Positions 1 through 64,000 of a stretch of 64,000 nt of DNA are shown here, piece by piece; the stretch's first letter is position 1; every line of letters begins with the position of its first letter. Under the pieces are notes generated by a model. The model searched no databases, was not told the origin of the DNA, and saw only the letters and a list, made by a program, of their open reading frames with translations. Both the position numbers and the translations under genes were made by a program. Location: NCBI RefSeq assembly GCF_963576615.1, contig NC_088714.1:26222558-26286557 (forward strand). Direction: 5' to 3'. This stretch comes from Watersipora subatra. Its lineage: Eukaryota > Bryozoa > Gymnolaemata > Cheilostomatida > Watersiporidae.

Positions 1-37
1 TAAACAGTGAAATTTACCTATCTGTAATCTATATATT

Positions 38-185
38 ATATATTACTTTATTGGCAATAGTTTAATTTCAAATAGAAATGTTTTTCAAATTATACCATAC
101 AGTGATCATAAAACAAAAAATAAGCAAAGGGCAACAGTTAGCCATTACAATCAAATAAATTGTTTGACAAATAATGTAGTGTTTA
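38..185. repeat. Dispersed repeat, copy 1 (second copy 29362-29490)
   Basis: About 150 bp that recur at 29362-29490 in the same orientation. Shared landmarks are TTTTTCAAATTA, then a CCATACA run, then GGGCAACAGTTAGCCATTA and ATAAATNGTTTGA. Both copies follow a TA-rich stretch. No terminal inverted repeats or coding potential are visible, so the class is unknown (SINE, MITE or a fragment of something longer). Confidence 0.7.
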
Positions 186-658
186 AAATACCTTTCTTTT
201 CAAAAAAAATGGATATTAGGTAAAAGATTGTTAAAGCAGCTGGCAATGATATTTTCAGGATAATTGTTAGTGATTGTATGCAATTTGTTCACATCACGTA
301 AGCTGAAATGAGCTGAGAACCGGTAACTGTGCTGCGAAAAGGAAGGAGACAAACCATGAAAGATTTTGAAATCTTTAATTGACATAAAATAAACAATTAG
401 CAGAGTAAGAAGATAAATATATAGATCCGAGATAAATTCTAAGTTTTAGTTCTGCGCTAGAAATAATAAAGTAAATTATCAACAGATAAGCCATAAAAGA
501 TTACTAAGAAACACAGGCTAGCTATGTAGAATGTTAAGGAATGATGACTTGTTAAAAAAACAGTTAATTAATTTAATTTAGAGAAGGCAATTGCTAATTG
601 AAGAAAGGTTAACATAGTAGCTTGTTTTTGCAAATTAGCTTATTAGGGTATTTAACAG

Positions 659-3600
659 GTGTCCGAGGTAAGATGCTGAAAATGCGAGCAGAAGCTGAGG
701 CCGCCACTGAGAAAGCTGAGGAACTGTCAAAGGCCCTCACAGAAGCACGAGAAAAGATATTCACAGTAGAGGAAGAGAGAAATGCTTTGCATAGGTAACA
801 AGTCTGTTTAGCTAATACAATCTATCTTAGGACTTTCACAGTCTCCAAATCCACATGAGTATCATTTTAAAGTTCTGTTCTGATTGGTTACTCTCAGTCC
901 CAAAATGCATATAAGCGTTATTTTTAAAGTGCTGATAATATTATCTATTTCTTTCGTCTGAATTTATCTGAATTGTGAAATTACCAAATTTCTTTTAGAT
1001 TGAAGAATATAAAGTAAAAATAATTATCTCATATGTAGTGCTAAAGGCACTAAACAGTTTTAACCAATTGTTTAATTATAAATGGTTTGATAATTAAATT
1101 ACTTAATTATTTAAATTATTTAACCAATTACCAATTTTAACCAATTAATCAACACACAAAATCTGCAAAAATTAACTTTTTTAGCATGACTCTAAAGAAG
1201 TTTAACAATAAGAAGGCTGTGCTAATATTAGCTGTGCTGACAACCTTATAAGGAGATATCAGTACAGCGACCAGCAAATTTGTATCACACTGGAAAATTG
1301 TACACAAAATTCGAGGTCATTAATGAGTCAGTTGCTGTTACTGTTACTGACACAGCTGCATAGTTACTGCACAGCTGACAGTTGAAAGCTGACAGTTGAC
1401 AGTTGACAGCTGTAAAGATGAAATACCCGCTTATTTTATGGTCTCTTCGTTTACCACTTTAAACAATGTCATACCTATTAGACAAACACGTAGAAGTTCT
1501 TTAAATTGGTCTAATCAACTGTGGGTAGCACACTGTGAGTATAAGAGCTGGGAAATATCTACTTTAGCTTTTATTAACGAAATTTGAATTTAATTTGAAT
1601 TTATAAATCCAATGTATTTTCTAACGAAACGTTATAAAATAGTTCGAAATACAATTTTTGAACTATGAAAATTGAATTAATTTTGAATTTGAATTTTTTT
1701 AGGTTAAAATATTATGGTACATGAATTGACATGACAATAATATGCTAGCTGCAAAAATATTGTAGTTATAAGAGCTTGTCAATATAAACATATGCTGGTG
1801 TTTAGTCATGTTTTAGGAAAATATCACTCACAACAGTCTGTCAGTGTGATGATAAATGTCTTCATTTTGGTCTAATCTAAAACCTCCTGCCAGTTCTACT
1901 TTGTCATTTGTTACTTGACTTATTTACTTTATTCATATTCCTGTAGAGTGTATATATTGGCTTTAATTCTTAAACTAGGCTTTTCCTCATGGCCCTTTCT
2001 TTCTTGCAACTGTACACCAGTTTTTGGAGAAAGCCACCATAGTCCATCACTTCAACACGTCCAAATCAATTCAAATTCGTTGGGATAAAAATGGCTTTTG
2101 TCTAATGGTGCTCCTTTTCTTCTCAGTACCTCAGTAAGGAAAGAATCATAACTCTCCGTGTGATACCAATGATTGATCATAAACATCTCATAACATATCA
2201 TTACATATTCCTGCAACCTGTGTGTTTGCACTCTGTAAACAGCCCCCGTCCCTTTGACAGCACCATTCAGTCATGCTACCTGCAAGGTTGACTGATATAT
2301 TTGGCCTTTCACTTTAATGGTTGCTGCAAATACTAGTACTTAAGTCTCTATAAGCTGCGCTATCATTTCCAGTTCTGGGAAGGATTTCATTGTTCAACTT
2401 AGAATGGTCAGCTGCTGTGCTTCCAAGATAATTAAGGGCCTTGAAATGTTTCAATGGCTCTCTTTCGATTGTCGTAAGTGTTTAGGAAATACTGTGTTTT
2501 CGAGAAAGTTTGGTAGCTAATAAAGTCACTCTGTATTCCTGATATTTACTTTGAGACTGAATTCCTTACAGCGGCAATGAATTTATTTTCGAAGATTTGA
2601 GTGTCAGAAAGTTTGTCAGTTATTAGAGCACTATCATCGGCAAAAAGGTATAACTTATACAAGCTTAGTAATTCCTTTGCTTTTGTGTTTGAATTGCGCC
2701 ACATTAAACAGATTTGTCCTTTTGTAATCTTCATGTAAACTTTCTCTAAGCTGTCATAGACGACTTTAAGCATGGCATACAAATAGAGAAGGGTGTTAGG
2801 TCAACAGCACTGCCTTGCTTAACTCCACTCCTTACTGCAAGGTCACTTAAGATTGAACTAATTATAGCCTCATTTGCCTGAATACACTTACGGAGATATT
2901 CAATGATGCTGATCAAAGTTTTTTTGTGCTGCAGAACTTTTAGAGACCCTCGAAAGACCAATTCTAGACGCAGTGTAAAGAGATTTATTGAAATCTACAA
3001 TGACAGCACTTCTGTGCTAGTCTTGGTCAGAAATATATATATAAGCTCTGGTAACGTGTACAAAGTCATCAGAGAAGTATTTACAAAATACGCTCTTGCC
3101 ATCTGGCAAACACATGTCTATAGTGAAGTTCCCTTATACAAATATACATTGTACAAGTGATTACTGTTGATAGACCTCACGTTCCAACATGTATTACCTG
3201 CTGTCAAGTTAAAGCTATCAATAACCATTGGCTACCGTATTCCTTTGAGAAGGTTGTTGACAATCTTCCACAGTCAGCATAGTTATCAGGACTATGACAG
3301 GTTGCTGGGTTTGCAGACAGAATGAGAACATTAAAGATCAGCTATTTGGAGTGGAACAACAGTTGAGGACTGCAAATAACAGATTGGTTGAGTCAGATGG
3401 AGACAAGGACCAGCTACTGAATGAGGTACTGCTAGATATCAGCTACACGTATTCATATTACTGAATGGGGTTGTCCGATGATTGCCCAGGTGCCATTCCC
3501 GTGGGTGCAATCTTTTTTCTTAACGGCCAGGCGGAAGGAGGGACACAGCTTTTATTATAGTAAAGATTTAGACTAGCTTAAAGGTTGACTTGCCACAAAA

Positions 3601-6600
3601 TTCACATTACACTTAGTTAGTATCAAAAGATTCACCATGTTTTACTCTGTTGTGCTGTAGGTGCAAAATATGTGGAAATGTGATTACAAGCTCTTAAAAG
3701 CTAAAAACCAGTTTCTTCACCCAAGGAATTTAAATTAGTCTAAATCTTAGCTATAATAAGAGTCGTGTTCATTCTTGTGAAACCAGTGTTAGCAAGAAAT
3801 ATTGTGTCATGATCTTTCATGTAATCATGATCTTCAAGCATGCTAGCTGAAGCGTGTATTTTAACTAATCAGCATTAAAGATTGTCAGGTGCATAGCTAT
3901 GTGCACAATTATTCTATAACAATGCCAGATGGAAGGGTATTCTAATGGACAGCCTACCTGGTTGCAGAACTGGAGGATCAGAGCTTAATTCCAATAAAAA
4001 GCGGATTTTTCGTACCTAAAACTTTGTAGCTATAGCCATACACACACGAACTACAGACCAACAATCTATATATTTATTTATACATGTACCTATATGCAGA
4101 TAAATAAATAAATAAATAAATAGGTCCTTCTAGATGTCATTACTACTTCCTCTCGCCAGTTATCAGTATTACTGATAATTAAATGAACTACTAGTTACTG
4201 CTACTCTTTGTTATTATTGAGAGTTAATTATGAAATCGGTTTAATAATTCCGTAGCAGGTACTTGCATGTTGTTCTCAGTCAACAGAAACAAACTTTTAT
4301 GACTCTAACACAACTAACATGTGAGATGGCATCTAGTAAACATGAGATTGTAGCAATTTGTCTCAAACAGAGCAAGCTATAGGACTCTGAAATTCTGTAG
4401 CTACTCAATAAAGTATGCTAATTTGATGCTTTAGTGAAGGAAATTACCATAAATCCTCGTATATAAACCATACCTGTAAAACCCAAATTTGTTTAGCTTT
4501 GGGAGTGGCTTATATCCACAGTCTAAATATTGTACATGTACCTGTAAACTTTTTCCTACGTTCCTGGTTAAAGTAGCTTTTAGAATGAGCAAATGTTAAA
4601 AATAATTATTCAATAATGAATTGCTAGGAAATACCCAGTACTTCTACTCATGTAATGAGGTCATTAGTCGTGGTGACTTCATCTGCCATCTCCAGTACTT
4701 GATTCCATTTGTTGAGTTGCTTATCTTTGATGCCAAAAACTGCTGCAACAAATCGGTTATTAGTTTCTAAAGCTACATTTACAACCTTCAATTTAAACGC
4801 GGTGTGGTATTGTGCTTTTCTTAATTATACGGGTTACAAAATGTGTTCACTGATTTCATACATGTTTACTGTGGTTTGTTAAAGGCATAACACCTTTTCT
4901 TCAAAGGTGAGAACACTCATTGGTTGATTGCCACCTTGTCAGCCAATGCTTGTGATGACAGAGGTGATAAACTTGTTGAATGACTCAAGTAGCTAGGTTA
5001 CATTGAGTGTGTTAAATGAATGGAAAAACAGCAGGTGTGTCTGATGCATGCTGTTTACCTGTAACTCAACAAACAGTCTTCAAAGTTTGGGGTGCAGCCT
5101 TTACATGGTGGCAGCTTATACACGAGTATTTATGGTAGTTAGTGTTAATTTGTTATTACAATGTTTGTAACACTTTATTCATAGTGAGATAGAATTACCA
5201 TTGCTCATCTTTTCTTGAGAAAGTTATACAATTTCCTGGGTCCCTCTGTACAGAACCTTGTTCAACTTGAGAGCTTAATAGATGAAATGTAAGTTGACAG
5301 CGCTGCAATAATATTGGGACAGGTGAAGACACTGAATCATAGACTCAGCACGATGGACACGGCTGAAGATGTCTATAAGCAGCAGTTGGGTAGCGAGAGG
5401 GAGAGGGCGGATCTGTTAGAGAATATGGCAGCAGAGTACAAAAGGAATGTCGATCGTCTTCAGATGGATAACGAGAAGCTTGATCACGATGTAGCCATGC
5501 TTCGAGCAGACAATGTCTTGCTGGCTCAGCAACTCAAGGAGACAGAAGATAGAGTGAGTCAGAGTGACTTAAAGTGTTAGTGTGTGTGGGTGCGGGGTAT
5601 TATTCACCCTAGTAAGATTAGTGTCTATCTGTTTAGGCTAAAGGACCATGACTTCTGTTTGGCTCAAAGCTTTTAATGACACTTATGACTGATCAGCAAT
5701 GTTTTTTACAGCTGATGGAACTTTTCACTTTCTTAACAATTTCTAAAACTGTTGGTAAGATTGCCTTCTGATTACAGATTAATGAAAAAGGAAAAATGCA
5801 ATTTGAAAAAATTTGAGCAACCAGCTAAGAGAATTGAGACATGTGTGTACATTATCAATAATTTTATAAGCTCTGAATGTTTGAACGAGACAGTCAATAA
5901 AAATTTTTGACCAACAGAAAGTGTTATAAAAACAGATCACACAACCATTGAGTTTAGCAACAGAACTACTGTTTGCTGCTCACGATACATCATTGCTATC
6001 CACTCTGTTTGTAAATGCAAACAACAGGGCCAAAGTTTGAGATAAACTATTTGGTTCTTGAAAAATTCCTGAAACTAAGTTTATTTTAAAATGCACCCCG
6101 GATCATACGTTTAACCTGAAGACTATATAACACCTTTTAACTGGGAAGTTGCCATGGCTTTATAGTATAGAGTACCCTCTCCATGAACAATCGGTGTTCA
6201 ATTTTTACAAAGGCCAAGGGCAGAGGGCCTTATCTGAACTTAAGATTTCAAATTCTCAAATCTTCTCTATTGAGGCACTCTAGATATCACGCTATGGCAG
6301 CTTTTGCCAGAAGAAAAATAAAACATGTTATTCTTTGATAATTAACTTGGAGATGTTTGTGAGGATTAGAGCTTTTATAGAGCCTCCTATCGTGTAGTTG
6401 TCTGCCCTGAAAAACGTTTGTGACTTTTTTATCACAAACTATAAATTATTCTTTTTATAAATCCTTTTTGATTGATGATTGATGACCAAAAAAACTAACA
6501 AATCACACCTTTTTGGATTTGTCTATCCCTGCATTGATCTAACCTTTAACAGCTACCCAAACCTTATAACAAGATGGCTACCACCTTTACAATGGTAAAA

Positions 6601-8529
6601 AAATGCTGATAGATAAACATCTCAATACTGTTATTAACAAAATCCATCATAGTTATGGTTTAATGGGCGTGGATCAGTTGAGCGCTAACCTGTGCGGTTT
6701 CTACTCTGAACAGGTGGTCGAGTTGACCAGCAGCTACAATCAGATAGCAATGGAAAACAGGCAGTTGGAGCACATGAGGACACACCGCAGGCCTAGTCAT
6801 GAATTTAGGACTCATCATGAACCTCAGCAAGAAAGAGCCACACCACCACCAGCACCAGCACCACCTCAAATGGAACAACGGATGAAAGAAAAGGTCAAGG
6901 ACCTCGAAGAAGCGCTGGCACAATTAAACAAAAGCGCTGCAAAGATAGCTCAGCTAGAAAATGAAGTCTATATTTACCAGGAGAATTTCCGAATGCTCAC
7001 TGAACAGCTCAGAGAATTGGAACAAGTCAATAGAGAATTGAAACATCAGGTAAGTCTATTTACCTGGTAACTGGTAATAAGTAAAACACATTAGCCAGTT
7101 TTGCAAATGTGTCTGTTAAGTCGCTCATATATTCGTGAGATTAGTTCAAACTTTAGCTAGCTTATGTTAGAGTAACTTACTCTACGTATCTCTATTGCTA
7201 GTTGAGCCGGCAATTTCATTCATGTCTCCGACATAAAAATAATGAGAACCTTTTTATTTGAACTTCACTTTTTTTCTTACATATAATTCAGTTTTTTACA
7301 TGGCGTTACATGTATATAAAGTATTATTTTTAATGCAACGAACAATTAATAAGCTGTAATATTAATCTTTAAGGGCTATGGTAGATTTATAGGCTGTGAA
7401 ACCAGTTGAAAGAATTACACTTATTGTTATGAGAATGTTTCCTCCAACATATGACATTTTTCACATATGACTAAAATCTATGAACGACTTAGCTTCACAT
7501 GTAAAGGGTTGACTGTGTCAGTATTATATGGAATGGAACTAGGTCCCCCTATCAACATACAATCAGCTACGGCCACTGTGTAGAAATAATCATTTTGGAA
7601 CTAATTTTGAACTATTTCGTGAAAGGAATTTAGTTGAGAACACTCCAGAAATTTTGCGGATTAGTTTCTGGTTTAATTCCCGAAGAAATATTCATACTTT
7701 GCAGAAAACCCTTCGTCATTAGCTTGTTATTTTATTATTCGACATTATTAGTGGCAACCATCATGTCTGATGACTTGTCTCTGAAGTCTTAGTATTTACC
7801 AAATGAAGGTTTAAAATATATGTCAGTCTCAGGCCATTGAAAGATCTGATCACGCTCTAAAAAGTTTAGAGAATAGCTATACAGCAGCAAATTAAGTTCA
7901 AGCTGCTCTGACTCAAACATATTCAGTTTTAATGTTCTTAAACGCATTTCTTTCTGTGATCAGCAACTCCGCTATATCTCTTGTAGCTGAAATTTGATGG
8001 TGTAAGTATAATCTGACAGGTGTATGTATGTCCATATGTCCGCATATCTGTGCACACAGTAGCATCTCAATGTCCCGCTTCATTCTATTGGCTAGTGAAA
8101 CCAGTTGATGCTGTCATCCTAGTGACATGACTAGACCTGTACTGTTAACTGTCCATCTATGATGACCACGTGTAACAATGTAAGCCACATAGATCGGCAA
8201 GATCTTAGGAGCTTACATTAAGTGTAAGACGATGCGTAAGCCCCTAGTATGAATGTTTGTAAACTTATTTGTAGACTAAGAAGGCTGGGCCAATCCAAGA
8301 CCAGCTTATGGATGCACTAGAGCATAACAAAGTACTAAACTCTCAGCTATGCGAATCGGACAAACAGAACGCGGTCTGGGAGGCAAGGTCAACTGAGATG
8401 GTGTCTCGAATAGCAGACCTTGAACAGCAGCTACAACAGCAGAAGGCAGCCTATGGCGAACTCTACTCTCAGATGAATAAAACAATCACCGATTTAGAGA
8501 AAGGCAGTGGTAGTACATGCGATCTCTGA
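659..8529 (+). CDS. Coiled-coil protein, C-terminal part (5' end outside window)
   Basis: Five exons join in phase: 659-794, 3317-3425, 5323-5553, 6714-7049 and 8275-8529 (TGA). They give about 354 residues; the gene begins upstream of the window. Acceptors end in AG and donors are gtaaca, gtactg, gtgagt and gtaagt. Nearly all of the product is charged heptad-like helix rich in E, Q, K and L, as in centrosomal, ciliary or scaffold coiled coils. Exon 4 carries a break in the helix: a His-rich stretch followed by a Pro/Ala-rich linker (PPPAPAPP) before the coil resumes. The C-terminus ends in a Gly/Ser-rich tail (GSGSTCDL). There is no enzymatic motif. I do not recognise the family; TSGA10- or CEP-type proteins were considered but no diagnostic motif supports them. 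An AATAAA lies 206 bp after the stop. The exon structure is well supported; the function is unknown. Confidence 0.85.
795..3316. other. Intron 1 of the coiled-coil gene
   Basis: This 2.5-kb intron holds the minus-strand LINE remnant listed separately. Around 1050-1160 there are AT-rich repeats of TTTAACCAATT, and around 1376-1412 short repeats of GACAGTTGA/GACAGCTG. Nothing else is recognisable. Confidence 0.5.
2280..3010 (-). mobile_element. Degenerate LINE reverse-transcriptase fragment
   Basis: Read on the minus strand, pieces in shifting frames give an ordered set of reverse-transcriptase motifs. From high to low coordinate they are VDFNKSLYTASR (related to the DF.KAFD motif), then SGVKQGSAVDLTPFS (compare GV.QG.VLSP.LF), then LFADDSAL (the catalytic F/Y-A-D-D box), then ALNYLGSTAADHS (compare YLG). 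Frameshifts and stops separate them, so this is a dead copy. It is antisense to the host gene's intron. The exact non-LTR clade cannot be assigned by eye. Confidence 0.8.
3454..3572 (+). mobile_element. tRNA-like SINE, 3' part
   Basis: This resembles the element at 18433-18570. Both contain CATTCCC or GATTCCC, then TGNGGTGCAAT, a T-rich stretch, GGACAC or GACACGAC, and the tail TTATTATAGTAAAGATT. Only the B-box side and tail are clear here; the head is not obvious. It lies in intron 2 of the coiled-coil gene. Confidence 0.6.
3581..3713. repeat. Solo end of a TTAA-flanked foldback element
   Basis: About 130 bp match the terminal inverted repeats of the element at 61982-62879. Shared runs are TTCACATTACA, ATCAAAAGATTCACCATGT and GTGCAAAATATGTGGAAATG. 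Only one arm is present. It begins after TTAAA and is bracketed by SINE-tail sequence on the left and an inverted SINE tail on the right. Confidence 0.75.
3734..3770 (-). repeat. Inverted SINE tail
   Basis: The reverse complement reads ACACGACTCTTATTATAG, then CTAAGATTTAGACTA. This is the SINE 3' tail, facing the plus-oriented copy at 3454-3572 across the TTAA-element arm. Confidence 0.6.
4445..5137. mobile_element. Non-autonomous DNA transposon (MITE), about 690 bp
   Basis: Terminal inverted repeats are visible: the left end is TACCATAAATCCTCGTATA, and the right end read in reverse is TACCATAAATACTCGTGTA. No open frame of note lies inside. It sits in intron 2 of the coiled-coil gene. The superfamily is not certain. 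Confidence 0.75.
5254..5288 (+). other. Candidate 35-nt cryptic or poison exon
   Basis: A pyrimidine-rich acceptor (CCCTCTGTACAG) precedes 35 nt that would encode NLVQLESLIDE, typical of the surrounding coiled coil, followed by a perfect GTAAGT donor. Incoming phase is 0, but 35 nt breaks the frame, and joining to the next exon gives ATG TGA. Inclusion would therefore truncate the protein. It may be a regulated poison exon, a decayed exon, or a real exon with a one-base error. The gap to the next exon would be only 34 nt. Confidence 0.35.
5554..6713. other. Intron 3 of the coiled-coil gene, nothing recognised
   Basis: 1.16 kb of AT-rich sequence with no repeat, element or open frame that I can support. 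Confidence 0.5.
7588..7895. repeat. 300-bp dispersed repeat, copy 1
   Basis: About 308 bp recur at 17229-17539 in the same orientation with few differences; shared stretches exceed 80 bp without change. It starts near AATCATTTTGGA and ends at ATACAGCAGCAAATTA. No terminal inverted repeats are seen. The sharp ends and high identity suggest a recent mobile insertion of unknown class. Confidence 0.85.
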
Positions 8530-8734
8530 AACCCCAACCCTCAATCTGAGGAGACAACTCCAACAGCCTGTTAAGAAAACCCAAACTTTCATTTTCTAAT
8601 GAGAGAGCAATTTCCCATTTTTAAATAGCACTATGTTGCGATAAACAGAAGAAGTCAACTAGGACAGTGGCTGGTGGTAGGCTTAAAGTGCATGGTGTCA
8701 AGGCCACCGCCTTCATGGATTGTAAATACATATC

Positions 8735-8740
8735 AATAAA
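8735..8740 (+). other. Poly(A) signal AATAAA of the coiled-coil gene
   Basis: The first AATAAA after the stop at 8529, giving a 3' UTR of roughly 220-240 nt. Confidence 0.7.
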
Positions 8741-8748
8741 ACTAAATC

Positions 8749-8754
8749 TTTATT
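8749..8754 (-). other. Poly(A) signal AATAAA of the HMG20 gene
   Basis: TTTATT on the plus strand reads AATAAA on the minus strand, 194 bp beyond the HMG20 stop. It lies about 10 bp from the opposing gene's signal, so cleavage sites 10-30 nt downstream of each would make the two transcripts overlap. Confidence 0.6.
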
Positions 8755-8947
8755 TTAATTTGCAATATGGAATTCCTTCTTAGTATAAGAAACAAGATAA
8801 TTCAATCCAGTACCTATATGTCATGCAACATCAATGGCAAGTAAACCTATGTACAGGATATGAACTATGACTAATATAATAAAGATGGAGAGACAGTTAG
8901 GTACTAGTAACATTGATTGCAAGATGAAAGAATTGAACGTCAAAGCA

Positions 8948-11900
8948 TTAGGTGACATAAGCCTCGAGGTTCAACTTGTTGACAACTTCCCTGACAGCCA
9001 CGATGAGATCCTGATGCTCTTGTGGCGAGTCAAGTATTACTTTATGTAATTTCGTCATATAACTGTCAATTGTTGCAACAGTCGGCACCTCCTTTGAACC
9101 TATATAACAACAGATGTGATATCCGTGTTACCAAACAATAATAGATGTATGAGTGGGACCAAACAGCAACTGATGCCAAACAGCAACTTTGAATGTTACA
9201 TCTAGAGGATGTGATATCATTTGATACCACTAAGGTGCTGGCAGTTGTTACTCCCTTACTGCAGCAACTATAGCTGATAAATTTATCTACTAATGTTGCT
9301 TATGTGAGGTAGAAAAGTACATCACTATGCTTGTGATGTTGAACGCATATCAGTGAGCCTATGTTTGTGAAGAGCTTGTTCAAACTAAAACATACAGCAT
9401 CTGAACTCTTTCACTACGGAAATTTATGCTCGTTTTGATGGAATTCATGCTGACAAATTTTTGCCGACATACACTCGGTATTTTGCTGTGAAAGCTAGTC
9501 TCTTTCATAGAGCTCTAATGTAAAGTTATTTTAGAATCAACAGACAATTCTGTACAGGAATCTATGCATCTGACAAGCAAAAGTCAAGTTGAATATTTTT
9601 TAGTATAGTGAAACGGGTTGTAAAAGATAAACGCTATAAATTCGAAGTATGACCAAACCGCAGACTCATTCTCTAATACAAAATACAATTATCAAAAATA
9701 GCTGAGGCGTAATGTTGAAGAATTTCACTAACACAAATAAATTTAGGTTATTACTTTTTCTTTTTTCACCTGCCCTAAACCAAAAATTAAAAAAATTGAA
9801 AATTGATATTATGTTGTGAATTCTGAATAAAAAAACTAACTGGTTCAATTTTTGTTTAGGCAAAATGATGACCTAATATCCTAAATGTATGGTGACAAAA
9901 TTTCAAGTGGATCTGTTAACTCTGTGATCCATGAATTATGTAATTTTATGTTTCTGTATGGGTACGAAGATGAGTCGTTATAAAGGGATTCCATAGCAAA
10001 AGAGTCAAGCTGAGTAACAATAAATAGTACTTTATGAACCTAGGTAGTCACAGTCAATAACAGTATTTTAATACAGTGCGGATTACATACAGTGACAGGG
10101 ATGAGCAGGTGTTTAGAGTCAACAAGCTACCTGGTAGAGGTATGCTGACAAAGCTGGAGGTGAGGGTGTCCCGTAGAGACTCTAGGTGCTGAATGAGAGC
10201 AATGTTGTTATTCCTCTGTGTGTTAGCCTCCTCGTCAAGACTATTCGCGATACCCTTCAGCTCCTCGACGTGTTTGCTCAGAATCGCATTCTGCTCTTCG
10301 TACTGATAGTTAAGTTTGCGCAGCTCGCGTAGCTCCTTCTCACGACCTGCATTCATCATTAATCGGTTTGAGCAACATCTCTATGTTACGTCTCATAAAT
10401 ACAGATCTGCTAAACGGTAAGACTCGTAACCCACTGTGAGTAACATTACCCGGGTGCAGATGTTCATCAGGTCTACATATTTCATTTAAACACAATTTAA
10501 TGTTTCGACAAATGAGTAAGAAGATAATAGAATAATAAGGCTATTTTTAATAAGTTCAAACTCCAAGGAGAAATAAAGCAGAGCTGAGAGTAAGAAACCT
10601 TAAAAGAAAGGTTCACGTGTGCTCGAGGTCTCGGGAAAACGGTAGGCTATTACTGCGGTTATAAGGTAGAATATGAGGAGTATATGAGAGTATAATATGA
10701 TAATATAAGGTACGAGCATTTAATAACTTTAACAACTGTGTGAATAGCATACAACTCTGCTTATTGCGACTGCTAGGCATCGATCTGCTTTCTATCAAAA
10801 TAACCTAATCGAAATAACCTACCTAATCAAAATAATTCGACTAGCTATGCTAATGCATATTATGGGCTTCATCACTCTTCCGGCTTTTTTCTTTTATTTA
10901 ACTACTTGTGATGATTAAAATAAATCACACAAAAAACCGAGCATTATTGTTTTTACTATTTCTTTCGAACCCAAGAAATTCAATATGATATTCATAGTTT
11001 GAAAACAAAACTGCCTTTTAAACTAAAGAGCAGCGATGTTCGAACTGTCTTTTGCCCTTGTGAAATAGCCCACTGCAAGTGTAATACTTCATGAGCAAGC
11101 CCGATGACAGGTTCACTCCATCAGAGTTTCCAACAATTTTTTCTCACATAGCGCTCAATGGCAATGTATGGCCCGCCTTAAGATGGCCATGTAAAGATGC
11201 AAACACATTAGGCAATATTCAGTGAGATATCATACTAAATATCGCAGTACAATATTTAGTGCGATATTTAAAAACCTGTACGACACAACATACAAAAATA
11301 ACAACAAAAAAACCCAGTTGATAACCAACATTTGGAAGTCAATCGTTGCGCAGGTTGACCATCTTGAGAATGGTGAATATTTATTATATTAAAAATAAAA
11401 ACTACTATAAAGTAAACTATATATAGAAATCGTAAAATATTGCTTTTAAAAATACAAGAATCTTTTTTTCTTACGTCTTCTTGTAGTGAACAATCCATGA
11501 AAGTGAGATAGGTCTTAGGACAAAAGTGGAAGCTGTTTACGCCGTTGCCTAGAAGGCACCATATTAACTTAACTTTATTAACAACTCCGAAGAAACTGAT
11601 GATACAGAATTTTATTGGCAGTTGGTAAGCGTGCCCACGATATGGTTTGTTGGTGAACCACTCAAGTGTGTATAGGCATATGCCAGTGATATCGCCTAGT
11701 GTGTTTAGACCTTAGCAGTGGAAAAGAAAGGATGTTTGATATGGTTACTGGTAAGGCAGACAATTTGGGGTTATTAGAGCTTCACCCTATGGCGATTGGA
11801 TTGTTTGGTGGCAACTTTGAAGGTAGATGATTTAAAGATAGCAAACAATTAAAAATATATTGCCAATCGTATAAACAATATACACGTAATCGTGTAGTGA

Positions 11901-14900
11901 TGATTTATCATACATCTGACCATTTTCGAAGTGAGCGATACTAGAACGAAAACGCATGGACCTTCTAGTCTTATAATACGCTCATTCCATGGTCTTCCAC
12001 GCGCACGGGCATTCACGAAATAAATCTTTCTAATTATCAGAACACAAAACAGTTTCTTTTAAGTTAAAATAAACAAAACCATATTAACAAAAATTTATTA
12101 GTTTTTTTACGTAGTAATAATATAGCAGTATATTGTGAACTGTCTATGTGCAATATCAAATCACCTGGTGATTTTTAGCAATCGTGAAGCTCTAGTGATC
12201 ATTCAGCAGTATTTACAATCATTCATTAACTTGTGTAACCTTCTACACTTTATTTGTATTATAAAACGATAAAATTTTCAAAATCGAGGTGTAAAAAATG
12301 TTGTATTTTATTCAGTTTGGTTATTCAGTTATTGGTTTGCACCGTGAGACAAGACAGTCACTCTAGGCTTATGCACAAGCTACCTCGGGTACAGCTAACT
12401 GGCTAAAACGAAAGATATCCAACACCGTCAAGCAGCTATGTACAATTGCATTAGGGCCAACTATATGAATGCAAAACTAGCAAATACGCGACAATGCATA
12501 TAAAGTCATCGTTCAGACTCCAAGTTTGAAGTTTTTAAAACTTGACAGTTTTAATAGCAAAATGGCAAAGACTGAAAGTTACAATTAAAAATAAAATGTG
12601 AAAAATATAAAATGTAATAAAAGACAAAGAAACCAAATTAGTTTAAACTTCACCCAACCTATGTTCTTCATGCTCTGCATCTCTATCACCACCTTATTAT
12701 AGTAAACTTCACCCAACCTATGTTCTTCATGCTCTGCATCTCTATCACCACCTTATTATAGTAAACTTCACCCAACCTATGTTCTTCATGCTCTGCATCT
12801 CTATCACCACCTCATTATAGTAAACTTCACCCAACCTATGTTCGTCATGCTCTGCATCTCTATCACCACCTTATTATAGTAAACTTCACCCAACCTATGT
12901 TCGTCATGCTCTGCATCTCTATCACCACCTTATTATAGTAAACTTCACCCAACCTATGTTCGTCATGCTCTGCATCTCTATCACCACCTTATTATAGTAA
13001 ACTTCACCCAACCTATGTTCGTCATGCTCTGCATCTCTATCACCACCTTATTATAGTAAACTTCACCCAACCTATGTTCGTCATGCTCTGCATCTCTATC
13101 ACCACCTTATTATAGTAAACTTCACCCAACCTATGTTCATCATGCTCTGCATCTCTATCACCACCTTATTATAGTAAACTTCACCCAACCTATGTTCATC
13201 ATGCTCTGCATCTCTATCACCACCTTATTATAGTAAAAATTAGCTATGAAACAAATTAGAATACGCTGATGAGAATAGCTGCCTCCCAATGTCACAGTTT
13301 TACAAGAGGAAGCAGTTTTTTGAATGGATTAAATTCCCAATTAGAGGTGCAACTGTGGAGCAATCTTTCACATTTTGTGATTAATGGGGACGGGGGTCAC
13401 CCTGTGATAAATGAAAATCTGTGAAATAGAAACAATTTTTTAAAGTACAGTGAAACCTCGGTTCTCGAATGTTTCAGTTTTCGAACAACTTGGTTTTCAA
13501 CCAAAAAGTTTGAGATTTGTTCGTCTCGATTCTCGAACATAAGTTCATTTCTCGACCAAACCAGAGCATGCACGTTGGAATTAAACATTCAGAACTGCTT
13601 CGGATACAGCATGGAAACATTCGTTAACAAAGAGATAAGTAAGATACGCTCATAAATTCTTTACAAAGAGGAGTCATCTGGGAAGGCTTCTCCACTACCA
13701 AAGAGATTTGCTAGGGAGACAACTCCTCTATAGTCGAGTTACCATAAATTGTTTTGGATGAGGATTCTCCTTCAAATATATGAAGTAAACTGTTGCAGTG
13801 AACGAAGTAAACATGCCATTGTTGTTTATATTTTCTTTTTCCCACGATTTATGATTTAACTGATCTGTTGCATTTTTTGCTATTTCATTATCAATTTCTG
13901 CTATTTTTAGTACTGTATTTTAACCTTCAATGTTTTCGATGATATAAGAGCAAACACAAAATTTTTACTTTTTGTTTTCTTTTTTCATCATCATAAATAG
14001 AAAATCGTTTATTGCAAATAAACATGATCTATATCTACCCTTTTTTATTTATAGTATGCAATATACAGTACAGTTTATGGTGTAAACTGTTAAAAAATAC
14101 TTTACCGAAGTTGTTTTCTCCACTTGGAACGAATTGAAATTAACATACATTAATTCTGATGGAAAAAGTTGTTTCGGATCTCAAATAACTCAGTTTTCGA
14201 ACAACCTTCTGGAACGGATTATGTTCGAAAACTGAGGTTCCACTGTATATGTGTGAGCCAAAGTTTTAACACCAGAATGCTGGAACTGCTTTCTAAACAT
14301 ATTGTACTGATCTCCCATGTAATAAGTGAGTCAACTAAAGTTATCTTGATTGACTTTCAGTTTATAATTATTGATTCAACTTCAGTATTTTAATTCAGAG
14401 ATTGCACTAGAGATTGACTTCATCTGGTCTGAATATTCGTACTTGTGATCAACTGGGTTCGTAGTGAAAAGGAAGTCAAACGTTTGTAAATGTATTTTAT
14501 GTATGCATATTTAAGGATTTTAACTTTTTAATGTTTTTGTAATTAATTTTCTTTCATTTTTAACCGCGAAGTACTGAAACGATGGAAGGTGAACTGCGAA
14601 GTAGCGAAGGATCACAGTACAAACTATTACGACAATAGCTGTAGCTGAAACCATCTTCACTACTATCCTGAAGGCATACCAGATACAACACTGTATGATA
14701 AGAACCAACTACCATGTTTAATAGCAGGTGAATATAATCTCGTGTCAACATTGTCTTTGTATGATTTGAATAACTATTGAGAATACTGACTTTTATTGTG
14801 TTCAAGAAACTCCTCGGTGAAGATAGGAAGGTCCATTCCTGGCATGCGTGGAGGTGCCGCCGCAGTTGTTCCTGCTTTACTTGTGCTGCCAGTAGCCTCT

Positions 14901-17900
14901 GCGCTCGGAGCACCTTTAGCAGCCACAGCTAGCGCCTGTTTCTTGCTCTGAAAACTTTTGAATGCTGCTGTCTGTTTGTAGAGCTCGAGTTCTTCCACAT
15001 ATTTTGCTTTTTTCTCTTCCGCCTGATCCAAATATTTCTATAAAACCAAATAACCATAAACATGAAGACTAGCCCCACACACCTAGACACATCAACCAAA
15101 ATATTCTAATTGCAAATGTTAGTATGATATACATACATGTAGCTGCATGGGATGGCAGCTTTCTTTAGCTACAATTTCTCTGCATGTGGCAATACTGAGC
15201 ATGTTTTGGTCAAAAGTAAAGCTTGAAAAAATGAGTAGATCACTCCAATTAATGATTATCTACCACAATATCTCTGCATGTCTTAGTTGAATGATAAGTC
15301 TCAGATCACTCATTCATTATAATATATTTTGCTCATTCTGACGAAATTAGGTCTTGCCAAACAAATTTTACTGATGTACACTTGGTACTTTTGCTGTGAA
15401 ATCTGGAGTTTCTGCCATAAAGCTTTGATATAATCTAATGCTTTTTTTGGAATCCACAGAAAATTTGACAAACAAAATTGATGTTTAATATCTTTTTTAG
15501 TTTAGTGAAGCCGGCTGCAATAGTGAAACATTATCGTCTTTGCAGTTTGACCAAATCACATAGCCCCATTCTCTAATAAAAAAACCCATTTATAAGAAAT
15601 ATGTGAGGCCCAGTGTTGAAGAGTTTAACTAGCAGAAATACCTTTACGCCGCTGTTTACAGTTCTTCTTTTTATCCATCCTAAACAGAGAATAAAAAATT
15701 TGGAAACGGTGATATTATGATGTAAAAAAAACTCAATATCCTAAATTTATTGCTGCAAAACTTTTTGGTGAATCTGTTAACTATGCGATCAATGATCCAT
15801 GTTTTTGCGTGTTAAGGCGAGCCATTACAAAGGTTTTCCATTAGAGTTGCCCCGATTTTGGTATCGGAATCGGTATCGGTGCCGATATGAGTGTCAAGTA
15901 TCTGAATCGGTATCGGCCGATCTTTTCTTAAAAAATCTGAACCTTCCGATACTTTTTACAGATCAACCATTTAGCAGAAAACTGTATTTTAGCCTGCTAT
16001 ACTAATAAAAAATCAGCTGTAAGCTTCTTACTTTTACTTAATGAATTTCAGGCCTGCCACACAATTTATTTCATGTCTATAGCCTGATCAACACAGCGAA
16101 GGAAACTTTTTAGCCAGAACGTAAACAAAAAGTGTGGTATTTCCCAATTACAGCGATAGGTTTTATTGCAAGCAATCACGAACAAGATAACAAAAATGGG
16201 AAACAAGAACGCAGTGTAATATTTCTATTTACTAGCATTACGAAAGTAATTTTAACAGTCGACGCATAAAGTTATCTAACACTCTCTTGACCCTGACGAT
16301 ACAATGGATCGTTTGTATTGTACACAAAACGGTAACCCCAGTGGCGTATCGGTATGTAGCCTGTCCTCCAACATCTGTTGCAAGGGAATCCCCTTCAGTA
16401 CGCTTGGCTACATTGATAATGATGGAAGAAAAGAGACGTCTTACTGAGATAATTGAATCACTAACGGTTTTTAAAAGAAACATTGATTTGCTCTAAACTT
16501 GTACAGGCACAGCAGTTCATCCAACAATAGAAGAGGGACTTTGTTATCACAGATAGAACTGTACCACTAACAGTAATTACCTTTATTTACAAATTACAAG
16601 AAACATGGACTGTTTTGTTACTACATGCACGGTATGTCAGTATGTGAATATGCATATATTTTTTTCCATGAATGCAAACAAATAAATACAATAATATTCA
16701 TGTTTTCTTTGCATTATGTTTGTATTTGCATAATAAAATGAGCTACTATCTATGCAACACAAAAGATCTGAATCGGATTATTTTTTAATTAGGATCGGTA
16801 TATCGGATCGGTATCTGAATCGGCTGGTGAATTTAGAATCGGGGCATCTCTACTTTCCATAGCCAAAGCCTCAATCAACAGTGATTGTGAGATCTACATG
16901 ATGCCACGAGTGGTTTTACTGCTGAGCAATTTTTGACAAAAGTGGCCTGATTGGTCAAGGTTTATCTTTTATTTTTATTTTTCCTTTCAAAAGCAATGGT
17001 TTTCATTAGTGAAAGATCAATCATTCCCGTCTACTTTTTATGAGTTTCTGAGATTCTCCGGTATTAAAAATTAAATCAAAAATTCAACAGTTTTAAGTGC
17101 TGCTCAAGTATTTTAAATGTTTTAAGAAATCCCCAATTTTTTATTACACGAACAATATATTTTTGTCAAATGTAATGGTTTCAGAGACACCAGATGAAGA
17201 TGTTACACAATTTTCAAACCAGGGCTTCAAATCATTTTGGAGCTAATTTTGAACTATCTCGTGAAAGGAGTTTAGCTGAAAACACCCCAGAAATTTTGCG
17301 GATTAGTTTGTGGTCTAATTCCCGAACAGAAATATTCATACTTTGAAAGAAAACCCTTCGTCATTAGCTTGTTATTTTATTATTCGACATTATTAGTGGC
17401 AACCATCATTTCTGATGACTTGTCTCTGAAGTCTTAGTATTTACCAAATGAAGGTTTAAAATATATGTCAGTCTCAGGCCATTGAAAGATCTGGTCACGC
17501 TCTAAAAAGTTTCGAGAATCGCTATACAGCAGCAAATTATTATTATGTTTTTCATTATATTGTGCCTAGTTCAACAGTAAAAATTATGTCAAGTGTTGAT
17601 TAAATAATATAAAAATGATATTTTAAACTCAGTTAGATGAACAAGCCTGTGGGGGTAATTTAACTTTTATTGTTATATTTGGAGTTGAAATATAAGATTT
17701 TTTTAGTATTGCACGTTGGGTTTCCAAATAAAATATTATTTCGAGCGTTAATTAAAGGTATGTGAAGCAGACATCTTAAAGTAATGCGAGTTATTTCTAT
17801 ATACGCTATTACATACGTGAGTCTTGATCTCATAACAGCTGATCAAGACTAGTTGTCACAGAAGATACGCGTATGAAATTGTGAATAGTACGAAATATGC

Positions 17901-19319
17901 TATTTATAGCTCAATAAAATAGCTCATTGAAAGTGTGAATTGCAGCTGTGCATCAACAACAAATATGTGAATAACAGTGGATTCACTACTACAGCTCACT
18001 ACTAAATGATAATTTTGGTTCATTTGTTAAAAACAGGCCGTACCAAGGAGTCATTGTCTGGGATTGAAAGTGGTAAAAAAGATATTTTTTATACCCAATA
18101 AGCATTCACTCTGAACAAAGGTATATTATAAGACACTGTGAAGGCCTCTGTCTGGTCATTCCAAAAATAAACAGAGTTATCTACCTATTTAGACTGATAA
18201 ACAGTGTATTACATCTGACAGTCAACTAAAAACCTAACACAACCCATTACACGTTCACAGCCCATTAAAATAAAAGCTTTAGCTGTGTAAATTTAATGGC
18301 GGCAGTGTATTATAAACACTAACACAATGGCAGTATCATGAACTAGTAGTAGCAGTACTAGTACGCTAGTGTCTCATGAGAGATCAAGTGTAGTAACTAT
18401 GTGCATAACTATTCTTAGATGAGGAAAGTGAGTGAGGGGTGCAGTGGTAGCCGCTTGTCTAGTATTCTGAAAATTTGAGTATGATTCCCCTGTGGTGCAA
18501 TTAATTTTCCTAACACTCCTAGTGTGGCTTTGGACAGACAGACACGACTCTTATTATAGTAAAGATTATACCTTCTTTTCTACAAGATCCATAGCGCTCC
18601 ATTCAGAAGCAATAGTCTTTGTGAGCTCTGAGAATGTAATATTCGCATTCTTCGCTTTTATATCCTCTCTACGTTTGTTCATAAACATGACATAGCCTGT
18701 CTGCGGCTGCTTGGGGGCATTCTCGTCTCTCACGACCTATCAAATGCCAAAGCATGTCGATTAGGAACATAAGCTATGAGCTGCACTCGCCTTAGCTCAA
18801 CTACCTACGGTTATACATGTATTAGCTTACCAACCTTTCCACCTTTTCTCTTTCTCGACCTAGGAGCTGGTTTTGCCTTAGTGGTAGAGGCAAGATCAGC
18901 AGGAGGGGGCTCTGGTGCTGATACGCTAGAAGGTTCTTCTTGTGAGGCCAGCAGCTCTAAAATAAAAAAAGCGGAATCGAAATATTTCACAGATCTATAC
19001 TATCACACCAGATTCAGGCTGTAAATGTTTTATAACTGACCTTGTTGCTTCTTTTCTCCAGCGCCTGTTATGTCAAGGATAACAGATGGATTGACATTTT
19101 CCAGTACTCCATCTTGGCTAGAAGAACTAGCGAGGGCGGCCGATCCACTAGCAAACCTGCCGGAAGATGCTCTGTTATCAACTGAACTAATCCATTGGAA
19201 TTTTCTAGAATTGCTTTGAATGTAATGAGAACTCACTCGGATTCTCTTTGGTCTTTGGCAATTTCTTCATCAATAGAAGAGAAGCCGTAGTGAAGAAGGT
19301 TGCTGTTACTTTCATCCAT
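8948..19319 (-). CDS. HMG20A: HMG20A/HMG20B-like HMG-box chromatin protein
   Basis: Seven coding exons, 5' to 3': 19319-19237, 19204-19041, 18956-18835, 18736-18572, 15037-14791, 10346-10131 and 9099-8948 (TAA), about 382 residues. All phases close. An acidic, Ser-rich N-terminus is followed by a basic RSRKRKGGK patch, then one HMG box at about residues 130-200 (APKQPQTGYVMFMNKRRE, then SEWSAM, then KYLDQAEEKKAKYVEELE). A DLPIFTEEFLEHNK motif and a coiled coil follow (about 260-330), then a conserved tail (PTVATIDSYMTKLHKVIL). The order and motifs match vertebrate HMG20A/B, which bind DNA and partner the LSD1-CoREST histone demethylase complex; that role is inferred here. One HMG20 gene before the vertebrate A/B split would be expected. 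Two oddities: the first intron would be only 32 nt, and the exon 3 donor is the weak GTTGGT. The start ATG at 19319 is the first one in frame with the acidic N-terminus and is uncertain. Confidence 0.92.
9410..10000. repeat. Dispersed repeat, copy A (intron 6 of HMG20)
   Basis: This diverged copy of about 590 bp aligns along its length with 15330-15841. Shared landmarks are the sequence around TTTTGCTGTGAAA, TATAGTGAA or TTTAGTGAAGC, GACCAAA, CATTCTCTAATA, GTGTTGAAGAGTTT or its variant, and GATCTGTTAACT or GAATCTGTTAACT. It ends with TTCCATAGCAAAAG, which is the empty-site equivalent of the hAT insertion point in copy B. Confidence 0.75.
11270..11713 (-). mobile_element. Fragment of a DNA transposon (fuller copy 55045-55811)
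   Basis: The reverse complement of this segment matches the left part of the element at 55045-55811, including CCTGTACGACA, CAAGATGGTGAA or its variant, and CTACAAGAAG. Its right edge ends in CCTAGTGTGTTTAGACCTT, the terminal repeat of that family. The opposite terminal repeat is missing or too diverged. Confidence 0.7.
12645..13236. repeat. 59-bp minisatellite, about 10 copies
   Basis: The unit is AAACTTCACCCAACCTATGT, then TCNTCATGCTCTGCATCTC, then TATCACCACCTTATTATAGT. The variable base divides the array into three blocks in order: three TTC units, five GTC units and two ATC units, with one extra CTCATTATAG variant in unit 3. The end of each unit, CTTATTATAGTAAA, is identical to the SINE 3' tail at 18551, suggesting that the array grew from a SINE end. 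It lies in HMG20 intron 5. Confidence 0.95.
13448..14245. mobile_element. Pogo/Tigger-type non-autonomous element, 798 bp
   Basis: Terminal inverted repeats: left CAGTGAAACCTCGGTTCTCG; right, read in reverse, CAGTGGAACCTCAGTTTTCG. Each end is flanked by TA (13446-13447 and 14246-14247), the target duplication expected for Tc1/mariner/pogo elements. Sub-terminal TTCGAACAAC motifs recur near both ends. There is no intact transposase frame inside, so it is a MITE or a decayed copy. Confidence 0.85.
15330..15841. repeat. Dispersed repeat, copy B, interrupted by a hAT element
   Basis: Second copy of the repeat at 9410-10000. It breaks at 15841 where the hAT element starts and resumes at 16861 with AGCCAAAGCCTCAA, parallel to AGCAAAAGAGTCAA in copy A. 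Confidence 0.75.
15842..16852. mobile_element. hAT-type non-autonomous transposon, 1011 bp
   Basis: The ends are TAGAGTTGCCCCGATT and, read in reverse, TAGAGATGCCCCGATT, followed by repeated ATCGGTATCGG motifs near both termini. Flanking 8-mers are TTTTCCAT (left) and CTTTCCAT (right), matching 7 of 8, as expected for the 8-bp hAT target duplication. The empty site survives in copy A at about 9989. No transposase is seen. It lies in HMG20 intron 4. Confidence 0.88.
17229..17539. repeat. 300-bp dispersed repeat, copy 2
   Basis: Near-identical direct copy of 7588-7895, here in intron 4 of HMG20 and antisense to that gene. Confidence 0.85.
18433..18570 (+). mobile_element. tRNA-derived SINE abutting an HMG20 splice donor
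   Basis: The head has a box-A-like GTGCAGTGGTAGCCGC and a box-B-like GAGTATGATTCCCC, spaced as in tRNA genes. The body then reads GTGGTGCAAT, a T-rich run and GACAGACAGACACGAC, and the tail is TTATTATAGTAAAGATTATA. The tail ends within one or two bases of the HMG20 exon 4 boundary (exon ends at 18572 on the minus strand). The GTATAATCTTTACT donor region of that intron therefore appears to be SINE-derived. Confidence 0.7.
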
Positions 19320-19439
19320 GCTCAAGTATTCTATAGGTCTAAAAGTATGGTATTCATGATAGCAGTGCAAACTAATTCCTTTAAATCTGCTCTGAAGGTA
19401 ATTGAAGCTTGCCAATGTCGATGTAGCATACTGCTAGTG

Positions 19440-19488
19440 TTATAACCATAGATATATATACCATAGGTATATATATCTATGGTTATAA
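19440..19488. repeat. Perfect inverted repeat 5' of HMG20
   Basis: Two 23-bp arms separated by ATA (arms 19440-19462 and 19466-19488) match exactly. The arms begin TTATAACCATAG and contain a TATATATA core. The repeat lies about 120 bp upstream of the proposed HMG20 start codon, so it is in the promoter or 5' UTR. It could form a cruciform, or be a very small palindromic insertion. Confidence 0.9.
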
Positions 19489-22400
19489 CCTTTGCCTTCT
19501 TTTCATCATGCTCTTAATTATTGACCTTTTAAAAGTTAGCTTGTCTAATTTGGGCTCGATTTTGATCTGTAATTGTCTACTTCCAAACCTATTGCAATCG
19601 AGTCAAAAGTTACATGGACCAACAATCTTAAAACAGAACGAGGACATCTGTAAATCACCAACAGCTGAAAAAATTTCATCAAAAAATCTGAATATTTCAA
19701 AATAATTATTACATTCCACTGTACAAAATTTCTGTTTCAGCAATTAAAAAGCACCAATGTTCAGTGTATGTTGCATCACTCACATCTCATAGCATAATAA
19801 TATTTTTCTATAATTTGCCAGAAACAACAGTTTGAGAATCAATCCTTTTTGTTCATAAAAAAAAAGATTGTTAAAAAGAACTTGAATAAGTTGGTTATAA
19901 ACATAACCAGTGCAGTAAAAATGTAAGAAAGCTACAAGTAAGATTTGTTACTCGGTGTAGCGACCGGAGCAGTGCTTTTAGCTCCTGCGTGAACCTAGTT
20001 ACAACGATACGTTGCGCTGCATACGACAAAGTTAAAGGAAGCAAGACAGCGCACATTGTGATACTGGTTACAGAACAGACATCTTTATTATAAGCAAAAG
20101 CCATTTTTATGAAATAACTAGATGAACGCCCGTCTCCTATTATCTCCAGGTAATAAAAAAGAAGATTACACAGAAAATTTACTTTTTATTTAACATATAT
20201 AAAAACAGTTACCATTTTAATTTTGAAACTTCATATCATGAGAAAAGTGTTTTGTACAATTCAAATAAATGGAGAGAAAAAATAAGAGAACTGTGAAGGT
20301 GTTCAAACTTTTTCAAACAACTAACATTCACACTTCATATCATGAAAAAAAGGGTTTGGTGCAGTCGAAATAAATTAAGAAAAAAAATAAAACAACTGCA
20401 AAGGAATTTAAATGTAAAATAATCAGCAAGTAATGGGTTAAAAAAGTCTGTTTTGCTACGATTGCTATGAAAAATGATTTGATAATGATACAATTAATAC
20501 AAACTGATACAACACTTGCTAAGCTAATTTTTGTGTATGTATTTTACTAAACTTCAACATTGCTATCGGCTAAAATTTTATCCCCTATCTGTCTTTGGTT
20601 GCATTTTCACTTTAAAATATAACGAATAACAGTGATCTGAGATAGAAAACGAGCGTCGTATCTCTTTCAGGCGTTGTGAAAGGATTTTTGGCAAATAACT
20701 TATCAGCATCTTTTCTAATTTTCGCAAATTTTTGCTAATATCGTATGGCGGAAAAAGCCAAAAATATTTCCATCTTTGTATGGCAAGAATAGAAAAACAT
20801 CAAGTTCCACTTCGTAAAGCACAAAAATCATATAACACGAGCATCGTAACCTGTAGGTGCACTATTAATTAACAATATAAAGTGCACATTTAGTGCGTGC
20901 AATCGTGAAAGGGATATGCGTATATGGTAAAAGCGATGTGTGATAAGAATGGCTTCGCCTTGTGGTCACGCGCGATTGTTAGTAGACATGCGATTTGAAT
21001 GTCATCTGTTCTAATCCAGTACGAAGGTGATTTTTTGTTGCTAAACTTTATCGCTATAACCGGACAGACGAATGAACAGTGAGATTTATATATACTTGTA
21101 GAGTGTTGATGACTCTGCATTTCAGCCAATAATAAGAGTATGTCAATGACCATGGCAGATTTTTATTACTGTTGCCAGATGATCAACTCGGTTGTGAAAA
21201 AGCAAAGTTGTGCTCAATCACTAATGGCTTGAAACAAATCCCCCTTTTAGTGATTTTCCCATGAAATGATTTAGAAATGATTTCAGGGTTGGTTTGACAA
21301 ACAAATAAAATAATCAGGCAAATGCACCAATTAAGCATCAATAGATACTTAATCGGTTATAAAAGCAAAAGTATAAGTTAGCACAGATGGTTAGCTCTAT
21401 GATTGTGGAATCTATGGTGGAATGTGGTAATCTACTGGTTATCTATCAAGTACGACAGAGGAAAACGTTGAATACAGTGCACCCTCGGGTTACGATGTTC
21501 TTGTTATACGATTGTTTTTCCGTACCATGTGGAACACGATGTTTTTACGTTCCGGCCATACAACTTTTTTTCCGCCATACAATATCAACGAAAAACTCTC
21601 TCAAAATTAAAATTTGGACTCGGTGAGCTAAAAATTTTGAAATAACAAAGATGTCGGATATGCTATTTGCCGAAATCTCTCTCACCAACCTTGGAAGAGA
21701 TACGATACTCCCACTCTCTTCAGTTCAGCGTCATTCGTTCTAAGTTATAGTGAAAACGAGACTGGAAACAGAACGGTGATAAATTTTCAGCCGATGGCAA
21801 AGGTGAAGTTTAGTAAAATACATACTAAAACTTAGCTTTATGTATGCGTTTAGTATGGTAAATTCATTAGAGTTAAATTCAACATTCATGTTATACGTCT
21901 GTCTCGAAGGTAAAAACTCCCTATAGTATGTACAGCACATAGCACATTGTAATGTCACTTTATATTGCAGATCATAGCCACAAATACATCAAAGTTACCG
22001 TGGGTAACTATAATTACTAAGGTTGCTATACTATTTTGTTACTAATTTTTTATATATACAGTATGTATATAAAACTTGGATGATATTTACCAGGTTTGCA
22101 TTAGATAAATACTATGAGTTTCTATATCCCTCTACACAACATTTTCGGCTTACAATGCCCATACTGAAAAGAATTATGGTAAAATTGGGTTGGAAGGGTC
22201 CACTGTACTTTGCTCTATCAATGATACTTTTATCCAGTATATTCCCAGCTGAGGAAAATGGATTGCATAGTGGCAGAAAAGTTAGGTCTTGAACTTAACC
22301 CTTTCAGGTCTGTTCCCGAATATTTTGGGATGCGTTCTGTTCTCTTGGGGCCTGATCCCGAATGTTTCGGGAAAACCTTTGAGTTGCTTTATTGCTTAGC

Positions 22401-24096
22401 TGTTTAGCTACATCGGTTTTATTAATTCACCAAACGAAATTTAAGAGGCTGGGCATCATTTTGATACCCAATATGTAATTGGACAATAGATTTTTGACTA
22501 ACAAATTACGCGATTGATATAAACTGTTCTGAAAAATTGTTGATTGCCGTTTTGGAAAAAGTTTATCTTGACGTTGGCAAACTTCTTAAGTGAATTAAAG
22601 GTGGTAATCAGCTCAGGTGAAGAAAATAGCAACAAAAGTAATGTTCAAGAAGAAAATTAGAACTTTCTCATGGAAGAGGGTAAGTTTTACGTGGCACTGT
22701 ATAGAATTAAACCGGTAAAAAAAATGAAAAAAGAACCGAAATTTTTGTTGTGAATTTCAAACAAACTAAGTATTCTAACACATACTCTAACAGTGTAAGA
22801 TATAGATTTTTTATGCTACACATGATTATAATATTTTAATTAACTCTTTTGCAGGCATAGCAACATAATTTAGTTTTGTGATACTGACGCTAATGGGCAG
22901 AGCGACTATTATGTCGCCACGCGAACGTTTTTATAACTCGATTTCGGGTTATATTTATGCCTTTTTTGTTTGATGTTTATACCAACAGCAAACTAAAATA
23001 AAGTGATTTCTGTTAGCAACAAAAAAATCAGCCATTTTGAGAAATAAAAACGATTTTGCAATACTTAGTGAACGAAAAACCCGAAATAAAAACGTATCTA
23101 GATAAAGTTTGGAATTTTGTTTGCAGTTTGTTTCTGTTTTCTGAATGTTTTCTCAGAGTGCAACATCTATATTTTACAGTCATGTTGTCCCCCAAAGGCT
23201 TTAGGCAAAGGCAAGGCTATATTGGAACAATAATAAGCACATGGTGTTTGGTAGTGGTGGTAGTGCTGTGACGTAGTGTTGGTTAGAAGCTCGTAACACC
23301 TGTTCTAGTGCTTGGAATTGACAAATCTTTTTTTTGATTTGCTGCTGATAAAGCTTCCTATCAATTTAACATCATCCAACAATGCCAGTACCAAATATCT
23401 GCTTGTGAGCTGCATTGAAACATAGACATTCACTTTGATCAAAAAGATTTTTCACGGAAGTACTATAAATTGTGGTTAGTAGAATTTGTAAAGGTACACA
23501 GATACTTATATCAAATTGTAGCCTTGAATGTTTCCTTTAAGCTGCAAAAAAACAAATCTAGATTATTTTAAAAAGTACTCCAATTATACTCAATTTTGTG
23601 ATGCTCTATTTTAATTATAAGGTTACTGAAAAATTAATTAGGCTTGGAGGGGCAGTCAACCGATAGCTAATTAGTACTGAATGGGCTAATAGTATGTTAC
23701 TTTTAGCTTTCAGTAAATTGGATATTAACAGTTTTATATGATAGTTATTGTTGGTTTCAAGTTACAGCTGCATAATATAATTCTAATAATATGTGTTAAT
23801 AGGATGTGTTAATAATATAGATACTGATCATATAACAATGGAATATGAAATATAACATTACTGTTCAATTGATTAATAAAAAAGAGAAAACTGACAATGA
23901 CCTAGCCTATCTTGTCAAACATTTGCTAGGCATCGTAGATAGTCCTGTACTAAACGATTTGTCAAACTCTCCCAAATCACTACCTATTTAGTGATGTAGA
24001 AGTTAAATTGGGATTATCAGGCGAATTGTTTGATTTGAAAGGAATTTTGATAAAGCGAAAGAAGTGATTTGAGCACAGCCCTACCGAAAGTCTTTA
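19489..24096. other. Intergenic, HMG20 to CLPTM1, part 1
   Basis: No gene is recognised. At 20228-20412 an approximately 80-bp block starting ACTTCATATCATGA is tandemly duplicated with a spacer (period about 105 bp) and diverged. At 21477 a CAGTGCACCCTCGGGTTACG end looks like a Tigger-type terminal repeat, but no partner end is found. At 22311-22380 there are two copies of TCCCGAATNTTTNGGGA. The rest shows nothing I can name. Confidence 0.5.
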
Positions 24097-24783
24097 CCGT
24101 AAGTCCTTATGCTCAAGCCGTGCGACTTGTCGTTGGGCGCGGCTTCTGGTGCAAGGTCATAGACCGCGGCTAAAGCCAGGTTTTTTAAACTTACGTGGGG
24201 CTTAGGGCGGCTTCTCGATAAAATCGGTCTTTGCACAGTTCCGTGCTATAACCATAGAATCGCAGTCATGATACACTTTTATGTATGGGTTTTGGCGACC
24301 TACTCGTTTATTTTCAAGGTCATGTTTATGGAATACTTTAGACTAAAGAAGAATTCATCGCTTTAACTCGATATGAATTCGTGACGCAAGAGTGAGAGAC
24401 AAGCGGTTGGGAGCGTGTTAATACCTGCTGACATCAAAGCAGATAAAAATCTAGCTGAGACAAGGCAAGTAAGTTCTTGATGCAAGGGTTCAGGAATTGT
24501 AATTCGAACTTGGAAGTAAAAGAAAATTCTTTTCACGTGTACTGTTGTAGCCTGTTTATTTATTCAAGAGGACGACGGTATAGTGAAACCCGTCTCAACA
24601 CTTTCGCTTCCGAAGGGTCAAGGATGACAAAACCTCAGTCGTTAGTCGCAGTCTATGGGCATATGCGGCTTGTTGGTAAGGGCGGCTAGGTACCGCAGAC
24701 GGCTTGTTGGAGGATTATTTTTTCTTTCGTGAGTCATCTGTTTTTGAGCACAAGCTGCGCGGCTTGAGCATGAGGACTTACGG
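24097..24783. mobile_element. TA-flanked MITE, 687 bp
   Basis: Terminal repeats: left CCGTAAGTCCTTATGCTCAA; right, in reverse, CCGTAAGTCCTCATGCTCAA, extending with GCCG. Both ends are flanked by TA (24095-24096 and 24784-24785). The interior has no convincing transposase. Probably a Tc1/mariner/pogo-group MITE, judged from the TA target only. Confidence 0.85.
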
Positions 24784-24785
24784 TA

Positions 24786-26187
24786 TACCTAATTAGTAAC
24801 GCACTATGATCCAAGGTTTCTGTAGAGCCTTGTTTGAGTTAGCCGAATATTGGTCAAGAAAAAGTCTACTATCGATAAAGTAGTATTTTTAGCAGTGGTA
24901 ATAATCCTACTTTTCTTGGGGATGCATAAGGTAAAATGTCAAATCTACAGTATTTTGTGTGCCTGGCTATTCTTACAAGTCACACTAAATAACTATTGCA
25001 ATATTCCACGCTGCACTAAATTTACTATTGCCTAATACTTAACTTAATGCTTAAAAATGATGTGTGTAGAACTCCCATTTATCACTATGTTAGGAGTATG
25101 AAAACAGCCCTATTCTCAGTTTGGCAAGCCACCAAACTTCAGATGCCATTCTAATTAAAAACTCACGGATTGATTATAGTTTTATACCCTTGTGAGAAAG
25201 CCACCTGGGACTTTTTAGCAAGGTCTACCGAATTTGGTCTAATGTAATTCTCTCTCTAATTCTCCTCGACAGACAAAAACTAGTGTTCAGAGTTATCTGA
25301 GAGCTGCTGTTGATTATTTCATCATAGGCAGGTTATCGAGGTCAATGACAATACTCATCTAGAACTTTTATAGGAAGTAACAGTCAGACTTAACCGTCAA
25401 GTTTCTAGTGTCCACAAGATTAACTAGCTTCAAGCAGCACTTGACCTTTTTTAACTTTTGAGCTTGCTGACAGACATGAAAGTTCTATTCTGTATATTAT
25501 TTATCGCCTTAATAGCAGACCTTTAGTTTACGTCTCACACTGTATCAGTAAGATATTCCAGATTTTACAGCCTAAACTGGTATGAGCTAGAAACTGGGTT
25601 TTCGCAGGGCATCATGGAAAGTATAGTTTATCGCTCTAAGCATAGCGTTTACTTTTTGTTTTGTAGCATGTTTTTCAAACTTCGGGTCAGTGCACATTAT
25701 AACTTCTTTATAATTAGCTGAGTTTGTTCACTTCCTGGTGACACCACCAAACAGGTAACTTGGCTAGAAAGTCGTACTCCTAAAATAAATAAACTTGGCA
25801 CTTTGCCTCATTAAAAGGCATTTTCCAAGTTACAGACTAATAATGATGAATAGTCTGTTCATCACTTTGTATTACTGGTTTTTTTGTTGCAAAAAAAACA
25901 TTGAATCCAATTTATAATCTGGAATCTAACTCAGATATCTGTGTGAGTTTATCCGTCAAAGGTGATATGAAGCACTGTATGCGTATGCGTCGTGCTTTTA
26001 TCCTCTACAGTTCCAGCAATATCATTACACATAGGACACATAGCCCATGTGTTCTGTGTGATACTCTTATTCTTAACCTTTGCTCTTGGACATGCATGTA
26101 CGAGTTAAGTTTGTTTTTAAAAGAGTTCATTATAATACCATGTGAATAAAACATTTTTACAATATTGAGTTAGCGTATAAGAATCTA
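24786..26187. other. Intergenic, part 2, nothing recognised
   Basis: 1.4 kb with no supported gene or repeat. The LINE below begins at its right edge. Confidence 0.45.
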
Positions 26188-27790
26188 GGATCTGAAACAT
26201 GTTTCAGCGTGTATCGATAGCATTTTTTTAGACTGCATATGCACCCTCCTACACACCAGTCTGAAGGAAGGTAAAGTCCCTAACGACTGGAGAACAGCTG
26301 TTATTAAGCCAATATACAAATGTGGAAAACGTACTGACAAAAACAATTACAGACCTATTAGCCTAACTTCCATTTTAGCAAAATCTGTGGAGCACATCAT
26401 ATGGTCGCGTATGTGGCAACATATTAATAACCATGAGATACTTAAAACCAATCAGCATGGCTTTCGTAAAGATTTAAACACTACTACCCAATTACTCCAT
26501 GTTGTTCACCAAGCTGCTGAAGCCTATGACCTAAACAAACACCATCATTTGATTAGCTTTGATTTTAGCAAAGCATTTGATAAAGTTTCCCACAATCTAT
26601 TGTTATTCAAACTCCGCCAATATAATTTTGACAATAAATGCGTTGACTGCAACGAAGACTGGCTCCTGGGTCGCAGCTCTGTGGTGTCTGTGAATGGGAT
26701 TACTTCCTCTAGTTTCCCTGTCAAATCTGGAGTGCCACAGGGCTCGGTCCTTGGTCCCCTTTTCTTCTCGTTATACATTAACGACATGACAAACCAAATT
26801 ACTAACTCCGATGCTAGGCTCTATGCAGATGATACGGTGTTATGCTCTTCCCACCCCGACCCTCAGGTTTTACAGGCGGATGTAAACCAGTTGCATGACT
26901 GGGCAAGTCAATGGGGGATGAAATTCAACCCGTTGAAATGCTGTCACATTCAATTTGGAAAGGACACCCCAGATATAATTTTCGAACTAGGTAGTGAGAA
27001 GATTCTGGTCTCCAACTCGGTCAAGTATCTCGGGATCCATATAGACTCAAAATTGAAGTGGAACACCCATATTAGCAAAGTCATTGCCAAGGCGAATCGA
27101 ACACTAGGTATCCTAAAAAGAAACTTAACTGGTGCCCCAAAAAAGACAAAGCTTATAGCTTTTAATACCATGGTCAAACCAATCCTTGAATATGCAACCC
27201 AAGTATGGTCTCCATATGCAGTGGGACTATCAAATAACATTGAAAAGGTCCAAAACAATGGTCTGAGATGGATCTTCTGGCTCCGTAAAAGAGCTAATAT
27301 AACAGAATGCCGCAACAAAAATGAAATTCTTTCTCTGAGTGACAGGCAAGATAGTCTGGATACCCTATTCCTCAGAAAAATTGAAGCGGGTCTCTATAAC
27401 ATACAACTAAATGAATACATTAAATTTGCACCTGTGACACATGACACTAGAAGTAAGATATTAAGCCACCAACACCGAACAAATGTGTGGCGATTTAGCT
27501 TTTACAATCGCATTAAAAACCAAGATAAAGTATATTTTCCGCCCACAGACAATCAGACTGATAATACTCACTGATATGCACAAATACTCATATATATCAT
27601 TTATATCACCTTTGGCCTTAGACAATCGGACTGATGATACATAAATACTCATATATATAGTTTTTACCACTTTATTACCCTCATTTTATGCAAACAACTA
27701 TACTATGATTCACTTTACTCAAAGCTCAGTTAATACACGGTGATGCAGGTTAATATACCCTATATGCCTTGAACTGGCGCTTAGGATTAA
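26188..27790 (+). mobile_element. 5'-truncated LINE with intact reverse-transcriptase frame
   Basis: An open frame runs without stops from about 26188 to the TGA at 27574 (about 460 codons). It covers the whole reverse-transcriptase domain: VPNDWRTAVIKPIYK, NYRPISLTS, then SFDFSKAFDKVSH, GVPQGSVLGPLFFSLYIND, the catalytic RLYADDTVL box and KYLGIHIDSKLKW, followed by the usual C-terminal region (ILEYATQVWSP). The endonuclease domain and ORF1 are missing, as in 5'-truncated target-primed insertions. The motif set fits CR1/Jockey-like non-LTR elements (inference). After the stop, a short 3' tail contains two copies of an ACAATCNGACTGAT...ACTCATATATAT unit. It is intergenic, between HMG20 and CLPTM1. 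The intact frame implies recent insertion. Confidence 0.92.
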
Positions 27791-28253
27791 TTGGAAAGTA
27801 AGTTAGTAAGATAGCCAAAATCTGTCGTGGTAGGACTGCACAGTAAAACATTAACACACACAGGCGTGCCGCCCGTGAGCGAGTCTCAGCCCTGCATAAA
27901 TAAAAAGGAAATTAATATCTATGACAAAACAGTGTAATTTTTTATATATTAATCGACCTATATTCAATACGGTTTGTCGATTTTACTTACAGTAGCAAGT
28001 AGCCCGACCAAGCGGCATTGCGAGTGTCAACCTTGACACCTAACCTAAACCGGTAACGCTTTCGCATAAACGAAGCAGCCATAGACGTCGTCCTTTCATG
28101 CAATGTTTAATGCTATACAGGAGTACAAAGCTTCGTTAATGGGCAGGAAGCACGTGTGGCTAGACTAATAATTTACTTCAGTCCCATTGACTTGACGATT
28201 CACTCTTTAAAAGAATATTTCATTTTTATAATATTAAAAATTTTTTGTCATCG

Positions 28254-29291
28254 ATGCCTGACGGTGCAGTTGCTCCGGTAAGAACAGTTCAAACATTCTT
28301 ATTGACTGTGTGGTTTATTTAATTACTATTTAACTGAAAGCAAGCTATTGTAAAAAGAAAATTCGACTTGGTGTCAATTACAACTGCAATTTTGACTGTC
28401 AATTAGACTGCAAAACTCTAGGTTTTCTTAAGTGATTCTGCTGAGATACCTATTCGACATAGATTTGGTGTCTACTTTGCTAAGATGCTTGTTGGAGTTC
28501 TCTATATGTAGTCGTACGGTCAGAAGCCAGTAAATGTGTTATTTTAGTGAACAGGGTGTTGATGGTGTTGATGGTTGAGATCATTTTGTAAACGTGCTTG
28601 GTGCTTACAGCTGAAACTATTTACAGTTTTTTTTGTAAATATTTTGTTCTGCATTATTGGTTATATAAAAATTAAACGTAATAATAATAGCTATGTAGCG
28701 ACTTATGGTGTAAGGCTGTGGAAATTAAAGGTACGATATAGCATATATATATAAAACAAGCTTGGTGAAAATACTGTATTCCAAAGGTTATGATGTATAA
28801 ATTTAATAAAAGAAAAACGTGCCATCTTTGCATCGGTAGCCCTAATGAATATCTATGCACAATATACACAGGAAACCGATACGTTGTTTAGTAATTGTTG
28901 GCGCCAAGTATTTTCAATATCATCCATAACTAACATAAGGAAGGAGATAACAATAACTTATTTGTTATCTTCCATAACAAATAAGGAAGGAGAGGGAAGG
29001 GAGAAAGGGAAGGAGGGAAGATTTGCTGGTATACTGTTTAAAATAAAGAGTTCCCACGTATTTTGCCTCCTGCGTGAGGCTTTCAGTGGGAAAAACCCGA
29101 TCCGATCCGAACTAGTCGCCTCGAATATAACTCAGCCTAATCCAGCTACCCAAATTGAACCACTCATATCAAGTCAACCTTGTTTACTCACCTCAAAGTT
29201 TTATTGAGAAGAGAACTATTTGACTATATTTTATACTAGTTGAGTTCCCGGCATTGCACGAGTAATAAAAAGAGTTTTTGCACAAAAGTTT

Positions 29292-29366
<75 letters not shown>

Positions 29367-32300
29367 GTTATTGACAATAATTTCATTTTAAAAATAGAAA
29401 TATTTTTCAAATTAGGCCATACAACAATAGTAATAAAGGGCAACAGTTAGCCATTAAAATCGAATAAATAGTTTGAGATTAGTGTTTAATCAACATGAAC
29501 AGCATGTACCATTCTAACTTTTGAATGAAAGTGTTTTGTTTATTTCTGTGCACTGCGTTTATTTATGTGTACCGTGTTTATTTTTATGTAATTCAAATTT
29601 AACCGACTACAGTGTCTACCACAGATCTATACTGATTGCAAGTCTTGTTGGCCATGTGAGTTTTGTAGTATTTTTTCCTCGTATCGATTTGCATTTTCCT
29701 TCTGGTATGGCTTCATACATACTGATAGCTGAAGTTTTGAGCGTGACGCCATGAAAAATGGGCATGTGTAATAGGTATGTGCCCAATTTATTCTTTAGTA
29801 CAGCCAGTTAGATAGTGTAGTGTGTTCAATAAATGCCTGTTTGCAGAACTCAAGATTTTTACTTTAAATCCAGCGCACAGCAGATTTTTATTCCTAAAAC
29901 TTCATTTCTATAACTGGACACGCAGAAAAGGCAGACAAGCTCTGAGATTTACGTATATTTAAATATTGAAAAACAGTATGTAAAGTGCATTTGAGGTTTT
30001 AATGTTTATTAAACCGATTTTTAATAGTTTTTTTAACCAATAAAAGCAGCAGTTGTTTCTCCGAAAGTCATTAATGAATGTTACAGTGCAGAAACTACAT
30101 ACCCGAGTCAAGCAAAATGTTGGTGGTTTGTATAGCTTTTTTCTAATAATTACTTATGCTATCATTGGATTTATGTTAATTATTGGTATCTCGCCATGGA
30201 CTAAAAGTTGTTAATCAATGTATCTCAAATGCAGTGGTGCAATGGAATCCATATACGCGATCAGTTACTAGCGTAATGCATTGCTTTACACCAAGCTTTA
30301 ATATTATTACACGAATATGATTTACATTACATTAATTTAACATTTTTAGTAGGATAATAATATATGGGTAGTAGGCTAATGTTTACCGCTGCATCACTGC
30401 TGACTCTATCAATCATAGTATAACCAAATATAAATACGAAATATAAAATGTGTTAGTTATAAGGATAACTGTGCAGTAGTTGTAACATATTAAACCATTT
30501 CTGATATAATGTAATGGTATATTGAGCACTGCGCTCATAATGACTTTCATTAAGCTGGGACAAGTTGACTAGTTTGTGGCGAGTTGACTAGTTTGTGGCG
30601 AGTTGACTAGTTTGTGGCGAGTTGACTAATCTGTGACGAGTTGACTAGTCTGTGACGAGTTGACTAGTCTGTGACGAGTTGACTAGTCTGTGGCGAGTTG
30701 ACTAGTCTGTGGCGAGTTGACTAGTCTGTGGCGAGTTGACTAGTCTGTGGCGAGTTGACTAGTCTGTGGCGAGTTGACTAGTCTGTGGCGAGTTGACTAG
30801 TCTGTGGCGAGTTGACTAGTCTGTGGCGAGTTGACTAGTCTGTGGCGAGTGGATTGGGGTCACTGGAATGAGTTATCTTACAGGCAATTCGCTCTAGGCA
30901 ACAGCACTGGTTATCTTTTCAATCGATACTCAAATAATCGAATAAAAAATTTAATCAAATACTTTTCCTGTATTCATGATATCGTTATCGTTTTATTGTT
31001 CTCTATGACAGTTTTAAGATTTGCCAAAATAAAAATTTAAATTTGAAAAATATCAATAGGCTTGCTTTGCTCATCAGCTGAATTATTGTTTTGGTGCGTT
31101 TTTGTAGGATATAAAAATATGGGTAGTCATCGGTTCAGAGCTAGTAATAGTAGGCTTTATATTGCATAGAAGCCACGACACATTTACAGCACATAGATTA
31201 TTTTTTGCCTGTCTCTCATTGCTTTTCTTCTCCAGAATGAAAATGGGGCTGCGGGTGAAGCAGCCCCTCAACAGGGCACTTGGCAGATGATTAAAGGCTT
31301 TGCAGTCAGGTTACTCATTATGTACATGGTGATGAACTTCTTCAGACAGAAATCAGCTCCAGCTACTACTGGTAGTGACGAAAATGGTAATACACCAGCT
31401 GCACCCGCTCACCCTTCACTTAATCTTTATTCTGAAACTAGCAAATTTGTAAGTACACACCTTTGTTTCTATTCAGACCAAGAGGCTCTATATTATGACA
31501 CTAAGTACATAAATCATAGGCCTATTGGTTATAAACATGACTGATGCTATCCAGTTATTAGCTGCTAGTTGGGCAAGACGGACAAAGGAAGTACAAGATA
31601 TAGATGTCCTTTAAGGCTGGTTCATACTGCATCGCCGTATCTCGGCATTGATGCTGGTGATAATAATGTTCACACTATAATAAACACGTTGTTGTTGTTG
31701 TTTGCTTCTGTTTTCACTTTTCTTTTTAATTTTTCCTGAAGGATTATTGTTCTTGCCACATGCGTGAATCAAATACTAGTCCCGCAGCGATTATCACAAA
31801 CGGAAATATAGATGAAAGCTATCGGCGACAGCAAATCAACATCATCAAAATCATTGTCACCGAAGTGGGCACATTGTACAGGCTGTTGTCGATGCTCGAC
31901 GAACTATCGGGAAAGTCTGACAGCTGCAAACATTTCCGACGTATCCACATTTCTTCATCAATGCTATCGGTTCACATTTCACAAAGTCGACAATGAAGGG
32001 CGAAAAGACAACTCCGACATATGACGATATAGTGTAAACCAGTGTTTAGGCTCACCTTATTGTTCAGAATTTGTGTTTATGGATATCCGCTCAAGTTCTA
32101 TTTGCTTTCTGTACATAGCACTGCAAGCTGATTCAGCACTCTTTAGAATGTTGTTATAAACAAGTAGGAGACTGTCTCTAGTAATCAGGCACATTTGGAA
32201 TTATTGGACTATCCCCTATGGCCTATGCACTTGCGTCGTTGCTCACCAGAAAATCATTTCACTAGCATAGTTAAGACTTTGCCTTGGGATCACCTTCACA

Positions 32301-35300
32301 TATGAATTTTTGGACACGAAATTATATGATTTAAGCAAATTTTTTTTTCAACATACAAAGTAATTCTCATTACATATGTGACATCCAATATTCTCTACAC
32401 ATCAGTTTTGTAGGAAAAAAAGTAGAGAACTGATCTAAAATAAAAACAAAATGTCATAATAATAAAATCACACAAATTAAGTTGATGCAAACTAAATATA
32501 GAGTGAGTTATGCTGTGGATTTCTATCAATCAGCTTACTGTTGAATCCATAGAGTTATCTCTCCCCACATTGATAACAACACTTGTGTTGTTATCACTCG
32601 TGAACATATAGGCCTACATTGTCTAGCCTATAATTTTATTCACGTGTTCCTAAAGTAAAGTAATAATACAACAATTTTTACTGATTGCTCCTTTGTTATA
32701 GTGTTTAAATATATGTTTAAATTTTATTTAAATTTAGTAAAGTTTAAATATAATCTAAACTTTACTAAATTTAAATAAAATTTAGGCTTTCACATAAATT
32801 GTTGGATATAGTTTTATATAAAGTATTTTTTTAATCCTGCATTCAAGTACTTGAAGTATTTATCATTGCATTCGCGCTCCGAAACGAATTAAGCAAACTG
32901 TAATATATTCTTGTAAAAATGTTTGTTCCAACATACAAAAGTTTTGTTTTTTCAAGCATGTCAACCTTGTATGCAGGGTTTATGTTCATGATCCTCAGCC
33001 GTTGCAGGCCTAGTTTGTCTAGGATCTCCAATATGTTATTTGCTATCATAGGATCTGCACTTCTATATATCAGAAAATATGGAGGAACCTGATTTCACAG
33101 ATGCTAGCTCGCTGGTAGGAAAACGTTTAGATGTGGAATATGGTGACTGGAATTCTGGGCCTACATTTGACAGTACATACACAATAGCAACATCATTTAA
33201 GGCTAGCCAGGTAAGTAATGACTGCTGATGACCATTTATGACCGCAGTACCATATTTTCAGGTGTAGTGCATCATTTTACTTTTATTACGCATTACAGGC
33301 CCTCCTTTCCAATGGTTCGATCTACCTGCATGCCTACCTGCTGCCACAGGGATGGTCTCCTGATAAGCAAAATGGCAAGCAAACTTCCTGGAAGATTGTC
33401 CACAAAGTTAAACGTTCGTACTTCTCGCGCCAAAGTTGCATTTTTGTTTATTTGTACACGCTGACCATTTGATGGTTTGATTTATTGTTCATTGTTCATA
33501 TTCTTCTTCATATTCTTCTAGAGCTGAATAAACATAAGAAGAGGAAGTTTATAAATACTGTCAATTTGCTGACGGGGAAGACGGACATTCACCCAGATCT
33601 TGTGCAGAAGGAGAATAGCAGCGTGGAGGAGATTCTCTCTCACTGGCATCCCAACCTCACTATCAATTATATAATTGATCAGACACCTTGGACTAGGGGT
33701 GGTGTGCCAGCACCCCTTGACCAATGTAATTATACATAGTAGTTGATCTGACACTCTAGATTCGGGGGGGGGTGTACCAGTACCCCTGACCAATGTGATT
33801 ATATTATTTATAAGACGCCATGGACAGGGGGTGTGTAACAGGATCTCTAGACCAATGTAATTATATAGTGGACCAGACACGTAGATCAATACAACGGGGT
33901 ACTAGCACACATGTACTAAAGCTTCATCAATGTAATTATAATGTGTTTGTTGCTGGGTCTGTTGACCATGTCTCTTCACTCGAACTGAAAGAAGTTTGTA
34001 GATTAGCAAAGAGATTACAAAGTTCGGACAATTCGCATGTTTTCGAGCAGTTCTGAAAGCGCCATACAAAATTGAGTTAGTGCATGTTTGTTGCCATGTG
34101 TCTTAAATATACTGAACACCCATCTACATTCCAGTAAATTTACGAGGATAGTTATGTTTACAAAAACAAAGTCATTCACTATAGAAGAGCTGTAGGCAGC
34201 TAATTCTATTATCGCATTTGCAGCAAGTACATCAGTTTTGAATCTATAAAGACTTCCACCGAAGGACTTTTGGTTTGTGGTGCCCAAGCTCTATATGATA
34301 GACACTCTCTCTCTCATCTCGGGCTGTAGTATCGTGTTTTGAATGTTTCGTCTTCTTGTTCACAGACATAGAGTTTGTACCAGGCCAAGACAAGTACTAC
34401 CCTCCTCTATACTTCAATGACTACTGGAACCTTCAAAGCGATTATATGCCCATCAATGATACAACTCCGTGAGTTTCAATACAGTGCTTTGCCTCCTCTT
34501 CTACTCTGTTTGATCAATTGTCCTTTTCGCTGAATGCTGTCTCTCTGCTACAGCGTGCTCAACTTCACGCTCACCATATACCCACTTTCCATGATGAAGT
34601 GGCAGTTCTACGCTGCTCAGGGAATGAGGAACCAGTGGTACAACCAGCTGCTCGGTGATGGAGGAGCAGATCAGTCAGATGCGGAGCAGGATGCCCTTAA
34701 GCAGACGCTACTGGATACAAACCCTTATCTCCTCGCTCTTACTGTCTCTGTCTCTCTTGTGCACAGCGTCTTTGAGTTCCTCGCATTTAAAAATGGTAAC
34801 AATCTAGTGGTGGAAACATGTTCTCATTTAATTTAATACCTTCAAGTGAATAACTTGAATTGAATGGTACAATATTCAGTGTTCCTTGATATCTTTCTAT
34901 ATATATTTCTCTAAAATATGTAATCCGATATAGGTAGGCGTACAGACTTATGTGAAGGTGAATGATTATGAAGGTGTAAAATGTAATATCAATATAATTA
35001 TTTTTGCTGTTGCAATGGATAGGAATTGAAGGAACATTTAAGAAAAGTAGTTTATTTCAGCATTGTCATAGGAGCACTGTGGTCTTACCCAGCTCAGTGT
35101 TATTGCAGGGCAGTCTCAGGAGATTCAGCAGACGTTAACCATTTGCTAAGAAACAAGATTTAATTTTCGTGTAAAATTAAATTTGCTCTTTTTTGTTTAA
35201 TGGGATAACTATTGTATGTAGATATACAATTCTGGAGAAACCGAAAATCTCTAGAAGGACTTTCTGTCAGATCCATATTCTTCGGAGTATTCCAGAGTCT

Positions 35301-38300
35301 CATTGTTCTTCTCTATATCCTGGACAATGAGACAAACATTGTAGTTATTATTAGTGTTGGCGTTGGATTACTCATCGATGCTTGGAAAATAACTCAAGTT
35401 ATCAACTTCAAGGTATGTTCTTCTCTAGTCCCTAATTGATGCCCTACACTGTAGTACACTATAAACCCACTCGATTATACCATGTTATCTGGTGATACAT
35501 GGTAGAATTGAGTGGGTTTGAATTCGGTTCATGTGGTGATGACATGGTAGAATTGAGTAAGTTTGAATTCGTGTCATCTGGTGATGACATGGTAGAATTT
35601 AGTGGGTTTGAATTCGGTTCATTTGGTGATGACAAGAATGAATTGATTGGGTTTGAATTCATGTCTCTGGTGATGACGTGGTAGAATTGAGTGGGTTTGA
35701 ATTCGGTTCATTTGATGATGACATGATAGAATTGAGTAGGTTTGAATTCGTGTTATCTGGTGATGACATGGTAGAATTTAGTGGGTTTGAATTCGTCCCA
35801 TCTGGTGATGGCATGGTAGAATTGAGTAGGTTTGAATTAGTGTTATCTGGTGATGACATGGTAGAATTTAGTGGGTTTGAATTTGTGTTATCTGGTGATG
35901 AAAAGAATGAATTGAGTGGGTTTGAATTCGTGCTATCTGGTGATGAAATGGTAAAATTGAGTGGGTTTGAATTCATGTCATCTGGTGATGACGTGGTAGA
36001 ATTGAGTGGGTTTGAATTTGTGTTATCTGGTGATGACATGATAGAATTAACCTTATCATCAGTCCTTCAGAGAAAGTAGATGTTGTCTATTTATTTACAA
36101 GTGACTTGCTCAATCATATTGGTAGGAAGTTGGTTTGCTTTGGTCATCTCAATCAATTTTCATATCTGTGGCTTCTATTAAAATGGCTATTCAAATTACA
36201 AGTGTAAACCACGCAGTTTATTTTAATTTGTTTTGTGAGCAGTAGGGCTCCAAAAGCTTTAGTTGGGTTGAGCACAAACTTTTGAATCTTCCAAGTTCCT
36301 GATAGAACTAAGGTTCCTTTCCTTGTAGAGATATGTAGGGCTTGTGTGCACTTGGTGTATTATGGCAATCGAAGACAGTTTGTCATATTCACTATGTCGT
36401 CACAGCTTCATCATTCAAAACTGCTTGTTAACATATTACAGATAGATTATGAGAACAAGTGGTTTGATGCTATTCCAAGGATAACTTACACAGACAAATC
36501 AACATATGTAGAATCCAAGACAAAGGCATATGACCAGGTGACAGTTGGGCTTGTATATATCTTATTTATATATAATCCCCCATATATGAATGAGACATTT
36601 CATATGGCTGCTCGTAAAGCCCGGTTCACATTGTATCGCCATATGTCGGAGTCGTCCTTTCGGCGATTATTCGTCGACTATGTGCACTGTAAACCGATGA
36701 CATCGTTGAGGCAAGGCAGATATGGCAGGAAAGATTGCAGCTGCCAAACTTTTCTGCTGGTTTGCGGAACATCCATGCCAGTCTAGCATCACTTCGGTGA
36801 TGGTGATTGGCTGATGCTGATTGTTTGATATATATTTTTTATCATGTCAGTTGCTGATGGACTTGCATTTTGTCCTTTCTGCGAGCGCATTATATATTGA
36901 GAATGGCTTTGTCGCTGATTATCCGCTGATAAAAACGCTGATATATTTGCGATAGTGTGAACATTGTAATTATCACAGATGATCATCAGAGTATTGTGGG
37001 ATTAACGCGGACATACGAAGATAAATAGTGTGAACCAGCCTTTAGTTGGATTCGTTCATTAACAATAATTATGAGGCATTTGTAAAAGACTGCATCTATT
37101 AAGGCATGTATATATAATTTATATGAGCCTATTTTTGTATTTAAATAACATTAAATAATAGGAAAACAATGTTTGGTAAAATAAGTTGTTCAAGATGGAG
37201 AAAGAATAGTTCTAGAAAGGCTACATGAAGCACGAAAAGGAACAATTAGCATGTTCAGCAAACACTAGGCTCTGAGCATTTTTAGTCTTTTAAACCCCAG
37301 CACGATCTTCTCTTTGAGTCTAGTGTAGGTTTTTCTGGAGAACCTGTTTTGTGTAATCGTTTCAATAACTTCTTTGAGTCTTGCACACCTTTGTCTGTTG
37401 GTGCTGCCTTTATAGTAATGACATATTGAAGATTTTCTCTCTGCATAGAGCAGCAAACCAACTTAAAAGTGTCAGGATGTTGGCCCATTCTCTTGGCACT
37501 AGCATAGGTATTAGTTGCAAAAAAGATACACTATAGGGAGTAGGTTGAACTTATAGCGGTTTTATGCCAATCTTGCCATCTATGGACAGCCCTGTTCAGA
37601 TCTTCAAATAGTTTAAGTAGGGAAGTGTTTGTGTTTAATAGTGTGTATAAATTATAAGTATAAAAATGTTGGTATCGCGTTTCTTGGGATGGCACAATAT
37701 TCCTTTGTATTTCTTAGGAATCCTAGAGGGTTATAAAATAAATATGTTAAATCTTTTCATTGCCTGTCCTTTATCACTGAAAATGAAGAAAAGTAAAGTG
37801 TTTGGTACTTTTCACATTTTCCTGGCAGTACCAACAGAAGATCTTTAAGACCTCTATTTGACTGCCATGCCACTCTATTTTTCAACCCTTCCCCTATAGT
37901 GGCATTTTATTAGAGGTGGTGTTCAAATACAAGGTGCCGCTGTATTTTTCGGTCAACTCGTAAGAATTTAGGGGAGATGAATATATCCCCTACACTGGCC
38001 AGGCGATGCTAATGTCACCTATATTTTGCACTCTCCTTTGGGCGGATTCACATTAATGGTGTCGGCCTCAGCATTTTTGCTAAACCGTATCAGACCGAGC
38101 TAAGCAAAGAACTAATTTGATTATAAAATATTAATATTGTTTGATGAGCCAGTAATTACGATTGGTCTGTGATTTTAGATGGCATTTAAATATTTGAGTT
38201 GGGTTTTGTTCCCACTGCTCGCAGGCTACGGAGTCTATTCGCTCTTGTATCACGAACACAAAGGCTGGTACTCCTGGGTACTCAGCATGCTCTACGGCTT

Positions 38301-39726
38301 TCTTCTCCTGTTCGGTGAGTTGTCCTTCTTATCCTTGTGGGGCAGAGAGCTTCTAACGGTTTACAATGTAATTCTGATATCCTAACATGTATGAAACAAT
38401 TGTGGACTTAGGGCTAACGCTTGTAGTTCTGAAGAAGTCATACAAAAAACACTGTCAAGGCTAGCAGCAAAACTCAATATTCAGCTGGTCATGTCAAAGA
38501 GATTTGAGGACTAACCCTTTGCTGTGTTTTTCGGTTTCAACTAATATCTCATATATGCAAATCATGGCGCTGATCTGTGATAAACTTCATTCTGTATTCA
38601 AGTCTACAGATGTATCTAGTTGAGCTAAATGGGTTTATATGATTTAAAATTTCTGCCTTTTACAAAAGCACACGTGTTAATTTATTGTTTTACTATGACA
38701 GTCAGTGACTTGCTCCCACATGGTTGATCAGCTTCTAACGCTGGTGTATTGTCATTGACTTTTAAGAATATTTCAGCCGTTATTTCCAATCACCTGTTGT
38801 GTTTGTGTTATTCAGGGTTTATAATGATGACCCCACAGCTGTTCATCAACTATAAGTTGAAATCAGTAGCTCATCTTCCTTGGAGGATGATGACATATAA
38901 AGCTCTGAACACCTTCATAGATGACCTGTTTGCATTTGTTATAAAGATGCCTACTCTCTATAGAATTGGCTGCTTCCGAGACGGTGGGTAGCATCTTTCT
39001 TTTCACCAATCCTTCATTTTTCCGTGACATCATTCCATGAGTGCGGGACTGTGAATTATCGTAGTCCGCCATCTTTGTAGACAACTTTTATCGTTGAAAC
39101 ACGAAGCTTCTGTAATGAATTTCGTGAATGACGCTGTTGTTTCCATTTTTGTTCAGCAACGCTGAATACTTCTTCCACATAATCTCGATATGAACTCGAC
39201 ATAACACCAAAAATACTATTCAATAACGACCAAAAATACTATTCAATAACGACCAAAAATACTATTCAATAACGACCAAAAATACTATTCAATAACGACC
39301 AAAAATACTATTCAATAACGACCAAAAATACTATTCAATAACAACCAAAAATACTATTCAATAACCCAAAGTAAAAGAGAATGACGCTTGTTTGTTTACA
39401 AATATGGCTGCGAATGAGCGCATGTGCAGACGAATTGATGATGCAAAAAAATGAAGGATTGTTACGTTTTACATACATTCACAATAACATGTTAGTTGAA
39501 CTACACATAACGTAATGCAAGGTCTTTTCTTGTTTTTTTAGATATCGTGTTTCTTATCTTCCTTTATCAGAGATGGATTTATAAGGTAGATCCTACTAGA
39601 TTGAATGAGTTTGGTACGAGCGGTGTATCAGACGGCCCACCTGTTGAAGGGGAGGAGGGTGCTGAGGCTAACGAAACTCCTATCACCGACCAACCAAAGC
39701 CAGAAGAAGAAAAGAAAGATGATTAG
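28254..39726 (+). CDS. CLPTM1: CLPTM1, cleft lip and palate transmembrane protein 1
   Basis: Twelve coding exons join in phase: 28254-28277, 31236-31448, 33052-33210, 33299-33413, 33522-33725, 34366-34468, 34554-34795, 35222-35412, 36442-36537, 38179-38314, 38816-38983 and 39542-39726 (TAG), giving 611 residues (the human protein is about 670). An N-terminal membrane segment lies at about residues 29-46. The large luminal domain holds YGDW, NGSIYLHAYL, NLLTG, ILSHWHPNLTINYI and NDYWNL. A multi-pass C-terminal half has NPYLLALTVSVSLVHSVFEF, QSLIVLLYILDNETN, HKGWYSWVLSMLYGF and AHLPWRM. The tail is acidic/Lys-rich and cytosolic. The match to the CLPTM1 family is unmistakable; members are ER membrane proteins linked to receptor trafficking and lipid scrambling (family knowledge). 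The first coding exon has only eight codons. The exon 4 donor GTTCGT is weak, and exon 5 ends inside a tandem repeat (see findings). Confidence 0.95.
29294..29361. repeat. (TA)n microsatellite, about 34 repeats
   Basis: 68 bp of uninterrupted TA, directly joined on its right to the dispersed repeat at 29362. Confidence 0.97.
29362..29490. repeat. Dispersed repeat, copy 2 (first copy 38-185)
   Basis: Shares TTTTTCAAATTA and GGGCAACAGTTAGCCATTA with the start of the window, in the same order and spacing apart from small indels. Confidence 0.7.
30562..30848. repeat. 19-bp minisatellite, about 15 copies
   Basis: The unit is GAGTTGACTAGTCTGTGGC. Variants are grouped: early units have TTTGTGGC, the next have CTGTGAC, and the remaining units are identical CTGTGGC. 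Each unit contains the palindrome ACTAGT. CLPTM1 intron 1. Confidence 0.97.
31614..32044. mobile_element. Harbinger-like MITE, copy 1
   Basis: Left end GGCTGGTTCATACTGCATCG; right end in reverse resembles CACTGGTTTACACTATATCG. Flanked by TTA/TTTA. Same family as 36618-37041 and 43347-44204. CLPTM1 intron 2. Confidence 0.75.
32045..33051. other. Rest of CLPTM1 intron 2
   Basis: AT-rich with no element recognised except the perfect inverted repeat at 32718-32784. Confidence 0.5.
32718..32784. repeat. Perfect 29-bp-arm inverted repeat
   Basis: Arms 32718-32746 and 32756-32784 around a 9-nt loop (AATATAATC) match exactly; the arm contains TTTATTTAAATTTAGTAAAG. In transcript form this is a strong hairpin about 270 nt upstream of CLPTM1 exon 3. 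Confidence 0.92.
33666..33934 (+). repeat. Tandem repeat of the CLPTM1 exon 5 end and 5' splice site, 4 units
   Basis: Units 33666-33728, 33729-33797, 33798-33859 and 33860-33934 each start ATTATA and end CAATGTA or CAATGTG. Unit 1 is the last coding part of exon 5 plus its donor (CAAT then GTAATT). Units 2-4 are diverged copies in the intron, each keeping a donor-like CAAT/GTAATT or CAAT/GTGATT. Units 2 and 3 also keep recognisable versions of the GACAC...GGGGTGGTGTGCCAG interior; unit 4 is the most decayed. Confidence 0.85.
35457..36050. repeat. 45-bp minisatellite, about 13 units, CLPTM1 intron 8
   Basis: The unit is GGTAGAATTGAGTGGGTTTG, then AATTCGTGTCATCTGGTGAT, then GACAT. It begins about 45 bp after the exon 8 donor. 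Because 45 is a multiple of 3 and the unit lacks stops, long open frames appear on both strands (plus strand 133 codons in 15-residue units; minus strand 126 codons). They have no start context, no splice link and no family match, so I treat them as artefacts of the array. Confidence 0.95.
36618..37041. mobile_element. Harbinger-like MITE, copy 2
   Basis: Left end AGCCCGGTTCACATTGTATC; right end in reverse AGGCTGGTTCACACTATTTA. Flanked by TAA and TTA. CLPTM1 intron 9. Confidence 0.8.
37042..38178. other. Rest of CLPTM1 intron 9
   Basis: At 37852-37965 there is a fragment of the element seen at 54889 (ACCTCTATTTGACTGCCATG, then CTATTTTTCAACCCTTC). The remainder holds nothing recognised. Confidence 0.55.
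39206..39366. repeat. 23-bp minisatellite, 7 copies
   Basis: The unit is CCAAAAATACTATTCAATAA plus CGA; units are nearly identical. CLPTM1 intron 11. Confidence 0.96.
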
Positions 39727-40678
39727 ATTCGGTATTGTATTTGTCGAGACATTGTGCAGTTAACTCCGCATTTTCTAATCCTTTTTTGACAGAGAATTGT
39801 TATTTGATTCGCTTTTCAACTTAACTCTTACTAGTCTTAATACACATTTTGATTATATTGTTTATCAAATTGTAGAGAATGTACTGTTATCAACGCCACA
39901 CATGGAAATTGTAAGGTATTTTATGTTACATATGTTAAGGGTATTAACATATTTCTAGAAATGCTACACAATATATGCGTGCTGTACTTGAGAAGAATCT
40001 GGTAGCAAACACAGCAAGCATTGTTTACAGATTTTTTTCAATGACAAATATATGAGATTTGCTTGCTTGAAAGGGAGCGATTTACGACTTCAGCAAGGGC
40101 TAGTGAAGTACATTTCCACAGCTCAGTAAGCAAAATCTAAGGCACCAATGCACTTGTGCCGAGGCCTAAGAGGACCAACCACTCATACTATCAATTGATT
40201 AAATGTGCATTGAAGAGTATTTTGCCTTGGCAAATCATCGTCAATCGAGCAAATAATTTATAACATCGCATCAGAACTTGGTCACTGGAATACAAACTGT
40301 CTTGTAACCTAATCGGAGCTGTGTAAGGTCATGATGCATGGCCAGCCTCTGTGTAGACTTCTGTGATTGACCGCAAGAGACAAGTTGACAAACTAAATAT
40401 ATTCTTATGTGAGAACACTTGGAAGTAGCAAAAACTAGACAATGATAACACTGGGATATATATCTTTAAATTAAAGCAGCAGATGCACAGAATTTATAAA
40501 AAAATATAAAATGAATGTTTGTCAGCAGTAATGTTGGATGCGTACAGCAGGCTGTATGCGACACCTACAAGTGAAGATCTAAGGTCAGGATTCTATTTGA
40601 GAATGTTTTGATACAAACCAACTTTGTTATTGGCTGCTGGATGAGTAAACAAATTTGTGGAAGTTATGAGAAGACCGA
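39727..40678. other. 3' intergenic space between CLPTM1 and the LRR gene
   Basis: 952 bp between two convergent stop codons. No canonical AATAAA for CLPTM1 is seen; ATTAAA at 40198-40203 is a weak candidate. No canonical signal was found on the minus strand for the LRR gene. Nothing else is recognised. Confidence 0.5.
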
Positions 40679-43600
40679 TCACATTAAACGGCAGCGTGAC
40701 CTCCTGTGACGTGTCTCCCTGCCAGACTGGCAGGTTGAACACATGTAGGAGTCTGTTGGAGAATGACATCTAGAGCAGGTGTTAGTGCTTGTCTGCTCAG
40801 GTATTGTATCTGGTTGTCGGCTATAGAGACGTACATGGGAGTTGTATGCCTTTTCTTGCTGCCGTGCCATTCTGATCTGTTGCAGTCGTGCTGGTATCTA
40901 AATGTGAAATGAATCACATAAATTGAGTTTGGTGTTCAATGCGTCAAAAATTGACTGCAGCACAACGTAGAACGGGTTGTATAACACTACTAACCTCAAT
41001 AGCAAGGGCACAGTCCTTACTACAAGTCCAGTGTTGAAATGGAACACACGTGTTGCCAATAAATGGATTTTGGAAAGTGAACACAAAATAACCTAAAAAA
41101 CAACAACAGTAAAGCTATACAAATATATTTGCATATTAGAATTGTAGATTGAAACGACAAATTTTTCAGTACATCCACCAAGGTTGTACAGCCCAGACTC
41201 TGAGAAGTCAGTAAATTTTTATATACGTTTTACTTAAGACAAATGTCCTACTGATTTCTTTTCACAGCCAAACACTCAAGATAACTCAATGAATACAACA
41301 GCTAAATACATGTACTAAAACATATGCGCTATAAAACTACAAAAAATATTGAAAAAAGACTCAATTAAATATAATAACTTAACTAGTATGGTAATTAATT
41401 AAGTAAATGATATATTTATTGTTAATACACATATAGAACATAGACATAAACATAGTATAATTGGCAGCCCTATGTTCACGAAGAGGCGGTAGCACAGATA
41501 TGCAGAGTGACTTACTTTAAGGATGGGGGGAAATAAAATTCAAATAAATTAGCTTACACAATTTTTTCTGTTCACTGTTCAATTTATACCTCTTGTTCTA
41601 CATAGAATGGCAAAACTGTGATGCTTCAAAAAACTTCACACGTCTTTGAAGTTTGAGTCAAGAGTATGAATCGGGATCAAAGTTTCGAAAAGTCAGCTAT
41701 TAATTCAATCATAAGTTTGGGTGTAAAACAGGTGCAGTATTAAATGGGTTACTACTTGCACTACGCCACGCGGATATGACAGATCATATAGTGTGTAACA
41801 ATACATAGCCTATTATGACTATGTGTGGTTACACACAATACATGTAACAATACATACAGTATTTCAGCTATGTGTGGTTACAGTTACACGCAGACAGGTT
41901 ATCAGACAAGTTATCAGACTGTGTAACTTGTCTGATAACTTGTACATATCAGACAAACTAATACAAGGCTAAGTAAATATGAACAAACCCTGCGAATGGA
42001 GCAGACTCGCTGTGTGGCATGCAGCGCAGATGTTGAACATGAAGTAGACATCCGACACATAATCCTTGACCCTCTCTGATAAACCTTTCTGCTCAAAGTA
42101 GTTGCCTTTGCTGCTTATAATGCTGCGCGCAGACCAGAACATGAGGGACTGGACTTGCGTAGCACAAGTCAGTGCGACCGATGCCACATCAATATCTGTC
42201 GGCGTGCAAGAGATTCTTTGTGAATTACTTACAGAGGGTATTGAAGTACATTAAAAAAGTACAGTGGGACCTCTACTTACGAAAGTAATTCAATCCAGAA
42301 TCAAATTCTTTAGTAGAAAACTTCAGAAGTAAAACCTCGTTTTGCCATATAAATGCCCTAATCCATTCCAAACCTCCACAAAATTCAGATATAACATTCG
42401 GTTATAACATAACATAACTGTTAACATAACATAATGTTATAACATAACTCTAAATACATGTAACAGTTAAAACAAATACATGGTAAAATTATATAACTAC
42501 ATAAAAAACAGAAAGAGAACACACCATACGGAAACAAAAAACAAAGAAATAACAGATAATAATGAAAATAAAAGGGAATAATGGTTTGCTTGTTTATCTT
42601 TGGTGTTGACCAGCTGGTTGAGACTAAGATAAGAACACCGAGAGTGGGAAGTCGGCTTTCAGAAAAGGTGTATTGTTGTCTTGGTTTTGTTTTGCTCACA
42701 ATATATGTTTTTAAAACGTAAGTACCGTAGAAAGATTTATTTACATCAGCCCGAACTGAAAAACTGTCACCATACCAAAAACACAGAACTTGGATTGCTA
42801 CATTAAAATAGAAAGTTGTCCTACTCTGTACGTGATATATGGTAACTCCAAACTATATAACAAACGAAAAGAAAACACTTGCCATTTACTGACTCGCTAG
42901 CAAAAAACTGAATGAGACGCGTTCTAAGTCATACCCATAGGAAGCAAAGGGACAAAACAAACAAGCAAAAGCTCACAAGACCTTTTGTATCAAGAAATAT
43001 CTTTCGCAAGTCGAAGCAAAACTTTTAACAAAAGACATTTCGGTCTTTTGGTAAAATACATGTAATTGTCCCAAACTCAGCCTTTTGACCGTTCAAGGGG
43101 AAAAAAGCTAAATTTAACTGTTTAATCTAATGACTGTACAGTAATTGTATTATTATTCGTTTGTATCAACGGCTTTTCTCTTTTTTCTCATCGCTTTTAC
43201 TTGGTTTAGGGTTCATGATTATGGTAATTTCACATTAAGTTAACAGTAGCGTACACCTTCGATGTCAATTGAAATCAATGTTTTCTCTTTTTCTCTGGAC
43301 AGCAAGGTCTAAGCTGCAAATAAAATATAAAAATACATCTTTATTAAGGCCGGTTCACACTATATCGCCGTATCTCGGCGTTTCCCTTTCGGCGTTCATC
43401 GTCGATTATGTGAACCGTGAATTGATGGCATCGACGAAGCATCGCGGACACGTCGGGAAAGTTTGTAGCTGTCAAACTTTCCCGATAGTTCGCGGAGCAT
43501 CGACGACAGCACGTGTAATGGGAACCATTTCGGCGAAGACAATTCGCAATCGCGGATAGCGTGGTTTCTGTTTATGATAATTGCTGCAGGACTATATTAC

Positions 43601-46600
43601 ACTCGTTGGACTAGCAGGGACCAGAGACACACGACAACATTTTTATACTGACTCGTTTTGTTTATGATAAATTTATGAAAATATTCTTGTAAGGCCTATG
43701 TATATTTACTCACCGAAAAAAAACATTTCACAGTTCTCATTGCGCAATGTATAACAGAGTGCGTTAAATTGTCCTTGATTTCTTCTCTTCTAGGCTGGAC
43801 GCACCTACCATCTTCTTTTATGCCTCTTTCAGGTGTAAAGCTCTGCTGCTGCTGTTGTCTAAGTCGGTTGCTTCGTCTGAGCAATGCTAAGACAATTACT
43901 TTTCTTAGTTTTAATTTTCTATCCATCTTCAACAAAAGCGATCACTCGATGCGCGTGGTACTAGCTTTTGCTACTAAACCGAAACGCGAATGTTTACGCG
44001 CGTCTCAATGGTCTGTTATTAATTAGGCCACGCCCATCGGTGACGCTCCAGTGACCGCGTTATATATGAGAACGTAATCTCGACGACTGTTCCCTGATAC
44101 AAACGCGGATGGCTTTGTGCTAGTGTGAACATTGTCATCATCGACAATCACCGAAGTATTATTGCATCAACGCCGAGATACGGCGACATAGTGTGAACCA
44201 GCCCTTATAATCGTAGTGGTGTCTGTCGGTCCATCTGTTCGACGGCAGGATTAGAGCTTATGAAAAACAATAATTTTAACGAGACTCCAAATCATAAGAC
44301 AGCTTGGGAGACCAACACTAACACTTGTACCAATTGGCAGCCTTAAGGTATTTCTGAATAATTGTGCAGATAGTTATTTTGCGTGTTTTTCCAGCACATC
44401 TGACAATCTCTTACGGCAATCGAGACTGTCAGGAAACTAGTACAGTTCCCTTAACTAGTGCTAGGGAACTAGTTAAAGGACTGCACTAGTTCCCTAGCAC
44501 TCGTACGCTATACATTGTTTTCCCTTGGAAGTGCCCCAAAAGAGAAAACGTTATTTTCAAGGCTAACTGTGGGACTCTCGTTACTCGAATCGAATTTGAG
44601 GATTCGCCCTACCATGACAAATAACATTATATGGAATTTATTACGTAATACAAAGCAAAAAACTTTGCATAAACTCTTCAAATTATCTGGGATTTACGTA
44701 AAAGGAGGTTTACGTTGTAGAAGCATCTACTGTATCTCCTTTCTGCATATAACATTCAAATTTGCCAATTTAACTCGAAGAGAGCATGCTAAACATTTAC
44801 TTCATGCGGCTTCTGTTAGATTATACTATTATACAAAAGAAATAACGCATAATTATGCTATAAATTAACAGCGTAATCAATAATATTTACAAACCTGAAA
44901 AAGATGCAGTTCTGATTCGTTCACGACTTTCACAGCCATACCACATGAAAGTGGAACGGAAATAATTTTGGTTGCCATGACGATGGAGGCTCTTAAGGTT
45001 CTTCAGTTCTAGCACAAAACCAGGAACTGCATCTGGTGCAAAAGAACATAGAAATATTGAGATAAACAGGAACTGTCTCTGGTGTATAAGAACATTGAGA
45101 TATGATTATAAACAGGAACTGTACCTGGTGTACAAGAACATTGAGATATGATTATAAACAGGAACTGTACCTGGTGTACAAGAACATTGATACATGATCA
45201 TAAACAGGAACTGCATCTGGTGTACAAGAACATTGAGATATGATTATAAACAGGAACTGTACCTGGTGTACAAGAACATTGAGATATGATTATAAACAGG
45301 AACTGTACCTGGTGTACAAGAACATTGAGATATGATTATAAACAGGAACTGTACCTGGTGTACAAGAACATTGATACATGATCATAAACAGGAACTGCAT
45401 CTGGTGTACAAGAACATTGAGATATGATTATAAACAGGAACTGTATCTGGTGTACAAGAACATTGAGATATGATCATAAACAGGAACTGCATCTGGTGTA
45501 CAAGAACATTGAGATATGATTATAAACAGGAACTGTATCTGGTGTACAAGAACATTGATACACGATTATAAACAGGAACTGCACCTGGTGTACAAGAATA
45601 TTGAGAATCTATTATAAAATGATCATATGAAATCTAATGGCCCTCTGGTAGTACACCCCTCATGTCAAACCATTTGCTTTTGAAACGAGCACTTGAATAC
45701 AGTAAAAACCATTTACTTGTACAGGTGTGGAGCATGGTGTAAAATTATAAATTTAAAGCACAACTGTCAGTATATAGTTAATAATATAATACGTGATACT
45801 TGTACACAACATACCGGTAGTTGAAGTGGCACAGGAGGCACAACTCCCACTTATCATACTGGTAACTTATGACTCATTGGCAGTTGCCTCAGCCTTCCCT
45901 ACCATGTTTTCAACTATAGAGAAAGGCAATGATACGCACCAACTAGTGTTTGTTTGCAGTCCATTTTGAAAAGACTAAGCGTAAACCAGAATGACAACAG
46001 ATTTCAAATTAGTTTAATGTTCATTCGGCTCAGCTGCAGACAAGCAAACTAACCAGCAGGGGATTCTGACTGGTGTTTGTATTCCAGTCTGACATAAGAA
46101 ATCGACCTAAATTTATTCAAGGAGGCTGTTAAAAAGATGATTTGTTTGAACTCTGAAATGATTGTCATAAAACTAATAGTGTAAACAATTATAGTCAAAA
46201 ACCGAAAACGCCTTTTGTAAGCGTGTTTACATTATTTTACATTAAAAAGCAGGTAAAATATAAAGTGCAATGTATTTCTCCTAAAACTCTATTTATAGAT
46301 AAGGCTAAGCCGAGAAATATGCTAGTGCTTTGGTTTCGTTTCGCTAGATCTTCGTGTAAAATAAAAGTTGGCGAAAAAGCTTTTTTACGTGTGCCTGCTT
46401 TCATTGAGGGCATGTGTGGAGTAAGGGTAAACATACATACTATGCAAGATTCAGTCAATTTTTGGCAAACCACACTGAATACGCCTGCATATAATGATTC
46501 AATACTAAAGATAAAAGGAGACGGAGTGTTTGAAATGAGACCACTCAGTATATCAATGCATATTATTGGTTTTATAGCAGTATATGTGGTTTTATTTAAA

Positions 46601-49600
46601 CTTGTGATTAAACAATATAGTTACATACTGAAACACTTCTACTAATGCAGTTTTAAAATTCATTAAAAGTGTAGCACAATACTTTTGAGTCTTTACTGTC
46701 AGTATTTGGTGTGCCCACCATTATTGGCAAGAAAGGAGACAGAGTGTCAGATTTGTCAGTTTTCGTAGTCCTTCTCAAAAATATTGAGGGTTAAGTTTTT
46801 GTTCAGCATCTTAAATATGAACTTGCACAACATTTTAGTAGATTTTATCAGAAAGTGGCAGTATTTCTCTATCATTTGTGATTGCTTTTGATGTTTGAGG
46901 TGATCTGACTGCCAAGATGCTTCAAGATTCAAATCAACAAAACTTGATTGTGATTAAAACGCCCAAAAAAATATGAGCAAAATTCCGTCACTAGATGCTA
47001 TAGTTGATATTGGATACTGCGTTTAAATTGCAGCATTATGAGTCTCTATTCTGTCGATTTCTTTGTAACTATAAATGTTATAATCGCACTTTTGCTTGAG
47101 CTGAGCATTTTAACCGTGATCAAGTTCTGTCGATTTTAATCTTGAAACACGCTAACAGTCAGATCACCTCAAACATAAAAAAACACATGCGATTGATAGA
47201 AAAATACGGATGCTTTCTGATAAAATCTGCCACAGTTTAATGCAAGTTCATATTCAGCAAAAGGAAGTCTTGATTTGACTCCTTAAACTCCAATTGGTTC
47301 AGTTGATTCGAGATGTTCAGAAACGACAGTGAGGTTGTATGATGCTTAAATATATGTATACCTGTACAGTAGCACAAGTGTAGCCTACCTTAGATAGCAC
47401 AATTCAATATTATGTATCATGTTATAAGAAAAATTACCATTATTCATGAATACTGAGAAAACAAGTGGGAGTTGTATCTCTTGTAACACTTCAAGTAATA
47501 AAATCGCGCTTGATGCAATGTTGGTGACACGTATGACTATTTGATATGATACTATAAATATATATATAACAGTACATCAGCAGTTTTGTACCAAAGTTAT
47601 AACTCTGTACCATTCTATACATCTGTGTAGATAAATGCATCTCACGATATACACGCCAGCATGCTAAAAAATTCAATTAACTATAAACATTTTGCACCAG
47701 TGTTACGTAGTATACCTGTCCAGGTACATACATATGAGGTGTACTCATTTATATGCAGTATTATGTAGTAAAATCAACTACCGAAATACAAGTACAGTAA
47801 TACTTCCTACTTTGCGGCTTCCAATATGGCAAGTTAATATAGATTGTGCCAATTCATGTTTCCTCCTTTTGATTAACTGTATTTTGCGGACTAAATGTCG
47901 CGATCTTTTTCATAGTTTGGCCGAAGGTGCGCCATATACTTCGGAAGAGATAATAATAATAATAACTTAGGTTTAAAGTGATTTACTTGTTTTAAAATAA
48001 ATAAATTAAAGAGTGAGCACAGTGAACAAGATACTTTATCGTCACCGTGTGACTTCAGGAAGTTCTCACCAGCAACGGAAGCCTTCCTTTGGACACGTTT
48101 AGTGACACACTGTAAGTCTCTTTGCTAAGGCAAAAATCTGAAGCCCACAGTCTATTGATATGAAAGTCACCGGTGACAAGCCGGTTAACGCCAGCAATGA
48201 AAATATAATCTCTTCCACGGATAGCTAGAGAAAGCTTTTCAATTATTTTATCATCCCTCCTCTTTCATCTAGAAGCGTTTTTCATCATTTTCCAACAAAA
48301 TTGATTGGCTCAGGAATATTTTGCATTAACTATGCCCATTTGATTCATGCCCCAGTTCTCACTAACCTGTATATAAAACTTACTGTACAAGTTCATGTAC
48401 TTACAAGTACAGTAATTGCAAAAGTTTAGAAAACAACTTAAAGATGAACTTTCACAAAACTTTAGGATATTTTACCAGAAAATAATGGTATTTTTCTATT
48501 ATTTGTGATTGTTTTCTATGTTTGAGGTGATCTAATTGCTTCAAAAAATCTAGTTTTCAGTTCAAAAATATTCCCATCCCACGGACATGTAACCCTCATG
48601 CAGGCCTGTATTCCCTGGTTGCAAGTTGGGGCGGCAAATGTTAGGCAACTAGTTATGAACACCTGGGGATTGAGGAGCGGTGTAAGCTCCCCAACAGGGT
48701 TCGGGGCAGCGCCTCGAAGCTTTGTACGTTTTAAGCATCAACAACTCTCAAAGTACCGTACTTTTCGGACTATTAGCTGCGACCTTTTTCTGATGTTTTG
48801 AGCCATGCAGCTTATGTAAAGGTGCGGCTATTCTGTGGCTTTTTCTTTCACCGCTAGGTGACATCAACCGGAATCTCCGGCTAGTGCGCCTCTAGCCGTG
48901 AAAGAAAAAACGAAACATTGCCTAACGGTGCTGTTCCGTTACGCACTGGGTTAAAAAGCGTCAGTTAATACGGAACAGTGCCTGACGGCACTGTTCCATT
49001 TTAACTAGCAAAGTTGCTGTCGTGTTAAAAATCACCTTTCTGAGTTCTGCAGCCTGTACAAAGGTGCAGCCTATGTAATGTTTTGTTATCGTTCTTTGAA
49101 AATAAAGCAAATGCGGCTTATATAAGGGTGCGGTTAATAGTCCGAAAAGTATGGTTTGCATAAATGCAATCAATTGTAAGCATCAAAATCTACATAAATA
49201 TATTGTTTATGGTTCATGGAAAGCCAAATCTTTTCTTTATTCAGCGAACAATAATAAAATTACAATATAAAACTCATGAGACTACAGATTTCTGTAAGAG
49301 ACATTGACAGAACAAGAGCTAATACTTTTTTATTGCAAAAGCTCTTGTTCTGTCAAAGTGTTCATGGCAGAAATCTTTCACAACTGATTCTGTATCTATT
49401 TCAACATCTTTATATATGTGTAATATTAGAAGATTATTTAGACGAGCCTGCCCATTGTACTCCTCATCGATGTTTGATTCGGTTATGTTATGGAAAATGC
49501 AAGTTAAGGGGTCTTCTTCAAACCCCCACTATAAGCAATAAAGTTCAGTTTCCAAGTCTTAACAAAGTCTCACAAGATCACTCATTTGGCAAGACCACCA

Positions 49601-52600
49601 CGGAGACAATATAGAACGCTAGTTGCTAGTTGCTTTCTCAGCCGGCCAGCCACCACAGGGAATACGGGCCTGCCTTCGTGAAGTAGAAGGGATTACCGTA
49701 TTCAGCGTATGACATTATTTGGGTACAAATATACAAACACGCATCTGTAAAAATAGAAGGAGAGCACATACACTCCATTTTTGGTTTCGATATGTGACAT
49801 ATATAGCCACTATTAAAATAACTAGAGCTGCACAATGATCGCGTTAATTAAACGATTAACGCCGACCAATACAAATAAACGATTAACTGAGTTGGGCCAA
49901 TTAATCTTCAATTAAAATGCAACCAAGGTGATGATCTTGATGTGGTTCCTTTCCTTTGTACTGTTTAGTACCATACGTTAGTAATACCAACGTAGCGGGT
50001 TACAACCATTTAATTTACTAGCAAATAAATATTATGACAAGCAACACTTTCTTACCAATAAATTAAACCACAATTATTTTGCACTCGACTATGTAAACAC
50101 AGTGAGTCGCTAACATTAAACTTGTTTATACAACACATTGCACAAGCGCCGTGCCGATCTAGCCGTAAGCAGCCATGTCGTTAGTTGTTTGAACATGTTT
50201 CTAGGTAATAGCACAAAAGTGATTTCAGTATTATTTAATATCTTAGTTTGTTTTGGTTTATTTTTAACAACTTTCTTAAGTAAATTATACATGTATTATC
50301 ATTTTTCAAAAAAATCACAATCATATTTCAGCTTCAGAATATTAGTAATATAAGATTGACACTTTATTGGAACATGAATGCAGAAAAATGTCTTCCGCCC
50401 TAGGTAGCGCATTTCTGTAAGTTGTTGGAAGCGTAAACAAGAAAGCGAAGTGCAGTATATGCTAAAAAGAATTTGCTTACCACCACAGCACATCACCATT
50501 AAGATATCATTTAACTAATTCTCATCCTACCGCTCATAATTCATTACCAGCTGTCGCAGACAATAACTAATACTACTGACTACCGGCACTCCTGTCCCCT
50601 GTGAGCGGCTATTCTCTAAAGCTGGCAATATTGTATGTAGGAAGAGGGTATCTCTTTATTCAGATAATGTGAATAAACTGTGCTGCCTCAACTCTTGGCT
50701 GACTTAATTATAGACTTTCATAGACAGTTTTCAAACTCATAATAATTATTACATTGTAACTTATATACATTGTACATAACATGTACTACTGCTAACAATT
50801 GTTTAAAATATAATTATTCTATATGTAGCTGTCTTATTTGTTTTTGAATATGCAGGTTTTTACTAGATTAATTCTAAGATTAATCAAAGATTAACTGGTT
50901 CAGACCAGTTATTAATCGCGATCAATTTTTATAATCGTTGTGCAGCTCTAAAAATAACATATGTGAAATTTATACGAACATGAGGAACCAAAATCACGCT
51001 ATGTGGTATGCCGCAAGCAGTTGACTATAAATAATTCTATACCTTGAAATGAGAATGGCTACGATAAGGCCTCCTACGATATTGTTATACAAGATTGCAA
51101 TGAAGTTTATTTACCTAAATTATTGTAGTCAAGGTGCAGTGTTGTCAGCTCTGTGCAGTAGCTCAACGTATAAGGAATGGAATCATTCTTTAGCCCATTT
51201 CTTGACAGCTCCAAAACACGAAGCTTTGTCAGTCGGCCCACATCGGCGGGTAAGGATCTTAGGTGATTCTCACACAGCGACAGGCGTTCCAGATTGCTCA
51301 CCGTGAATATCTATTAAAATGAAATTGTTATTTCTTTTTCAATCACACTCCTAATCTGAGTGTAGGAGAACTCATAACATACAAAAGACATATAAATCGA
51401 TAACAATATATAAGCATATTAAGATTTTTGTGATCTAAATTTTTAGTTCAATTATGAGTTTGATGTAATGAGGTTGTGGGAGTTGTCATCCACTTTTTAT
51501 CACCATTCGACATGCGAATAAAAATTCCAAACTCGACAGATTTATTATCAGAATGATGGCAAAACATTTTCATATAAACTATAAAGACTTTAGCTTCCAA
51601 GGCCGATAAGAATAATTGAATTCTGACACTCTATAACAAACTTTGCCTGAGCCAAATTAAAACATTTTTATCATTGTTCTTACCACAACAAACTGAAGAA
51701 AAAGCAATAAAAATGTGAAACAAAATGGGGGTAATGTAATGGAATCCCACAAAAAAACATGCTCACACATTTGGGAAGCTGTGAAACTCGGCCATTGAAT
51801 GTCGCATCCAATACCAGCTCAGTTAGAGCTTCTGTCTTGACAAAGCGATGAAACATCCTATAATCTGTAACACAAACAATATCTTACCAAACTTGGCTTA
51901 ACACGCAATAAACAATATTATAAATTTACAGAACATCACTAATGATGATACATGAAAAACTTCAATTTACCACAATTTGTTAACATGTGACTTAGTTTAA
52001 CAAATTATCAAGTTCTACTTTATGTTTAGGGCTTTCCCCAAATATTAATTCCTACCACGAAAAAAAGGCGACCCTTTGAGAGCAACATTGTCATAAAGAG
52101 AGCATCGCTGATGTTGTGAATCAGCTAGAAGAACATCATAGAACCGAGATTTCTCATGCTTGTAGAAGTTATAAATAGGAATGAAGTACTGTGGATCGAA
52201 TGACGGCAAGCCATTTTGTCTCTGCTCCTTTACCCCTTCAACTACTTTGGCCAATCTGTCAAAGTGACCTTGAGTAGAATTATACAATAGCTGAGCATGT
52301 TGTCCGCGGCTGGTTTCTCTCTAAAACAAGAACTTTATAGCATTTTAGGTTTCAATTACATTCATTACTTTTCTACGTTTCAAAAGCGAACAATCACAAA
52401 CAGTAGTCATGGGCATTATCCTTACTTGATCAGTTTGTGAGAAATCTGCAAATGCTTTTATCACAGCATCCCAATTTTCACGAGTGCTCGCACATGATTC
52501 GATAGCTACATAAAAAGCAAGCTCGTATGTTAGAGGCAATCGTCTTAATATCATTGGTTTGCTGTCTCGTATACTATGCGATTCAATAGAAGAGGAATCA

Positions 52601-52920
52601 CAGTGTTCTTCCTTATTAGTGTGTTGCTTCCGCAATGAGTGATTTTTGCTGGTGAGCCGTCGAAACTTCAGACCTGCGCTAGGAGAACGAGATTTTGATG
52701 TCATGGTTTCATTACCGCGAGATGGGTTTGGTGAACCATCAACTCTGTGATACTGACTACTCGTCCTAAGATCTCTATGAAAAACAGAATTTTCTCTAAT
52801 TCTGCCAGAATCTCGTCTCCTAACAGTGCTTTGTTGAAGTAGTTCATCGTTCACCAATTGGTGTTCATGAATGGGCTCATTACGACTGGTGAGTGTACGC
52901 TCTTCATGTGATTCCATCAT
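40679..52920 (-). CDS. Leucine-rich-repeat protein with Cys-rich C-terminus
   Basis: Eight coding exons, 5' to 3': 52920-52426, 52320-52056, 51864-51767, 51310-51115, 45032-44895, 42195-41989, 41092-40995 and 40897-40679 (TGA), giving 571 residues. All phases close. Residues 1-130 are a polar, Ser/Arg-rich, probably disordered head. About 130-260 is a helical region without a recognised motif. About 265-375 has around four LRRs (LERLSLCENHLRSLPADVG, LRVLELSRNGL, LTTLHLDYNNLDAVPG). The rest has cysteine pairs: CAACH at 454-458, C482, C490 and C494, then CSRC...CSTC at 540-555. This spacing resembles zinc-binding knuckles, and an LRR followed by a Cys pair recalls LRRC28/LRRC58-type proteins, but I cannot name the orthologue. 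The exon 5 acceptor lies at the edge of a 46-bp splice-site array. The gene is head-to-head with legumain. It could be a cytosolic LRR adaptor; its function is unknown. Confidence 0.85.
41899..41938. repeat. Perfect 15-bp-arm inverted repeat
   Basis: TTATCAGACAAGTTA and its exact reverse complement flank a 10-nt loop. It lies in intron 6 of the LRR gene, about 50 bp from exon 6. Confidence 0.9.
43347..44204. mobile_element. Harbinger-like MITE, copy 3 (best ends), 858 bp
   Basis: The left end has GGCCGGTTCACACTATATCG, then CCGTATCTCGGCG. The right end in reverse has GGGCTGGTTCACACTATGTC, then GCCGTATCTCGGCG. TTA flanks both sides (43344-43346, 44205-44207). GGCNGGTTCACAC ends and a 3-bp TTA target are typical of PIF/Harbinger elements. 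No transposase is seen. Confidence 0.85.
44457..44501. repeat. Perfect 17-bp-arm inverted repeat
   Basis: AGTGCTAGGGAACTAGT and its exact reverse complement flank TAAAGGACTGC. Neighbouring sequence (44433-44456) carries further partial ACTAGT/GTTCCC copies. Confidence 0.9.
45021..45610 (-). repeat. 46-bp array built from the LRR-gene 3' splice site, about 13 units
   Basis: Unit 1 overlaps exon 5 of the LRR gene and its acceptor (on the minus strand ...TGCACCAG, then exon ATGCAGTTCCTGG). About twelve further 46-bp units follow in the intron. Read on the minus strand they give CTCAATGTTCTTGTACACCAG-like runs followed by ATGCAGTTCCTG or GTACAGTTCCTG, then TTTATAATCATATCT. Variants alternate in a higher-order pattern (GTACC/GCATC and GAGATA/GATACA). 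Confidence 0.93.
46812..47256. mobile_element. Foldback element, about 445 bp
   Basis: Left and right halves are reverse complements over at least 100 bp with mismatches: TATGAACTTGCA, GATTTTATCAGAAAG and TGTTTGAGGTGATCTGACTG occur in both arms. The centre is a short unpaired region. A partial arm of the same family lies at 48438-48545. Confidence 0.8.
48438..48545. repeat. Single arm of the foldback family
   Basis: Matches the left arm of 46812-47256 (ATGAACTTTCACAAAACTTT, TTTTTCTATTATTTGTGATTG, TGTTTGAGGTGATCTAATTG). Confidence 0.7.
48756..49154. mobile_element. Terminal-inverted-repeat MITE, 399 bp
   Basis: Left end CCGTACTTTTCGGACTATTA; right end in reverse CCATACTTTTCGGACTATTA. The ends continue with GCTGCG/CCGCAC similarity and an inner GCGGCTTAT-type motif. 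The superfamily is uncertain. Confidence 0.85.
49823..50950. mobile_element. hAT-type transposon, 1128 bp, perfect 8-bp target duplication
   Basis: Ends TAGAGCTGCACAATGATCG and, in reverse, TAGAGCTGCACAACGATTA. Both sides carry the identical 8-mer AAAATAAC (49815-49822 and 50951-50958), as hAT elements produce. Sub-terminal GATTAAC/TTAATC motifs recur at both ends. No complete transposase; non-autonomous. Confidence 0.92.
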
Positions 52921-53412
52921 ACGATTCAGCAGAATTTTCTGTGTATGTGAGAAACAATCAATCGGTAGAAAAACTATTTAATTTTGGCAATTCTGGAAGC
53001 TAGTTAGTTATTTGGCGTGAAGATATCTTTGGCTGACAAGCGAATAGAAGTTGTTCCGGAAACGCTTACCCATCCTTATATTAGTCGGAGTCGCTATCTC
53101 GGTACTAGGCTTGCGATGAACCAGGGTAAGTCGAGAAACAAAGGTAACGCAACGGGGAAACTGAGATAACAGCCGAAAAAGCTACCGAATCTCTGCTATT
53201 TTATGTTAGACTGAGATTTATATATGTTCATGATCATCCGTCTCTTTCTGCATGCACAGAACAGCGTAGCAGGTTTGGTAGTCTTGAAAGTACATGTAAT
53301 ATATGGACGTTGTGATATAGAGATATAGAGATTATCATTCGTGTCAGTTGTAGTTAGACATTCGTTGCCTGAGCGTTTCCTAAATACACCGCACGCAAAT
53401 TCACGATAGAAC
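52921..53412. promoter_or_regulatory. Shared head-to-head promoter region, LRR gene and legumain
   Basis: 492 bp separate the two divergent start codons, so 5' UTRs and promoters of both genes must lie here or overlap, unless an upstream non-coding exon exists. No clear TATA box is positioned for either gene; TTTATATATG at 53217 is a possible one for legumain. Promoter activity is inferred from gene arrangement only. Confidence 0.55.
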
Positions 53413-56400
53413 ATGTTTCGTTACTTGTGTATGCTTGGGTATTTAGGTTTCGTTGCTGCAGCAAAGCTGGATAATGGTGGAAAACATTGGGCCGTCATAG
53501 TTGCTGGTTCTAATGGTTATGGGAATTATAGGCATCAGGTAATTTATTTTGTTTCTAACTTGCTTGTTGATTTATCCAACGATATACAGCCCCCATGGGG
53601 GCTGTATATCGTTGGATAAATCAACAATCTGATAACAAACCCAGTGTGATAAATCTATGATATGCAGCCCCCATGGGGGCTGTATATCATAGATTTATCA
53701 CACTGGGTTTTTTGTTATTGCGCTGTCACTACTGTTATTACTAATACGGCAATGTTTGGTCATAAAAATTGCATATTTTAAATTATCAACTAGATTTAAA
53801 TGTGTATACTAATATAGTATTGATATATCTAGCAAATAGATGGTCGTTGATTATCTGTCTATTGCATAATGTTTGAGATATTGTTTATATAACCTAGAAT
53901 CTGAAGACAGTTTTAAGTTTGAAAAACTCACCTATTCCAATGATATACAACTGATATACAAATGATGGTTGTATATCAGTGCCTATTCTAAACTTTAGTT
54001 TTTACTTATTTTGGACTTGATAGTCATAAGCTTTTTACGGATATAGGAAGAGTTTAGCTGAAGTAACAAGATACAATGGGCCCTCTTGTCGTTAAATTGT
54101 TAAGTGTTGCAAATAAATTGCTGGTGCTACTTTTCAATGGCTACTGTGTCAGTTTTAGATGCTTAAAACATACACAGTTTAGCGATACTAAGATAACGCT
54201 TTCTCTTTTATACTATCATAACAGGCAGATGTATGCCATGCATATCATGTCCTCAAAGATCATGGGATCGAAGAGGAGAATATTATTGTGATGATGTATG
54301 ATGACATTGCGCACAATGAAGAGTGAGTCATGCTCAATCTGTTTCACAAAGTTTTGCTTCCCTGTTTTTGGCAGCAAGAATTATGGCTATGCATAAACAT
54401 GGAAATCATCTGCTATAGATGTTTTGCAGTCATGGTTATTGATAGCTGTTTGATAGCCTATATTTGATTTTTAACAAAACAATGATTCCAAGACTTACAC
54501 TGTATTTCCTTTTTAAATAATGCTTCAATAATAATAAATTATAATAATTTAATAATGAATCCTGCTGCAGCTCTTGGTGTCATACTTCAGTCAGTAAAAT
54601 TCTTTAATACTCATTTTCAGTGACAGTTAGAGGCTGGTACACCGTGTTTGTGGTTGCTATATTTATATCTAGCATGCCAACGAAGGCCAGTTCAACTGTA
54701 CAGTGGATAATGTATTTGCCAGAGCTTAGCTAAGGTCTAAGAGTACTGAGAACCTGGATTATTCCATTAGTAATAAAGCTATGAACTTTAGTAATAAAGC
54801 TATGAACTTTAGTAACAAGGCTATGAACTTTGGTAACAAGGCTATGAACTTTAGTAACAAGATTATGGAGATTGGCTCTTAGTGCTTATACTGTAAAACC
54901 TCTATTTGAACGCCATGGCACTGTATTTTTCAACCCTTCTATTTTAGTGGCGTTTTGTTAGAGGTGGCATTCAACTAGAGGGTGGCACTGTATTTTTCAG
55001 CCCTTCTCCTATAGGGGCTTTCTATTAAAGGTGGCATTCATATAAAGGTCCAAACACACTAGGCGGTTTTATCGCATGCGTCATGAGTAGGGCGAAGATA
55101 TCGCTGGCGTGTGCCTAAACACACTAAAGCGATTCACCAGCAAACAATATAGTGAGTACGTTCACAAACTACCAATACAGTTCCGTATTCAATAGTTCCT
55201 TCAGAGTTGTTAATAATTTTAGGTAAGTCAAAATGGCATGGTCTAGGTAACGACGTAAACAACTTCTACTTTGTTATTAGGCCTATCCCACTTTTACGGA
55301 TTGTACACTACAAGAAGGCATAAGAAAAAATGATTCTTGTATTTTTAACTGTAATATTTTACAATTTTTATATAGAGTTTACTTTATAGTAGTTTTTTAT
55401 ATTTAATATATTAAATATTCACCATTCTCAAGATGGTGAACCTGCGCAACGATTGTGCGCAATGTTGGTTTTCAACTTAGGACATTTTGTAATTTTTGTG
55501 TGTTATGTCGTACAGGACTGTGAGTGCTTTTATTAAATTTATGAACAATCCAGTGTTCGTTCTGATGATGTTTCAATTGTAGCAAAAGGTTGCTGCTGTA
55601 CGTAGGTGAACATCGATAAGAAATAATTACCCGGCATAAAATTGCATTCTGGGTAAAACCAACCAATCGAAATGCATCTCGCTAGCGATAAAGTTGTGAT
55701 GAGAATGTCTAGCGTTATCGCTCTGCATGAGCTCGCTGATCGAGTTCTAGCGCAGATTAGCGCCACGCAGCGAGGTATCACGCTAAATATAGCCTAGTGT
55801 GTTTTCACCTTAAAAGTGGCATTCAAATAGAGGTTTTGCAATACGTTTGTTTTCTGACTGGATGAAGAGTAGTTATAGTTTAACTAGGAGTGCCAAAGAT
55901 TGTATCCTCCTTGTATGTATGTTGTTGTAAGCTGACTAGATTTGCTGAAGATTCTCAGCCACAAATAAACAAAGCATGGTAAGTTATTAGCTTGCTGTTT
56001 TGTGGTGTGTCTAAGTTTAGAGCATTTTACAATAATTTAGCATTTATTAAATATAGCAAGTTTTACTTTGCCCAGAAAAAAAAAACAGAAAAACTTGGTA
56101 TGATTTTAAAATTTGGAAATATCCTACATCTGTTTGTTCTATTAACTGGCCTTTCAAAGCAACTCTGGCTGTTACGTTGCTGAGGAATGTAAAACCTTTA
56201 TCACAAAAAAATGTAAAACCTTTATCCTTTAAAGCAAAGAAGATCACCTCGATACCCATTTTTAAAGACACAATATGAGTTTACCTATTTTGTGTAGTGA
56301 AGGTAAACTAGACAATGAGGTATGGCAATAAAATAAGCCATCATAAGCATACCACCACCTATGATGATTATACAAAAGCCAAGGTATAGAACCCTTTGGA

Positions 56401-57996
56401 ATATTCTACTAGTTACTAAATATAACAAGTTTTGCTTTGTCCAGAAAAAAACCAGAAAAACTTGGTATGATTTTAAAATTTGGAAATATCCTACATCTGT
56501 TTGTTCTATTAATCGGCCTTTCAAAGCAACTTTGGCTGTTACGTTGCTGAGGAATGTAAAACCTTTATTACTATGTTACCAGTCTTCATTATTGCTGGAA
56601 ATATCAAGAATTCATGAACATAGTGTGTTAAGAGATTGAAACGTGCAACATTTAAGAAAACTTTAGAGAACGTAACATGACACTCTGAGATAAGGAATTA
56701 TCAGCAATGGAGTCATGCTCCCCTTACCATAATACTTTACAGATATCAGTGCGTGTAATAGTATTGAGATTAACATTTGAACTTACAGACAAAATAATGA
56801 CACTGCGTGAAAGAGTACCCTGTAAATATTTAATCATAAATACTGTAACTTACACCATATTTCAGTTATTATATTGGTGTTTTTAATACCAATGTTCCAG
56901 GTTTCAAGTGGGAATGGGTTTATGTAATAGTGACTCTAGGCTTTGCTTAGAACTGGCTATACGGTATATTAAAAGTTGAAACATTGCCTGAAGTATTGTA
57001 CTACCAAGTTTCATGTGTTTAGAAAGGGTATTCTTTTACATCTGGATATGGAATCTACTAGTATAAGGGGTGTCTACAAGAATTTCTGCTACATTGTAGC
57101 TGTATATTATTTTATTGCTGTTTCACAGGAACCCGGACAAAGGAGTCATCATCAACAGACCAAATGGAGAGAATGTTTACGAGGGAGTTAAGATTGACTA
57201 CAAGGGCAAGGTTATTTAGTACATCTATTAAATCTCTGGCTTAAGGTGGCGTTTAGTTGAGCGTACAGCTCTGTGTACTGACAAGTTGCCATGGCTGAAA
57301 CTATATATTGCCAGTACCTTCAGATGTTTATGGCTTTACGGATAAATTGAAACCGGCTTCTAGTGCAAACTAGATTTATTTCTGTGATTATATTTTGGAC
57401 AGTGAATATGGTAAGCGGGCATTTTTAGAACCACTATTTCACGACTATGCGCCAACAGTTTGCAAGGAGAATACATTTACAAACCTTCATATTTTTACTG
57501 TAATAAAGTCCAATTTAATTAGATTTGTGTAACTTTTGAATATAATACATAGTACCACAACTCTGTAATGTGTTATATATCAGCTATTAGAGAGTTGAAC
57601 TTTTTATCAACATTGATGTTCATCATGGCTTCATTTACATTACTCAGTAGAAGTTATTTATAATTTTTAGTATTGTTTCTTTTTAATTTTTACGCAACAA
57701 TTAGGAGTTGTTAGTCAGGTACTATTACCTGGTATCAGATAACCGTGAAGATCGATACAACCTGCATTGTGGGTCAAATTGCCAGAGACTAAACCGTCAC
57801 CACCAGCTATAAGCTTTGGGGTGAATCCAAGTATTCTGTTAAAATGAAGTAAAATGCCTTACAAAGAGTCGCACTAGACTTCCCAGAAAGGGCGTCGTGT
57901 CCTCGCTATAAGGCAGGGATAGATAAAATTATCCTCTAGCTAGCCACTGCAGCAGATCATAGATGTGAGTATGTCTCGACTGGTTCCGCATGCTGG

Positions 57997-58031
<35 letters not shown>

Positions 58032-61000
58032 ATGTACTGCCAAGAGAGAGACCATAGTATAGTATTGCAAAAGCTAGTGTTTCTTAGTACCTTTTGCATA
58101 CAGTTTATGGAAATGGCACAACTCAATGAATCAATACTACAATCAGTAGTCCTGTTGGTATACAAGACATCTCTTTTTTTATTTCTGAACAAAACTAAAT
58201 TCTACTCACTTTCTAAATTTTTTTGTGTTTATAACTTTGTAGGATGTTACCCCAGAGGTATTCCTAGCAGTCATTCAAGGACACAAGTCGGCTGTATCTG
58301 GTGTTGGTACTGGCAGAGTTCTAGAGAGGTGAGTCAGCATGCCAAAGTCTAAAGGACACTTTATTTTTTGTCACACGGGCTATCTCTCTTGTGACCCTTG
58401 TAGAGGGCTTGTTTACAGCCTAATTGAGATATGTTTAATGGGTATTCAAGCATTGTTGACGTTAATGTCATGGACCCGCCTACTCTTATCTGTTTTTAAT
58501 CTTCACTTTTAATCTAATATATTGCGACAGCTACTGCTATAGAATATGGAAGAGTCCTTCAGTATTTTTGTTAATCAAAAGTTGGTCATAAAAAGGCTAC
58601 TAGAAGGCAATCTGCTCTCAGATTGTATTTTATCAGTTGTATTTGTTGCCTTTTCACATATTTTAGTGGATCGAATGACAATGTCTTCATCAACTTCGTG
58701 GATCATGGTGCTCCTGGTCTGGTAGCATTTCCCAGTGCTGAACTTCATGCTAGGAAATTGATGGAGGCCCTCAAGTACATGCACAGCAACCAGATGTACC
58801 ATGAGGTCAGTATAGCAGTCGGGGTAGAGTCCGGCAAATGTCTGTAGTAGTGGTCATATAAACTGAAATTTCAGGGAGTAACTGAACTGAAACATGCTCA
58901 TTGTGGCACATAATACCCAATTTCACAACTATGTACCACCAATGCCAACAGAGAAGTGTAAATAGAGCCACGTCTTTCCATCTAAAGCCACGGTTGGAGG
59001 TCATGAAAAAAAATTGCATCATGCAGGATTCAAACACTTGGCTACAGTTGAATAGATATGCATATGCTTCATTAAACCTTGACCGCTACATACAACCTTT
59101 ATCGTTTTTTCTAGGTAAACCAGGCACACTGATTCTGATTTTGTACTCAAAATAAAGTTTGGTCCACTAATTTCCAAAGCCATGAAGGCTTTGTTAAAGC
59201 GTTTCAATATCCGTCTCGAAAACAACACAATCGGCGGAATAAACTCCGCCCATAAATATGTGACGTAGCCTAGCTTTTTAGGAACGGAAGCTAGGAATGT
59301 TTAGTCCGATTTAGAATGATAAAGATGGGTGTCTTAAAACCCATTATTATCTAAATTCAGCCTGTAAAATAATCTGTCTTTTATGAAAGGTGGATAAACT
59401 ATTTAAAATTGCTCGTAGCTTATTACATGATGTTTAATAGGCTGAACACCGAGAAAAATGAGTTCAAAAAAGCGCGATTTTATCACAAGCTTGCGTTGTT
59501 ATCGCCCTTTTTTGGCTTGTTTAATGCAATGTTAAATAGCTTATCTACCTTTCAGAAAAAAACTCAGCTTATTTTGAAAGCTGAATTTAGGTAATAATGG
59601 GTTTTAAGACCCCCATCTCTATCATTCTAAATCGGAATACACATTGCCAATTTCCGTTCCTAAAAAGCTAGCGAACGTCACATATTTATGGGCGGAGCTT
59701 GTTGTGCCGTTCGTGTTGTTTTCGAGACCGATATTAAAACGCTGTAAAAGAGCGTTCATGGCTTTAAAAGTTAGTGGACCAATCTTTATTTTGAGTGCAA
59801 AATCGGAATCAGCGTGTCTGATTTACCTAAAAAGAATGATAAATGTTCTACGTGACAGTTATGGTTGAAGTTAAACTTAACTATTTGATATGAAAGCACT
59901 TTTGTTTGAGGGTTTACAGCAACCACTGAGCGACTTAAGACTCACTAAGTCGCAATATAATGGCATTTTGTTCATCCTAGCTAGCTTGTCAAGAGCATTC
60001 AACCGTAATAACAGTATTACTACTTTGACCTCTGAGCTGATAGACTTCTTGATCCAATCATTGCGGTAAATCCAAAGATTTACCACAAGGATTGCAATAA
60101 ACATTTATCTTTTTTTAGCTGGTGGTTGTGGAAAAGTAGTAGTTATCTCCTAACAATTTTTGTGCTCTTCATGTGTGTAGGAAAACAGAGGTAACAATAG
60201 TTTTGGAATTTATTCAAAGCGTGAAAACTTTTAAACAACTAATATGTGTTGTTACTAGTAACAATAGGGTGTAGATGTTACTAGTTTAATGCAGCTTGTT
60301 AGCTCTGCTCCCTTATCATTTGGAAAAGCTGATATCATCAAAATTAGTGCAAATAGATGCAATATCAACAATTAAGCTTTGTATATACATCTAACTTATT
60401 GTCGGCGTTAGCAAATCATCGGCAAAATTGGTGTATTTCGTTACAATTGCGTGTAACGAAAGACCAAAATGAGAAAACAGAAATCAAGAATTTTAAAGTG
60501 AGTAAAATAAAGTTGAAATTTGGTAATCTAATAGTATTATGGATGAGTCAAGATAGGGAGTTGAAGGTTGTAGTAACAGAAAGTTCATAAACTTAAATAT
60601 ATGATGGTAGATGTAGTATGTTAGTGTCGCGGAATAGAAAACACCGTTTGCCATGTGTGGAAGGATAAATGTCTCATCAGCTGACTCATTGATGATCCAT
60701 TAGCATGAAAACTAGTTGTTCACCATAATCATTGCAAGTCATTCCATATATCGTCTACTCGGTTTAGCTATTACAGGAAGTAGATGACAACTCCTAATGT
60801 GAGGCTGAAAATTATTTTACTCAGAAATTATTGAAGGTGTCTCATCTTTTCATTTGCAGTATTGGAATTTTGTTGCATGCAAATTGTTTACCGCGTTGTA
60901 CAGAGTTAGAAAAAAGTATTGAGCTAGTTTGTCAGCAAAAGGCTGAATTAGGAATTGATTGATTTAATTGATTTTATGATGCAGTTTGTCAGTTGTAAAA

Positions 61001-63535
61001 CCATTTGAATTGATTTGAAGAGATTTCCTATGTATACCATTATAATGCAGATTTTGGTAAAAAAAATCATACCGTTCACAGATATTCAATAGCAATATTT
61101 GGTGATGTTACCGAAAATTATAGACAAATATTTTTATCTCAATTGTGGAAAGATACGCTCATCCTAGACTTTTGTGTCATAAAGGAAGGCTTTCAAGATT
61201 ATTGTATCCGAAAAAAGATTTTGTGAGTTTGTTTTTTGTTTTACTTTTGAGGCATCATGCAACCCAATTAGAAAGTTCGCTGCATAAATGACCCGTTGGA
61301 ACCATTTTGCATAGATTTTATCAATTTGTGGTTTGAGAAATCTTTCAGGCAGCTTGTCGGCTTCTAAATGATTTGGTTTGTCAGCAAAACATTTCTGGTG
61401 ACGCAAATTGGCAGATGCTCCTACAAAAACTTCAAGTTGTAATTCTCTGATTGGTACCATAGTGGAGTAGATTGATCCCACAGTGTAAAACATCACAAGT
61501 ATGAAGGAGTTAGACAAACGGATGGAAAATGCCTTTGAATGCTTGCAGATGTCATTGTTATTCTTTATTTTAGATGGTCATCTATCTGGAGGCATGCGAG
61601 TCTGGCTCTATGTTTCAAAAACTCCTCCCTGACAATTTAAACAGTAGGTAATTTACTTTATCAATCACCACTCAGTTACACCCTAGCGTAACATCTGTGA
61701 TCACGCGGTTTATATGTTACAGTTTATGCCACAACCGCTGCCAACGCTAAAGAGTCAAGTTATGCCATCTACTTTGACAAGAAGCTCGACACCTATCTTG
61801 GAGATGTCTACAGCGTTAAATGGATGGAAAATGCTGATGTCGACAACCTGAACAAGGAGACATTAATGGCTCAATTTAGTAAGTATACGACATTATATGT
61901 AGTGTAATGTTACCTATGAATATGTTGTGAGGGTGTAATGCAGGATGTCTATATCATCGTATGTAGTGCAATGTTACTTAAATGTTGACTTGCAACAAAA
62001 TTCACATTACAGTTATTTGGTATCAAAAGATTCACCATGTCTTACTCTGCTGTGTTGTAGGTGCAAAATATGTGGAAATGTCATTACAAGCTCGTAAAAG
62101 CTCAAAAACAAACAGTTAATCGCAGCCATCACGAAAACGCTGTAGATTAGAATCCCTTTCCAAAATGGCTCAAATGGGACGTAATTGAACAAGATGGCTT
62201 CTGTTTACACTTTCATGCAACCTCATTCGTCGAAATATTTTCACAAATATACTTCATGCGTAAAACCATGTCTATTGTCATTACGCGTCTATTTCATCAT
62301 CGTCGTAATGCTGTTAATTTGAGCACTGATATCTCAAAACCTACCGAAAAATTTGTTTAATTTTTTAATCTTAATTCAAAGGAGTGCATATCATCCTCTG
62401 ATAAACATGAGGAGCCTGTTGGTCACCTGTGATAGTAGAAAATGCCACAGAAATTGTTCGCGCTGTTTGGCGAGAAGTACTGGGTCCTGTGATCAAATTA
62501 TGACTAGATGATTAGACCAGGCCGAAACAAAACTGTTAAGTCGCGAGCATCTATATTTGGTATGGGCTCTTCGGTAAAACCCGAAGTGTTTGTCATAAAC
62601 TAGTGCTATGAGAGGTTTTATATTGAGCCTTTTATTGGCCTTTCAATTCACATAATAACATCACGTGTCAAAACAATAACTAAATTGTTTGAGTACGTCC
62701 GACAAATAAACTAATTCTAACCTGTTGATTCCAACCTGGCAATTAACTGTTCGTTTTTAGCTTTTAAGAGCTTGTAATCACATTCCCACATATTTTGCAC
62801 CTACAACACAGTAGAGTAAGACGTGGTGAATCTTTTGATACCAAATAACTGTAATGTGAATTTTCTTGTAAGTCAACATTTAAGAATATGTTGTGAGAGT
62901 GTAATGCAGGAAGTCTATATCATCATATGTAATACAATGTTACTTATGAATATGTTGTGAAAGTATTAAAAAATGGGCTTCGACACAAATTGGACGTCGG
63001 AATGAATTAATTTTATATGTAAAAGCTTTATCGTGTTCATGAAATGGCTTATTATTCATCCTAGTTTATCATCATGTCAGTGTAGCTTGTAACAGTTGTT
63101 AAGTTCCTAGCCAGAGTTGTTAGATACGGTACTACGGGCAACTACAGGCAATCTGTCAGTAGTCTAATATAACTTTGTAGAGGAGGTAAAGAAAGAGACG
63201 AACACAAGTCATGTGATGGAGTATGGAGATATGAGCCTGAGCAAGCAGCCTGCTGGAGACTTTTTAGGCAACACTCCTAGCGCACGAAACATTTACTACC
63301 CTCACCTTCCTGTAGGTTTTCTTTTATACAGAAGTTGTGTGCACCTGGCAGATAGTGTATGAGATGTCTTAAGCGGATACGGCCGCATACACCCTCGTTT
63401 TCTTTGCACCTATTGTAGGATGACGCCGTGCCATCACCTGATGTGGATCTGCATATTCTTTCTCACAAGATTGCTGTAGCGACATCAGAGGAAGATAGAG
63501 TCGCACACCAGGAGAGACTTGTTCAGCTCATTCAC
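53413..63535 (+). CDS. LGMN: Legumain (asparaginyl endopeptidase), 3' end outside window
   Basis: Nine coding exons join in phase: 53413-53538, 54225-54322, 57129-57210, 58243-58328, 58667-58805, 61574-61643, 61723-61878, 63181-63311 and 63419-63535, giving 335 residues so far; the C-terminal part lies beyond the window. A short hydrophobic signal peptide ([17 protein letters not shown]) precedes the C13 peptidase domain: [47 protein letters not shown]. The catalytic His144 lies in NFVDHGAPG and the catalytic Cys185 in [33 protein letters not shown] and [10 protein letters not shown] follow, then the start of the pro-region. Legumains are lysosomal proteases cleaving after Asn, activated by autoprocessing at low pH (family knowledge). 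All catalytic residues visible are intact. The exon 3 donor GTTATT and exon 5 donor GTCAGT are weak. Introns are loaded with mobile DNA. Confidence 0.95.
53564..53627. repeat. Perfect 64-bp palindrome, no loop
   Basis: 32-bp arms meet at CCCCATGGGG (centre between 53595 and 53596) with no mismatch. The inner arm reads GATATACAGCCCCCAT. It begins 26 bp inside legumain intron 1. Confidence 0.95.
53637..53710. repeat. 74-bp palindrome with one mismatch, related core
   Basis: 37-bp arms meet at the same CCCCATGGGG centre (between 53673 and 53674). The only mispair is ATATGCAG versus the complement of CTGTATAT. The inner part ATGCAGCCCCCATGGGGGCT is nearly the same as in the palindrome 10 bp to its left; the outer arms differ (CCAGTGTGATAAATC). 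Confidence 0.95.
54769..54866. repeat. 21-bp repeat, about 4.5 units
   Basis: Unit AGTAATAAAGCTATGAACTTT with AAC/GGC variants in later units. Legumain intron 2. Confidence 0.9.
54889..55838. mobile_element. Outer element interrupted by a second transposon
   Basis: Left end AAAACCTCTATTTGAACGCC; right end in reverse AAAACCTCTATTTGAATGCC. Between them lie internal repeats of GGCACTGTATTTTTCA and GTGGCATTCA, plus the inserted element at 55045-55811. A fragment of this family is at 37852-37965. Confidence 0.75.
55045..55811. mobile_element. Nested DNA transposon, 767 bp
   Basis: Left end AAGGTCCAAACACACTAGGC; right end in reverse AAGGTGAAAACACACTAGGC. The inner sequence includes CACCATTCTCAAGATGGTGA, a small palindrome also present at 11360-11380. 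A partial inverted copy occupies 11270-11713. No transposase; superfamily unknown. Confidence 0.82.
56048..56570. repeat. Direct duplication, about 155 bp, copies 365 bp apart
   Basis: 56048-56205 and 56413-56570 share AAAAACTTGGTATGATTTTA, AATATCCTACATCTGTTTGT and GTTACGTTGCTGAGGAATGT with very few differences. Legumain intron 2; function unknown. Confidence 0.9.
57999..58029. repeat. (TA)n microsatellite
   Basis: 31 bp of TA in legumain intron 3, about 210 bp before exon 4. Confidence 0.97.
59105..59840. mobile_element. Foldback element with arms near 200 bp
   Basis: The left arm (about 59110-59345) and right arm (about 59595-59835) are reverse complements with scattered changes: AAAATAAAGTTTGGTCCACT or its variant, CCGCCCATAAATATGTGACG and AGCTTTTTAGGAACGGAA occur in both. 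The centre is unpaired. Legumain intron 5. Confidence 0.85.
59841..61573. other. Rest of legumain intron 5, nothing recognised
   Basis: 1.7 kb with no supported gene or repeat; a minus-strand 117-codon frame at 61164-61517 has no recognisable family. Confidence 0.45.
61905..62965. repeat. Three-unit tandem repeat (about 65 bp), middle unit holding an insertion
   Basis: Units share ATGTTACNTATGAATATGTTGTGA then GTGTAATGCAGGA and GTCTATATCATC. The second unit is split by the TTAA element. Legumain intron 7. Confidence 0.85.
61982..62879. mobile_element. TTAA-flanked foldback MITE, 898 bp
   Basis: Terminal inverted repeats of about 125 bp start ATGTTGACTTGCAACAAAAT (left) and, in reverse, ATGTTGACTTACAAGAAAAT (right). 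TTAA flanks each end (61978-61981, 62880-62883). The uninterrupted neighbour units read ACTTATGAATATG or ACCTATGAATATG, close to the reconstructed empty site. A TTAA target is characteristic of piggyBac-type transposition; the ends do not show the classic CCC start, so the class is open. A solo arm is at 3581-3713. Confidence 0.85.
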
Positions 63536-63539
63536 GTAT

Positions 63540-63768
63540 GTTTGCTTTTTACGTCTGCTATTTCTCTTTTATCCACTCTATCTTTACTTCCTTTATCTCT
63601 AACCTAATCCATCTTTTTTCACTTCCCTGCCTTGCTCTGTTTTTTCTCCCGCTACATTCCTTCTCGCCCTCCTTTTCTCTTCCTCCATCTCTTCTTACCC
63701 TTCTCTTTCTACCATTCTTTCTCTTTTCTTGTGTCTTCTCTTTTCCTCTTTCTTTTTTCTTTTATAGC
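63540..63768. repeat. Long polypyrimidine tract
   Basis: About 230 nt of nearly pure T/C on the plus strand, starting directly after the legumain exon 9 donor and ending TTTTATAG. It could serve as an extended acceptor tract, but the sequence after it (CATGCTTTAATATCC) does not look like legumain. Confidence 0.8.
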
Positions 63769-64000
63769 ATGCTTTAATATCCGAAGTTAGGATTAGCATA
63801 CATTGTGCAACATCAATATCGGGACCTCTACAGTATACAAATTTTCCTCCTCATGGTAGTATGGCACAACCGGTTAGCGCTGTACGTTCTTTTAAGAGAC
63901 TTTCTGACCTTGTATCAAGGTCAAATATTACTTTCAAGGAATTGCACATCATTTTATTGTCTTATGCAGGTTTTCTATGTTGTTGATCTCAATGCATATT

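Follow-up and report, generated by a model that had tools for sequence, protein, structure and literature searches.

The window, which is the whole 64,000-nucleotide stretch of DNA that was analysed, lies on contig C7 and contains an LRR gene on the minus strand and a neighbouring CLPTM1-like gene. The eight exons of the LRR gene join into a single open frame of 571 residues; their phases agree, and all seven introns are of the GT...AG form. Exons 4 and 5 are joined in phase in this model, which was deduced from the sequence, and the exon edges at 51115, 45032/45033 and 44895 given by the first-pass annotation are right.

52426..52920, minus strand: exon 1 as modelled, from a putative ATG at 52920
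52056..52320, minus strand: exon 2 of the gene model
51767..51864, minus strand: exon 3 of the gene model
51115..51310, minus strand: exon 4, LRR repeats, donor GTAAAT
45033..51114, minus strand: intron 4 of the gene model, 6,082 bases, with a tandem array at its 3' end
44895..45032, minus strand: exon 5, 138 nt, phase 1 at both ends, donor GTTTGT
41989..42195, minus strand: exon 6 of the gene model
40995..41092, minus strand: exon 7 of the gene model
40673..40897, minus strand: exon 8 with the limits chosen for the model; it contains the stop codon and extends a few bases beyond it

The gene, which may bear a loose likeness to LRRC58, has a product in which Pfam finds LRR families only. Because the intron 4/exon 5 junction joins G to AT, the first residues encoded by exon 5 are D-A-V-P. 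With these residues the LRR pattern of exon 4 carries on into exon 5, and the alignments to solved LRR proteins cross the exon 4/exon 5 junction; no solved relative was found for the C-terminal part of the protein. The search for paralogues was run against the genome (783,720,542 bases in 239 contigs) and covered exons 4 to 5 and 6 to 8. The protein encoded by exons 6 to 8 gave three matches, all within the LRR gene itself. That of exons 4 to 5 gave 13, two in its own gene and 11 to LRR sequences at 34-47% identity. Neither query had a close second place.

The tandem array at the end of intron 4 is a minisatellite occupying positions 45021-45618, with a period of 46, 13.0 copies, 91% matches, 0% indels and a score of 954 (Tandem Repeats Finder). 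On the minus strand its 13 units fall into a 46-base register, comprising the genuine acceptor and 12 intronic acceptors, the real intron 4/exon 5 boundary being the unit transcribed last.

45021..45618, minus strand: mirage-type minisatellite, 46 bp x 13; the unit consists of 34 bases of the intron 3' end and 12 bases of the start of exon 5 (Tandem Repeats Finder and register)
45021..45066, minus strand: unit 0, which is the genuine boundary of intron 4 and exon 5, with its AG at 45034-45033 and the exon beginning at 45032; acceptor score 4.4
45067..45618, minus strand: 12 intronic copies with the acceptor-like CACCAG; the first base after the AG is at 45078 and then every 46 bases to 45584
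45088..45445, minus strand: block duplicated within the array, an exact 174-base repeat at an offset of 184, which is 4 units

The hexamer CACCAG is present in 13 of 13 units and is followed by ATGCAGTTCCTG or a close variant of it. Three of the 12 intronic copies match the genuine junction, ACCAG|ATGCAGTTCCTG, exactly. An exact search of the whole genome for ACCAGATGCAGTTCCTG finds four places, all of them in the array: the real site and three of the 12 copies. The genic unit shares 37 of its 46 positions with the array consensus, and the best 46-mer elsewhere in the window, on either strand, reaches 28 of 46. The genic unit is therefore homologous to the array, and a chance resemblance between boundary and array can be dismissed on the same figures. 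The first-pass annotation had described the exon 5 acceptor and the first exon bases as one unit of a 46-bp array with about twelve further intronic units, each carrying a CACCAG acceptor-like site and several identical to the genuine junction. All of this is borne out by Tandem Repeats Finder, the register, the consensus match and the motif counts; of the span proposed there, 45021-45610, the start is correct and the end falls 8 bases short. When the array was used as a query against the genome it was found at this place only, in a search that scores only the best candidates and skips very common words; with no second place found within that scope, a dispersed repeat or mobile element was rejected as the nature of the array.

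Several inner units of the array are identical (2=5=6, 3=7 and 4=8=10), while in the pairwise table the greatest divergence is seen at the two ends, in units 0 and 12. The 12 copies show no variation in 35 of 46 columns. The exact 174-base repeat suggests, as the usual mark of such events, a recent block duplication and thus recent growth of the array. From this internal structure we infer that the array may still be varying in length.

Minisatellites as such are ordinary here, because the genome is rich in arrays of this kind: eight with a period of 25-100 bp and at least five copies were found in 200 kb sampled at 20 places. What stands out is the position on an exon edge. In the window, 14 of 22 Tandem Repeats Finder rows were compared with 26 exon boundaries, made up of 15 in the LRR gene, its start counted among them, and 11 CLPTM1-like acceptors; the 46-bp array touches one of the 26. 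A 2.1-copy, 12-bp pyrimidine-rich repeat at 33495-33519 ends three bases before the first base, 33522, of a CLPTM1-like exon. It is a pyrimidine tract in duplicate and thus resembles the 46-bp array on a very small scale. An intron of the CLPTM1-like gene contains an array of 45 bp x 12.5 (35483-36048), which makes no contact with the exon edges entered in the comparison. Since 45 is a multiple of 3, this array is open over much of its length, with frames of 140 and 135 residues on the two strands. The array at 12644-13237 (59 bp x 10.1), whose unit as given by Tandem Repeats Finder ends TTATTATAG, is probably very young because its copies show 99% matches; its units score low as acceptors (-1.6).

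Other repeated sequences are seen in the window and beyond it. Related short repeats at about 43350-44200, at 31570-32000 and at 36600-36790, with ends like GGCCGGTTCACACTA and TATCTCGGCGTT, resemble non-autonomous mobile elements when the sequence and its translated frames are inspected by eye. An open frame of 461 residues at 26189-27574 has, likewise by eye, reverse-transcriptase-like motifs and probably belongs to a LINE-type element. The telomere repeat expected for most animals is of the TTAGGG type. The first 300 bases of contigs C1 and C3, the two contig ends that were read, consist of (CCCCAAA)n runs, with variants in C1, which is TTTGGGG in reverse. Lancelet telomeres are of the TTAGGG type, and the genome is therefore probably not that of a lancelet. 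Contig C3 also has twelve TCP-1/Cpn60 matches over 8 Mb, at about 22.6-30.7 Mb, each covering 337-366 of 490 positions. They lie in single reading frames of 391-519 residues, four of the twelve with one internal stop, and look like an intron-poor expanded family.

The strength of the acceptors was judged with a weight matrix made from 17 acceptors of the LRR gene and the CLPTM1-like gene, a small set with exon edges placed by eye and the genuine site excluded. The genuine site scores 4.4, the best of the 13, and the 12 copies score between 0.3 and 2.5, with 1.8 and 2.5 the commonest values. The tract of the genuine site has 12 pyrimidines in 16 positions, against 10 in 16 at each copy. The 301 other AGs of intron 4 have a median score of -6.2, and the copies rank in the top 3-8% of the AGs of this intron. 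When the 17 training acceptors are scored by leaving each one out in turn, they range from -3.5 to 10.2, so that a score of 2.5 lies above eight of them and 1.8 above six. By their local sequence the copies are thus plausible acceptors, within the range of real sites and not obviously too weak, which favours the first-pass annotation. One AG elsewhere in intron 4 scores 8.3, above the real site, and therefore the score alone cannot identify the site that is used.

The same reserve applies when the array is compared with its genomic background. A score of 1.8 is reached by 22% of 3,000 random 71-base pieces when either strand is allowed, and by 11% of 5,000 on one strand (200-kb sample). In 14 control arrays, four from the window and ten from the sample (two of the latter with fewer than five copies), either strand was scored for the best acceptor-like score per unit; one (L027, 4.9) lies above the 1.8 of this array and 13 lie below it. 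The case for the array depends on its position at the boundary, not on its acceptor score. The layout of the sites also has to be considered. No AG occurs in the 38 bases before the genuine acceptor, and the copies are arranged alike, with the same spacing to the preceding AG. In first-AG scanning the upstream acceptors could win, which counts against use of the genuine site. RNA structure that might hide the copies was considered and rejected, as three stretches gave no clear excess of stability over 30 mononucleotide shuffles. The full array with exon 5 (690 nt) folds at -136.4, compared with a shuffle mean of -130.7 and a standard deviation of 5.8. Rfam at gathering thresholds gives no match in the window.

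The consequences of using each acceptor were followed by joining exon 4, the retained part of the array, exon 5 and exons 6-8 in silico and translating the product for all 13 sites. The genuine acceptor gives the full frame, and every one of the 12 upstream acceptors leads to a premature stop. Eight of the copies shift the frame; the other four (k = 3, 6, 9 and 12) keep it, yet their translation ends within the second of the units retained. Measured from the exon 5/exon 6 junction, the stops are 101-628 nt upstream, which is far enough for nonsense-mediated decay by the usual rule. The earlier expectation that most copies would shift the frame, 46 not being a multiple of 3, was right in direction but understated the effect, since the in-frame copies are stopped as well.

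Arrays of this type, minisatellite-like tandem copies of an intron-exon boundary, have a precedent in lancelets, where they are called mirages and have been described in the genes for Adh3, the globins BflGb6 and BflGb9, troponin C and PGBD5 (PMC3087553, PMC3902484). In BflGb6 the duplicated segment joins the 3' end of an intron to the 5' part of the exon that follows. The repeat has six units in one haplotype and three in the other, with 81-100% identity among units, and the inner units are homogenised whereas those at the edges are not (PMC3087553). The same paper states that the Adh3 data and RT-PCR suggest that regular splicing is undisturbed, although the copies could act as cryptic sites, and propose mirages as a route to new introns (PMC3087553). 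Section 17 of the second paper adds the mirages of PGBD5 and troponin C and reports no aberrant mRNAs, accurate splicing being unaffected (PMC3902484).

We read the array in the LRR gene as a new case of a mirage, a kind already known from lancelets. It is a tandem of the minisatellite type, its unit spans the authentic boundary of the gene as modelled by sequence, splice signals are kept in many copies, and the inner units are homogenised with divergent edges, all as in the lancelet arrays. Like the array of BflGb6 it lies on the acceptor side and includes the 5' part of an exon; the unit lengths of 10-72 bp in Adh3 bracket the 46 bp found here. BflGb6 differs in having six or three units of 150-160 bp, whereas the present array, described from the sequence of one assembly, has 13 units of 46 bp and resides in an LRR gene. 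Three further systems are related. The units of the IFI6 minisatellite (Turri et al. 1995) are splice sites, and two downstream units are said to be donors, giving rise to three mRNA species (PMC4526556). As in IFI6, the units of the present minisatellite are splice sites of the gene, but those of IFI6 are donors, several of them reported as used, and those of the LRR gene are candidate acceptors. Human genes of segmental duplications have variable internal tandem repeats with minisatellite expansion at exon-intron boundaries, and 27 of 80 modifications changed introns (De Grassi and Ciccarelli 2009, PMC2812944). Those boundary minisatellites resemble the present one but were found by comparing paralogues, with RNA support, whereas exons 4-5 and 6-8 of the LRR gene have no close second place. 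Where introns are gained through AGGT segments duplicated in tandem (PMC4974935, PMC3443670), tandem AG|GT copies likewise arise; here, in contrast, the copies lie within an existing intron, are poor donors and make no new intron.

We consider it likely, with good confidence, that the array is a mirage which arose by duplication of the boundary, is mostly neutral and leaves splicing mainly at the genuine site. The minisatellite would have formed when the last part of intron 4, together with the initial 12 bases of exon 5, was duplicated in tandem. The exon presumably came first, its initial bases coding for the LRR residues. Additional copies would then have accumulated on the intron side, followed by the four-unit block duplication. 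The opposite order, in which an older intronic repeat took over the boundary and the exon 5 acceptor and first exon bases are derived from the repeat, would be compatible with the homology of array and boundary, which by itself gives no direction. However, the residues encoded by these bases match the LRR pattern, the bases preserve the reading frame across the eight exons, and the array query found no other place in the genome, which together make this order very unlikely. Even less credible is recursive splicing, in which six of the 12 intronic units, those with CAG|GT (k = 2, 3, 5, 6, 7 and 12), would serve as zero-length exons for stepwise removal of the intron. Half of these 12 units do join AG to GT, but as donors they are weak: CAGGTACAG scores -2.8 and CAGGTGCAG scores -2.7, compared with 0.7 to 7.4 for 16 local donors, on a matrix built from those same 16 donors of the local genes. 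Moreover, 48% of the 3,622 GTs on the strand score at least as well as CAGGTACAG. The units were accordingly rejected both as recursive (ratchet) splice sites, which combine a strong acceptor with a strong donor, and as an IFI6-type donor minisatellite.

The first-pass annotation saw in the array a ladder of acceptors with a regulatory effect: the 12 copies would compete with the real acceptor, their use would yield unproductive mRNA, and the length of the array would set the amount of functional mRNA and vary among individuals. The scores of the copies, within the range of real acceptors, are consistent with such competition, as are the premature stops well before the next junction that all of them produce, and the recent block duplication suggests that the length changes. 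Minisatellites can be linked to splicing, because CeRep25B of C. elegans is over-represented near alternatively spliced regions (PMC4039745). Against the ladder, none of the copies scores as high as the real site, and lancelet mirages with duplicated splice signals are described as not disturbing regular splicing (PMC3087553, PMC3902484). The acceptor bases also show no special conservation, most columns of the unit being invariant among the copies anyway. A regulatory role of the array is possible, the plausibility of the sites being what speaks for it, but the ladder as a whole is improbable. Its more specific form is more doubtful still, namely that the copies form a length-variable set of poison acceptors, each diverting a small share of transcripts to nonsense-mediated decay, so that the output of the LRR gene is tuned by a copy number differing among individuals or even tissues.

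In the preferred reading, that of a nearly neutral mirage, splicing most likely takes place mainly at the last acceptor, 45033|45032, whose pyrimidine tract is the best in the set of 13 and which lies directly on the 138-nt exon. The upstream copies would give exons of 184-690 nt and would rarely be used. Mistaken use of a copy would introduce a premature stop, and the transcript would be destroyed by nonsense-mediated decay, the RNA being short-lived. The array would be close to neutral and free to change its length, because transcripts derived from the copies carry a stop and should decay. The arrangement, familiar from lancelet genes, is probably harmless.

An intron with thirteen 3' splice boundaries that are nearly identical amounts to a natural experiment on how an acceptor is chosen among copies. 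Since a wrong choice at any of the 12 copies gives a recognisable premature-stop product, the error rates of splicing could be estimated from RNA with decay blocked. Seen beside the mirages described in lancelets (PMC3087553, PMC3902484), the array also suggests that mirages occur in another, probably different, animal with a genome rich in minisatellites.
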